In this document: positions 1 through 64,000 of the stretch, piece after piece | Layout: every line of letters starts with the position of its first letter | Position numbering within the stretch: the first letter of the stretch is position 1 | Source of the DNA: Bolinopsis microptera | Lineage: Eukaryota > Ctenophora > Tentaculata > Lobata > Bolinopsidae | Direction of reading: 5' to 3' | DNA length: 64,000 nt | NCBI RefSeq assembly: GCF_026151205.1 | Contig: NC_087077.1 | Span: forward strand, 19,341,975-19,405,974 | Notes under the pieces: model-generated | The model's database searches: none | The model's input: only the letters and a program-made list of their open reading frames with translations | What the model was told of the DNA's origin: nothing | Translations under genes and position numbers: made by a program

Positions 1-101
1 GTGTTTTGAGTCTGTGTTTTGAGTCTGTGTTTTGAGTCTGTGTTTTGAGTCTGTGTTTTGAGTCTGTGTTTTGAGTCTGTGTTTTGAGTCTGTGTTTTGG
101 T
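1..101. repeat. 13-bp tandem repeat at left edge
   Basis: About eight uninterrupted copies of the 13-bp unit GTGTTTTGAGTCT run from the first base of the window, so the array continues to the left. No coding potential is inferred. Confidence 0.95.
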
Positions 102-1656
102 GAAGAATGGATTTGATAAGAAATAAATTCCGTGTGTACTGCGTACCTTATATTAAATTGAGGGATAAGTTAAAATACAAAAAGATTATGGTTTTATATT
201 TCTCCAAGACTATAAATCAATATTATTGAGTTTCGTTTATATCACCTTCAAGTTAATAAAGCAGAGAACTTATTGGAATCTTATGAACAAAACTCCTCTC
301 ATGTGTCATCATGTAAGATGAGTACAATATGTAAATAGGAGAATTGAAATAGACATTAGACAAGGAAAATGTTATATACGATGAGATGTTACCGTTACGT
401 AGAACAAATCAGCAGTAAATTGATAATATCATATCATATCCAGTATTACACATTGAGCTAGACTCTGTAAAACATGACAGATGTTGAATGCTGCAATTAC
501 TCACTATTTAATCTTAGTAACGTTGCTAATTCGGAAGGAAATGTAGAATCTGCAGAACCCCTTTTCCGGTAACAGAAACAACAATCCAAACAACGTCATG
601 AAAAACCTAAGCAACATCACTAATAGTTGAATTCTCTGAGCCGGGCCGAAATATCAAACAAATAACGAATCACAGAAGTATTACGTTGACGTACAAGTTC
701 CGAAAGTCTATTGAGCCAAGGTCTGCGGAAATTGAGCCGAGAACGGAGAGGCCTTGGCAAGAAACAGTAACAACGAGCGATTATACTAGCCTACTTAACA
801 ACCCCACTCTCACTAACCATACGGCAAACAGGCTGTTAAAATGCCACAGTACCTGGAACGTTACAACAACTTATTACCCAAACGTTACAACAACTTACCC
901 AAACGTTACAACAACTTCCCTGGCAGCTACATTAGTGTTCCCTTGCTCTACAACCTCTTGCAACCCATACTAACCCGACTGTTGAGGTCTAAATTGGGTA
1001 CGCTAAACTATTTTACCGGACTAGTTTACAGTTGCTGGTCACAAGAAGCGAGGCCGGCAATGGTTATACCTTGTAAATTGTTCCATCATTTAGGTCTCCA
1101 AATAGAGGGGGGATAATTGCTATTTTGGTTGTTTAAATAGCGCAGTTCCAGTGACAGTAATGGCGACAGCGACTGCCTCGATTAAATGACGATGTTAACT
1201 TTCAATACTTCGTATGGTTCACCGTTTATGCAAGTAACCGCGTAATTTGGATGAAAACAATGGCTAAAACAGCAGTGACCCCCCTCTCATCTCCTCTCTA
1301 TTCAGGTCTCCGAATAGCTCAGCATATCATTAATGCTGGTCACTGGAGCGTATCTTAAACTAGAGTAACTACTACTGCGCCATCTTACCTAGTAAGATAC
1401 GTCACTTTACTGGTAGTTAAACTTAGTGGTCAAGCTGGTGGGTAAAGGTACAAGAGGCCACCTTTTCCACGATCTAATACAATATTACAATAATCCACTG
1501 TCAAAACTCAAGATTGTTAGCAATAACGAATAATTTCATCAATACAATTAATTGAACTAATCCTGTAAGCGGAATGTGGACTAGTTGAGTTAGACCGGTG
1601 TGTAGTAATTCAGCATGTAAAAGCAATGAGGGTAGACTGTCAGATACCCTACTAGT
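102..1656. other. Intergenic, no gene seen
   Basis: No ORF here has recognisable protein character. The only structure is a three-fold imperfect repeat around 855-920 built on the word ACGTTACAACAACTT. Confidence 0.6.
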
Positions 1657-1818
1657 GCACTGAAACAGGGACAAAAGGAAATCGCGGCATGTACGGAATC
1701 GCGGTTTTCCCCATTATCTGCGACAAATTTTATGTATAGTTTAATGTATAGTCTGTTAAAAATCGCGGTATCGCGAATTTTGGGCAAAATACTCGCGAAA
1801 TCCTTTTTGGCACTGAAA
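1657..1818 (+). mobile_element. hAT-like MITE, copy 1 (with TSD)
   Basis: The element runs from 1666 to 1809 and starts with CAGGGACAAAAGGA. It is flanked by identical 9-bp sequences GCACTGAAA at 1657-1665 and 1810-1818, which contain the 8-bp TSD expected for hAT transposons. The right TIR is degraded: it stops after TCCTTTTTG. The interior matches, in reverse complement, the copy at 58959-59107, including the AT-rich core and TCGCGG/CGCGAT motifs. It has no ORF and is non-autonomous. Confidence 0.8.
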
Positions 1819-1843
1819 GAACCGGTCAGTTAGAATTGAGATA

Positions 1844-1875
1844 TCCCAGGTATTCCCAGGTATTCCCAGGTATTC
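1844..1875. repeat. 10-bp minisatellite, three copies
   Basis: Three head-to-tail copies of CCCAGGTATT lie just downstream of the hAT-like MITE. Confidence 0.85.
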
Positions 1876-3930
1876 ACTCGATTCTCCTACTCTATATCAA
1901 GTTTAATATCGGAGTATCATGTTTAATTACGTCGTAGCCAGGTTAAAACGACTATTTAGTTATGACCTTATGTTGATTGTTGTAGACCTTTTATTTGTCT
2001 GAAATCTTTTGTGCCGCGCGATGTGAATACTTAGACCAAACAAGGCGGGAATTGAGACATCAATTTGGTTTATTTTAAACAACTACAAAGATTATTGAAT
2101 TTTAAATATTATATATTAGACACCTTACTCCACGATTTCAACTTGAAAGTTAGTAAGTCGACCACGAAATTCGTGACGATAAAGACTCGGTCTATATGCC
2201 CTGATGTTACGCGTAACAAAAAAGAAGAAGTTAAAGTACATGGAGCAAGGTTGGAACTGTACGAACTGGGCTCAGGCGAACTGTCAACATCATAAATTTC
2301 TGAGAGCATTATGAAAACATGGCATAAAATAATTACCACACCATAATATTGAAGCCATAAAAACGCTAGTTACACTGTATCTGTACACTGCGTAGGGGTA
2401 ATAAAGTGTCACCTTTAGATCCACCAACTAGTGGCACTGGTGTAATGTAAATACACTGAGGTGTGTATACTGTATATCCAGCATTTAGGTACGAATATCC
2501 AGGGTGGTCTAGCTAAGATTTAACAACAACTTAAAGAGTTAAATTAAAGAACAGATAGAAAGCTGAAAGTAGCAGAAAACAAAGACAAGTCTGACAAGAT
2601 GTGTAGCCTAACGGTGAGTCGTCAGAGTAGCCGCATTGAAATGGGGACTCCGTCTGTGAGCTGACAATTCAAGCACAATCTCCGTTACGGTTACAAGTCT
2701 CTACCCAACTATCTAGACATACACAGTAAACACTACACACATGTTTACACAATGACACAAGAATAAACGCATTGAATTTAGGTGTCTGAAAGGTTCTACA
2801 CTCTCTTACAGTCCAGTGCAGAGACCATACAATACACAGCCAAATGTTTAACTCAACCCGAGAGTGGAAAATGTTGAATAACCTAACGAGAATTTCCTTT
2901 GACTAAGCAATTACTATGAATGAGGCTGGGAACCTGAGACTGACGTCAACACATGTTGTAAGCTTTGAACAAATGTAGAAATATTTAAAGTTGAAGAGCA
3001 AGTTGAAACAGCTCAACTTACAACGTTAGAGATAATCCCGGTACTGGACACTGGGTGGAAATTCTCGGAAAACGCACAAACACCGTCGGCAACTGAGTTT
3101 GTTCAGTGCTAGTACAGACTAGCGGAGGGGGGGGGGTAGAAGTTTAAGAAGTGGCACTTTGTGTATACACGAGACAGGGGGGGAGGGGGGAGGTAGAAGT
3201 TTAAGAAGTGGCACTTTGTGTACACACCAGACAGTAACAGTAATAGCAGTGAGGGACAACAAACGGTTTGACGTATACTTAAAGAAGAGCAAGTATGAAC
3301 ACTACTAGAGAAGAGTGGTGGTATCTTACAAGAGCAAGTAACAGATCAGTAAAGAGTAAATAGAAGAACAAGCGACTAGACAGGGATGGTGAGCTGACAG
3401 TGCGTATCAAGTAGGAGAGAGAGAGAGAGAGAGAGGATGTAGCTATACAAGTGTACACTGTTCTCAGCGATAATTGCAGTCCACACTAACAGTCTAGACG
3501 ATCAAATAGACACTAACAAACTATAAGAGCTACTATGTGAGCAGCGCACAGATACAATGCGATAAAGATACTACATTGTGTTGGATAGGTTGTCGTGCCA
3601 GGAGCAGAGTAGCTCCACAACCTGAGGCACTACACCAGATAGACTTCAAGGAACCCACATCGTCAGGGCAGGAACACGTTCTACTAAAGTTCTAAAGTTT
3701 TATAATATACCAGTATCCAGTGAAGCGTAAAGCGCCAGTACTAAATACCAGCTTCAATGCAGCATAAAGCCTAATTGCAGGGATTTGTGAGTATTTATTA
3801 TGAAACTATACGGACATGTGTCCGGTTGAAGGATAGTAAAGAACTATATAATTACGACTGAAACGCACACAGTTAGATTTACAGCATAATATGCAGGGGA
3901 GTGTGAACATTCCCCAGCTGAGGATGAAAC
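1876..3930. other. Intergenic, no gene seen
   Basis: No supported gene. There is a 43-bp direct duplication (about 3138-3180 and 3193-3232) separated by G-rich runs, and a (GA)n tract at 3416-3435. The short ORFs look random. Confidence 0.6.
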
Positions 3931-5911
3931 GATATCTTCTAGAAGAGTAGTTATCACTATAGTTATCGCTAGTTCTAAAAGAGTAGTTATCACTGTAGTT
4001 ATCACTAGTTCTAAAAGAGTAGTTATCACTGTAGAGTTATGACTGGAGTTGAAAGGATATCTTCTATAAGAGTTATCAATTTAGTTTTCGCTAGTTCTAG
4101 AAGAGTTATCACTATAGTTATCGCTAGTTCTAAAAGAGTAGTTATCACTATAGTTATCGCTAGTTCTAAAAGAGTAGTTATCACTATAGTTATCGCTAGT
4201 TCTAAAAGAGTAGTTATCACTATAGTTATCGCTAGTTCTAGAAGAGTAGTTATCACTATAGTTATCGCTAGTTCTAAAAGAGTAGTTATCACTATAGTTA
4301 TCGCTAGTTCTAAAAGAGTAGTTATCACTATAGTTATCGCTAGTTCTAAAAGAGTAGTTATCACTATAGTTATCGCTAGTTCTAAAAGAGTAGTTATCAC
4401 TATAGTTATCGCTAGTTCTAAAAGAGTAGTTATCACTGTAGTTATCGCTAGTTCTAAAAGAGTAGTTATCACTGTAGAGTTATGACTGGAGTTGAAAGGA
4501 TATCTTCTATAAGAGTTATCAATTTAGTTATCGCTAGTTCTAAAAGAGTAGTTATCACTATAGTTATCGCTAGTTCTAAAAGAGTAGTTATCACTATAGT
4601 TATCGCTAGTTCTAAAAGAGTAGTTATCACTATAGTTATCGCTAGTTCTAAAAGAGTAGTTATCACTGTAGTTATCGCTAGTTCTAAAAGAGTAGTTATC
4701 ACTGTAGAGTTATGACTGGAGTTGAAAGGATATCTTCTATAAGAGTTATCAATTTAGTTATCGCTAGTTCTAAAAGAGTAGTTATCACTATAGTTATCGC
4801 TAGTTCTAAAAGAGTAGTTATCACTATAGTTATCGCTAGTTCTAAAAGAGTAGTTATCACTGTAGTTATCGCTAGTTCTAAAAGAGTAGTTATCACTATA
4901 GTTATCGCTAGTTCTAAAAGAGTAGTTATCACTATAGTTATCGCTAGTTCTAAAAGAGTAGTTATCACTATAGTTATCGCTAGTTCTAAAAGAGTAGTTA
5001 TCACTATAGTTATCGCTAGTTCTAAAAGAGTAGTTATCACTGTAGTTATCGCTAGTTCTAAAAGAGTAGTTATCACTGTAGAGTTATGACTGGAGTTGAA
5101 AGGATATCTTCTATAAGAGTTATCAATTTAGTTATCGCTAGTTCTAAAAGAGTAGTTATCACTATAGTTATCGCTAGTTCTAAAAGAGTAGTTATCACTA
5201 TAGTTATCGCTAGTTCTAAAAGAGTAGTTATCATTATAGTTATCGCTAGTTCTAAAAGAGTAGTTATCACTATAGTTATCGCTAGTTCTAAAAGAGTAGT
5301 TATCACTATAGTTATCGCTAGTTCTAAAAGAGTAGTTATCATTATAGTTATCGCTAGTTCTAAAAGAGTAGTTATCACTATAGTTATCGCTAGTTCTAAA
5401 AGAGTAGTTATCACTATAGTTATCGCTAGTTCTAAAAGAGTAGTTATCACTATAGTTATCGCTAGTTCTAAAAGAGTAGTTATCATTATAGTTATCGCTA
5501 GTTCTAAAAGAGTAGTTATCACTGTAGAGTTATGACTGGAGTTGAAAGGATATCTTCTATAAGAGTTATCAATTTAGTTATCGCTAGTTCTAAAAGAGTA
5601 GTTATCACTATAGTTATCGCTAGTTCTAAAAGAGTAGTTATCACTATAGTTATCGCTAGTTCTAAAAGAGTAGTTATCACTATAGTTATCGCTAGTTCTA
5701 AAAGAGTAGTTATCATTATAGTTATCGCTAGTTCTAAAAGAGTAGTTATCACTATAGTTATCGCTAGTTCTAAAAGAGTAGTTATCACTATAGTTATCGC
5801 TAGTTCTAAAAGAGTAGTTATCACTATAGTTATCGCTAGTTCTAAAAGAGTAGTTATCACTATAGTTATCGCTAGTTCTAAAAGAGTAGTTATCATTGTA
5901 GACTGTAGAGT
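3931..5911. repeat. Hierarchical 36-bp satellite with 86-bp spacer modules
   Basis: A roughly 2-kb array of a 36-bp unit (key words AGTTATCGCTAGTTCTAAAA and GAGTAGTTATCACTATA) is punctuated by an 86-bp module that begins GTTATGACTGGAGTTGAAAG, starting near 4036, 4480, 4710, 5084 and 5530. Distances between modules are 444, 230, 374 and 446 bp. The last three fit 86 + n x 36 with n = 4, 8 and 10; the first fits 84 + 10 x 36. Because 36 is a multiple of three, frames stay open on both strands and give long artefactual ORFs. A truncated module at 5905-5925 closes the array. Confidence 0.95.
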
Positions 5912-7686
5912 TATGACTGGAGTTGGGCTTGAATTAAGGTCAAGTTCGTGTGATCTAATACCGTCTTGTAGAATAAAAAGTTACAGCAATTAAACACACT
6001 GCAATGTTGCTACCTTATTTCTCATTAGAGCCTAAAGTTCAATAGCTTCATCTAGAAACACTCGGTGATTGGCCAATTGGTGAGATTCGGAGTTTTCTGA
6101 TTGGACTAATAAACACCTTAACCCCTACATGGAACTGCCCATCTGACTCATACTGTAATAATATTATTTGTTAAGCTACAAATTTCTACTCCCACAGTAA
6201 GCTAGGAGCACGAGAGCACATCCAAAGCAGTGTGACTATCTCCAGCCAACTCAGCTAGCTGTTATTGTTGCTAATAATGACAATTGTAAGGACGGTGTGT
6301 TAGCGGACAAGTTACTGAGGCTTGAGATAGTAGACGTAATTGAGTCACACTCTCGGGATTGGTGCACGGTGAGTGGTGAGCTTTTGCTGCCTGTGACTCA
6401 CTAACCATCGATACGCGATATAATATAGTGTACTAAATCCACCGCAATTGGATTAGCGGAGATTTAGAATCAAACCTATTGAATAAGGTCAGTGGCAGAT
6501 TGTAGACCATTTGGCGACACAACTACCCGCTGTGCGGAGACGTAGCTACCCGCCGTCATGGGAACCTGGCTCTTTGTCATGGCAACCTGGCTCTTTGTCT
6601 AGAAAGTATGGGAACTAACTCGGAGTTAGTATTACACATAGTAGACGGTTTAATTTTAGAGCGACACGATCAGATGCAGAGGGAGGTATAGGTAGGTGTT
6701 TGTCCTGAACTCCGGTCTTGTTAAGGGGTCGGGAAGGGTTTTATAAAGGAGTTGACGGGAAAAAGTTTGGGTCATTATGCCGACAAAAATAAACCTTTGA
6801 TAATTAGCAACCGACCTAATTCTGCACAAAACATGATGATACGTATATTTTACTCGCAAAACAAACGGAAAGAACGGACACTAATTCCGTTCCTTCTGTC
6901 AACAGCTCATCGCACGATACGTTCACAAAACTGATCAAATCCAATTGTATGATAGTTTGAAAGGGGAACTTAAAATACTGGTTTTGCCGGAAACAAGGTT
7001 CGCTCTTTATATTTCTGACGTTATTTCTCAGATAAGATTTATTTTAACAGGATATCATAGTTCTGCAGTACATCATGTTTAGTTATGCTAAGTATCTCGA
7101 CGTATCAAATTAAAATGCCCTCATGAGTATTAAACTGTTGAAATGAGCTGAACTCAAACCTACCTTTCTCCACAAGTTGCAGTTTCAACAATTCATGATA
7201 ACGAAGTTCTGCAGAAGAACACAAGTAATATACTGGCACGACTCATTCACCTCGCAGAAAGTAAAATATATCAATTACGACAAAATGAACTCAGAATACA
7301 AAGCGAATTGCCACAGAAAGAAGCGGAGCAGAGAGAGAGAGCCCCCCACACACACAAACGCACCATCTGAATCCCGAGAAAATAGAGAAGATAAAATGAA
7401 ACAACATTATACAAGCCCCCCATACGTGGTACGGCCGGGTATCGTATGAATATTCTCATCTTCACACCTGGCACACATTCCCCCTCTCCTACTCTACGGT
7501 TGAGTCGGTCTGTCGTCATACACTCTTCAGACACCGGCCCCTTCTTATCAGGGGGTTAATGAAGGAGGGGAGCAGACGAAGGAAGGAAGTAGAACGGAGG
7601 AGATCAGCTGGTTACGAAACTGTGAGGTAGTGTGAGGATCAGGGTTACGTAATGTAAATGCCGACCAAGTCAGCTAACGGGTTATT
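5912..7686. other. Intergenic, no gene seen
   Basis: No coding region can be supported. CCAAT-type words (ATTGGCCAAT near 6067) and a 21-bp duplication (CTGGCTCTTTGTC, about 6557-6599) are the only structures noticed. Confidence 0.55.
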
Positions 7687-8641
7687 ACAGGGTCTTATAG
7701 CAGGGTCTCTGCGAGGGGCTCTGAGCTGGGTAAGCAGGGTCTCTGAGGGTCTCTGAGGGTCTCAGAGCTGGGTAAGCAGGGTCTCTGAGGGTCTCTGAGC
7801 TCTGTAAGCAGGGTCTCTGAGGGTCTCTGAGCTCTGTAAGCAGGGTCTCTGAGCTCTGTAAGCAGGGTCTCTGAGGGTCTCTGAGCTCTGTAAGCAGGGT
7901 CTCTGAGCTCTGTAAGCAGGGTCTCTGAGCCCTGTAAGCAGGGTCTCTGAGGGTCTCTGAGGGTCTCTGAGCTCTGTAAGCAGGGTCTCTGAGGGTCTCT
8001 GAGGGTCTCTGAGGGTCTCTGAGGGTCTCTGAGCTCTGTAAGCAGGGTCTCTGAGGGTCTCTGAGCTCTGTAAGCAGGGTCTCTGAGGGTCTCTGAGCTC
8101 TGTAAGCAGGGTCTCTGAGGGTCTCTGAGCTCTGTAAGCAGGGTCTCTGAGGGTCTCTGAGCTCTGTAAGCAGGGTCTCTGAGGGTCTCTGAGCTCTGTA
8201 AGCAGGGTCTCTGAGGGTCTCTGAGCTCTGTAAGCAGGGTCTCTGAGGGTCTCTGAGCTCTGTAAGCAGGGTCTCTGAGGGTCTCTGAGCTCTGTGAGCA
8301 GGGTCTCTGAGGGTCTCTGAGCTCTGTAAGCAGGGTCTCTGAGGGTCTCTGAGCTCTGTAAGCAGGGTCTCTGAGGGTCTCTGAGCTCTGTAAGCAGGGT
8401 CTCTGAGCTCTGTAAGCAGGGTCTCTGCGAGGGTCTCTGAGGGTCTCTGAGCTCTGTAAGCAGGGTCTCTGAGCTCTGTAAGCAGGGTCTCTGAGGGTCT
8501 CTGAGCTCTGTAAGCAGGGTCTCTGAGGGTCTCTGAGCTCTGTAAGCAGGGTCTCTGAGGGTCTCTGAGCTCTGTAAGCAGGGTCTCTGAGCTGGGTAAG
8601 CAGGGTCTCTGCGAGGGTCTCTGAGGGTCTCTGAGCTGGGT
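7687..8641. repeat. 32-bp minisatellite built from a 10-bp subunit
   Basis: About 30 units of the type GAGCTCTGTAAGCAGGGTCT plus one to five extra GGGTCTCTGA subunits. Variable numbers of the 10-bp subunit make the unit length uneven (for example five in a row near 7985-8035). The long minus-strand ORF across it (RDP/AYRAQRPSETL repeats) is a by-product of the array. Confidence 0.95.
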
Positions 8642-9349
8642 AATCCAATGAATATTCTCCTCTAATTAATATGAACGCGGGGATTTAACGATCGATTATA
8701 CTGCGTGATCCCTCACAAACAATCCACATGTACAAGATCCACTCTTGAGGAACCGTAATTGGCGAGCAGTGTCGCCACATAACTACATTTTACTGTGTTA
8801 AACACATAAACTTTAGTAACAACGCATATTAACTCAAGCCATGAGTCGTTTAGATTAGCTTTTAGTTGTGGCAAATAAATCCAAAGTAGACGAATAATAA
8901 TTATCGTGCTAGAAAGTTACACGTACAGGAGTTAACTGAAAATAAGGCAGTACAGTGTGTGTTGTGCCACATAGACAGACAGTTAGCTAAAGGTCAGACC
9001 TAGGAAACGGGGCGATGTTGATTGCACGTGGTCAGCTAGAGTACAATAACCACTTGGTCTGCCCTACTACCCTCCCCTCCTGGGCCCTCTCTGTCCCACA
9101 GGTATATTCCAGACAGCAAGGTCACGTGACAAGATGAGTACAAGCGAGAGTTCCGGCAACAGATCAGACCCTGAAAACAATCGATATTGTATTGTTTTCA
9201 AGGGGCCGGAACAAGGAACAACTTCCGTAACAAACAATACAAGAAAGGAAATTAGACGCTTGAACGAATTTTAAAATCAATGATCTATGCAGGGTCCATT
9301 GTGAGCGGTAATGCAGCGACCCGGGTCAGACTCTAGTACGCAACAATCT

Positions 9350-9503
9350 GATTGGTTGGTGAGAATCACGTGATCAAACATAACGACCAATCACACAACA
9401 GACCAGGCTTCAAGTCAGAGCTGAGATAGCGCCGCGCGGCGGCATGGGTTCCCATTGGTCGCTGAGCAACCCACGTGACGCACTGTCGTGTGGCACGTGA
9501 CAG
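9350..9503. promoter_or_regulatory. CCAAT/E-box cluster 1
   Basis: Within 150 bp there are inverted and direct CCAAT boxes (GATTGG, GACCAATCA, CCATTGGTC) and three CACGTG E-boxes (TCACGTGATC, CCACGTGACG, GCACGTGACA). NF-Y and bHLH-Zip factors bind such words. A downstream transcript was not identified, so promoter function is inference. Confidence 0.35.
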
Positions 9504-9810
9504 GTCCATGTAACTTGTAATGTGACACTTATCTCGCCCATCAGACAAGTCCTCTGTACGCGTGTGAGTGTGCGATGTAATTAAGAATTCTAACTACACT
9601 CTCCCTCTTTCCACTGTCCACACCCTTCGCCACTGGTTGCACTAATTTTCTGACCGGTCTGCTCGGACGAAACCTTATCTGAGGGTTGTTGTTTGGGAGT
9701 GCGAGAAAAGTAATTGGGAGCGTCAAAATTCTAATCTAATGAGTCTGAAGATTAAGGTGATCTATTGGGTCAGAAATTAACTATCATGGATCACACCCAG
9801 CCCCTCGTCA

Positions 9811-10029
9811 TTAGCACTTCATATCTAATACCTCTACAATATCCGCGATATCTTCGTGGGAAATGGGTTGAATCATAAAGGTGTTTGAGGGGTTTTGGAA
9901 GCCAAATCCTACCCCTTTTCCCCTATCACTTATCAGTGTATAATGACAGTTAGCTAAACTGGTGGAAGCCCACTGACCAGCAACTGTAATCCTACTAGAC
10001 AAGGTGAATAGACAGAAAGGGATTACCAT
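9811..10029 (-). pseudogene. Possible LINE ORF2 relic (linker before RT)
   Basis: The minus-strand reading contains the word NPSNTFMIQPISHEDIADIV followed by a leucine-rich stop. This resembles the stretch just before the RT domain in L2/CR1-type ORF2 (serine/phenylalanine, then P-x3-E-[IV]-x2-[IV][IV]). It is 72 codons, isolated, with no RT motif after it. Chance similarity is possible. Confidence 0.3.
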
Positions 10030-10387
10030 AATTCAGTGAGGCACTATAATGTTTTAAAGTTTTTAAACATCCCTTTTTATTCACCCACATTGACCCGTTA
10101 ATCATTTACACTGCAACTGTCCCGGCAACAAATCGGGCACTCTGCCATGATGCTTTATGCAAAATGGTAGTAATCAAGCCTACTTTTGTAAATAATTTGC
10201 TCTAAATAACAGTAAATAATTGTGATACTGCTTAGGAATGCTTTGTACATAAAGCATAGATATAATAGCACACACAGACAAGGAAAAGTAACAAAGATCA
10301 AAAGAACTTCTCAAAGAGGCACATCTTTGTGGATTGAGCAAAACCAACAACTGTGCGAGATGTAAACCCACTTGGTTACACGAAAGG

Positions 10388-10436
10388 ACCAATCAGGTGG
10401 CCGGATTTCGAACACGTGTCACCAATCACGTGGGAG
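10388..10436. promoter_or_regulatory. CCAAT/E-box cluster 2
   Basis: GACCAATCAGG, ACACGTGTCACCAATCACGT and GGGAG follow each other within 50 bp, giving two CCAAT boxes and two E-boxes at close spacing. Promoter function is not shown. Confidence 0.3.
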
Positions 10437-11423
10437 TATAACAGAAATTGTCCAGTAGCAGATTTTGTAGTTCCTTTAACAATCGATTGCCGCCCTATTT
10501 TCACAGTACTCTCACAATGGTATCGCTACCTCATTAAGATCGATAGATCAAAGCATGTTCACTGTTTTATTTAACCAATTGGACAATCACTCTGGCCGCT
10601 CATTCACCAGAGTGCTGCATTTGATTTGCTGCCCTTGAGTCGCTCTATCTTGCCTTACTTCTGTACTTGCAGTTGTCTTTGTTCTACTTCCATTGACTGT
10701 GGTCCTGTTTTCCAGTGGTTTCAAGCCATATCTGGAAAAAAGCATTCGTCAACTTGTGTGCAGACCCTTTATCCAGAAATCATACAAGATGTCACCTGTC
10801 TCTCACTCCTTCATTTGCGGGTGCTGGCTCAAGAAAAGCCTACTCATTGGATTTCAATCTCAAATTCATTCTAAGTTTAACAAGGAATGTTTTGTTCCAT
10901 TTGTTCTTCTCGCTGAGAAAGCCTTCTTTCTTACAGCCTGGGCATGTGTGTGGAAGACATTGTACCTCGAATGTTACTCCCTGATAAGATCTCATGAGTC
11001 ATGACTGGTGCAGAAATCCCAATTTAAAAGTATCACGTCGAGCACATGATGACACGATCAAATCGACACATTCGAGATATCAGCAACAAGGACAACAACA
11101 AGGACAACAACCTGTCCTTATCAGCTTGTAAAGATAAGTGAGTAGACTTCCCGCTGTAATCATGGGTGCTGCAGAGTACAGACCACCCACAATGCCATCA
11201 TTATACCGCCCAAACACGCTCGTATATGCGGATATTTTTCCTGAAAAAAAAAGGAAAGATAATTTACCAACGATTTCACGGCCCAATTAATCTCCTGTTG
11301 TCTTGAAACAGTCATGTCCTGACGAGGAGAGAGAACTATAGTGACAGGTGCTGCTTCCGCGTAACGCCCGTCTTCTTTGAACAATTACTAATACTCCAAC
11401 TGACGACAAGTGCGCAATTAACC

Positions 11424-11662
11424 GCGCTCTCAACTACCCTTTGTGCTACTCCTCCTCACCAGAGCGAAATCAGAAAAATGCCGCCCCCCTAAGGTGCCGC
11501 CCCCCTGCTAGCAGGGGTAGCGGGGGCGCTCTCAACTACCCTTTGTGCTACTCCTCCTCACCAGAGCGAAATCAGAAAAATGCCGCCCCCCCTAAGGTGC
11601 CGCCCCCCTGCTAGCAGGGGTAGCGGGGGCGCTCTCAACTACCCTTTGTGCTACTCCTCCTT
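11424..11662. repeat. 102-103-bp tandem duplication, GC-rich
   Basis: The block beginning CGCTCTCAACTACCCTTTGT starts at 11425, 11527 and 11630 (third copy truncated). Each unit contains GCCGCCCCCCTAAGG and a hairpin-forming CCCCTGCTAGCAGGGG palindrome, which contrasts sharply with the AT-rich surroundings. Confidence 0.9.
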
Positions 11663-13902
11663 CTCATTCTTACTTGTGGTCAGGTTGTTAAGAGATGCGA
11701 GAATCAATTGCTAATTTGGTAATGATTCTCGAGGTAAGAAACGGATCGTGTTTCGTGGTAGTCAGAGGGTTTGAGTAGGTGGAGTTAAAAAGGTGTGAAT
11801 TTGGGAGGTCATGTAGTTTGACAGTAAATCTTTGGCACCTCCGAAATTTTGAATATCACAATTTACCCCCAAAATACTACGTTTCACCGCCAAGAAACTT
11901 CATTTCACCGCGTTTTTAATTATCTGATCTTCAAATCTATTTTTAAACAAGAACGACTGAAAATGTCTAAACGAATAGCGGTAATCGGAATCAAAAGCAA
12001 TTGATAAGTTTGTATCCACAAACCAAACTTATAAATTCAACAGTGATATCAACGTGGCAAATTAAATTTATATTTTACAATATAAATCATAATTTTACTG
12101 AAACATTATGATTATATCTTACTAATACTAGTATAGAGCAACATGTGTGACGCAAATTGTCACGTATTGTACTGCTTATTGTGTACAATTTCAAAAGTGC
12201 ACTTCTAGCAGCTCAAAAGGTATAATAGCGACCAAAACGCTCACGCCGTTGCCAGCCAAATTGCTGCACAAGTGCAGCTTATCAATTATCATAATCACAA
12301 AATATTTATCTCCCTTTTTAATTTAATTGGCTTGGGAGAATTTCACGGTGAATGTTTGGCGTCAAGAACGAAGGATTTAAGTCAGTTAGGTTAATACGGA
12401 TGTGTTGATTGTTCATGAAAAAATTTTGCTCTTTGCTCAATAGTCCGTAGTGTTGCTAAATTAAAAGTATCCAAAAGTACAATGGAGAACAACAGCTGTA
12501 AGAGACAAAACATGTACTCAAATACATATTTTGGAAATCACATGTGTTGTGGTTTGCTCTACAGATGACGTGTTCGAAGCACTTACCTATAACTTATTCT
12601 CCTGGAGCTAAGGATCTTTTCATACTCATAGTGGTTATGACGGAGATTTATTTTCTTATTATATACAGTATTTCCCTTCTATAACGCGATTTTGGCATGA
12701 AAGATTTATTGTAAACCATGTTGTACACTGTACAGGTGGACCGTGCCATAAACTTAATGGTGTGTAAAGGCGATCGCTTATTTTCGCAAATTTTTGGTAT
12801 TCGGTAGAAGGGCCAGAACTTCAGATATCTGATCGCCTCAATCCCAATCGTCAAAGCTAGAGTAGTGGGTCAGTGGGTGTACAATGTGCATTGGCTTGAG
12901 GCTTCATCCAACTGGTTAAATAACGGTTACTGTGGTTACTATGGTTACTAAAATAAATGTCAACAATGGTCTCCGATGATGCCGGCAAAAGCTGTGTCAT
13001 TACTTTTTACTAAATCATTTCATGTTTAAGCACCAATACTTTCGAGCAGTCACCAATAATATCACCACAGAATGGTGATGTTTTAATGTTGACTGGTGTT
13101 GTCACTGACAAAAACGCTAGAACCGATGGAAACAGTATGGCAAATTTGACGTGGCTGACAAGTTTGAAGGAGACTTCTGTTATATCCTGAAAACTGTGAA
13201 ACGTACTCATGGCACAAGTGCAATAACTTTTGGGAAACAAAATATTCTCCAGATAAAAAAACGTTCCGGTAATACTAATTAAATCTTTCGTGTGTACTAC
13301 GCTGAAATCAAATCTGATTTGCGCAGTTTTAATCACTTTTAATGTTGATTTCAGAGTCTGAAGTGTTTTAACAAATTCACATCACAAGTCGGAGTTAATT
13401 TGAAAATATGATAAAATAAACAAATGATTGATAAGTAAAGATAACGATTCCTATGGAAAGTCGATAGCGAACAATAAGAACGATTCAATCCTTACTATAG
13501 CTCTTAGTTAATAGCTATAAACGGAGTAGAAAAAAAAAAATACCATGACTTATAGCCACGGCCCTATAAAAAGAAAAACATTTTCCAAGAAAAGGGCTAC
13601 TAATTGTGAGGAATATGAGTAGGAATAGTCAGTAGAACCGTACAACTGCGCTATAGAGACCTCCGAATTAGACTATCGAGGCTATAAAAGTTTACCAGGT
13701 CTGGATAGTATATAAAGGATACAGAGTACCCGCGGAGACCAGTGTGGATTACCGAGAAGGAAAGTCGGTGAAAAACTAGCAAGTTAGCAGGGGGTTCAAG
13801 TCACCTAACACGACAGTATCACGTAACGATGTACTGTAACGTTTATTAGTATATTTAAACCTATAACCTGTATAATAATACTAAGCAGGAAGAGCAAATC
13901 TT
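11663..13902. other. Intergenic, no gene seen
   Basis: AT-rich sequence with no recognisable gene. A 108-codon minus-strand ORF at 13010-13336 has no visible motif and was not called. Confidence 0.55.
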
Positions 13903-14034
13903 GGCCACGTGCATTTTCTGACAGGTCACGCGCGAGCACGTGGGCAATTCAGCGGATATGATTGGCTGAGGGAGAGAACAGGTGGACGCTGATTGGTCGC
14001 CTGGTAGAAGTGGCAGGGTCACGTGACCGGCCAA
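13903..14034. promoter_or_regulatory. CCAAT/E-box cluster 3 (CpG-containing)
   Basis: Contains CACGTG at three places, one as the palindrome GGTCACGTGACC, plus GATTGGCTGA and GATTGGTCGC (inverted CCAAT boxes) and an AGGTGG E-box-like word. It resembles a compact TATA-less promoter. No first exon could be assigned, and the pogo-like transposon begins 360 bp to the right. Confidence 0.35.
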
Positions 14035-14390
14035 ACAACGCTGCTTATCCTGAAGTTTACCAATGTGCTGTGTCCCGCGTATTAGTGATTGAGTGCTCAC
14101 CAGTTCACTCTATACTTACACCTGCAAGTGCTACAGTACCTACATGGTAAAGGCATTCCAACAGTAAAAATGCTCTCTCTCTCTCTCTCATATAGCTTAT
14201 AGCTGCGCCTCATCGTCATGCTGTAGATATTATACATCCGCCATCTCCGGAATTTGAGAATTGTGTGGGGCTTCACGGAACTGCGGATTCGTCAAGTATC
14301 CTTTTCTCTTCGACACAGTGTGATACTATGCAGTATGCAGTATGTATTAACTCTAAAGCTTACGCAAATACAGGTTTACAAGGTGGGATG

Positions 14391-16082
14391 TACCTTAGTT
14401 CCCAAAAATTTGTGTGCCATTATATTGAGCACAATTTATTTGAGCCCGAAAAATTTGGGCAGAAAATTTGAACTCATTTGGGCGACCGAAAATTTGGGCA
14501 CAAATTCTTCGAAAAATGAACGATTTTCCACTAAAATTTCTGTTAGATATTTGCCTTAGTTCATTATTATTCCTTATTATTCCAGTCATTTTGCTTTCAA
14601 TTTTAAGCATGTAGGTGGTAGTCTGACTCTGAGTTGTTTCACATTATGAAATTTACGATCTGCCCAGTAACTACTAAAAAATACAGTGATGATGGCACAG
14701 TACAAAATGATAGATATACAATGAAAGTGCAAGTGTGATCCGGGGAATCATCGTCGGGGCTTTGGAAGCTCGTTTTCCAGATTTGTTGGATAGGGACAGT
14801 ATAGAGTACCGTCATGTGAGACAGATTCTTTACCACTATCAGAAAACCCGCCCTAAACTCGTCAGACGTAGAGCAACAACTGCGAAGCTTCCTGTACCCG
14901 AGGGTATGCTCAAAGAGATCAAACTTAGCTTTCAACGGGAGATTCATCCGCTGGTCAAGGATCACAGCATACCAGATTCATTGGTAATTAATCACGACCA
15001 GACTCCTCTAACTTACGTTTCTGTCAGTAGCAACACCTTGGCACCGAAAGGCGCTAAAGTTATCGGTGTCAGTGGGACTAAGGATAAGAGACAGATAACG
15101 GGTAACTTTGCTGTTACGTTGTCGGGAGAATTCTTGCCTGTTCAGATAATCTATCAGGGTAAAACAAAGCGTTGTGAGCCCAAATTCAAATTCCCATCCA
15201 GCTTCCATGTTACCCATACCCACAACCATTGGTCTAATACCCTGACCAGTGTCCAGTTCTTTGAGAAAATCCTTCTTACCCACATAGAATCAGTTCGAGC
15301 CTCCATCAACAAACCTGAGCAGAAAGCGCTACTGATATCAGATGTGTTTCGGGCCCAACACACACAGACACTAAATGACTAAAAGATCTGATGACAGCCA
15401 ACAACTGCATCCTACAGAAAGTTCCAGCTAATATGACCCATCATCTACAGCCCCTGGACATATCTATCAATGGACTGGCTAAGAAATTCATGCGCAATAA
15501 GTACGAAGATTGGTACGCGAAAAACAAAGTGTGTCAGCTCAATGGAGGAGTTTCATCAGACAATGTGAAAATTGATACCCGCTTGACCGTGATCCGTGAA
15601 GTACACGCTCGTTGGATCAACGAACTTTTTGTATATTTAAAAGGGAGGCCAGATGACATAAGGAAAGGCTTTGAGAAGTCGGGTATAACTGATGCTTGTA
15701 GATCAGACTTTACGGTGGATGATAATCCGTTTGCAGATCTTGTTTAAATCTCTATCTATCCGTACCTCTAGCCATTTGTTTTATTAGTAGAGCTGTTAGC
15801 TATTCCAGTTATTTCTATTCATTTAAAATATAAGCCTTTTTACTTGGTCAAGCCATGAATGAACAGATTAGAAAACTAAAATTTCAAATATTATTTCACT
15901 TGGATATGAAGAAAAAGCCATCTTTCTATAGATTTCAGGGCCACAGGCCAAATGTCAAAAGTTTGGTTAGCAAAAAATTTAGCAGACGGAAAAGATTTAT
16001 GCAATTAATTTGGTCTGCAAAAAATTTGGGCGAGAGGCCCGCTCAAATTTTTTGTCGCCCAAATTTTTGGGAATTAAGGTAT
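14391..16082 (+). mobile_element. pogo-like Tc1/mariner transposon with TIRs and TA TSD
   Basis: The left end CCTTAGTTCCCAAAAATTTG starts at 14393. The right end, read in reverse complement, is CCTTAATTCCCAAAAATTTG, ending at 16080. Both sit against a TA dinucleotide (14391-14392 and 16081-16082), the target duplication of the Tc1/mariner/pogo superfamily. Several AAATTTGGGC words repeat in both subterminal regions. The interior carries one frameshifted DDE transposase. Confidence 0.85.
14735..15747 (+). pseudogene. pogo-like DDE transposase, frameshifted
   Basis: Two reading frames together make one DDE_1-type transposase. The first (14735-15382, no good ATG) contains the first catalytic Asp in NHDQTPL and the second in LISDVFRAQHT. 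It stops at a TAA at 15380. The second frame (from about 15391, to the TAA at 15745-15747) carries the third Asp in LQPLDISIN, the usual order of this family, in which this enzyme cuts and rejoins DNA ends at TA. A shift of frame plus stop codons between 15360 and 15391 separates the parts. The N-terminal DNA-binding helix-turn-helix region was not found, so the copy is truncated as well as frameshifted. It is very likely inactive. Confidence 0.85.
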
Positions 16083-16313
16083 ATAGTGTCGGATCGATGG
16101 AAAACTATCGCAGTACCCCTGATTCTCTTCATTGATCTGTGAAACTTCAAGGTCTAGATCAGGAAATTGATGGTGCCAATTTCCAGACTGTAGCTGATTT
16201 GGTTGTTACTTGTTTCGAAATTGTTGAATTGGCATCGTATCTCTTTAAAGGGTAAAGAGCGATGTGTTTTTAACAGTTCTAGTTACTGGAAGGATGTACA
16301 AAGATCACTAGAA

Positions 16314-16381
16314 TTAGGGTTACTAGGGTTACTAGGGTTACTAGGGTTACTAGGGTTACTAGGGTTACTAGGGTTACTAGG
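16314..16381. repeat. 9-bp minisatellite (GGGTTACTA)n
   Basis: About seven perfect copies of GGGTTACTA, starting from TTAGGGTTACTAGGG. It superficially resembles telomeric repeats but has a 9-bp period. Confidence 0.95.
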
Positions 16382-18479
16382 TACACTATTACTGTTTTTT
16401 ATCATTATACCTATCAAATCAGGACTACTAAGACTATTGGGTGGCAAACAAACCTAATCAATACGTGAATAGCACAAAGCACATGAACGAGGGAGTGGGA
16501 AGGGTTTTAAGTCATTTTAAAGCAGAATCGTCGGTTACAAAGAAAGTTCATCAAAAGTCAAAACTCAATTTGTAATTAATTTTAGGTTCTAAACAAGGGA
16601 TAGTTAAAAACAACGCCCAAGTCTAATCTTGTTGTTGTTGGACCAGAAGGTGCCGGTGGTTCAAAAGACTATTTACAAAACTGGTTTATTAGAATACAAT
16701 ATAATATCTTAACTAAAACTAAAACTAAAGTAATGCAATAGTAGATAAATATCATAAATGTCACGTATTCATTCATGCATAAAATATATCAATAAAATTT
16801 ACGACTAACATAAATCCCGCACACATACACTTGTTTTAATAAGACTCATTATCATATTATAACATAAAGTAAAACACGCGGCACCCAATTTAATTTTTGA
16901 TAATTAGCAGCCAGCCCTTTTATTTTAAAAGTTAGTTTTGAAGTCGTTAAAATTTTTTCGTGTGGTACTGTGTATGATGTTTAAAATGGGAGATGCGACT
17001 GATCGATCATGATAATATTATATTTATATTATGCCTAATCATTTGCCTAAATAGATTAATCTATACGTGCTTCGTTTTAGTTTGTTTGTAAATATTAATT
17101 GAGAATAAGCTCAAGTATCAGTAACTGCTAACAAGGGTCTTTTGTAGAAAACACATAACTAAATGTCAAAACTTCACTGTAATTTTCTGTCAAATCTTGA
17201 TAAAAATGCATAAGTTATGACGTGGAATTATTTTTATTTTGGACGTTTCAGACGTTTAATCCGTTAAATTTTTAGATTAGAAGGTTGGTTGGAACAATAT
17301 TTGGAAATACCATATTTGGTCAGTTCAAGCTATGGAATCCCATTCAGCTTTGTTAAAATCGCACGATAAAGACGTGTATGCCGTATACTCCCAATTATAA
17401 ATAAATATGTAAGATTTCTGCTTTTTTGAAGCCTCTCAAATAACCTGTCTCACATACCCCATTACTACCAGGGACCTTGCAATTTGCATAGACGAATTGT
17501 GTCGTATTATAGCGATGGAAATGGAATACAGCTCAATATGTACTCACATTACCACCAAATGCGATGTGAGTACTGAAAAATCACATTACTTTCGCTAAAT
17601 ATCAAAACACAGGCTAATCAACCAAGTATTATAGGGGGAAAGAAGAGGCATGGTTAACAGTATATTAAAGTCACTATTGTGACGGTACATTAGAACTAGA
17701 CAGAAACAAAGTGTGAAGGGCCTGAACGGAACCCCTCGGCGCGGTTTCAGTTCCTTGTTTAACACTGCCGTACAGCAAGGACATCCACCGGGTTCTCCAA
17801 GGATGGGCACATAGCTGATAGCTCACTCCACACTATGCTCTGTCAAATGTTGCTTCATGCTTATATACCAAGGATCTATATAAGAGAAACACGGTATAAA
17901 GAGATTTTACTGTACTCGGTGATTACATATAACACAACTGATACTGCGAGAAACAAAGAATTTGTACTGGAGACTAGACGGGTCAAATAAACGAGGAAAA
18001 TTTAAAAAAGTGTTGCATCCTTATAGTTTATATCATTATCATGTAGATTGTAATTGTACTTTATTTGACGTGCTAATACCATAGTTGGCTCACTCTCAAA
18101 TATTTACTCCTTTCTGATCACATACATCAGTATCAAACATCTGACGATTAACAAAAGATACATTAGAATTAGATATCGTTACGAGATAACAAACGCAGAT
18201 TCGAAATGTTTTGTACTGGAAAGTGACAAATCTATTGAATCTTCGAATTCAAACGTCCGTTTTATTTTGGCTGCTGCAGTTACCCATCGTCCGCGAAATT
18301 GGTGTTATTTTAAAAATCAAAGTACATTTTTACTTAATTCCAATAACTCAATTTATTTACTACAAAATGATTCATCTAAGTGAATAGAAAATAGAACGGA
18401 AAAAAGATATGGGTGGTGCAAACAATGTGCAGTTACATACCATATAGGGCCATCACAAATTGACAAAAGAAAAAATACC
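16382..18479. other. Intergenic, AT-rich, no gene seen
   Basis: No ORF of note. It contains the dispersed core listed at 17733-17815. Confidence 0.55.
17733..17815 (+). repeat. Dispersed ~80-bp core shared with the 46-47.6 kb tandem insertion
   Basis: The words TTCCTTGTTTAAC, GCCGTACAGCAAGGA, ATCCAC and GGGCACATA occur here in the same order and spacing as in each 311-bp unit at 46.4-47.6 kb (TTCCTTGTTTAACTAGCCGT, ACAGCAAGGATATCCACTGT, AGGCACATAACC). CCTTG/CAAGG can pair as a small stem. The preceding GGTTTCAGTTCC is only loosely like a tRNA B-box. Function unknown. Confidence 0.65.
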
Positions 18480-18560
18480 GATCTCTGCAATAACTCTTAT
18501 TTAACAAGAAAAACAGCTGGATCCTTTACTTATTTGTTTGATTATGCCGAATAAAACCTT
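18480..18560 (+). mobile_element. 3' end fragment of an L2/CR1-like LINE
   Basis: The motif TTTGATTATGCCGAATAAAA followed by CCTTGAAATGAAATG is the typical 3' terminus of CR1/L2-group LINEs or a SINE borrowing that tail, ending in a short tandem repeat. Only the end is recognisable. It points right, opposite to the LINE on its right. Confidence 0.5.
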
Positions 18561-18887
18561 GAAATGAAATGAAATGAAATGAAATGAAATGAAATGAAAT
18601 GAAATGAAATGAAATGAAATGAAATGAAATGAAATGAAATGAAATGAAATGAAATGAAATGAAATGAAATGAAATGAAATGAAATGAAATGAAATGAAAT
18701 GAAATGAAATGAAATGAAATGAAATGAAATGAAATGAAATGAAATGAAATGAAATGAAATGAAATGAAATGAAATGAAATGAAATGAAATGAAATGAAAT
18801 GAAATGAAATGAAATGAAATGAAATGAAATGAAATGAAATGAAATGAAATGAAATGAAATGAAATGAAATGAAATGAAATGAAATGA
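18561..18887. repeat. (GAAAT)n pentanucleotide array
   Basis: About 65 perfect copies of GAAAT, an expanded version of the tail repeat of the LINE/SINE 3' end directly to its left. Confidence 0.97.
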
Positions 18888-19219
18888 GGTATTTATATCC
18901 CGCTCATATGATTAACCAACAACACAAGGAAGGTGGTTAACCATGTCAGAGCGGCTGACTGTGAGTGATGTGAGCAAATGTGTAAAAATGAACAAGAGTA
19001 TAACGTAATATTAATATAAGACCAAGAAAAAAATTAAAACATCTTTTATTTTAAACCACACTAAACTAAAAAGAAGCAGAGACCATACAATACATGTAGG
19101 TATAATAAAGGTTAGTACAGTGACAAAGAAAGTTAGAGAACTTAGACCTAAAATGGAGTGCGGTAAGAGATAAAAGCCAAGGTGTCTTGCAAAATGAAGA
19201 CAAATGGAAAGAAAAAACA

Positions 19220-22200
19220 TCAAAACTGATTATATAAATGGTTCTTTAACATTCGCTTGAAGCAGTTGGTATCAGTAATACATCTCAACATCAGTGGAAG
19301 AGAGTTCCATGCAATCGGTGCATGGCTTGAGAAACGTCCGTCATCAACTTTGGACTTTTTATTCTTTGGAACCTTGAGCATGAGATGGTCACCAGGTCTC
19401 TTCGACCTGGTCATGGTCATGGTGTTTGAGAGTTATTTATCCGCTACATCCAAATCCAGTAGTGCTTTGAGGTAATCAGGTGCAGTACCGTGAACTGATT
19501 TGTGGGTTAATAGACAAACTTTAAAGAATATTCGTTGGTCTATAGGGAGTATGTGGGCCTTCTTATAGAAGGGAACCAAGTCCGTGGTTCTGTCTTCTAT
19601 GTTATAGATGAAACGAACTGCCCCATTAAGGGTGGATCTAAGTTTGTTTAGTCTGGTCTTGGGTAGATTCATGTATAGAGAATTACAGTAATCTAACTTA
19701 GATATAACCAGTTGTTTCACCAACATCAATTTAATGCCTTCATCCAGGTAACGACCAATAGTTCTTAGGTTCATCATTGTCCAGCTACATTTCCTTTTGA
19801 CATTATTGATCTGTCTTTCCATATTTAAAGTTTCATCAAATTTGACACCCAGACTCTTCCAGCTGTCTCCTTTGCACTCCGTAGGTAGAATTTCAGTGCT
19901 TCCAAATTGTAGTCTGACACTGAGTTCACACTTTTTTAGAACATGGCTCTTTCCTAACACCAATAGTTCTGTCTTACTTTCATTCAGTTTCATGTAATTC
20001 TTCACCATCCATGCTTTTATCTCTGCGAGACATTTGTTTGTTCTGTCTTGGACATCAGTGAACTGTACCACACGGTTTGGTTGAAATGAGATGTACAGTT
20101 GAGAATCATCTGCATAGAGCTGTATATCAAGACCATATTTGGCCGCAATTTTCTGGAGAGCTTTGATATAGAGGATGAAAAGAATAGGCCCCAAGAGTGA
20201 TCCCTGGGGAACTCCAAACAAAAGCTCCAAGAAAGAAGAAAGAGTATCATCAATCTTGACACAGAAATGTCTTTTCTCAAGGTAGGACTTTATCCATTGC
20301 AGCGCACTTCCAGTAATTCCATAGTCTTTCATAAGCTTTTCCAATAAGACTGTGTGGTCAATGGTATCAAATGCTGCACTTAAGTCAAGAAGTACAACTA
20401 TGACAACATTCCCAGCTTCAATTTCTTTGTTAAGATCATCACACATTCTTACAAGTAATGTTTCACAGCTGTGATTAGGGCGGTATCCAGATTGGACTTC
20501 TGAGTAAAGGCTATGATTCGTAAGATGGACATTGAGCTGGTTTAGTACAATTCTCTCTAGGATCTTAGAGAAGGCAGAGAGGTTAGAGACTGGTCGATAG
20601 TTACTGAGAATATCAACATCAGCATTTTCCTTTTTCAAAGTCGGCTTAATGACAGCTTTCTTCATATCCGAGGGAAAGACTCCAGTCTTCAAGGATGAGT
20701 TCAAGACGTGGAGTAAAAAAGGCGTTAGTTCATCAACACAGTTTTTAAAGAGAAATGCTGGGATCGGATCCAAGCAGCAGAACTTGTTGGACATCTTTGA
20801 TACCAGGTCTTTGAGTTCATCAGCTGTTATCTCAGAGAAATTATCAAAGATGCAGTCTTTATCAAGAACATGATCTTTGTCTTTGTCTTTGTCTTTGTCT
20901 TTGTCTTTGTCTTTGTCTTTGTCTTTGTCTTTGTCTTTGTCTTTGTCTTTGTCTTTGTCTTTGTCTTTGTCTTTGTCTTTGTCTTTGTCTTTGTCTTTGT
21001 CTTTGTCTTTGTCTTTGTCTTTGTCTTTGTCTTTGTCTTTGTCTTTGTCTTTGTCTTTGTCTTTGTCTTTGTCTTTGTCTTTGTCTTTGTCTTTGTCTTT
21101 GTCTTTGTCTTTGTCTTTGTCTTTGTCTTTGTCTTTGTCTTTGTCTTTGTCTTTGTCTTTGTCTTTGTCTTTGTCTTTGTCTTTGTCTTTGTCTTTGTCT
21201 TTGTCTTTGTCTTTGTCTTTGTCTTTGTCTTTGTCTTTGTCTTTGTCTTTGTCTTTGTCTTTGTCTTTGTCTTTGTCTTTGTCTTTGTCTTTGTCTTTGT
21301 CTTTGTCTTTGTCTTTGTCTTTGTCTTTGTCTTTGTCTTTGTCTTTGTCTTTGTCTTTGTCTTTGTCTTTGTCTTTGTCTTTGTCTTTGTCTTTGTCTTT
21401 GTCTTTGTCTTTGTCTTTGTCTTTGTCTTTGTCTTTGTCTTTGTCTTTGTCTTTGTCTTTGTCTTTGTCTTTGTCTTTGTCTTTGTCTTTGTCTTTGTCT
21501 TTGTCTTTGTCTTTGTCTTTGTCTTTGTCTTTGTCTTTGTCTTTGTCTTTGTCTTTGTCTTTGTCTTTGTCTTTGTCTTTGTCTTTGTCTTTGTCTTTGT
21601 CTTTGTCTTTGTCTTTGTCTTTGTCTTTGTCTTTGTCTTTGTCTTTGTCTTTGTCTTTGTCTTTGTCTTTGTCTTTGTCTTTGTCTTTGTCTTTGTCTTT
21701 GTCTTTGTCTTTGTCTTTGTCTTTGTCTTTGTCTTTGTCTTTGTCTTTGTCTTTGTCTTTGTCTTGTCTTTGTCTTTGTCTTTGTCTTTGTCTTTGTCTT
21801 TGTCTTTGTCTTTGTCTTTGTCTTTGTCTTTGTCAGAATCTTTTCTTCCTTCTCAATGGCTTGTCTGATGGTCGCAACCTTTTCAGCGAAGAAATCTTTG
21901 AAATCTTCTGACAGTTTTACAGGATCCTTGTAATTTGGAAGGTTTTGGGTGTCATTTCCTAAAAGCCTGTTGACTTTTCTGTACAACGCTTTAGTATCCC
22001 CCGAAGAGGACCTAAGAGAGGTTTTGTGGTGAGCACATCTTTTGACAAACTCTAGTCGGGAAAACTCATTTCTTAGCTTAACATAATCAGATCTCAGGTA
22101 CTCAGATCTTGTACTGTCTATATAATCTACTTTATCTTTTCTCCGCGCACGTTCAGCAGTTCTTCTCTTTCTTCTGAGAATACGAAGTTCCAGGTCTAAC

Positions 22201-23110
22201 CAGGGCATTGGCTTCTTAGTAATCCTCTTTTTTATGTAGGGACAGTGTTTATCCATTAATTGAGTAAGCACAGTGTTGTAAAGGACGACAGCATCATTTG
22301 GGGACATGTCTTTAGGGAAGTTTGTCAGTTTTGAAATTAAAATATCTTCTTTAAACTGTTCTGTATCAATTAAATTAAAGTTTCTGTAGTTCATGAATTT
22401 AACGTCTTCTTTAGTCTTTGTCTTGATGTCTGCATCGAAGAGGACAAGGAAGTGGTCAGATTTGGTTCTTGAGGGACGGATTTCAAATGAAGTCAGTTTT
22501 TCCTTGAAGGATCTATTAGTCACTACAAGATCTAGGGTTCCACCTTGGTCATGGGTTGGCTCAAGAGGAACGTGTTGATGAAGGTCATACTCCTCCAGGA
22601 GTTGGTAGAGTTTCTTTGGGTAGTGTTCTTCAGGTTTTTCCATGTGAAAGTTGAAATCTCCAGCGATGATAGGAAAACCAGGTTTGACTGTGAGGTCTTT
22701 AAGGTAGTCTTCGAATTCTTCTAGAAAGGCACACTCCGTGTACCGAGCGTTCTTGGTATAAGGAGGCTGATACAAGTTCACAAGTCTCACAATATCTTGT
22801 TGAGATTGTAGCAGTGATTCCATCACTTGGAAGGATTTGTACTTCGTGACTTTGCTATTACATTTTAATTGGAGCACATCACGAAATAGCATAGCTATAC
22901 CTCCTCCTCCTCTATGTTTTCGTGGATCCGAAAGTATATTCCAACCGAGTTCTTTGATCTCCATTATCTTAGCTGTGTTTCCATCACGAAAGAAAGTTTC
23001 TTGTACAAAACAGATGTCACAGTCAACTTCTTGAAGATGCTCTAAGACTCCGACTGTTTTGTTCACTAAGGATCTTACATTGAACGTTCCAATCCTTAAA
23101 CTCTTCCTAG
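19220..23110 (-). pseudogene. LINE ORF2: APE endonuclease + RT, split by a repeat array
   Basis: The polyprotein nicks target DNA and reverse-transcribes LINE RNA. The endonuclease begins near 23105 with RIGTFNVRSL and shows CFVQETFF, AGDFNFH, GTLDLVVTN and KSDHFLV, so its catalytic set looks complete. The RT (20794-19433 and just upstream) shows NYRPVSNLSAFSKILERIV, SGYRPNHSCET, LLDLSAAFDTIDH, GVPQGSLLGPILF and YADDSQLY. Between them lies the 960-bp hexanucleotide array at 20873-21833. The endonuclease enters it reading Thr-Lys, a 1-base loss near 21764 changes this to Arg-Gln, and the RT leaves it in the Asp-Lys frame, so the polyprotein is broken. A single in-frame stop at 19433-19435 separates the RT from the C-terminal tail (WNSLPLMLR). 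Probably dead. Confidence 0.88.
20873..21833. repeat. (CTTTGT)n hexanucleotide array inside LINE ORF2
   Basis: About 160 nearly perfect copies of CTTTGT, with one CTTGT unit near 21764. On the minus strand it is (GACAAA)n. The lysine-rich linker codons next to it suggest that a few ancestral GACAAA codon pairs in the EN-RT linker were the seed. All six frames are open, which gives long artefactual ORFs. Confidence 0.97.
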
Positions 23111-24352
23111 GCGTAGTTTGGTCTCCTTTGTCTTCTGTACGTACCAGTTTTTTGAATTCTCACATCCTGCTGTCCTATTCATGATTCCAATCCGTTCTCT
23201 TACATACGAGGGACATAGGTTGTCAGAGGCTTTGTGGGTCTTTGCTGAGTTCTTCTCAGAGTGTTTACTACTCTTGGCGCAGTTAGAGCACTTTATCTTT
23301 GTGACAATATTTTCACTCTTGCTTCTACAGTCTTTTGACTTGTGGTTTCCTGCACAGAAGAAACATGTTGGGTCTTTATCTTTGGCTTTACAGTACATGG
23401 AGTTGGCCATGTGACCAAATTCCTGGCAATGATAACATTGGATGACATGAATTCGGTCTGTAACATGGTGTTCCCTAAGGTCAATATGAACATAGTCTCT
23501 GTTTTGTCTGATTGACTCACGTACTGCTGCACTGACACGGATGACAGCCGTTTTCTCTTTATCATCGAAGAAAACCACTTTAACCGCATCGTCTTTTTCA
23601 GATGAGGACTTCAGTATTTCATTCTTTTCCAAAAGTTTCTCTAGCAGTGCCTCCTTGTTTGTGATATCAGAAGGAATATTCCGAATAGACAGTTTAGGGT
23701 CCAATTTCTTTCCTGGTTCGGACTTTGACGATACCTTGTATTTCTCTTGACTTTTAAATACTGTTTCAGCTTTCTTAAGTTGATCCTTGGTAACAAACTT
23801 GAAGGTTGCAGTATTTCCGGACACTTTATAGTTCTTCACTGGGTTGACTTTAAGGGAACCTTTCATTTCCTTTTCCTCATCTTTAGTAATGGGTTCTTCC
23901 GTTTGAGTCTTCTCCACTGTGAGTGTGTGTTTTTCTGCAAGCTTAGTTTCTTCTTGTGTTTTCTTTTCTTTGGGCAGTGTTGCTACCACTGTATTCAATA
24001 AATCTGGTAGAATTGTAGGGAGTACTTCTGCTAGTACCTCTTTGAGCTGTGTCTTTATAATTTCCTTGAAATCTGGTGATTCCTGTTTAGTAGTAGTTGT
24101 GGCTTGTTTTGTTCCTAAAACTGTTTGTGTTAGTTGAAGAGCATTCTTGGAGAAAGTGTACAAATCCTGGATAACGACAAACATATCTTTTTTGGCAAAT
24201 CCAGGTAGAACGTCCTCAAATAGCGCTGATTGAACAGTTATCTTAATCTTTTTATCATTCTCATCTTTCTTACCTTTAAAAGACATTGCCGTGCAGTTTA
24301 TCTTTTTCAGTTGTTCCTTCATCTTTTCCAAGTCCAACTCCATCTTTTCCAT
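23096..24352 (-). CDS. LINE ORF1 protein with RRM-like region and CCHC knuckles
   Basis: A 418-residue open frame starting at an ATG. The N-terminal half is lysine/glutamate-rich and probably helical. Around residues 215-300 lies a region with the look of an RRM-type fold (LSIRNIPSDITNKEAL, then VVFFDDKEKTAVIRV). Next come zinc knuckles: CYHCQEFGHMANSMYC (C-x2-C-x4-H-x6-C) and CFFCAGNHKSKDC (C-x2-C-x3-H-x4-C), then a further Cys cluster starting CSNC. Proteins of this kind coat LINE RNA and act as nucleic-acid chaperones in the RNP. The frame overlaps the start of ORF2, which opens in another frame across the ORF1 stop, a common arrangement in LINEs. The frame is intact, unlike ORF2. Confidence 0.85.
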   Translation of the reverse strand: MEKMELDLEKMKEQLKKINCTAMSFKGKKDENDKKIKITVQSALFEDVLPGFAKKDMFVVIQDLYTFSKNALQLTQTVLGTKQATTTTKQESPDFKEIIKTQLKEVLAEVLPTILPDLLNTVVATLPKEKKTQEETKLAEKHTLTVEKTQTEEPITKDEEKEMKGSLKVNPVKNYKVSGNTATFKFVTKDQLKKAETVFKSQEKYKVSSKSEPGKKLDPKLSIRNIPSDITNKEALLEKLLEKNEILKSSSEKDDAVKVVFFDDKEKTAVIRVSAAVRESIRQNRDYVHIDLREHHVTDRIHVIQCYHCQEFGHMANSMYCKAKDKDPTCFFCAGNHKSKDCRSKSENIVTKIKCSNCAKSSKHSEKNSAKTHKASDNLCPSYVRERIGIMNRTAGCENSKNWYVQKTKETKLRLGRV

Positions 24353-24643
24353 GTTATAAACCCTGCTAAAAGATCAAGGACCGAAGGGACAAATGACAAA
24401 TTGTCAGTTCTTAAAAAAACTAAACAACTGTTTTGTAATAATTCGATACCTCAAATTATTTGTTATATAGTAGTGTTGAAAGTATTAAAACTTACCAAAT
24501 AAAACTGTACATTATATTTTGGAGGACTTCGACGCGCCCCGCAAACTAGCATTCTTGCTTCGCATCGAAGATGGTTGCAGAGCAACGATCTGGAAGGACG
24601 TTGTCATTGTCAATCTAATTATATTATATTTATAGTTACTCAT

Positions 24644-24723
24644 ACTGGGTGGCGCTCAGCCTGTCACTCCGCCATATCTTAGATGTGTTTAATGTTTATA
24701 AACACTGAGCATGGGATCCCCAG
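24644..24723 (+). repeat. Dispersed ~80-bp repeat, copy 1
   Basis: ACTGGGTGGCGCTCAGCCTG followed by TCACTCCGCC, a TGTTTATAAACA-like stretch and GATCCCCAG matches 32564-32653 in the same order and orientation. It looks like part of a short interspersed element. No TIR or TSD was found. Confidence 0.65.
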
Positions 24724-26660
24724 ATAATACCTTAAGTATTAGTAATGCAATGCGTCAAACCTTTTTTCCGCGATCAAATAAAGATGCAGAAATGATGTAA
24801 TCGGAATTGAATTTTTTTCGAGCGCATAAAATTAAATAACATGACCTCGAATTTCTTTTCAACGTTGTCCTTTTCTGCAGTTCATCATGTTTAATTTTTT
24901 CTGCTACCCTTGACTTTGTTATTAATCTGGTGATATACAGATATAATATGGTCCAGCATGTTTCAGTTTTGGGTGCATTTTCGGGCCACACCTTTTTTTT
25001 GCCTTTAACGGAGTAATTTTACCTTATTTTTATATTCTTTTAAATTTTTGGCTACCTTAATCTGTCAATACACTTACCAAGGAACATGTGGGACCATTAA
25101 AGCATTAAAAATAGAAAAAAATATATATAATTATATATATTGGATAATTTATGCAAACTCGGCCTGTGGCTGTAGTCTATTTTTGGGTTTCACTTTCAGG
25201 CCTGCTGGGAAAATAACCATTCGTGAGCACCTATTGGGACTTTTTGCATCAACTGAGGTGTACTATTCAGGAGTTAGATGAGACAAAAAGGAACAGTTTG
25301 CAATCAAATTCATGACAAAAGGGTTTTCCTTTTGGCTCAGCGCTCCGCATGGTGGACGAGCTTATAATTTGAGGACTATTTCGGACAATGTTTGACATTT
25401 TTAAAATGATCGAGGACTTAAAATAGTTTGCTTAAGTTTTCAGAAGTCACAAACAATTCTCCCAACCCTTAATGTAAACATATTAAGAGATGAGTACCAT
25501 TAAAGGAAAATTGAGGAAATTAGGAGGGTTTTTCACTGGGGCGTCTTTTTTGGGACACCCTGTATACAAAAACAGCACTGTACACTATTTTGGAGTTGAA
25601 ACATAAAACAATATTATATATCAATTGCAGCAGAAGATGATGATAAATCAAAACACACTGGACTATCACGTGACTAAGTTTAAATCTCTATATAGCTCTG
25701 ACGGGCAAATCAAAGCCCTAACCGGAACTCTGGCACTTTACAGTAACCCTCTAGTAGAGGGTTACTAGAGGGTACTTATAGTACTAGTACTATGACCCCA
25801 ACCCTAACCCTTCTCCTAGGCTTAACCCAATCTTAACTCCAGCATCTGTGTTGCAGTATTATATTATATTGATTATTTATATGTACTAACCTATTGATTG
25901 TTCTATAGGTCCCTTTATGATTTGATCTAGTTCTCAAGAAACGGCTACGTGTTTTATTACCCACTCAAGCAGTCATTACATGGTGTCAGAAGTAAACAGT
26001 ACTCAAGCTTCAAGGTTATCAGTATCATGAGCTCAGTAACAATCACGATATAGAGTTGGAAATTCCATTGTGGAGTAGTTAGAGAGGGTAGATGATTTTA
26101 TCACTGCCACCATTGGAGAGTACTGCTCAGCATCGAGAAAGCTCCTAGGCTTAACCCAATCTTAACTCCAGCATCTGAAATTTTACCCACTTCCTTATTT
26201 TTCTCACGTTTCAACCTCAACTATTTACTGTCTTTTTGGTTTAAACACATTCATGATGGTAATGAATCTCCTTTTGGATTTAACCGCTGATTTGATGCAT
26301 TATGATTATCTACAACTATAAGTACATTGTAATCTAGATCTATTGTTGTACTTTTTTAATTTGCTAATCCTTACGGCTTACTACTGTTATGATCGTACCG
26401 TTTTAACTTAAATGTTAAACTGGCATCAAAAGACAAAAATACTAAATGTTTATTCATTTTGCTATTATGAAACCACCAAAGGTTTTCATTCCTTGGCCCA
26501 TTTTTTTCATACTCAAGTCTTCAGCCTCATTACTTTCTCCATCATCCTCAAGCACTTTAAGTTCAGGTCCCTTCTGGCGGCTGACCCTTCTGCAGTACCT
26601 TGCTGCTAAAATAACCATTGTCAGGAGTATATTCGTCACATTTCCTCTGAATCACTTCTA
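24724..26660. other. Intergenic, no gene; repeat debris
   Basis: No supported gene. It contains a mariner-like end word GGGACACCCTGTATA at about 25552, a possible LTR/primer-binding site near 25981, and an identical 36-bp pair at 25813-25848 and 26142-26177 beginning CTCCTAGGCTTAACCCAATC. Confidence 0.5.
25850..25995 (+). mobile_element. Possible LTR end with primer-binding site
   Basis: A sequence ending in ...CATTACA is followed by TGGTGTCAGAAGTAA at 25981. A TGGTGTCAGAAGT word right after an LTR ending in CA is a common tRNA primer-binding site in Ty3/gypsy-type elements. No gag-pol ORF follows and the LTR start was not located, so this would be a solo or truncated LTR. Confidence 0.3.
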
Positions 26661-26682
26661 CTATCTGAAGGTGGCGATTAGA

Positions 26683-27650
26683 GGGAAGTTGGTCGTTTAG
26701 CTCCGGACAGTCTATGCAACGTCTATGCAACGTCCGTGCAACAACAAAAGAACCGTCTATGCAACGTCTATGCAACGTCCCTGCACAATGAACACTCTAT
26801 GCACACTCCCTGCACGGTCAGTCTATGCAACGTCTATGCAACGTCTATGCAACGTCCCTGCACAGTACCATATGAACACCGGCTACTAGCCGGCTACTAG
26901 CCGGCTAGTAGCCACTTTTGTAATAACAGCTCCTCAACTTCACATTAACAACCGGCTACTAACCGGCACTTGAAAAGTGGTCACTAGCCGGCTACTAACC
27001 GGCTACTAACCGGCTAGTAACCACCAAGTGGCTACTAACCGGCTACTAACCGGTCACTAGCCGGCTCTAAAGCAGACCTATTAGTAGCCGGTTCTAAACC
27101 GGCTACTAGCCGGCACTTGAAAAGCGGTCACTCGCCGGCTACTAACCGGCTACTAACCGGCTAGTAACCACCAAGTGGCTACTAACCGGCTACTAACCGG
27201 TCACTAGCCGGCTATTAGCCGAGCTCTAAAGCAGACCTACTAGTAGCCGGTTCCAAACCGGCTACTAGCCGGCACTTAGAAAGCGGTCACTAGCCGGCTA
27301 CTCACCGGCTACTAACCGGCTAGTAACCACCAAGTGGCTACTACTAACCGGCTACTAACCGGTCACTAGCCGGCTCTTAAGCGGACCTACTAGTAGCCGG
27401 TTCCAAACCGGCTACTAGCCGGCACTTAGAAAGCGGTCACTAGCCGGCTACTAACCGGCTACTAACCGGCTAGTAACCACCAAGTGGCTACTAACCGGCT
27501 ACTAACCGGTCACTAGCCGGCTCTTAAGCGGACCTACTAGCCGGCACTCGAAAAGCGGTCGCTAGCCGGCTACTAACCGGCTACTAACCGGCTAGTAACC
27601 ATTAAGTGGCTACTAACCGGTCACTAGCCGGCTCTAAAGCGGACCTTCTA
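26683..27650 (+). repeat. Left TIR of the foldback element
   Basis: 26683-26880 has repeated GTCTATGCAACGTCTATGCA words with two CCCTGCAC variants. 26881-27650 is a higher-order array of CCGGCTACTAACCGG-type words in which GCACTTGAAAAGCGGTCACT, CACCAAGTGGCTACTAACC and GGACCTACTAGTAGCCGG recur every 150-170 bp. The words are themselves palindromic, so both intra- and inter-arm pairing are possible. Confidence 0.9.
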
Positions 27651-27734
27651 GTTCCAAACTTATTTGAAAGTAAGTTCCAAAATCGATTACAACATTTTTA
27701 TGAAAAATAAAAAAATACTGAAAACTGATTACAT

Positions 27735-28742
27735 TCAATTTCTTCGTGGTGGAGGAGCAGTGTAATTGTTTTTGGGCGCTAGGACGACGCCTTGGGTACA
27801 AAGGGTCCTAAGAGTGGCAAGATTACGGTTGCAGATCTCGTTTGCGAAGGTGTAAACACTAGGAAGTCTGACGTCTCGTAGTTGCAGCAGTGCGTGTTGG
27901 ACACCTGGTAGGTCAACTTTTGCTGCTTCAGCGATACATCGCTTTCTTGAGAAGTGACTCCGAGAAATGTGTATCTGCTCCAGAGCGGCAGACTTTGAGA
28001 GACCAGAGTTGACTAGCTGCACAACGGCGTCGTATTCCGCTATAACCCCGTCTAAAGAAAATATCCGCCTCGTTCTGCGACCAGTAGGCAGAGCAGCAGC
28101 ATTGGGAGCAGGTTGCTGATCAGTAGCAGGTTGGTGTCCAGGAGCAGCTTGCTGAGCAGGAGGTTGAGGAGAATTGGGAGCAGGTTGTTGATCAGTAACA
28201 GGTTGCTGTGCAGGAGCAGGTTGAGGAGCTGGAGGTTGAGGAGCTGGAGGTTGAGGAGCTGGAGGTTGAGGAGCTGGAGGTTGAGGAGCTGGAGGTTGAG
28301 GAGCTGGAGGTTGAGGAGCTGGAGGTTGAGGAGCTGGAGGTTGAGGAGCTGGAGGTTGAGGAGCTGGAGGTTGAGGCGGTTGAGGAGCAGCAGCGGTACG
28401 AGGAGCTAGTCCTGGAACAGTGGGAGGAGGAGGGGGTGGGGTAGGTCTTGAAGTAGAAGAGGTTCTAAGTCGGTGATTGGTGGTGGGGATAGGTCTGTTT
28501 GGTCGAATTGTGGGTGTAGAGTGCAGGGAGCACGGATCGATGTGTACTATAATCTGTAGATAATCTGGGTCCTCTCTGTAAGCGCTTCTAACAGTCCGAA
28601 TGCAGGCAGTACATCTGAGGGAGGGAAGGTCGGGACTGTAAGTCCTTCTGGAGCAGATTGAGGAGATGTGACCGGTAGACCCACAGTGATCGCATTTAGG
28701 AGCAGGTGTAGGAGCGGTATATCTGTTTCTTCTGGTCTGCAT
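27735..28742 (-). CDS. Zinc-knuckle, proline-rich protein of the foldback element
   Basis: A 335-residue intact ORF starting at an ATG only ~30 bp inside the right TIR. Residues ~18-31 form a perfect CCHC knuckle, CDHCGSTGHISSIC (C-x2-C-x4-H-x4-C), and a second Cys pair follows (CTAC). Residues ~100-205 are low-complexity: PPPPPP, then about eleven APQPP repeats encoded by a 15-bp minisatellite (28215-28375), then Gln/Pro/Ala-rich sequence. The C-terminal ~110 residues look folded; a run beginning LDGVIAEYDAVVQLVNSGLS, then KSAALEQIHISRSHFSRKR, has the spacing of a helix-turn-helix. No DDE, RT or nuclease motif is visible. As the only gene between the TIRs it may be an accessory DNA- or RNA-binding protein, or part of an undescribed transposition system. 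I do not recognise the family. Confidence 0.75.
   Translation of the reverse strand: MQTRRNRYTAPTPAPKCDHCGSTGHISSICSRRTYSPDLPSLRCTACIRTVRSAYREDPDYLQIIVHIDPCSLHSTPTIRPNRPIPTTNHRLRTSSTSRPTPPPPPPTVPGLAPRTAAAPQPPQPPAPQPPAPQPPAPQPPAPQPPAPQPPAPQPPAPQPPAPQPPAPQPPAPQPAPAQQPVTDQQPAPNSPQPPAQQAAPGHQPATDQQPAPNAAALPTGRRTRRIFSLDGVIAEYDAVVQLVNSGLSKSAALEQIHISRSHFSRKRCIAEAAKVDLPGVQHALLQLRDVRLPSVYTFANEICNRNLATLRTLCTQGVVLAPKNNYTAPPPRRN
28215..28375. repeat. 15-bp coding minisatellite (APQPP codons)
   Basis: About eleven copies of GGAGCTGGAGGTTGA in the coding region of the foldback-element protein. They are in frame and near-identical, implying recent expansion; copy-number variation would change protein length in 5-residue steps. 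Confidence 0.92.
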
Positions 28743-28853
28743 GTTGATTAAGAGTAAAGAATGATGTATGGTGGTTACTAGCCGGTTAGTAGCCGGTTAG
28801 TAGCTGGCTAGTGACCGCTTTCTAAGTGCCGGCTAGTAGCCGGTTTGGAACCG

Positions 28854-31093
28854 GCTACTAGTAGGTAGTATGTAAGTGGTGAACAGTCTAAGTGTGTGGT
28901 TGGTTTGATTCAGAAGTCTGATCGGGACACTCTTTCACAGAGCACTTCAGATCTAGTCAAGCCCGATATTCCGTATGGTTACCCATTACTGAAAATTCAC
29001 AAGCTGACTGAGACTGAAATTAGAGAGAAAAAGATTCCACCCAGTCGATTCGTGACTGATCTCTCTAGAGGAGTAACTGCAAGATCAGATAAGTTTGTTG
29101 TTTGGAAGTGGTTGGGACCTCTTGCCAGGGATTACTGTATAGATCTTGTTAAAGATTCAACTGCAGCTCTCATAAAACTCGAGGAATTGGCAGCTTCCGG
29201 ACAAGTAGTCGATACTTGGATCAGCTTCAGTATTGATATTGTTTCTCTATACGATTCTCTGCAACATAGCTTGGTGATGTCAGCCTTAGATGATGCTATG
29301 GAGTCGTGTAGACCAGATTGGTCTGAGGAGTTCAGGACTTGGCTGAAGGGACTGATACAGCTTAGTTTTGATTCGGCAGTCTTGAAGAATGCAGACAACT
29401 GGTATGAGGTCGTTAACGGTGTACCCACTGGAGGTATCAATTCAGTGGATTGCGGTAACATTGCTTTGTTCTTTGTCCTAAAGAGTCTGGTTTACGACCC
29501 GGTTGTTAGACCAGAGGAGCTCAAGAACCTTGATCGGTTTGTGGATGATATTTCGGGCCAAGGTATGTGGAGAGGTTCTATGATTGGTTTTGAAGAATGG
29601 GTAGGGTCATTACGCAGTAAGATGGTTGATAACTATGGCTTAGATATTACATACGAAGTGAAACCAATCACGGAGTTCACTCAGTTCCTGGACATTCAGT
29701 ACAAGTTTGTTGGAGGGAGACTCACAACAGATCTGTTTAGGAAACCTACTGACGCCAACAGGTATCTAGAATTCTCAAGTTTCCATCCACGACATACCTT
29801 CCGGAGTATAGTCTTCTCACAGGCACTTCGATACAGAAGGATAATCAATGATGACGTCTTGCTGGATGAGAGATTGGCAGAGCTTCAGTTGTTTTTTGAA
29901 CGGTCTTCATATCCTACTGATATGGTGAGAGAGGTCATCAGTGATGTCAGATCGATACCAAGAACTTTACAGTACAAGGCAAAGGATCAGGGTCCCCCTT
30001 CTTTCACACCATGGATTGTTACATTCGGTGCGGGCTATGAGGAAACCAAGGAAAAGGCTAAAGAGGCCAGTAACATCATCTCAAGTAGCCGTACATGGAG
30101 CAGTGAGAACCCTGAGAGGATCCCTAAACTCCAAGTGGTGACCAGGCGAGCCCCTAACTTAAAGGACACTTTATTCAAGAGAAAGAAGCTTGCCTTAGGT
30201 TCAGAGTCAAGAACAACTGACCCATGCACCAAACCTGGCGAGAAGAAGAAAGGCAGACCCTGCCAAACTTGTCACCTTGTTAGTGGCAATTCCATGGTCT
30301 CCAATAATGGACACTCAGTCAGAACTCAAGGTGGTAACTGTAAGACACGCAACATTGTGTACGGCGCGACATGCAAACTTTGTACTGTTAATAACGTATA
30401 CGTGGGAAAAACAGTCACCAGCCTCAGCCAACGTGTGAATGGTCATCGCAGTAAATATTATGAGATTTTAGAGGCGAGTAGTAAGGGGAATGTTGAGAGC
30501 CATAGAGTTTTTGATGACGAGAATGTTTTAGGGGCACATCTTTTTTCAGTTCATAATTTGAGGGAGAGATCTGTTTTCAATGAAAGTTTCCATTTTGATA
30601 TTTTGTGTTCTACATCCCCAGATAATATTAGAAAGTCAGAACAGTTTTATATTAACAAATTGAAGACACTTTATCCGTTTGGCCTGAACAATGTGAATTC
30701 CGTTTCTGGAAGCTAATTTTTCATGGTGTCCCGAATTTTATTTTTAAATCGTCCATTTTTTGTTTATATATGCAGTCTATCAATTTTTGAATTGCGTCTT
30801 TTTGATTTAATGAACTACTGCAGACTCCACATTATTATAGTATATGCGATTAATTTTGTTCCGATTTTAAACTATTCCATTTTTACGAGATGCTAAATTA
30901 ATTTTTTGAGACTTTACTACATTTTTGATGAGAATTTTTGACATTTTCAAACTAACCATTGATATTCTCAGATTATGTGACTGATTAAATGCTGAAGATA
31001 AAAGAAATATATTCATTTTGCTAAGATTATGTTTGCGTTTCATTGCTCAACAGCTGTTCGAAGGATCAAATATAAGAAGAGCTACTAGTAGGT
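28854..31093 (+). mobile_element. Penelope-like element, 5'-truncated, nested in the foldback TIR
   Basis: The insert at 28867-31080 is flanked by identical 13-bp copies of GCTACTAGTAGGT (28854-28866 and 31081-31093), and the flanks rejoin to a continuous TIR sequence. It carries one ORF (RT + GIY-YIG) and a 360-bp AT-rich 3' region. The 5' part of the RT is missing, as expected for an incomplete target-primed insertion. Confidence 0.88.
28869..30716 (+). pseudogene. Penelope-like RT with C-terminal GIY-YIG endonuclease, N-terminally truncated
   Basis: About 610 codons open from directly after the insertion junction, with no initiating ATG at the start. RT motifs in order: YGYPLLKIHKL, RFVTDLSRG, SFSIDIVSLYDSL, NGVPTGGINS, the catalytic RFVDDISG, then FLDIQYKF and TDLFRKPTDANRYLEFSSFH, a signature of Penelope-like RTs. 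A Cys-rich linker (GRPCQTCHL, then GATCKLC) leads to the GIY-YIG nuclease: NVYVGKT, the catalytic Arg in LSQRVNGHRS and the Glu in KSEQFYINKL. The enzyme copies element RNA at nicked DNA; the GIY-YIG domain makes the nick. The first ~200 residues of the family are missing at the 5' junction; otherwise no stop or frameshift is seen. It needs an outside promoter and start to be expressed. Confidence 0.88.
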
Positions 31094-32168
31094 CCGCTTA
31101 AGAGCCGGCTAGTGACCGGTTAGTAGCCGGTTAGTAGCCACTTGGTGGTTACTAGCCGGTTAGTAGCCGGTTAGTAGCCGGCTAGTGACCGCTTTCTAAG
31201 TGCCGGCTAGTAGCCGGTTTGGAACCGGCTACTAGTAGGTCTGCTTTAGAGCTCGGCTAATAGCCGGCTAGTGACCGCTTAGTAGCCGGTTAGTAGCCAC
31301 TTTGTGGTCACTAGCCGGCTAGTAGCCGGTTAGTAGCCGGCTAGTGACCACTTTTCAAGTGCCGGTTAGTAGCCGGTTGGTAATGTGAAGTTGAGGAGCT
31401 GTTATTACAAAAGTGGCTACTAGCCGGCTAGTAGCCGGCTAGTAGCCGGCTAGTATGGTAGCCGGTGTTCATATGGTACTGTGCAGGGACGTTGCATAGA
31501 CGTTGCATAGACGTTGCATAGACGTTGCATAGACTGACCGTGCAGGGAGTGTGCATAGAGTGTTCATTGTGCAGGGACGTTGCATAGACGTTGCATAGAC
31601 GGTTCTTTTGTTGTTGCATGGACGTTGCATAGACGTTGCATAGACTGACCGTGCAGGGAGTGTGCATAGAGTGTTCATTGTGCAGGGACGTTGCATAGAC
31701 GTTGCATAGACGGTTCTTTTGTTGTTGCATGGACGTTGCATAGACGTTGCATAGACTGTCCGGAGCTAAACGACCAAGTTGCCCGATTAGATTACGACCG
31801 TTCTGTGTACATATTATGCGTTTTGTTATATGACTATGATTAAGCTGTGGGATTGTGAAAGTAAGCTATACCAATGAATTTTTTACGCTGATTTTCGAAT
31901 AAGACCTATTACGTAGCACGAAAATCATTTCTTGACGAGTTATGAGCAAATAACCATTTTTGTCAGACTCGCGCACGTGACAGGCTTGTAGTTGTTAAAC
32001 TATATTTTAGCTGTTTATGCTTTAGGATTCGAGTTAATTTTGGTTTGAAAGTAAATATGAAGATTTGAAGTACAAATTTGTGCACCTTAACTTTAAATAC
32101 ACCATTAAAATCGAAATCATTTAAAAATGTACACAGAACGGTCGAAATCTAATCGCATCCTATCTGAA

Positions 32169-33338
32169 AATAAGGAACCAGTTTGTGGTTTTTGGAGTTG
32201 CAGTATTAGCGTGATCACCTCTGCTCTAAACATGGGTCTTTGTATTTTGTAAGACAACCGATAAAAACAGAGCATAGTTTTAAACTCAAATCATTCAATC
32301 TCATTGTAAAAATCAATATAAAGAATCCCCGAAATCCTTCTATGACGAAGATGTTTAAGATAATCCCTTTGGTAGTGGTACACCGTACATTGGTGTGCTG
32401 CAGTTGGAAGAACCGCGCCAGAAAGATGATTATGTGATTATCAGGGAACTGCTGTTGGTTTGAAAAAAAATCTGACAAAGATCGATTGATGGTACTGTAA
32501 AGACAACATCGTGGTTCAGTAATCAAAAGGGTCAACAGCTGGATTACTGTTAGTGTTAGTGTTACTGGGCGGCGCTCAGCCTGTCATCCCGCCGAATCTC
32601 TATATGTTTATGAACATGTTTTTGAACATTATAGCTGCAGCTGGAGTCCCCAGGTAAAATTACTGCAGTCGTTAAGGGCCAAAGTCGGGATATTTTGTTT
32701 TCCATGCAACCAACGAATCCGTGGCCATTAAATGATTAATTGCAAACCGAATTATTAACCTTCGGATAAAACAGTTTTATTCCGAAGAGCATGAGATTTT
32801 TGGGTCAAACAATTCTAAACAAAATTTAATTTGTCCAAATTTTAACTGACCCGGGTTAAAATTGTACAGTAACCCTGAAGAGCAAAACTGATGTAGAAGC
32901 TGCTGCATTTATTCGATTTTAATTGCTCAAGATGGCAAAATGTAGATAAAATGGCTGCAACTCATTACAATGTCAATACAGTGCGAACTGTACGTAATGA
33001 TAGAAAATTAAATGTACACACAATTAAGAATTAACTAAAAGCTACATGAAACACTCCTTGCTTCTCGCCGACCGATTTGCCTACTTGCTTACTTGAATCC
33101 CGTAATAAAACCTCACGGCGGCGGTGGTGTAACACATAATGTAACTGGTCATGTTATTACAAGTACACGTGACATAATGATAACCATCACAAGTACACAC
33201 ACCTCCCAGTACAACATGACGTACTGTACAGTGTGTACTGTGTGATGATGATCCCCGCTATAAACTGCCGTGAGCTGATGAGAGTGAGAATTGCACATGT
33301 GGACACCACCACAACACTAAGATCAGGGCTCCCTCTCT
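32169..33338. other. Intergenic, upstream of the ABHD14-like gene
   Basis: No coding sequence supported. It holds the second copy of the 24.6-kb dispersed repeat at 32564-32653. Confidence 0.55.
32564..32653 (+). repeat. Dispersed ~80-bp repeat, copy 2
   Basis: ACTGGGCGGCGCTCAGCCTG, then TCATCCCGCC, TGTTTATGAACA and AGTCCCCAG in the same order as at 24644-24723. Inner sequence is more diverged and 10 bp longer. Confidence 0.65.
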
Positions 33339-33431
33339 CCACGTCTCTAATATTCTACATCTCTCTTGTTTATACGTGTCGTCTCCACGTCTCAAATACT
33401 CTACATCTCTCGTGTTTATACGTTTCGTCTC
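33339..33431. repeat. 46-bp tandem duplication upstream of the ABHD14-like gene
   Basis: Two copies (33339-33385, 33386-33431) of a pyrimidine-rich unit starting CCACGTCTC and ending TTTATACGT[G/T]TCGTCTC, about 90% identical, lie 250-340 bp before the start codon. Confidence 0.85.
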
Positions 33432-33591
33432 CTGACATTTGTTGTATCTCCTTGTTCTGGATTGCAGTACTTAGTCCCTGCTGGATTGTTGTACCTAGTC
33501 CCAGCTGGATCTCGACATTTTCACCGCCTGATCGTAGATTTTCAACACCTTCAAACAGTTCTCAGCATCTCACATTCGCGCAACGATCACT

Positions 33592-33604
33592 GTTGCTTGG
33601 CAAC
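33592..33604. promoter_or_regulatory. RFX-type X-box upstream of the ABHD14-like start
   Basis: GTTGCTTGGCAAC is a near-perfect inverted repeat matching the RFX X-box consensus GTTGCYWRGCAAC. It lies 71 bp before the ATG at 33675, with two CACGTG E-boxes in between (33634 and 33663). RFX factors often drive ciliary genes in animals; use here is inference. Confidence 0.55.
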
Positions 33605-33674
33605 TGTATAAGACTCGAGGCTTGTCCCGCAGCACGTGCAGTTTTACATTGCGCGCATTTCCACGTGCAGCAGT

Positions 33675-36600
33675 ATGGTGAGATTTGAAGATGAGGATGA
33701 TGCACCCCTGTTAGGGAGGGTAATACCAAACCCTGGCATCTTGAAAATGAAGAAGATCAGACTCTGGATAGCGGTTATTATTGTGGTTACTGTGGTCGGG
33801 GCTTTGTTCTTGGTAACCAGTACGAAGATTCATAATCAGAGCAGGGCGTACATGATCGGCCAGTACAGAGTTAAAGACACTAAGGTACAGTTTAATATAT
33901 AAGAATTATTATTGGCCGCAACTGCAAGATTACCACGGCTAGAATTGTTTTGTTAAATTTTTGTAGAGACTTTGTTAAGGGTTAGACTTACAAATGCTAC
34001 ATTTTACAGCATTATATTTCCAATATTGAATACTTTTCGGATATTTCCACATTTATTTTTCATCTGGATTCAAGATATGGCCATTATCCAAGCTGTAATT
34101 CAACTTGAATACTTCAGAAATCCACAAGTACTGATACTGATTACTGATAAACGATTAATGCCATTATTTTTTTTGATTAAGTCGATCATAAACATTTGAA
34201 CTGGGATTCCGAGCATAAGATTGAATTTTAAACTGAAATTACAGGATGAGGACAAACCTCTGGATAACGAGGGAAATCAGGTTATGGCCGAGTTGAATAC
34301 TTAAGAAATTGTTTAATAGACAGTTTATACCATTTTTATTAAAAATCAAGTCGATCGCAAACATTTGAAATGGGACCGTGAGTATAAGATTATAACGTTA
34401 ACTTAAATTGCAGGTTGAAGATAGACCTTTGTATAGCGAAGGAGGATTCAACGACTTTGTTGGGATTAACGAGACGGACCCACACGGTCCCAAACTGATA
34501 GGAGTCAAGCATGTGTCGAAGAGCAAAAACGAGGGGAAGAGTTCGGACGACGACTTTTTGCTGTTTGAAGCCACTGTTGAGATCTTGGACAACAAGATGC
34601 ACTACAGGTCGGTAATGGATTGCTGTTATTTTAATTTGAAAGACAGTCCGTGAACACGAATGGACATACCGTTTAAACTTTAAAAGGCTCATTTTGTTCT
34701 AAAAATGAAATGGCATAATATCTTTGTATAAGTTCTGGTAGTGGTAGTTAGGTCAAACACGGTCGTAATTCTTTCTAGCGTCTAGATCTATACAAATTAA
34801 TTGAACATTTTGACCTCTAACTTATAACTAATTCAATCGTCTAATATATCGTCCATAAGATACAGTAAACCCAAATAGATCTTCGAAAAACTCAATTTAG
34901 AGGCCTAAAAATGATTGATGTTCATTAGGTAATTAGTTTTTAGCTTTTAATATTTCAGGAAGGCCAGTAATGGTTGGGTTCCTAAACTAAACGTGATTAG
35001 TTTTTAGCTTTTAATATTTCAGGGAGGCCAGTAATGGTTGGGTTCCTGAACTAAACGTGATTAGTTTTTAGCTTTTAATATTTCAGGGAGGCCAGTAATG
35101 GTTGGGTTCCTAAACTAAACGTAATAAGTTTTTAGCTTTTAATATTTCAGGGAGGCCAGTAATGGTTGGGTTCCTAAACTAAACGTAATTAGTTTTTAGC
35201 TTTTAATATTTCAGGGAGGCCAGTAATGGTTGGGTTCCTAAACTAAACGTGATTAGTTTTTAGCTTTTAATATTTCAGGGAGGCCAGTAATGGTTGGGTT
35301 CCTAAACTAAACGTGATTAGTTTTTAGCTTTTAATATTTCAGGGACGCAAGCTGTAATGGTTGGGTTCCTAAACTAAACGTGATTAGTTTTTAGCTTTTA
35401 ATATTTCAGGGAGGCTAGTAATGGTTGGGTTCCTAAACTAAACGTGATTAGTTTTTAGCTTTTAATATTTCAGGGAGGCCAGTAATGGTTGGGTTCCTAA
35501 ACTAAACGTGATTAGTTTTTAGCTTTTAATATTTCAGGGAGGCTAGTAATGGTTGGGTTCCTAAACTAAACGTGATTAGTTTTTAGCTTTTAATATTTCA
35601 GGAAGGCTAGTAATGGTTGGGTTCCTAAACTAAACGTGATTAGTTTTTAGCTTTTAATATTTCAGGGAGGCTAGTAATGGTTGGGTTCCTAAACTAAACG
35701 TGATTAGTTTTTAGCTTTTAATATTTCAGGGAGGCCAGTAATGGTTGGGTTCCTAAACTAAACGTGATTAGTTTTTAGCTCTTAATATTTCAGGGAGGCC
35801 AGTAATGGTTGGGTTCCTAAACTAAACGTGATTAGTTTTTAGCTCTTAATATTTCAGGGAGGCCAGTAATGGTTGGGTTCCTAAACTAAACGTGATTAGT
35901 TTTTAGCTTTTAATATTTCAGGGAGGCCAGCTGTAATGGTTGGGTTCCTAAACTAAACGTGATTAGTTTTTAGCTTTTAATATTTCAGGGAGGCGAGTAA
36001 TGGTTGGGTTCCTAAACTAAACGTAATTAGTTTTTAGCTTTTAATATTTCAGGGAGGCCAGTAATGGTTGGGTTCCTAAACTAAACGTGATTAGTTTTTA
36101 GCTTTTAATATTTCAGGGAGGCCAGCTGTAATGGTTGGGTTCCTAAACTAAACGTGATTAGTTTTTAGCTTTTAATATTTCAGGGAGGCCAGCTGTAATG
36201 GTTGGGTTCCTAAACTAAACGTGATTAGTTTTTAGCTTTTAATATTTCAGGGAGGCTAGTAATGGTTGGGTTCCTAAACTAAACGTGATTAGTTTTTAGC
36301 TTTTAATATTTCAGGGAGGCCAGTAATGGTTGGGTTCCTAAACTAAACGTGATTAGTTTTTAGCTCTTAATATTTCAGGGAGGCCAGTAATGGTTGGGTT
36401 CCTAAACTAAACGTGATTAGTTTTTAGCTCTTAATATTTCAGGGAGGCCAGTAATGGTTGGGTTCCTAAACTAAACGTGATTAGTTTTTAGCTTTTAATA
36501 TTTCAGGGAGGCCAGCTGTAATGGTTGGGTTCCTAAACTAAACGTGATTAGTTTTTAGCTTTTAATATTTCAGGGAGGCCAGTAATGGTTGGGTTCCTAA

Positions 36601-39600
36601 ACTAAACGTGATTAGTTTTTAGCTTTTAATATTTCAGGGAGGCCAGTAATGGTTGGGTTCCTAAACTAAACGTGATTAGTTTTTAGCTTTTAATATTTCA
36701 GGGAGGCCAGTAATGGTTGGGTTCCTAAACTAAACGTGATTAGTTTTTAGCTTTTAATATTTCAGGGAGGCCAGTAATGGTTGGGTTCCTAAACTAAACG
36801 TGATTAGTTTTTAGCTTTTAATATTTCAGGGAGGCGAGTAATGGTTGGGTGCCTAAACTAAACGTGATTAGTTTTTAGCTTTTAATATGTCAGGGAGGCT
36901 AGTAATGGTTGGGTTCCTAAACTAAACGTGATTAGTTTTTAGCTTTTAATATTTCAGGGAGGCCAGTAATGGTTGGGTTCCTAAACTAAACGTGATTAGT
37001 TTTTAGCTCTTAATATTTCAGGGAGGCCAGTAATGGTTGGGTTCCTAAACTAAACGTGATTAGTTTTTAGCTTTTAATATTTCAGGGAGGCCAGCTGTAA
37101 TGGTTGGGTTCATAAACTAAACGTGATTAGTTTTTAGCTTTTAATATTTCAGGGAGGCCAGTAATGGTTGGGTTCCTAAACTAAACGTGATTAGTTTTTA
37201 GCTTTTAATATTTCAGGGAGGCCAGTAATGGTTGGGTTCCTGAACTAAACGTGATTAGTTTTTAGCTTTTAATATTTCAGGGAGGCCAGTAATGGGTGGG
37301 TTCCTAAACTAAACGTGATTAGTTTTTAGCTTTTAATATTTCAGGGAGGCTAGTAATGGTTGGGTTCCTAAACTAAACGTGATTAGTTTTTAGCTTTTAA
37401 TATTTCAGGGAGGCCAGTAATGGTTGGGTTCCTAAACTAAACGTGATTAGTTTTTAGCTCTTAATATTTCAGGGAGGCCAGTAATGGTTGGGTTCCTAAA
37501 CTAAACGTGATTAGTTTTTAGCTTTTAATATTTCAGGGAGGCCAGCTGTAATGGTTGGGTTCCTAAACTAAACGTGATTAGTTTTTAGCTTTTAATATTT
37601 CAGGGAGGCCAGTAATGGTTGGGTTCCTAAACTAAACGTGATTAGTTTTTAGCTCTTAATATTTCAGGGAGGCCAGTAATGGTTGGGTTCCTAAACTAAA
37701 CGTGATTAGTTTTTAGCTTTTAATATTTCAGGGAGGCCAGCTGTAATGGTTGGGTTCCTAAACTAAACGTGATTAGTTTTTAGCTTTTAATATTTCAGGG
37801 AGGCCAGCTGTAATGGTTGGGTTCCTAAACTAAACGTGATTAGTTTTTAGCTTTTAATATTTCAGGGAGGCTAGTAATGGTTGGGTTCCTAAACTAAACG
37901 TGATTAGTTTTTAGCTTTTAATATTTCAGGGAGGCCAGTAATGGTTGGGTTCCTAAACTAAACGTGATTAGTTTTTAGCTCTTAATATTTCAGGGAGGCC
38001 AGTAATGGTTGGGTTCCTAAACTAAACGTGATTAGTTTTTAGCTCTTAATATTTCAGGGAGGCCAGTAATGGTTGGGTTCCTAAACTAAACGTGATTAGT
38101 TTTTAGCTTTTAATATTTCAGGGAGGCCAGCTGTAATGGTTGGGTTCCTAAACTAAACGTGATTAGTTTTTAGCTTTTAATATTTCAGGGAGGCCAGTAA
38201 TGGTTGGGTTCCTAAACTAAACGTGATTAGTTTTTAGCTTTTAATATTTCAGGGAGGCCAGTAATGGTTGGGTTCCTAAACTAAACGTGATTAGTTTTTA
38301 GCTTTTAATATTTCAGGGAGGCCAGTAATGGTTGGGTTCCTAAACTAAACGTGATTAGTTTTTAGCTTTTAATATTTCAGGGAGGCCAGTAATGGTTGGG
38401 TTCCTAAACTAAACGTGATTAGTTTTTAGCTTTTAATATTTCAGGGAGGCGAGTAATGGTTGGGTTCCTAAACTAAACGTGATTAGTTTTTAGCTTTTAA
38501 TATTTCAGGGAGGCTAGTAATGGTTGGGTTCCTAAACTAAACGTGATTAGTTTTTAGCTTTTAATATTTCAGGGAGGCCAGTAATGGTTGGGTTCCTAAA
38601 CTAAACGTGATTAGTTTTTAGCTCTTAATATTTCAGGGAGGCCAGTAATGGTTGGGTTCCTAAACTAAACGTGATTAGTTTTTAGCTTTTAATATTTCAG
38701 GGAGGCCAGCTGTAATGGTTGGGTTCCTAAACTAAACGTGATTAGTTTTTAGCTTTTAATATTTCAGGGAGGCCAGTAATGGTTGGGTTCCTAAACTAAA
38801 CGTGATTAGTTTTTAGCTTTTAATATTTCAGGGAGGCCAGTAATGGTTGGGTTCCTGAACTAAACGTGATTAGTTTTTAGCTTTTAATATTTCAGGGAGG
38901 CCAGTAATGGTTGGGTTCCTAAACTAAACGTGATTAGTTTTTAGCTTTTAATATTTCAGGGAGGCTAGTAATGGTTGGGTTCCTAAACTAAACGTGATTA
39001 GTTTTTAGCTTTTAATATTTCAGGGAGGCCAGTAATGGTTGGGTTCCTAAACTAAACGTGATTAGTTTTTAGCTCTTAATATTTCAGGGAGGCCAGTAAT
39101 GGTTGGGTTCCTAAACTAAACGTGATTAGTTTTTAGCTTTTAATATTTCAGGGAGGCCAGCTGTAATGGTTGGGTTCCTAAACTAAACGTGATTAGTTTT
39201 TAGCTTTTAATATTTCAGGGAGGCCAGTAATGGTTGGGTTCCTAAACTAAACGTGATTAGTTTTTAGCTTTTAATATTTCAGGGAGGCCAGTAATGGTTG
39301 GGTTCCTGGACTAAACGTGATTAGTTTTTAGCTTTTAATATTTCAGGGAGGCCAGCTGTAATGGTTGGGTTCCTAAACTAAACGTGATTAGTTTTTAGCT
39401 TTTAATATTTCAGGGAGGCCAGTAATGGTTGGGTTCCTAAACTAAACGTGATTAGTTTTTAGCTTTTAATATTTCAGGGAGGCCAGTAATGGTTGGGTTC
39501 CTGAACTAAACGTGATTAGTTTTTAGCTTTTAATATTTCAGGGAGGCCAGTAATGGTTGGGTTCCTAAACTAAACGTGATTAGTTTTTAGCTTTTAATAT

Positions 39601-42600
39601 TTCAGGGAGGCCAGTAATGGTTGGGTTCCTAAACTAAACGTGATTAGTTTTTAGCTTTTAATATTTCAGGGAGGCCAGTAATGGTTGGGTTCCTAAACTA
39701 AACGTGATTAGTTTTTAGCTTTTAATATTTCAGGGAGGCCAGTAATGGTTGGGTTCCTAAACTAAACGTGATTAGTTTTTAAACTTTTAATATTTCAGGG
39801 AGGCCAGTAATGGTTGGGTTCCTAAACTAAACGTGATTAGTTTTTAGCTTTTAATATTTCAGGGAGGCCAGTAATGGTTGGGTTCCTAAACTAAACGTGA
39901 TTAGTTTTTATCTTTTAATATTTCAGGGAGGCCAGTAATGGTTGGGTTCCTAAACTAAACGTGATTAGTTTTTAGCTTTTAATATTTCAGGGAGGCCAGT
40001 AATGGTTGGGTTCCTAAACTAAACGTGATTAGTTTTTAGCTTTTAATATTTCAGGGAGGCCAGTAATGGTTGGGTTCCTAAACTAAACGTGATATTGTTC
40101 CACGGGGAACACTTCACATCAGCCATATGGAACGATATAGGAACTCTAGAGGACCTGGCTAGTAGTGGGTACAGAGTGGTAGCTCTGGAGCTGCCGGGTC
40201 ATGGACTCTCATCTCTGGATCCTAAGTTGAGACCTGCTGAGTTTATAAAACTATTCATTCAGGTCAGCATTGTCTCTTGTATAAAGATATCTTGCTTTTA
40301 GAATTGTACATTTCAAGCTTAAATATAAATAGTTTCCACGCCACTAAACACTGCCGCTGCTAACTTTGAATATTCCGCCGCCGATTTTGTAAAAACCCCC
40401 GGTATCTGTTATTACTAAAATCATGATGTAAACCTTTGTTACGTTTGAAAACAGATTACCACACCACGTCTATGACAGACATTCGAGGTTAGTATCCATG
40501 ACCATAACACACGTGCTCACTGCTCAGTAGAAAGTTCATTAATTTGTCAAGTTCTAGTCTTTCCAGATTAATAGATATGGGGATGAAATTAGGGTCTCAC
40601 TCACTGTAACACAAAATAGGCATGTAGCCGAAACGTGGACAATCTATTGCATGTATTTTGTTTTACAGTGAGTGGAGACTATCATTTCGTACCCAGCAGT
40701 CTATCATGATCGACTCACTCATGATGCAGAGCAAAAATCGAAACATACTTTCAAGATTAAACAGAATATTACCGCTAAAACATGATGACGACTAAACATA
40801 TTCATACGACCAAATTTTTCACGGACATTGTGAAAATGTGTGGTGATTTTTTAATAAGTGGTTTACCCTTTTTCTGAACTCTAGAATCGAAGTCATGGTG
40901 ATCATGGTGTTACTGTTATAACTTAAGTACTTAAACTTACTGTTATGTAAATTAAATACAGAGTGAATGTGACTGAGGAGTAATTATATTTGTCCTAGTA
41001 TACTAATGTCTAATAAGCTTATATAGTAATTGGCTACACACATACCTATTACCTACGCATGTGTAGGGACACACACACTAAAATTAATGGAAATAATTAC
41101 CGGACTTTATTATTCACGGACCTTATTGCCAAAGACATTATTTTCACGGACCAAATTATTCACGCTAAGGTCTTCAGCGTGAAAATAATGTCCGTGACAA
41201 TTATGTCCAATAAGGTATTTGGTTTCTCTACTTTCAAGATTTCGTTGAAATTGAAAAATGCAATACAAAAATATTTCGTATCAAAATCCAGCAATTTTAG
41301 CGCTGGTTATTAAAATATATGCTCCTTCAAAAATATATCAATATATTAATCAAATCACTTCTTACTTCCCTCCCTTCTATAATAACCCATGTTTACCAAA
41401 TGCTTCAAGGAAGTTGTCATGTCTCATCAGTCATGATGTTTCTGACATGACAAATTCAATGTCCGCAGCTAATAGCACGCCTCAAATTAATCAGTGCCAA
41501 GCACAACTTTAGAATACTGCCCCACCAAATCATGCCTTTACGTTAAAAACTAATTCTCGTATGATTGCCTAAAGAAATAGTACATATTAGCGATTGGTTA
41601 TTATATTTTGGAATCAGTCAGAAGTCATGTCATCGAGATGATCCTAATACATGGTAACTAATCTATATTATATCTCAAATTCTACATCCGGTACGGCTCT
41701 GCACACATGATATCTCTCTCTGCCATGAAACATGGCAAACCTTTTAAACCATGATTTAAAACCTAAACCTAAACCTAAACTTAAACTCAACTGGGCTCTC
41801 CTATGTCACCAAACTAGACCAATAACCAATTTTAGATAATTATATTTTTCTATATTTGTATAATAAGTAAATTGACGTAGTGGATGGTTGAGAGGGTTTC
41901 AAGCACAGGTCACTCTCAAATCCTAAAGATAAGCAGTGGCCTTCGGCACTTGAAACCTCTTCAAACCTCCCCTGATTTATTTATTATTGATATTGTTTGA
42001 TTGTGCCGTAAAAATAAATATTTGTTTTATTAAATAAATATTTGTTTTATTAATTCAAATGAATAATGTCACGATGACTCACGCCTCGGTGGTTCTCTCC
42101 AAAGTATGGGGATTTTGAAATCCCCACCATGATAAAAAATAAAAAATTTAGTTTTTGAACTCTCCATTGCCCTAAAATCGATCCCATCTCCGCCTGATTT
42201 CTCTTTCTTTTCTCTTTTTAAAGCCCCCTAATGTTGACATTGCAACCTATTGCAAGCCATTATATCTGATTTATAGAATTTAATGTTTACAGCTGAGAAA
42301 TATGTTTCCACAAATGCCGTTTAGTTTATGTTTCTACAGCCATATCAACTGCGCAGAGTCTGCGGCCCATCGATCCATGCTTGATGCTATTTATAATAGC
42401 CTGTAGATATATCCTCCTGGCTTCAGTCAGAGGACCATCCAATCCTAGATATATCACCTTATGTTCAGTGGTGTAACGTTGCATTAATATTTATAAAAAA
42501 TAGATTATCAATATGCAATTGAGCAATGTTTCTTCGAACACATGTACTACAAATCTCACAGTCACCATGTTACTTTTCTCAGCTCCCACTAACTATTCTA

Positions 42601-44482
42601 AGGGCTGAAAGGGATTTAATATAGTCTATACCATTTCAACTCTCAATGAAATTGCTCTTTTAATATTGTTCTCAAAATTAATGAAAGGCGTCGAATGGGA
42701 TTGGTGTATTCTTAATGAAGATCAATCTATAGTCAGTACAGTTTTGAGGACGGTCCCTTCATTGGGCATGAAGACTTGCAGCCGATCGAAAAACAGTTCA
42801 TGCTCATCAAGAATATTACATTTTGACTTCAAGTCGCTCACTACCAACAAATTTCCAGGGAGAGTTCTTGATATCTTAGTAAAAATAACATTGACACATC
42901 TTGTTTTAGAGTGCAAATGATTAACCTTCTTTTCTAGATGTTTCTTTATACTAATACTATTACTAATACCACTTGATTTAATTTCAGCACTTGGATCTGT
43001 ACCGACCTGGAGTGGTCCTCTTGAGTGCAGATAGTAGCAATACTGCCACTATGGAGTACCTCATACGATACAGCAAGCACAGTCCTCTTCTTAAAGGGTA
43101 AGTCTGAGCAAGTATATGTTAGTGCCATGACCAATGTCTATCATGGAAAATTGCAAGGTATCAAATTCTCGTGGTTTCATCACGTCATGTTAACTGTTAT
43201 AATACCTACCGGGAATTATATCCACTAAAATTCGTGGACACTGAGAGCTGATCATTTGCAAATATATCCCGCAAGGGAAGCGAAGGTATTATCAGCATAG
43301 ACTCAGACTGGCTGTTTATTTATGGATTTACAAGCAAGGTCAGACAGGATCAGCTTCAATGCTCTTTAAAAGTCAGACTTCTTCAGGTTAAGTTTCAATC
43401 ATCGGATCAGGTCAGGTTCTGAACCTGACCTGAAAGGATTTCATGAATATTCAAACATTAACAAGCCGATAACCGGGCCATAATTTAAATGCACTATCCA
43501 GTTGCTGGTGAATTTATTTGATAAAGTAAAGAAACTAAGGTGATGTTATAACGTTTGTTCTGAAGATGTAATATTTCAGGTACATCAACATAGATTCAGC
43601 AAACAATCAATACACAGATATGCAACGAATCACAGCGCAGACTATCAATGCTCAAGTTCTCTTTCTTTGTGGCGGAAAGTAAGTTGAACTTAAGTTATGA
43701 AATTAAGTTTAAAAATCTTAAATGCAGTCACTGTGCAAAGATTTTCGCATAAACTTTGTAAAAATGACCCCTGTTTAACAAAACCAGACTCTGCCTCATC
43801 ATAGAATTAAATAGATATCTGGCTTTGCTGTTTTGATGAAGATATAGCATTTAGAAGTTCTAAAATATTGACGTGATTGGATGATCGAATAGAATACCGC
43901 TAGACTCTGTGAATTGAAGAGCAGTAACCCTATCTTAGCTTTACCTTTGCACTATGACTTGCAGCTCGCATTTCCTTTTGACTGATGCAGGATTTATAGC
44001 ATAAAATTAAAAATAGATAAAAGCAAAAACTATATCAGCAAAGTTTTTGTCTATATTATCTTCTCTCCATAAAAGTGAACAGCTCTTTCACCAAACTGTT
44101 TATATCACTTGTATCGACATTTCACAGTCCCCATTAACAATCAACAATTCCCCAAACTGTATCCACTCTAACAGTCCACGATTCCCCAAGCAGTATTCAC
44201 ATTTCACACTAACAGTTCATTATTCCTGAATTCCTCAAACAGTATCTAGATCTAACCTACACTCCACTTTACTCCTCAAGCTGTATCAGGACTAACAGTC
44301 CATTACTCCGCAGGGATGCAGAGTGTTTGACAAGTTCCCACGACTGGTCACGCTACATCACCAGCTCCCGAGTACACTCCTTCTCTAACGCCTACAAGGA
44401 GTTCTATAACGAGGACCCTGTAGTTTTCAACACTGTCTTGAAGCGCTTCCTCGAGTACTTGTCCAAATCAAACGATTCGTGA
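33675..44482 (+). CDS. ABHD14-like alpha/beta-hydrolase, membrane-anchored (six coding exons)
   Basis: Exons: 33675-33884, 34414-34607, 40055-40262, 42988-43097, 43580-43678 and 44314-44482. All have AG/GT borders and join in one frame of 990 nt (329 residues); the stop is TGA at 44480. The ATG was chosen because it opens onto a cytosolic acidic stretch (EDEDDAPLLG), followed by a basic flank and one hydrophobic helix (about residues 30-48), a type-II anchor like that of ABHD14A. The hydrolase part starts at TVEILDNKMHYREA and continues VILFHGEHFTSAIW (oxyanion-loop HG), GYRVVALELPGHG and VLFLCGGKD. The order and spacing match ABHD14A/B. By my alignment the catalytic Asp (GGKD) is kept. The nucleophile position (SADSS) and the His position (SNAYKEF) are not canonical, so it may be a pseudoenzyme. 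Intron 2 holds the giant acceptor array. Confidence 0.9.
34245..34280 (+). CDS. Possible optional 12-codon exon of the ABHD14-like gene
   Basis: GATGAGGACAAACCTCTGGA and the following 16 bases sit between ATTACAG and GTTATG and read DEDKPLDNEGNQ in phase 0, so including them would keep the main frame. The segment is a diverged duplicate of the start of the next exon (VEDRPLYSEGGF) together with ~70 bp of the intron before it (34171-34280 against 34340-34449). The donor GTTATG is weak, so this may be a decayed duplicate rather than a used exon. Confidence 0.5.
34932..40090 (+). repeat. ~80-copy tandem array of splice acceptor + partial exon
   Basis: The 64-bp unit consists of intron 3' end (GATTAGTTTTTAGC, then TTTTAATATTTCAG) plus the first 37 bases of the ABHD14-like exon (GGAGGCCAGTAATGG, TTGGGTTCCTAAAC, TAAACGTG). 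The AG at 34957-34958 is the first and the AG at 40053-40054 the last and real one. The 5096 bp between them equal 79 x 64 plus 13 units with an extra 3 bp (CAGCTGTAATGG type) plus 1 base, hence 80 acceptors. A 25-unit block is duplicated with an exact offset of 1615 bp (36121 onward against 37736 onward). Only the last copy continues into the full exon. Confidence 0.95.
40263..42987 (+). other. Intron 3 of the ABHD14-like gene (2.7 kb)
   Basis: Bounded by CAG/GTCAGC and TTTCAG/CAC. It contains a hairpin (40594-40617 with 40655-40679), an imperfect inverted repeat at about 41122-41218 (TTCACGGACC / GTCCGTGA words), three telomere-like CCTAAA units at 41760-41780, and an L2/CR1-like 3' end near 41993-42060 (TTTGATTGTGCCGTAAAAAT). 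No other gene seen. Confidence 0.7.
40594..40679. repeat. Intronic hairpin element
   Basis: GTCTCACTCACTGTAACACA at the left pairs with TGTTTTACAGTGAGTGGAGA at the right, giving about 24-bp arms around a loop holding GCCGAAACGTGG. It may be a small MITE. Confidence 0.6.
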
Positions 44483-44597
44483 TGTCTCTTTTCTCACGTT
44501 TCTCACTCTCACACGACCCCGAACACCTAATTCTGATCTTGTTAATCAGACACAGACCTCAACCGTGATCAACTCTGTCGTCATGACGACACCTCCC

Positions 44598-44642
44598 CGC
44601 CACGTGCTCTCCACGTGCTCTCCACGTGCTCTCCACGTGCTG
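44598..44642. repeat. Four tandem CACGTG E-boxes in the ABHD14-like 3' region
   Basis: Four copies of the 11-bp unit CTCCACGTGCT (first copy begins CGCCACGTG), about 120 bp after the stop codon. Whether this is regulatory or a chance minisatellite is open. Confidence 0.8.
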
Positions 44643-44950
44643 TGGTGGAGCGGACTATACTGACCATCACCGTTAACTAAGGTTGCTGATCCACTCCATC
44701 ATCTCCTGAGTTACCCTTTATACATGATGAACTATAATCGGGTCCTCCCGATCCGGTCTTTGTGGAAACTCCCTTTTGTATCAAGCTTTTCAGGGCCACC
44801 AGCGCCTGAGGGTTGATTTTTAGATTGACGACGTAACTTAACTAGCCGAGTCTAGAAACCTTACAAAATATTAATTGATGGTACCTATTCGGTTTTAAAC
44901 AGTTGACTATGTATTTAGAGACTATTTTTCGTAATTTTTGTAAAATATAC

Positions 44951-44960
44951 AATAAATAAA
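44951..44960 (+). terminator. Candidate poly(A) signal of the ABHD14-like gene
   Basis: AATAAATAAA, the first canonical hexamer noticed after the stop codon, 470 bp downstream and just before the flanking repeat of the next retroelement. Confidence 0.4.
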
Positions 44961-45114
44961 TTGAAGCACAAATTATTTGCTATGAACAAAATATGTTTCT
45001 ATGTTTAAAAAGCAGCATTGGACTAAATATTGATCATGTCGGTCATTCTACTCGTATCCCATATCCCCTTCCAGTACAACTTTTTATGGTACCGGGGTTG
45101 TGTATGGCACTCGC

Positions 45115-48100
45115 GACGAGGGTGTCAAGTTGTTTGGTATTGTTGAAGTAGGTGCTGGTAGTGGAAAGAAGTCCATGAGCTTTAAGAACAGGCGAAAGGA
45201 GGAGATTGACAGCCTGATTGAAAAGAGGAAGCAGTTGAGGAGGAAGAAAAGGAAGGCAAGGAGTGAGATAGAGAAGGATGGTTATGAGGCATTATTGAGA
45301 GTGTTGGCTGGTCGTTTGATGAAGTTGAGGAGGGCTGAGAAAAGGAGACAGAAGCAGAGAGAGATAAGGAGAGTTAGAGGGGATTTTGGACGCGACCCTT
45401 TCAAGACAGTCAAGGGAGTGCTAAATCCAAGTCCAGTGGGGGAGCTTAAGTGTTCAAAGGAGGAGCTAGATGATCACTTGGCCAGAACGTACGGAGATCC
45501 AGCCCGGCAGCAGCCCCTTGGTATACTTGAGGGTCTGCCTGAGTGTGCTCCTGAACCCTCTGTTGCCTTTGACCTCACAACGGTATCCAAGAAGGAGTTT
45601 GAGGAGGTTGTAAAGAAGGCAAGGAGCAAGAGTGCCCCGGGTAACAACGGGATCCCGTACACAGTGTACAAGAGATGTCCTGGTATTGCCAAGAATCTCT
45701 GGGACCTGTTGAGAACTGGATATAAGTTAGAAGAATATCCTGACAATTGTAGGTATTTCGAGGGTGTCTACATCCCAAAGGCGGATGGCGACTTTTCACC
45801 AAGTTCAGGACGGCCTATTTCCCTGGGTAACATTCAAGGGAAGATTTATTTGGCGATCCTGGCGAAGAGGTTGACCAGCTTTGTTGTCTCGAATGGATAT
45901 GTAGACCTCTCTATACAGAAGGGTGGTGTGCCAGGCGTCCGTGGGTGCACGGAGCATTTTGGTGCCATGTGGGAGGTACTGAAGGAAGCAAAGGTCAAGA
46001 AGAAGGATCTGAGTGTGGTATGGCTTGACCTGGCTAACGCTTACGGAGCGGTACCCCATGTTCTGATTGCCAGGGCCCTCCGTTTCTACAACGTCCCCGA
46101 GAAGGTTATCAACATTATCCTACGGTACTTCTCCGGGGTATTCGGAAGGTTCTCCTCAAGATCGGTGACATCAGACTGGCAGCAGTTTGAGATAGGAATC
46201 TTCATGGGGTGTGTGATATCAGTCATCTTGTTTGTCTTGTGCATGAACCTTGGGCATGAACACCTAAAGTCTAAGGTTCCGAGAAGCATTGAGTACATCA
46301 AGGATGACACACCGATACCAACTCTGAAGCTGTTTATGGACGATAGCTGTCTGACGACCGCACGTGCAGAGGATATGCAAACGTTACTCAATGTGTTTCA
46401 GAATGTATTGTTTTTTGTATATTAGAGCTTTAGCCACAGGTAGGTTGGTCTGCACGGAGCCCCACAGTTTCAATTCCTTGTTTAACTAGCCGTACAGCAA
46501 GGATATCCACTGTGCTCACCAGGTTAGGCACATAACCAACACTACCCTGCTAAAGTTAGCTATATACTATGGTTTTCTCGAAAGTATTTCCTTGTATTTG
46601 ACTTTCGTCAAGAAAGTACTCTTACTTTCGGTTCAGATGTTATATAAGCTAGCCTTTATGTGGTCCGCAGGGCGGAGGAACCGCCACACACTTCTCACCC
46701 AGCTACGAATACAATGTATTGTTTTTTGTATATTAGAGCTTTAGCCACAGGTAGGTTGGTCTGCACGGAGCCCCACAGTTTCAATTCCTTGTTTAACTAG
46801 CCGTACAGCAAGGATATCCACTGTGCTCACCAGGTTAGGCACATAACCAACACTACCCTGCTAAAGTTAGCTATATACTATGGTTTTCTCGAAAGTATTT
46901 CCTTGTATTTGACTTTCGTCAAGAAAGTACTCTTACTTTCGGTTCAGATGTTATATAAGCTAGCCTTTATGTGGTCCGCAGGGCGGAGGAACCGCCACAC
47001 ACTTCTCACCCAGCTACGAATACAATGTATTGTTTTTTGTATATTAGAGCTTTAGCCACAGGTAGGTTGGTCTGCACGGAGCCCCACAGTTTCAATTCCT
47101 TGTTTAACTAGCCGTACAGCAAGGATATCCACTGTGCTCACCAGGTTAGGCACATAACCAACACTACCCTGCTAAAGTTAGCTATATACTATGGTTTTCT
47201 CGAAAGTATTTCCTTGTATTTGACTTTCGTCAAGAAAGTACTCTTACTTTCGGTTCAGATGTTATATAAGCTAGCCTTTATGTGGTCCGCAGGGCGGAGG
47301 AACCGCCACACACTTCTCACCCAGCTACGAATACAATGTATTGTTTTTTGTATATTAGAGCTTTAGCCACAGGTAGGTTGGTCTGCACGGAGCCCCACAG
47401 TTTCAATTCCTTGTTTAACTAGCCGTACAGCAAGGATATCCACTGTGCTCACCAGGTTAGGCACATAACCAACACTACCCTGCTAAAGTTAGCTATATAC
47501 TATGGTTTTCTCGAAAGTATTTCCTTGTATTTGACTTTCGTCAAGAAAGTACTCTTACTTTCGGTTCAGATGTTATATAAGCTAGCCTTTATGTGGTCCG
47601 CAGTACGTGGACTGGTCCAGATTTAAGTTAAAGTCCTCCAAGTCCAGAGCACTGGTGCTGAAGAAGGGAGTGGCTGTGAGGTGGGTTGAGGAGGTAGTGG
47701 GAGGAGAGGAGGAGGTGGAGAGAGAAGAGTTGTGTTTGCAGTTGGGTGGTGAGGTGATTCCGAATGTGTCAGAGAAGCCGATAAAATTCCTTGGGAGATG
47801 GATAAGAGTGGAAGGAAATGACAAATCAGTCATCGACTCAACCAAGGTCGACCTTAACACTTTTCTTCGGAGACTCGATGAAAGTTCCCTTACTGGACTC
47901 CAGAAGTGCTGGGGATATCAGTACATGGTCCTTCCAAAACTGAAGTGGCCTCTTGCCATCTATGATATTCCGATCACAACAGTTACCAGATGGGAACAGA
48001 ATACCAATAGTTTCCTCAGGAAGTGGTTAGGGGTGGGGCACACTCTGAGTGGTCTTTGTCTGTTCAGTCAATCATCCAGTGTGGCCTTACCGGTGAGCAG

Positions 48101-48809
48101 TTTGACAGATACATGGAAGATAGAGAAGTGTCGACTGTTGCAATCCTATCAGACATCTAAGGATGACCTGATTAAAGCAGTCAAGCCCCAAGTTCGTTCT
48201 GGTAGAGTTTGGAGGCCTGAGACAGAACTAGAAGAGGCCAGAAGAGATTTGGTCAGTGAATCGGTGCGAGGGATGGTGCAACCTCAAAAAAGAGTTGGCA
48301 TCGGTTTTGGTGACTGGAAAAAACCTTGGGAGAGGATGGATGAGCGGGAAAGAGAGAGGGAGGTTATGCTGAGAGTGAAGGAGAACATTGAAAGAGAGAG
48401 GGAGGTGCAAGTAGGTTCTCTGGAGATGCAGAGTGAGATTGTGGAAACACGGCTGAGGCCGGACCTTGTGATATTCTCAAGGTCGGCAAAGACAGTTATT
48501 TGGTGGGAGCTAACAGTACCATCTGAAGAGCGGATCGCTGAATCGCACGAGTACAAGCTCGACCGATACAGCGGTCTGCAGGCTGAGATTCAGGCGAAAG
48601 GTTGGTGCTGTTATAATGCCGCAGTCGAAGTTGGAGCTAGGGGAGTGGTTGCGCAGAGTTTGGAGAGAGCTGCGAGGAGGATTGGTTTTAGGGGAAGAGA
48701 GCTGAAGAAGCTGGTACGGGACAGCGGGAAAGAGGCAGCCCACTGTTCCAGATGGATTTACTTGTTATCGAGAAAGAGGGAGTGGGAGTTCAGGAAGGTT
48801 GGAGCTTGA
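45115..48809 (+). pseudogene. Reverse transcriptase with C-terminal PD-(D/E)XK-like nuclease, split by an intron-like insertion
   Basis: The first block (45115-46404) begins with a basic Lys/Arg-rich region. It then has the RT motifs SKSAPGNNGIPYTVYK, GRPISLGNIQGKIYLAILAK, GGVPGVRGCTEHF, VVWLDLANAYGAVPH, GIFMGCVISVILF and the catalytic FMDDSCLTT. The second block (47604-48809) continues the thumb region with DWSRFKLKSSKSRALVLKKG. It ends in RPDLVIF...WWELTVPSEER...YKLDRYSGL, the layout of the restriction-like endonuclease used by R2/NeSL-type LINEs. The two blocks are in the same frame once 46405-47603 is left out. The N-terminal zinc-finger part of the family is absent (5' truncation). No other stop is seen. 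Clade assignment is uncertain. Confidence 0.8.
46405..47603 (+). repeat. Intron-like insertion made of 311-bp tandem units inside the RT
   Basis: Four units (the last lacks ~48 bp) with an exact 311-bp period: the word TAGCCACAGGTAGGTTGG starts at 46431, 46742, 47053 and 47364. The whole insert runs from GTATTG (46405) to CCGCAG (47603). Leaving it out joins codons for FQN and YVDW in frame, where related RTs have no gap. Each unit itself contains the same GTATTG and GTCCGCAG words. An 80-bp core recurs at 17733-17815. Confidence 0.88.
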
Positions 48810-49621
48810 GAGTTCACTATAACATCTAGAGGTACCATAAACGTTATCTCGTCGCCAATTGCGAGCTCTAACGGGTCTCCTCAAGTGACTCTCGGATCAG
48901 ATGGTGGTTCAAGGGTGGACTGCTGGGGCGCCTGACAGGAAACCGTATTGCGATTAAAGCCCCGAAACGGTGTCAGGTTGGTAACTGATGATTCTGATCC
49001 ATGCTCCTGTGAGTTTGCTGTTGTATCTCAACTCGCTAAACTGAGGCATCTCCTCATCTTGGGTGAATATGCGTACATCTTCATACTAAACCCAGGTGCG
49101 GCATGTGTCAGTGAATACGGGAGAGCGGATGCAATAGCGAAGGAGGTGTGGCAAGGCCTAAAAGACACAGTCAGATAGTTGTCAGCTCGCTGACTGTAAG
49201 GGAGAAGGTATATCCGTATTTCGCTGCTACTGATGCAGTCCTTGATCTGGCAATCAAGGCTTCTCTGTTTTTCGTCTAACTATGTACCGTTGGGCTTGTG
49301 GAACCCTTAGTATATGATATAGGGGGGACATACATAGGTTAGAATGGTTTTGTGCACCAAGAGGAGTGAGGGAATGAGGGTTGAAGAGAGAGAGCTAGAG
49401 AGTTGTTAGGGTGGTTAGGATCAGTAGATGGAGTGTTTGGTTGGAGCGTTCTGTTTTTGCTGTATAGCATTTTAGTCACTCCGCATTTTATTAACTGTGT
49501 CTCAACTCTGTTTAAAAAGCAGCATTGGACTAAATATTGATCATGTCGGTCATTTTACTCGTATCCCATATCCCCTTCCAGTACAATTTTTTATGGTACC
49601 GGGGTTGTGTATGGCACTCGC

Positions 49622-50063
49622 CAGACAAAAAGATGAAAGATCAAACTTAAAGCTGACTATTGCGAGGCCGGTCATGGATGGCAAAACGATTTAAATTGCT
49701 GACGTTAAAGCAGCCTCTATGACTTACTTACACATATTAAAATATTAATATATGTCGACGAATATCGGCGACATTTATAAGATTAAATTAAATTTTGAAT
49801 CTGACAGAGTTGCATTAGTGACGCTGACATCTTTTTGTATAGACAAATCAGTAGACTATAAACATGACTCGAAATAGAATATTACAATCTCTGTCGACAG
49901 ATTTCGGCGACAGTTAATATAAAAATAAAATATGATTAGCTGTCACCGTGGGACAGACCGTACGTTCTACAAACACTATACTGCTATAAATATATTATTA
50001 TTATAAATATTAATTTTAATATGCAGTTCTACAAACACTATACTGCTATAAATATATTATTAT
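49622..50063. other. Intergenic, AT-rich
   Basis: No gene. From 49968 to 50097 a 62-77-bp segment containing ACAAACACTATACTGCTATA is tandemly duplicated; the right copy overlaps the last codons of the GPCR gene. Confidence 0.6.
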
Positions 50064-50100
50064 TTAAACATTATTATAAATATTAATTTTAATATGCAGT
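49968..50100. repeat. Tandem duplication at the GPCR 3' end
   Basis: Two copies starting GTTCTACAAACACTATACTG at 49967 and 50030 and ending TTAATTTTAATATGCAGTTCT. The right copy includes the coding tail and stop codon (TAA, minus strand, 50066-50064), the left copy lies downstream of the gene. Confidence 0.9.
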
Positions 50101-53100
50101 TCTCTTACTCTGTTATTCCTGACGTAGTAGAGAAAGGGGTTGAGAGTGGAGTTAATGAAAGGCATTACAACGTAGAGGGATGAAGCTACTACTCCCCCTG
50201 TTGGACTCCAGCTACCTGTAGTACTACGGGATTATTGAAGAGATTAAAGTTACATGGCACCTGCTGTGCTATATGTTGTACAAAACACAAGTAAATATTG
50301 TAATATTCTGTTTATAACAGTAAGTGTAAGGATTAGAGAGGAAGACCAAGGCAAACTTACTGACAATAGCAGACTCTGATAGAACATTCAGTGTCTTTAA
50401 GAAGCCTACGATTCCCATGAACCACCAGAATATATAGCAGGAAGTAAAGGCTACAGCAAGGAATATCATAGTAACTGCTGCTGTCTGGAAATTATATAAT
50501 TAAACAATTTATTACAAACATGTCCAATCATAATGAATTGGACATGTTTGGGTAGTATTACTGTTGGGCAGTATTTCTCCCATAGCTAATACAGTGTCTA
50601 ATTAAGCTAATTAAGCTAATTAAGCTAATTAAGCTAATTAAGCTAATTAAGCTAATTAAGCTAATTAAGCTAATTAAGCTAATTAAGCTAATTAAGCAAA
50701 TTAAGCTAATTAAGCTAATTAAGGTAATTAAGCTAATTATAACCTGCTTCTCCATCTGCCTCTTCTTCAGCACATTTGTCCTCTTTTGCGAGGAGGAGGA
50801 GCCTCGCGAGAGGTCGTTTAGCTGGATCTTGTTGGCGATTATCTTGTTGGCGAGTAGCAACTTGAAGGTAACCGCAGCACAACATGATACTAGGATAATA
50901 GCTGGCAGGATGACCGGGCAGATGTACAGGAGGAAGTACATGGGAGATATCCACGAGGTACTTTTCTCGAACACTACCTGCGTTATATTTCATTAACTTC
51001 ACCAACAATGATTGCTTTGTTCTAATTTTGCTTCCTTGAGTAATACCTGAATTTCATTAATTAACTTCCTCGAACGATAACTTTTTCCATTTAGTTAACT
51101 CCCTCAGACAATTCCCAATAATCATACTATATATAAAGCGAGACGATATATATATATATATATAATATGTATTAAACGGATTATGTATACAGTATTTGAC
51201 CAAAACCCATAATCATGGGTAGAGTGTACCGCTGCCAGTGTCTCTCTTTTCCAAACAAAAGGAAATGATATTAATTTGAGGAACAGTCCGCTAATGCAAA
51301 TTGATACCGAGAATGAAATCGGTCGCTCGCTTTTTCAAATCAATAAGCTTTATTACAATTCGTAAGCCGTGATCGAATGGAAAAAGCGAGCGACCGATTT
51401 CATTCTCGGTATCAATTTGCATTAGCGGACTGTTCCTCAAATTAATATCATTTCCTTTTGTTTGGAAAAGAGAGACACTGGCAGCGGTACACTCTACCCA
51501 TGATTATGGGTTTTGGTCAAATATCATCTCTTTTTGATTATAATGTCAGGATAATTTACACAGCTAGTCGAAACTTCATTAACAAGGAGGTAATTTCGAC
51601 GATTTCGAAATTCTGCCTTTGAAAACGTTTCCTTGTGTTTAGTTAGGTATTTCTGTCGATAACCGACTGAATATGGCACTTTTTACTCATTCAAGTTGGC
51701 ATTAAATTCGTATATAATGCCATTTAAATATCGTGGAAAGCAGAATATATTCGAAATCACGAATGAGCAAATTTCTCACCTTTCGCACGTGCAAACTTTG
51801 AGCGGACGTCGCGTGCGCATACAATATTGAATCACCGTAAATTTTTGCATTGTGGTATTTAATATATAGTTTGATAAGCATGCAAAGTTTCAGAAGATTT
51901 CAAAAAGAACTTGGATCACAACGGGACTCCAAAGTTGATAAAAATCGTGAAAATCAAAATTTTTAGCGATTTTAGCTATTTTAAATGAATTTGGGCGTGT
52001 CCCCACGTGTGCAACTTTTCGATTTTTAACTTTAAAACTAGCCTATAACACAATTTACACCTTTAAGAAGCAAAATTGAGCTCCACAACCCAAGGGATGG
52101 CCCAACACCAGAGAATACTAATTCACAACTTTTGTGTTTTTATAAAATTATTCTTCAAAAAAGCACTAACTTCAATAGCAAATATCTTTATGAAGGAGCA
52201 AGGTAGGAAACTATTCCGGTAGATTTTCGGAATGCTTGAACAATTATCTAAGATGAAAATGTCTTCAGATTTTGAATAAAATTACTCCTTAATAGTGTAA
52301 AATCGATTTAAAAAGTTGTTACTTTGTCAAAAGTCAAGTTTTAAAAACACTTAACTTGATGACGTCATCAAGTGATGATGATGACGTTAAATTATTTTTC
52401 AATACAATGTAAACTAAAGCTTAAACAATTATCTTTAAAACCTGTGGTTCGAGATGACTGTATCGTTTATACTTTTGAATCTACGGACACTTAAATGTAG
52501 GCTACAATTGATTGCAAAAAGCGTCTATACATATATACATATATATATACATATATATCTACACGACAATCTGTTGTAAAACAGGGGTTCGAGAAAACCC
52601 ACTTCCCGATACTCCTGAAACATGAAATTTTTTTTACAGTCGATTTGGACAAGGTCTAGACGCCCTGCAAAGTTTCAGATCTCTAACTCAATTTTAACAT
52701 GGTTTTTAAGGCACCTGAATATGGCGATTTTGGGTTTTTTACCTAATTTCGTATAACATGCTGGCGCGTATTTTGCGCAGATTTCTTAAAAACCTCCATA
52801 TAACTATTTCTTATTCCTGTCATCTTCAACATTGAATTAGAATGTTTTGAACTTAAATGTACCTGCTGAACTACTTTCGATGAGTCTTAATGCCTGGAAA
52901 ACAATAAAGGGGATATAATCGTATAGGGGGTAAATAGTGTTGTGAATATAAGGGCGACGGTAATGCTTGCCAGCATTGTGATATATATTATATAATACAT
53001 ATATATATATCCGTACCATTTTACTGACACCACGGCATCAACTTTAACACGACTTTCCGCATAAAACGTAAAAGATATACAACTTGAACTTTTTTGGCTG

Positions 53101-56100
53101 GTTCAAATGAATTATTGGCCTTCAAATCAGCATCGGAGTTTTCTACTTTTGAGAAAATCTAATGTTGTTTATTCATTGTGTAAATTTGTATGTAATTGAT
53201 CGATTTGAAAGATTTCAATAAAAAAGCATGAAAAAATAAAAAATTGGCCAAGGAATAAGAATTTGAATGCCCAAAATTTGAACCCCAGTGGTATCAAAAA
53301 CGCGAATTAAATAGTTATTTTAATATATTGAGTCTTGACACCACTTTAGGGTTAGACGGGTTCCTGCTTGTCTAATTAAGTCATATGATTATTATTTCAA
53401 GAAAATTTCTGATTTTTCTGAATAGAATCATATCAATGAAGACAATGTTCTTCATAAGAACATTTTTATCACTGAGCCTATTCAGAAAAAATCAGACATT
53501 TTCTTGAAAGAATCCTCAGACAGTAGTGATACCTCCGAATCTAAAATTAACTTCATCGATCAATAGCTTTTATCTAGTATTTAACGATTTCATTGTCTAG
53601 TCATTGCAGATGAAATTATTTAAATAATGATATGCTCAACCTCCTGTTGTCGCGAGAAATTGAATACAAATTAAATTCAGGTTTTTACGTTAAAATACTG
53701 AAGGTGAAGGTGAAGGTGAAGGTGAAGGTGAAGGTGAAGGTGAAGGTAAAGGTGAATGTGAAGGTGAAGGTGAAGGTGAAGGTGAAGGTGAAGGTGAAGG
53801 TGAAGGTGAAGGTGAAGGTGAAGGTGAAGGTGAAGGTGAAGGTGAAGGTGAAGGTGAAGGTGAAGGTGAAGGTGAAGGTGAAGGTGAAGGTGAAGGTGAA
53901 GGTGAAGGTGAAGGTGAAGGTGAAGGTGAAGGTGAAGGTGAAGGTGAAGGTGAAGGTGAAGGTGAAGGTGAAGGTGAAGGTGAAGGTGAAGGTGAAGGTG
54001 AAGGTGAAGGTGAAGGTGAAGGTGAAGGTGAAGGTGAAGGTGAAGGTGAAGGTGAAGGTGAAGGTGAAGGTGAAGGTGAAGGTGAAGGTGAAGGTGAAGG
54101 TGAAGGTGAAGGTGAAGGTGAAGGTGAAGGTGAAGGTGAAGGTGAAGGTGAAGGTGAAGGTGAAGGTGAAGGTGAAGGTGAAGGTGAAGGTGAAGGTGAA
54201 GGTGAAGGTGAAGGTGAAGGTGAAGGTGAAGGTGAAGGTGAAGGTGAAGGTGAAGGTGAAGGTGAAGGTGAAGGTGAAGGTGAAGGTGAAGGTGAAGGTG
54301 AAGGTGAAGGTGAAGGTGAAGGTGAAGGTGAAGGTGAAGGTGAAGGTGAAGGTGAAGGTGAAGCTTACCGGAATTTGCCAGACGCACATCCTAAACTGAG
54401 AAGAGTAGGTGTAAAGATGGCCCGTCATGAAGGGAACACATGAAATGAGAATGGAGACAGTCCACGCCAACACTACGTATAACTTAACAATCTTCACCAC
54501 CCCTGATCGCTTATACCTGTCAAATCTGAATCATAATTTTCTGTGTAAACAGTATCAGGTGTTCAAGTGGTCAATTGAATCTAATTTTTCATTTTTTTGG
54601 CGACGTATGGTCACCTTATAAACAGGAAACGTTTGCTGTTGGCATTTTTGCCGTTTAACAATCGACCAAATCCACAATTTTACCGCCTACTTTGAAGTTT
54701 GAATGTATCTAAATGAATCGCTTAATGTCTCAAAATTTAAGAATTGTCTGGCGAACAAAAATGTTTTAGCCGTTCAACCTCTCACTGTTTTAACTGCTCT
54801 TGATAAATAAAAGATATTATCAGAGTTTAAATATGACGTTCTACTAAATGGTTAGTGGGTTGTCAGAGGTAAGCATCCTCCGGGTCTAGACTTCAATAAA
54901 CTTAATCATCTTCCAAGCAATCAGTATGTTGTCAACTGGAACTCTATTTTGCCGTCTCGTGGCTCATTATCTTAACTTCCGGCACAGCAGGCTATCTAGA
55001 CAATTCACTGTCATTTCAGGAATAATTCTTCATCAAGCTACCATATAACATCAAATCTTGATATATAACATCAAATAAAGTGGTCATCTAAGTACAGAGG
55101 TCATCTAAAATCTAAATGGTCAATAAAGCGGTTATCTAATCACGGATGGTCGGATACTCATAAATAAGTAGTTATTTGGTTCGCCGCTCATAAATTGAAA
55201 ATGATTCATTGCCCAAATTTGTTCAATAAAACCTGATAGTGATACTAAATTTAGTATTTCAAGAGCTCTTTGACTTTGAGTTTGATCACTGACAATTTAA
55301 ATTAAACCTGGTTTTGAGACAGAAACTTACCTGGTGTGCAAAACGAGCACAACTAATATAGTCTGGTAATCAATGTTTCAAAGCGCTCCTATTTGAAAGA
55401 ATTTATGTCACACTTGCCCTCCACGATAAACATATTACCCACTGAATACAACTGTGTTGAAAAAATTCTCGATTCTTCAGAAAAATATCAGATCAATAAC
55501 GAACCTGAAGGGCTTGTAAACCGCGAGCCATCTGTCCATACCAATCCCAGCGACTATGAAGAGAGTACATCTGGACAACACGTTGAACTGGAAACCTATC
55601 ACATTGCAAATAACCCTGTAATTAATATTAAATCATTTTTATAAGAGAATATCCTAATTATAATATGATCGTATATGCTCTTCAATACCAATATCATTAT
55701 CAATCTAGATTCTAGCTGTAGAATTGAATCCAGTGCATATCTGTATGTAGAGTGTGGCTTTATAATTAATAATATGGAGACTTGACCCAACATATAATTA
55801 ATAATTATCTTCCATTTCATGTTTATGTGTAACGCTTACTTCCAACCATAGGATGGAATTAAAAATGACCCCTGCACGAAAATCTTTCTGTTAAAAATAA
55901 AAATTCGCAAACTTTTTTGTCAAGTCGTCATCATTGTTAACGTAGAGATTTTTGTTTAGAAAACCGGCCATTACAAACGTCATGGTTATCACTGTCATCG
56001 TGAAGTCACAACTCTGAAATTACAATCAAATATCTAATCTTTTAATTTTGATTGTACCCCAAAAATCCATATTATTATATAAGAAAAGAAAATGTAATCA

Positions 56101-56370
56101 AAGATGGAGAACTGTTAAATAGTTCAAACAATTGAGACTATTCTGTATAGTATTGTGTAACGTTATATATACGCTTTATTGTTTTGATATCTGAAAAAAT
56201 ATACTTCTATGGACTATGATTCTCACCGTAAGATGGGTGTACATCAAGTAAGACGTTGAACGAGGGGACTCCTTTCGCAAAATCCTCAGCAGTACCAACG
56301 AAATGACGTTTCCAGGGAGCGATATAGCAAAGAGAAGCAGTATGGTTCCGAATAGAATATTGTCAATCAT
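50064..56370 (-). CDS. Class-A (rhodopsin-type) GPCR gene, partly resolved
   Basis: Minus-strand exons with GT/AG borders: 56370-56227 (ATG; TM1 with [12 protein letters not shown]1.50), 56013-55840 (TM2 candidate [12 protein letters not shown]2.50), 54525-54369 (FDRY at the TM3 end, TM4 with [11 protein letters not shown], extracellular-loop-2 Cys in FRMCVWQ), 50977-50744 (TM5 and basic third loop KKRQMEKQ), 50484-50361 (TM6, [10 protein letters not shown] in place of the usual CWxP), 50215-50064 (TM7 with NPFLYY, short tail). Phases agree from the DRY exon to the stop. The TM2 candidate reads an in-frame TAA after NFYF, and its end phase does not fit the DRY exon, so the TM2/TM3 part is unresolved or decayed. 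It is a plasma-membrane receptor; the ligand cannot be guessed. The introns carry large repeat arrays. Confidence 0.75.
50600..50740. repeat. (GCTAATTAA)n array abutting the TM5-exon donor
   Basis: About fifteen 9-bp units (GCTAATTAA with a few AAG/GGT variants) start ~4 bases inside the intron that follows the TM5 exon on the minus strand (donor GTTATA at 50743-50738). Confidence 0.92.
51193..51523. mobile_element. Perfect 144-bp inverted-repeat foldback MITE (TA flanks)
   Basis: Arms 51193-51336 and 51380-51523 are perfectly complementary by direct reading, with a 43-bp loop. The ends are TATTTGACCAAAACCCATAA and its complement; the outermost TA may be the target duplication of a Tc1/mariner-like element. 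It has no ORF and lies in the GPCR intron. Zero mismatches mean very recent origin or arm conversion. Confidence 0.9.
51524..53699. other. GPCR intron, AT-rich, no gene
   Basis: No coding sequence. It contains (AT)n and ACATATAT tracts near 52530 and 52980 and the inverted repeat at 53398-53505. Confidence 0.6.
53398..53505. repeat. Short inverted-repeat element
   Basis: CAAGAAAATTTCTGATTTTT and CTGAATAG at the left pair with CTATTCAG and AAAAAATCAGACATTTTCTTG-like sequence at the right (about 28-bp arms, two mismatches), around an inner AATGTTCTTCATAAGAACATT palindrome. Confidence 0.7.
53700..54362. repeat. (GAAGGT)n hexanucleotide array at a GPCR splice donor
   Basis: About 110 copies, perfect except for two variants near 53745-53757. 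On the minus strand it is (TTCACC)n and begins 7 bases after the exon end at 54369 (donor GTAAGCTTCACC). The long KV, HL and FT repeat ORFs are artefacts. Confidence 0.96.
54530..55839. other. GPCR intron region; unassigned plus-strand ORF
   Basis: A plus-strand frame at 55393-55644 (83 codons, [15 protein letters not shown]..., Ser/Glu-rich end) has protein-like composition, but no splice context or homology was recognised, so it is not called as a gene. Confidence 0.4.
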
Positions 56371-56445
56371 AGTTTCCTTTCAAAATATTCGGTTTGAATT
56401 CTAATGTTATACAAATAATTATTAGTGATGAATTGCAAGCTGCAT

Positions 56446-57643
56446 TTAAGGGGACATATACAAAAATCTTTTATGCCCTGGCCCTGCTGTTAACTTCATA
56501 TTAAGAAAGTATACATAAAAAAAAAGATTTGACAGATTAAAAATTATTTTTGAGAGTATTCACTTTCGAAAAAATAAATATTTTCTTTTTAAAAAAGTTT
56601 TGGAAATTTTGAGAAGTCTTTCACTGTAATACCGATCTTTCAATCATTTTAAACGTTTTTGACTGATTTTTTTTACTGAACATTACTTACAATCCGCACA
56701 AGGAGCCATTGAAAGGATTCAATAATTGAACAATAAATGACGAAGTTTATTTGGATATCACTTCATAAGGAGACATATTCAAAAAGCTTTTATGCCGGGG
56801 CTCCGTAGTTAACTTCATATTAAGAAAGTATATAAAAACAATAAGATTTGATACATTCAAAATTATTTTTGAGAGCAGTCACTTTTGAGAGCAGTCAGTT
56901 TTGGAAATTTGGAAAAGTCTGGCACTGTAATACCGATATTTCGGTAATTTTAAAAGTATTTTGGCTGATTTTTTTACTGGACATTACTTACAATCCGCGC
57001 CGTACAAGAAACCCCTGAAAGGATTACATAATTGAACAATAAATGACGAAGTTACAAACCGAACAAGGTCGAAAAAATAAAAATTGAAATATTTGCCTAC
57101 TTCTAAAATCTAAAATTGTACATTTCACCAATCACCCGGGTCAGCAGATATCGCTTCAAAAATTCTTGCGAGTATAGCTGATGATCATATCAAACTTTTT
57201 GGAGTAGGATTTCTCTCAGATTTGAGTTTTAAGCTATGAAATATGGCCTCAAACGACTCAGTAAAATTCATTGTAAAAAAGGGCAAAAATGGCAGATTTA
57301 AGGCGTTAATGCCTATAACTCAAAAAGTATCAGCTTTTTTGAAATAATTTTTACAGAATCGTAATCAGCTTGGTAAGACAAATCTTTTAGTACCAAATTC
57401 ATAATACTTGAAGACACAAAATTTGTTAAAAAAATGTGTAAACAATTTATACAAGGGGGGACCCTCGATCGTGTTCGAGCTAAAAAATTATTTAAGACAA
57501 TTAGTCTTCTAAAAGCACCTATTTGGTAATAAAAGATTTTTAATGTATCAAATCTTATTGTTTTTATGTATACTTTCTTGATATGGAGTTAACAGCAGGG
57601 CCTGGGGCCAGGGCATAAAAGCTTTTTGTAGATGTCCCCTTAA
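56446..57643 (+). mobile_element. TTAA-flanked non-autonomous DNA transposon
   Basis: The element spans 56450-57639, flanked by TTAA on both sides (56446-56449, 57640-57643). The left end GGGGACATATACAAAAATCT pairs with the right end (AGCTTTTTGTAGATGTCCCC), and the inverted similarity continues ~110 bp inward (TTATGCC, GTTAACTTCATAT, AAGAAAGTATA, AAGATTTGA). A third, direct copy of the left end lies inside at 56766-56880. No ORF. TTAA duplications point to piggyBac- or Kolobok-like mobilisation. Confidence 0.82.
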
Positions 57644-58090
57644 GACGCAGTACTCAGTAGACATGACATTTCTTGCAATATAGGTTTCAAATTATTTGTT
57701 ATTATTAGTTACTTATTAGCTATAAACGGTATCATTTTAACGAATCATCTGACAAATCAATATTGATATTATAAATGGTACAGGTTATGAAATTGATGAT
57801 GAGGTTTAGGGATTGGGCTCATCAACCGATCTAAAAATAATGATAAGAGTATAAGTTTTAGCTAAAAACAGTATTTGAAATGTTTATTAAAATGCTCATC
57901 AAATCATTTCGATGTTTTTCCGATAAAACTCAAAATTTTTATAAAATTATTGCCCAACATCTTGGCTAATTGCCCAACATCTTGGCTATTCTACTTATAT
58001 AAGTAGATGGACACAAACTCGTTAGAATGTGACCATCGCGGTTAAGTGGAAATGTAATTCAATACAAATATCAAGCAACACTATATTTAT

Positions 58091-58543
58091 AGTGCTGACA
58101 GGCACGTAGCCAGGGGGGGGGGGGGGGGGGGGGGGGCAGGGGGGCTGCAGCCCCACCCCCCTTGGCAAAAATTGAACCCGAGAAAAAAAAATAAGCCCCC
58201 TAATCCCCATGGTCGCCTGGTAACTGGGCTGTGTTTGTACTGTTTAAACGGCAGGCAATTGACTTCAGCATTTCGTAAATTATTCCCAAATTCCACTATA
58301 CAATTACATGTACTTATTCCATTCAATGTGGCAAGTACTGAGTTCGGTAGGGACTGGTAAGACATTTTTGCAAATTTCTTTAATGTCAAATTTCGTCTAA
58401 AACACCCTATTTCTCAAAAATTTTCCGCCGACCTCCAGATCCCTGCCGGAGCGCAGCTGGGTTGGACGCGTCGGCTCGCTTCGCTCGCCGAGGCCCCCCC
58501 CCCCCCCCAAAAGAAAAATCCTGGCTACGTGCCTGAGCGCTGA
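58091..58543 (+). mobile_element. hAT-like MITE with CAGGCACGTAGCCAGG TIRs
   Basis: The element spans 58099-58535, with TIR CAGGCACGTAGCCAGG at the left and its exact complement CCTGGCTACGTGCCTG at the right. The TSDs are AGTGCTGA (58091-58098) and AGCGCTGA (58536-58543), 7 of 8 matching. Inside each TIR is a long homopolymer (G-run at left, C-run at right). No transposase ORF. Confidence 0.85.
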
Positions 58544-58950
58544 CTTGGATAGCACACCCTAAAAGCCTAAAGTAACTTCAGATTGACTGGGAGTGCGCCA
58601 GGTCACGTTTTGCGTTTATCTCACTGACCTAGCTCATGCTAGATATGATATAAAATTAGATTTCCAGTCTGGCAGAGGTCACGCGTTGGAGCAAATATAA
58701 TGGCAATGTTAATGTTTCATTGTGCTGATGAAGACGCAGAATATTAATGATTGTATGCGGCACACCGTGCTCCATTATACTGATTTGGCAAAATATCTAT
58801 ATACTTATAGAGAGGGAGCTTTCGACACAACACCTTTAATTTTTGTGTGCTTGCAGGGATACAAAAAAAGTCATCCCATAGGAAATTAGAACTACCATAT
58901 ATTACCCCAGAGGTAGGCATAGCATGCACATGCTATCCTTTCGTGGGTCA
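58544..58950. other. Intergenic, no gene
   Basis: Nothing supported beyond unremarkable AT-rich sequence between two hAT-like MITEs. Confidence 0.6.
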
Positions 58951-59115
58951 CCCAGGCCCAGGGACAAAAGGATTTTGCGATTATTTTGGCCAAAATTCGC
59001 GATACCGCGATTTTTAACAGACTATACATTAAACTACACATAAAATTTGTCGCAAATAATGGGAAAAATCGCGATTCCGTACATGCTGCAGTTTCCTTTT
59101 GTCCCTGCCCAGCCT
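58951..59115 (-). mobile_element. hAT-like MITE, copy 2 (intact TIRs)
   Basis: The element spans 58959-59107, with perfect 14-bp TIRs CAGGGACAAAAGGA and TCCTTTTGTCCCTG. Flanking words CCCAGGCC and CCCAGCCT look like a decayed 8-bp TSD. It is about 90% identical by eye to the inverted copy at 1666-1809. Confidence 0.82.
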
Positions 59116-59699
59116 CTCTTAAAAAAAACTTTTTTTAAAAATAAACAGTTTTTTTAAAAGAGAGATTAAAACTAAGTTGGCCCGGAGGATAGCATGTTTT
59201 GCTTACCTCTAACTCTAAGGTTTGGCAACCCTACCAGAAGAGGATACTGGGGTCTGGGAGGCAGGAATATGTTCAATGCAATATCTTGTTTTTAGAAAAC
59301 CAGCGGCGCTTTTGTAAAATTAGCACGGGTGTGGTGCAGACGATCTCAGTTTTCTACGGTGGTTTACGGTGTTCTACCGTATTCGGTAATTTTTGGAAAG
59401 AAAAAATTCAAAACTATCAGCGATAAAAGTTGAACAATTTAGTATGAACCCAAAAGGGATTATCATTTATGTGATCTATCATGATCAGCATTCAGCAAAT
59501 CTCTAATGGTGATAGACGATAGTGATCACGAAACCAAGCTTATTTATTAGGCAAAACAAGTATGAATCATATGATGGCGTGTACGTTCACGCCGTGGTAT
59601 TCTTAAAGCATGATTGCATGATCTAACTTTTAATGAACAAGCATAATATTATCATGCATCGTGTACCCCTGCTCTACTCCATTGTTCATTCGCGTTATG
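59116..59699. other. Intergenic, no gene
   Basis: Contains a small inverted poly-A/T hairpin near 59118-59166 (AAAAAAACTTTTTTT). No ORF with recognisable features. Confidence 0.55.
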
Positions 59700-59717
59700 G
59701 TTTTTCAAAGCACTTAC

Positions 59718-62700
59718 TTGTACTTGTACTTGAAAAGGTCTCCTCCTAGTCGTTGGAGTGGCCTGCACCACATAGTAACTCCTTTCTCCGGTATATTAGA
59801 CCTCTCCAGTGAACCCTGTCTGTAGCTTGTTGTTCTGCATCTTCTATTGTGATGTTATCGACACCTGTGAAGATTGCTGCATCCTCCCGGACGCATGACA
59901 ACCAGTTTTTCCGAGGTCTGCCTCTTGATCTTTTACCATGCTTTGGGATCCAGTGCAGAAGATATTTGGGTATTCTTTCTTCTGGCATCCTCACCACATG
60001 GCCAAACCATCGGAGCCTAGCTGCTCGTACGAAAGTATCAACAGGGGCGATGTTAGCCCGCTTAAGTACGTCAGCATTAGATACGTGATAAAACCATTTG
60101 ATTTTCAGGATTCTTCTCAGACATCTATGATGGAACACCTCGAATCTTTTCATCTGCGTCTGAGTGGTATTCCATACCTCACTTCCATATAGCAGTATAG
60201 TGAGGACAGCCGCTTTGTATATCCTTATTTTAGTTGGTGTTTTGATGTTACGACTGTACCATATACTGCTAAGCTGATAGAATGCCCCAGAGGCTTTTTG
60301 AATTCGAGCTGATAATTCTTTGTCAATTGTTCCATTCCCACTGATGATAGCACCCAAGTAAGTGAAACTGCTGACCTGCTGTATTGGGAGACCTTCCACA
60401 CTGATGTCCATAGTGTCGTCTTTAGAATACGGCCTCTGCGAAGCACTTTTACTGACAACCATGCTCTGTGTTTTGCCAGCATTAATCTTCAAACCCGCAT
60501 AGGCACTGTATTTGCAGAGAAGGTCAGTGGTTTCCTGCAGCCCTTCTTTTGAGTTATCTAACATGGCCATGTCATCAGCGTAATCAGTGTCCAAGAGATG
60601 TTTCTCTTCTACCCCGGGGGCTGGCAGCTGTAATAAAGCCCCCTTACTAATGACCTTGTTTAGTTCCATAAGGTATGCTGAAAAATTCAAACAAAAGTTG
60701 AAGACTGGTGGTCCCTGTATATCACCTTGCCCAGTTCCCGAGTTGACATCAAACCAACCTGTTACCTCTCCATTGACCCTAACAGCACTAACTGTGTGAG
60801 TAAAGAACGCCTTCATGATTCTAATGTACTTGTCAGGTAGGCCGTAGTGCTGCATACTTCTCCAAATGAACTGCCTGTCAATCGAATCAAAAGCTGCTTT
60901 GAAATCAACAAAATTAATATACAGAGGGATATTATACTCAATACATTGGTGTATAATACAGCGGAGTGAATAAACCTGGTCAATACATGAGCGATTCTGT
61001 CTAAAACCACTTTGATTCTCCCGGAGAAATTTTTCCATGCCAATGCTAAGTCTCCGCAGGAGTATCATCTGAAGGAGCTTCGAGGCTGTGGATCTTAATG
61101 TTATGCCTCTGTTGTTAGCGCAATGAGAGGTGTCACCCTTCTTTCCAACGATGATAATAACACCTTTGGACCAATCCTCAGGAATCTTCTCATCTTCCCA
61201 CACTTTCTTGAACAACACAACTAGTTGATCAACCAACCCATCCTGTCCATACTTAAGTTGCTCGTTGGTGATACCATCCACTCCTGGACTTTTGTGATTC
61301 TTGAGTTTTTTAAGGGCATCAACAATCTCGTTTCTTGTAGGAGCCTCATCCGAATCGGAAAGGTCGTCAAAACTGGGTTGCGGAGGGATGTTGTCTAGGT
61401 CAGAAATATTGGCCTCTTGTGGGGGAGGGTTCAATAGCCTAGAAAAGTGCTCTTTCCACCTTTCTTTCTGGGCATGTGGGTCGGCAATCAACTGGCCAGA
61501 TACGTCTCTAACTGCAGTTGACTGCTTCTTCTTCTTTCCAGATATGACATTGATCTTCTGCCATACCTCACGTTGCTGGCCTTTTCTCGCAGCTTCTTCT
61601 AAGTCATCGGCCATTCTAAGTGCCCAGTTGTTATCGTCGACCTTGCTACTTTTTTTAAAGAGCTTATTCAATCTAGAATACTCTGACCTGTTAGCGTTCG
61701 AATTAGGGTCTTTACGCTTAAATTTCTTACGGTTCTTCAATAATTCTTTTGTCTTCTGAGATTGGTGCCTGTCCTTCTTTTTTCGAGGCCTTTGCCCAAG
61801 GACTTCCATGGACACTTGTGTGACAGTTGTTTTGAAGTTGTCCCACATTGATTCCAGGTCAGCCTCAGGTTCCAAACAGTCAAATTTGTTTCTCAGAACA
61901 ATGTTGTATTCGGAAATAAGTGAATGATCACGCAAGTGCTCAATAGCAGGAATCTCGAGCTTACGTTCTTGCTTCTTTTTCACTGACATAAGCTTCATTC
62001 TTAGTCGTGCTCTTACCAAATAGTGATCAGACCCAATGTCAGCCCCCCTACAAACTTTTACATTTAGCAAAGAGCCTCCAAACTTCTTACTGATACAGAT
62101 GTGGTCTATTTGGTTTACAGTACGACCATTAGGTGATCTCCACGTACCTTTATGTATATCCTTTTGCTGAAACATAGTGCCACCGATGGTAAGTTGGTGG
62201 GCGATGCAAAAGTCCAACAATCGGGTACCATTGTCATTTGATGAGCTGTGAAGCGAGTGTCCACCAATGACACCTGACATAGAACTGCAGTCCGATGTGA
62301 CCTTAGCATTAAGATCACCGAGCAGTAATTTTAAATCATGTCGGGGTAGCTCATCGAATGCACTTGACAACTGCTGGTAGAATTCATCCTTATCATTATC
62401 TGAAGCCCCCTCAGTTGGCGCATATGCCACAACAACAGAGATGTTCAGGTGTTGACTATGCAGCCTTGCACTCAACAAACGGTCAGATATTGGTAGATAG
62501 GAAATTAATGAATTTTTAATCCTCTTTGAAAGGGAAAGACCGACACCTCGCCTTCTTATACCGTCTGTCCTCCCTGAATAAATAAGTAAGGAGCCATTAT
62601 CCAGTAGCTCTGATCCTGTACCAGGCATATGGGTCTCAGTTATACCCAGCAAGTCCAACTTATACTCAGAGATATTCTCTGATAGCTGAAACAACTGACT

Positions 62701-63190
62701 TGAGCTGCTGGTCAGAGATAATACATTCCATGTCCCAAATGTAAGACCTGTTTTAGAATAATTCGCTGGCTGTTTCTTATTAGAATCGGAGTCCACATGG
62801 GTGATCTGCGGAGAAATAAATCTGCTACAATGACGTGTTCTCCCAACACTCATCTGGCCACGGGGGTCCCTTAGGCTTTGCCCCGCCACCTTCATACTGG
62901 TATCATCCGTCCTTGCAGAGGGAGCCACACACCGTTTCTTGTTGTTACTTTGTGATGTTTCTGCAGCAAATGTTTAGAGAGGAGAAGTTGCCAGCATCTC
63001 GCACCCGGTTTTTTATCGACCTTTGCCTGTCTAGATCCATAGTGTTTAGTTGCACGTCATCTGTTTGAACTGGAGTCACCCAGGACAGATTACAATGCTT
63101 AATAGTAGCACCTCGAAAAGGATGTGATTCTTCATCGCGCACTATGGTCATTGGAATAGGAGAGGTTATAGGTGACACGATCACTATTCC
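59718..63190 (-). mobile_element. RTE-like non-LTR retrotransposon, apparently intact ORF
   Basis: Minus-strand LINE: a 5' region (about 63190-62930) with a short separate ORF, one long ORF (62928-59746) and a 3' tail ending in short AAGTAC repeats at about 59719-59740, as in RTE-type elements. The 5' boundary is approximate and no TSD was recognised. Confidence 0.82.
59746..62928 (-). CDS. RTE-like ORF: APE endonuclease + reverse transcriptase, intact
   Basis: About 1060 codons without a stop. The frame is open from a GTG at 62928; the first ATG is residue 12 (MKVAGQSLRDP), giving ~1049 residues. Endonuclease motifs in order: GTWNVLSL, LLGITETHM, LLGDLNAKV, NQIDHICIS and GSDHYLV. RT motifs: SPGVDGITNEQLK, NNRGITLRSTASKLLQ, QSGFRQNRSCIDQ, NFVDFKAAFDSID, GTGQGDIQGPP, TDYADDMAML, then SSFTYLGAIISGNG and LLYGSEVW. 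The C-terminal tail with RLRWFGHVVRM and GKRSRGRPRKNW is typical of RTE/craniofacial-protein-2-like retroelement proteins. The enzyme nicks genomic DNA and primes cDNA synthesis on its own RNA. All catalytic Asp/His positions look kept, so the copy could be active or very recently active. Confidence 0.9.
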   Translation of the reverse strand: MAPSARTDDTSMKVAGQSLRDPRGQMSVGRTRHCSRFISPQITHVDSDSNKKQPANYSKTGLTFGTWNVLSLTSSSSQLFQLSENISEYKLDLLGITETHMPGTGSELLDNGSLLIYSGRTDGIRRRGVGLSLSKRIKNSLISYLPISDRLLSARLHSQHLNISVVVAYAPTEGASDNDKDEFYQQLSSAFDELPRHDLKLLLGDLNAKVTSDCSSMSGVIGGHSLHSSSNDNGTRLLDFCIAHQLTIGGTMFQQKDIHKGTWRSPNGRTVNQIDHICISKKFGGSLLNVKVCRGADIGSDHYLVRARLRMKLMSVKKKQERKLEIPAIEHLRDHSLISEYNIVLRNKFDCLEPEADLESMWDNFKTTVTQVSMEVLGQRPRKKKDRHQSQKTKELLKNRKKFKRKDPNSNANRSEYSRLNKLFKKSSKVDDNNWALRMADDLEEAARKGQQREVWQKINVISGKKKKQSTAVRDVSGQLIADPHAQKERWKEHFSRLLNPPPQEANISDLDNIPPQPSFDDLSDSDEAPTRNEIVDALKKLKNHKSPGVDGITNEQLKYGQDGLVDQLVVLFKKVWEDEKIPEDWSKGVIIIVGKKGDTSHCANNRGITLRSTASKLLQMILLRRLSIGMEKFLRENQSGFRQNRSCIDQVYSLRCIIHQCIEYNIPLYINFVDFKAAFDSIDRQFIWRSMQHYGLPDKYIRIMKAFFTHTVSAVRVNGEVTGWFDVNSGTGQGDIQGPPVFNFCLNFSAYLMELNKVISKGALLQLPAPGVEEKHLLDTDYADDMAMLDNSKEGLQETTDLLCKYSAYAGLKINAGKTQSMVVSKSASQRPYSKDDTMDISVEGLPIQQVSSFTYLGAIISGNGTIDKELSARIQKASGAFYQLSSIWYSRNIKTPTKIRIYKAAVLTILLYGSEVWNTTQTQMKRFEVFHHRCLRRILKIKWFYHVSNADVLKRANIAPVDTFVRAARLRWFGHVVRMPEERIPKYLLHWIPKHGKRSRGRPRKNWLSCVREDAAIFTGVDNITIEDAEQQATDRVHWRGLIYRRKELLCGAGHSND

Positions 63191-63873
63191 CTGAGATTAA
63201 AAATAATCTCTTACCACCAGTGCACACACTTACAAATACAACAGCTCCTCTTCGGTAGCTAATCATCCATAGTCAACAGAGTGATTCTGCAATCCGCAAG
63301 TGTTGCAACTCAATGGACATTAATTGTGCCTGGCCAAATCCTGTAATTTTACAGTATATATAATATATATATGTTTTTTTGCATTTTTATGTGCTATTAT
63401 GGGATCGCATTTTTCACGTCTTTAATGATCATGTCTTTGATCATAGAGCACCTTCGATCAATTGTTCGACAGGGTAACTACCAACTGGAAACGGTTACGC
63501 GCCTCTCAGTGTTTCTCTGCGAACGCTCCCAGCAATGCCACTACGATGTTATTATATTTTTACCTATAGTTTACCTAGATCTAGTAATGAAAAATGTACA
63601 GAAAACTTGGACTCCGCCCAATTGTGCTGCTACCAATCCCAAAGGTTTTATGGAAAAGAGCACTGCGGAGAAGGCATCAGAAAATGAGGGAAAGATGGAG
63701 AACAAGTCCTTTACATTCCACTAACTAAAATTTTACCGGGGTAAGCACAGGGTTTCAAATTTCGATGCTCTTTTTTAGTGGGCATCTTGACCACAGCTCC
63801 CTACGAAGAAGAATAATGTGTTGTGTATTATATATTACGTGTTACATGTTTTATTTCCATCGCTGTTTCATAC
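63191..63873. other. Intergenic; unassigned ORF
   Basis: A 117-codon plus-strand ORF (63371-63724) with a hydrophobic start and a Lys/Glu-rich end was seen. No family is recognisable and splice context is absent, so it is not called. Confidence 0.4.
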
Positions 63874-64000
63874 CGTAAGATGGGTGTACATCAAGTTAGA
63901 CGTTGAACGAGGGGACGTTAAACGAGGGGACGTTAAACGAGGGGCGCAAAATTCTGAGCATTATCAACGATCTAGCGTTTCCAGGGAGTGATATAGCAAA
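63874..64000 (-). pseudogene. Broken paralogue of the GPCR first exon (runs off the edge)
   Basis: The minus strand reads [19 protein letters not shown], closely matching the TM1 exon at 56340-56227 ([19 protein letters not shown]), and then a tandem triplication of a 14-bp unit (CCCTCGTTTAACGT) shifts the frame into a TAA. The word CATCTTACG before the donor is shared, with GTATGA replacing GTGAGA. This indicates a second GPCR gene copy to the right whose TM1 exon is damaged. Confidence 0.75.

Follow-up and report, generated by a model that had tools for sequence, protein, structure and literature searches.

A minisatellite of eighty splice acceptors at the intron 2–exon 3 boundary of an ABHD14-like gene in Bolinopsis microptera

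The minisatellite of IFI6 (6-16, G1P3), reportedly a 12-bp unit in about 26 copies whose products stay in frame, is said to have been described by Turri, Cuin and Porter in 1995 as a supplier of multiple splice donor sites. Two of its downstream units are used as splice donors and yield three mRNA species, according to the portion of PMC4526556 drawn on here, which cites the 1995 work, as does the corresponding portion of PMC2572611. In potato RdRp, a tandem duplication over an intron–exon boundary led to intron gain (Ma, Lan and Niu 2016, PMC4974935); as excerpted, that paper describes a segment, present in two copies, that joins the 3′ end of the intron to the start of the following exon and carries a putative branch site, a polypyrimidine tract, and an acceptor; a donor in its exonic part was activated, and a new intron is spliced there. 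The length of an intronic VNTR in ABCA7 is inverse to expression and closely tracks exon skipping (De Roeck et al. 2018, PMC5954066, in excerpt). Finally, tandem UACUAAC repeats in Gomafu RNA bind SF1 and delayed in vitro splicing of one of two substrates, that with a weak branch point (PMC3116199, in excerpt).

The locus described here resembles potato RdRp in the composition of the duplicated segment, IFI6 in being a minisatellite whose units carry splice sites, which there serve a transcript, ABCA7 in being an intronic tandem repeat, which there tracks alternative splicing and lower expression, and Gomafu/MIAT in carrying a splicing signal in tandem copies, which in that RNA compete in vitro for a splicing factor. 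It differs from potato RdRp in having 80 copies rather than two and from IFI6 in supplying acceptors rather than donors, with a 64-bp unit and a stop in every alternative product. The ABCA7 repeat is tied to exon skipping, and the text drawn on makes no mention of exonic sequence or a genuine splice site in its unit; the Gomafu repeat, located in a noncoding RNA, consists of nothing but the branch-site motif, and the part of that source used here does not mention an acceptor array. None of the literature matches listed (CC-licensed PMC, in which earlier papers on splice-site duplication are thinly represented) shows an array of splice acceptors in its title or the opening of its abstract. The view of the first-pass annotation that no such array had been described thus holds for its size, but has to allow for the two-copy potato case and the IFI6 donor minisatellite.

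Choice among equal 3′ splice sites has mostly been studied with few engineered or natural alternative sites. Candidate rules are that the site taken is the first transcribed, the nearest to the upstream donor, or the nearest to the downstream donor. Eighty near-identical acceptors that differ mainly by position are a rare natural test of such rules, and each choice gives a distinct RNA, since all but one close the reading frame.

The array and its host gene

The following forward-strand features were placed in the window (the whole stretch of DNA analysed, 64,000 nucleotides), the exons by tblastn of a database protein, P0001, with the six-exon gene model (for exon 1, with the model translation):
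33675..33884, + strand, exon 1, coding part, with the start codon and an N-terminal hydrophobic segment LWIAVIIVVTVVGALFLVT; donor AAG/GTACAG
34414..34607, + strand, exon 2; donor CAG/GTCGGT into the array-bearing intron
34608..40054, + strand, intron 2 of the six-exon model, 5,447 nt with the last acceptor and 351 nt with the first
34932..40093, + strand, 80-unit tandem array (TRF, unit splitting, unit alignment)
within 34932..40093, + strand, array unit: 27 nt of intron end (ATTAG..TTTCAG) and 37 nt of exon start (GGAGGCC..AACGTG)
34959..34959, + strand, first exon base after acceptor 1 of 80 (unit alignment)
35895..37509, + strand, higher-order block 1, 25 units, 1,615 bp; 7 differences in 1,615 from block 2, no indel
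37510..39124, + strand, higher-order block 2, 25 units, 1,615 bp (spacing pattern, block comparison)
40055..40262, + strand, exon 3 after the 80th (last) acceptor, 208 nt, R-EASNGWVPKLNVILFHGEHF..FIQ; donor CAG/GTCAGC
42988..43097, + strand, exon 4
43580..43678, + strand, exon 5
44314..44482, + strand, exon 6, including the stop codon

TRF reported the array at 34932-40093 with period 64, 80.0 copies, 97% matches, and a score of 9656, the highest among 54 rows and equaled only by a second row that reads this array at 451 bp. Splitting at the acceptor resolved the same interval into 80 head-to-tail units, in agreement with the roughly 80 tandem 64/67-bp units of acceptor plus exon start first proposed. 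The 79 spacings are 64 bp (65 cases), 67 bp (13), and 65 bp (1); in each unit, the final 27 nt of intron 2 are followed by the initial 37 nt of exon 3, or 40 nt in the 67-bp type, whose extra 3 nt are an in-frame insertion in the exonic part. The locus is therefore a minisatellite by unit length, copy number, match rate, and orientation, and one that duplicates a 3′ splice site. It also offers a plausible site in every unit, as initially claimed: the acceptor AG is intact in 80/80, the exact acceptor 14-mer TTTTAATATTTCAG is present in 68/80, and CTAAACTAAAC is exact in 74/80. Chance origin of the array is out of the question. At least 80 matches to the unit were found in the 265-Mb assembly of this species, all inside the array, and a query with exons 2-3 gave 67 matches at E ≤ 0.1, all at this locus. 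An exact 29-mer of the unit had no match in genome_contigs or viral_contigs (searches from which own-genome records were possibly excluded); absence from prokaryotic and viral collections is expected because the gene is of animal type.

Between P0001 and the six-exon model, 327 of 329 residues are identical, with none inserted. Its longest contig measures 1,670 b against a gene span of 10.8 kb; it therefore derives from spliced RNA, and its match to the model means that the last-acceptor product is made. Thus, a real ABHD14-like gene is spliced as the first-pass annotation proposed, with exons at 34414-34607 and 40055-40262, and the spliced product exists in this species or one very close to it. 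Two residues differ, and the RNA of P0001 may come from an allele or a species without the array. P0002, 76% identical over 94% and, judged by this divergence, probably from another species, has the same exon-3 start; hence the unit derives from the gene and not the reverse. P0003 lies on a 199,101-b contig that is probably genomic and from this species or a close relative; its predicted protein seemingly starts at the GTG that ends the unit.

The protein matches 1imj (CCG1-interacting factor B), which we take to be human ABHD14B, with E = 1.1e-12 over residues 122-321, establishing homology to the ABHD14 (CIB) alpha/beta hydrolases over the hydrolase domain. Pfam Abhydrolase_6 scored 26.0 bits, narrowly below its cut-off of 26.3, and all six NCBIfam matches fell far under theirs. 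Relative to what is presumably the catalytic triad of ABHD14B (Ser111, Asp162, His188), the triad is not conserved in a pairwise alignment, with Asp at the Ser111 position, Lys at His188, and the Asp kept. The residue next to the Ser111 position is Ser in P0001 and, read by eye, Ala in P0002, and a one-residue shift could matter. The hydrophobic segment of exon 1 peaks at a Kyte-Doolittle 19-mer value of 2.83 at residue 30.

Reading frames behind each acceptor

We translated the product of each acceptor with the corrected gene model, and only one of the 80, number 80, remains open, confirming the first-pass claim. Of the 79 upstream acceptors used alone, 77 lead to a TAG straight after V-I-S-F, one to a TAA at that position, and one (acceptor 77) to a later TAA. 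The TAG predicted four codons past the 37-base segment accordingly applies to 77/79 and is replaced by TAA in the other two. In the acceptor 79 product, roughly 225 nt separate the stop from the exon-3 donor downstream of it. The last-acceptor product, as P0001, possibly from an array-free allele, is the only one found among the database proteins matched. Initiation within the array was rejected, since P0001 begins in exon 1 and the consensus unit has a single ATG, which, read by eye, lies in a different frame and encodes only M-V-G-F-L-N before a stop.

An early stop from 79/79 upstream choices would allow the array to act as a dimmer, in which all acceptors compete, RNA from upstream picks is destroyed, and more copies mean less productive output. 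Equal competition would leave 1/80, or 1.25%, of the RNA productive by arithmetic, and a first-come model with assumed rates 0.008-1.1%. The ABCA7 VNTR provides a precedent (PMC5954066, in excerpt). However, the copies show no sign of constraint, and none of four database protein matches ends in V-I-S-F, a weak objection given that clusters at 90% may hide such products. We regard a copy-number dimmer of expression as possible but unlikely. Its extension to a heritable rheostat, in which 79 equal decoys divert most pre-mRNA to stop-containing transcripts and the length of a fast-mutating array sets gene output, we consider doubtful; if copy number did set expression, few examples of gene tuning by a tandem repeat via splicing would be as clean.

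Could the intron instead be removed piecewise, with each unit serving as a ratchet point or as a mini-exon of 34/37 nt? All 80 units have a GT after the exon segment (AAC/GTGATT in 76), but this pseudo-donor lacks the G at –1 and +5 of the usual donor consensus, and introns between adjacent units would measure 30 nt only. Recruitment of a donor from duplicated exon sequence is known in potato RdRp (PMC4974935, in excerpt). In a frame test with the open single-acceptor-80 product as positive control, however, none of 3,160 products with one mini-exon, none of 3,081 with two, and none of 3,000 sampled with three was open. The exon start after the acceptor is GG in 78 units and GA in two, so that the ratchet site AG/GT occurs at 0/80 acceptors (AG/GG at 78, AG/GA at 2). 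Recursive splicing, an option raised at first pass, was rejected on these sequences, and mini-exon chains on frame. P0001 holds a single copy, with no inserted residues; a new spliced intron with copies kept in the mRNA, such as that of potato, is not borne out by this protein, possibly from an array-free allele, or by the closed products. We conclude that multi-step splicing is extremely improbable.

Probable choice of the last acceptor

The reading that we prefer, and consider fairly likely as a whole, is of a minisatellite born across a 3′ splice site, with passive decoys and use of the last acceptor via exon definition. The 79 upstream acceptors would be the decoys, and the spliceosome would mostly pair the last one with the exon-3 donor 208 nt downstream. 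The gene would still work through this pairing, the last acceptor alone adjoining the rest of the real exon. Selection of the 3′-most acceptor, also suggested at first pass, is the best fit to the P0001 product, although that product may come from an array-free allele; we infer that in array-bearing animals exon definition most likely favors this acceptor.

One point in favor of this reading is that, in a published transcript database, nearness across the exon is the preferred basis of choice for sites in large flanking introns (PMC9225289, in excerpt). The same source reports an upstream preference of 3′ splice sites in both event groups. In the large-intron class, this strong preference is significantly reduced among sites of comparable strength, with a reversal not stated in the portion drawn on. 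This upstream preference counts against the exon-definition reading. Moreover, exon definition alone should not be absolute, because the acceptor 79 exon would measure only 272 nt.

Alternatively, RNA of the array, in which 80 acceptors are accompanied by 74 exact CUAAACUAAAC stretches, might hold SF1, U2AF, or U2 and slow this or other introns, for which the Gomafu UACUAAC repeats are a precedent (PMC3116199, in excerpt). Yet CUAAAC differs from UACUAAC, any SF1 affinity is putative, and splicing should ordinarily excise the intron in which the array sits. A structured RNA was likewise rejected for the last five units, which fold no better than shuffles (z = –0.79). Such a sponge or kinetic brake is, in our judgment, very improbable.

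Origin of the array and its genome context

Under the preferred reading of passive decoys, the array would have originated by tandem duplication of a 64-bp segment over the intron 2 acceptor in the ABHD14-like gene and reached 80 copies through slippage or unequal exchange, one step being the duplication of a block of 25 units and 1,615 bp. The 7/1,615 differences between blocks suggest a recent change in the array; a third block copy starts at 39125, has 3 differences in its first 262 bases, and falls out of register after four units. Unit alignment distinguished 20 unit types in largely irregular order; units 75 and 76 are two of these types, and a single boundary-shifting change lies behind both.

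Repeats are hard to assemble, the array is known from one assembly, and its two blocks are 99.6% identical, so the true array could be far shorter or missing in an assembly or haplotype artefact. Against this stand the roughly 20 unit types in irregular order and the presence of other long arrays in the assembly, such as one of 53 bp × 67 copies in our sample. These unit types and the 7 differences between the 1,615-bp blocks mean that identical reads simply used over again do not explain the array, and we judge an artefact to be improbable.

Tandem repeats occupied 36,466 of 200,000 sampled genome bases (18%), compared with 22.5% of the window. The 200-kb sample held 8 distinct arrays with period at least 20, span at least 500, and matches at least 90%, of which two have no more than about 2 copies. 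Taking about 8 arrays per 200 kb and assuming 100,000 acceptors, we estimate that about 2% of random 64-bp duplications span an acceptor, which would give, before selection, on the order of a hundred or more acceptor-spanning arrays per genome. With about one-fifth of the genome in tandem repeats, some arrays should straddle exon boundaries, and the locus is therefore probably ordinary as an evolutionary event; in a genome this rich in repeats, the array probably arose by accident. Selection to preserve the acceptors is unsupported: the AG is never altered, but about 5 intronic events would miss it with probability 0.68, and third codon positions are not in significant excess among variable exonic sites (5/9, p = 0.17).

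A repeat search revealed an older duplication over the acceptor of exon 2:
34147..34274, + strand, upstream copy, with decoy acceptor TTACAG/GATGAG, first base 34245

This copy is 72% identical to 34316-34443 at a spacing of 169. Its decoy acceptor is unused in P0001; in this two-copy duplication, as at exon 3, the transcript takes the downstream copy.

Structure and probable growth of the acceptor array

The tandem repeat lying over the end of intron 2 and the start of exon 3 of the ABHD14-like gene has a 64-bp unit in 80.0 copies with 97% matches (TRF, 34932-40093). When cut at the acceptor, it falls into 80 units spaced 64 bp (65 cases), 67 bp (13), and 65 bp (1) apart. Taken from its natural boundary, the unit opens with the last 27 nt of the intron, ATTAGTTTTTAGCTTTTAATATTTCAG, and continues into the first 37 nt of the exon, GGAGGCCAGTAATGGTTGGGTTCCTAAACTAAACGTG; in the 67-bp type, a 3-nt insertion lengthens the exonic part and leaves the frame intact. 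The acceptor AG is retained in 80/80 units, which bears out the first-pass annotation of about eighty tandem copies of an acceptor plus the first 37 bases of its exon. The exact 14-mer TTTTAATATTTCAG is present in 68 of the 80 units and CTAAACTAAAC in 74, and a GT directly follows the exon segment in all 80 (as AAC/GTGATT in 76). Searched against the 264.65-Mb assembly of the window, the unit gave at least 80 matches, all inside the array.

The ends of the array (left, ..ATTAGGTA/ATTAG..; right, ..AACGTG/ATATTG..) are such that tandem duplication over a 2-bp (AT) microhomology could have produced them. The succession of unit types fits a period of 25 units best (26/55 positions equal), and two blocks of 1,615 bp each (35895-37509 and 37510-39124) show 7 differences and no indels, with a third copy from 39125 that has 3 differences in 262 bases before it falls out of register. 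We infer that this block pattern was left by multi-unit unequal exchange. For comparison, we sampled twenty 10-kb stretches away from the window, at round coordinates on contigs C1-C10 (200,000 bases, 2,797 of them N). Tandem repeat made up 36,466 bases (18.2%) of the sample versus 22.5% of the window, and eight distinct arrays had a period of at least 20, a span of at least 500, and matches of at least 90%, ranging from two at about 2 copies to 53 bp x 67 copies at 96%. No array of equal length at such identity occurred in the sample, in which each stretch spans 10 kb and the 53-bp array overruns the end of its stretch.

The final copy is identical to the consensus, as it should be if the array descends from the real exon. 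Of the nine alignment columns with substitutions in the exonic part, five are third positions of codons, against an expectation of 13/37 (p = 0.17), and about 5 events fall in the intronic part, none in the AG (chance probability 0.68); neither test gives a sign of selection on the copies, and with so few events both are weak.

Gene model and the observed splice product

Translated together, the end of exon 2 and exon 3 read HYREASNGWVPKLNVILFHGEHFTS.., a sequence that matches 1imj (CCG1-interacting factor B, presumably human ABHD14B) at E = 5.1e-10. The gene points to an animal source. Exons 1-3 as a protein query found four matches: two database proteins, P0001 and P0002, and two fragments; a second search, with P0001 as query, again gave four, namely P0001, P0002, and two different fragments. 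P0001 has 329 aa and comprises 14 member sequences and 3 contigs, the longest of 1,670 bases. P0002 (332 aa; 76% identity over 94% in the search with P0001) is, judged by its divergence, probably the protein of another species.

Exons of the ABHD14-like gene, with boundaries set by tblastn of P0001 against the window and inspection of the sequence
33675-33884, + strand, exon 1
34414-34607, + strand, exon 2
40055-40262, + strand, exon 3
42988-43097, + strand, exon 4
43580-43678, + strand, exon 5
44314-44482, + strand, exon 6

Each of introns 1 to 5 starts with GT and ends with AG. The six-exon translation is 329 aa long and agrees with P0001 at 327 of them; the two substitutions (window/P0001) are V47/I and A276/T. 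Because a gene of 10.8 kb cannot fit in contigs of at most 1,670 bases, the P0001 contigs must be spliced RNA, and exon 2 is therefore joined to the acceptor at 40055 in the species of the window or a very close one, on an allele with or without the array. A search of the assembly with exons 2-3 gave 67 matches at E <= 0.1, every one of them at the ABHD14-like gene, and so no second locus.

Hydrophobicity of the translated protein peaks in the 19-mer beginning at residue 30 (mean 2.83), suggesting that the protein is anchored in a membrane. In the alignment to 1imj, at what we take to be the catalytic triad positions, the protein (33675-44482) has Asp at the nucleophile and Lys at the His position, and by eye P0002 is the same at both. 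The protein may be noncatalytic, although the alignment could be off by one residue at the nucleophile.

An older duplication (34147-34274 versus 34316-34443; 72% identical, spacing 169 bp) spans the exon 2 acceptor, and the transcript-derived protein uses its downstream copy. The gene therefore holds two acceptor-spanning duplications, at exons 2 and 3, and in both the observed product corresponds to the 3'-most acceptor. By eye, the upstream copy contains a possible 36-nt in-frame mini-exon, DEDKPLDNEGNQ (34245-34280, donor CAG/GTTATG), that is absent from P0001 and P0002.

Reading frame and acceptor choice

With the acceptors numbered 5' to 3', use of a single upstream acceptor yields a stop at TAG right after V-I-S-F in 77 of 79 products, at a TAA directly behind V-I-S-F in one, and at a later TAA in one (acceptor 77). 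The earlier claim of a TAG four codons past the 37-base segment is thus right for 77 upstream acceptors and needs amending for two. Treating the exonic segment of a unit as a separately spliced mini-exon did not restore the frame: 0/3,160 products were open with one mini-exon and then any later acceptor (longest 151 aa), 0/3,081 with two before acceptor 80, and 0/3,000 sampled products with three, while the acceptor-80 product, the positive control, was open. Recursive splicing, also proposed at first pass, is ruled out in its ratchet form, because the first exon bases behind the acceptor (GG in 78/80 units, GA in 2/80) recreate no donor after splicing to a unit.

Local context is nearly equal among units. 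Acceptor 1 is distinct by what precedes it (a donor 351 nt away) and acceptor 80 by what follows, namely the rest of exon 3 and a donor 208 nt downstream; since acceptor 80 differs in what follows, a preference for it should arise downstream, where exon definition or exonic enhancers would be its source. A transcript-based study reports that nearness across the exon guides the preferred choice of splice sites in large introns, but also that 3' splice sites lean upstream, less so in the large-intron class when the sites are similarly strong (PMC9225289). For the opposite cases, equal competition would by arithmetic make 1/80 of products productive, and a first-come model, under rates that we assumed, 0.008-1.1%. 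A strong preference for acceptor 80 is predicted as the simplest reading, because the gene is conserved in P0002 and its product is found; alternatively, long array alleles may lose expression.

Related arrangements and other repeats in the window

The first-pass annotation knew of no described array of this design. No splice-acceptor array appears in the titles or abstract starts among the matches listed from CC-licensed PMC literature, but a two-copy version of the acceptor-spanning arrangement, in which a new intron arose, is described for a potato RdRp gene (PMC4974935), in contrast to the 80 copies here. A minisatellite in human IFI6 supplies multiple splice donors (Turri et al. 1995, via PMC2572611, PMC4526556), whereas the Bolinopsis array lies on the acceptor side; an intronic repeat in ABCA7 shows length-dependent splicing (PMC5954066), and repeated branch-site motifs in Gomafu bind a splicing factor (PMC3116199). 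We would describe the locus as an acceptor-side, high-copy, frame-closing splice-site minisatellite.

At 46402-47603, a reverse-transcriptase-like frame (..LLNVFQ / YVDWSRFKLK..; by eye) is broken by a 311-bp unit repeated perfectly 3.9 times in tandem, and the last copy ends in an acceptor-like ggtccgcag/TACGTGG; this array may also be, or lie within, an intron. A 9-bp repeat (50598-50739, 15.8 copies) starts right after a donor-like CAG/GTTATA in a frame that is GPCR-like by eye (- strand). Of two very pure 6-bp arrays, one (53699-54363, 111 copies) adjoins a frame on the - strand that by eye is GPCR-like, and one (20874-21834, 160 copies) lies within a region that by eye is non-LTR reverse-transcriptase-like. 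A frame at 28869-30716 resembles, by eye only, a Penelope-like retroelement with a reverse transcriptase and a GIY-YIG-like end.
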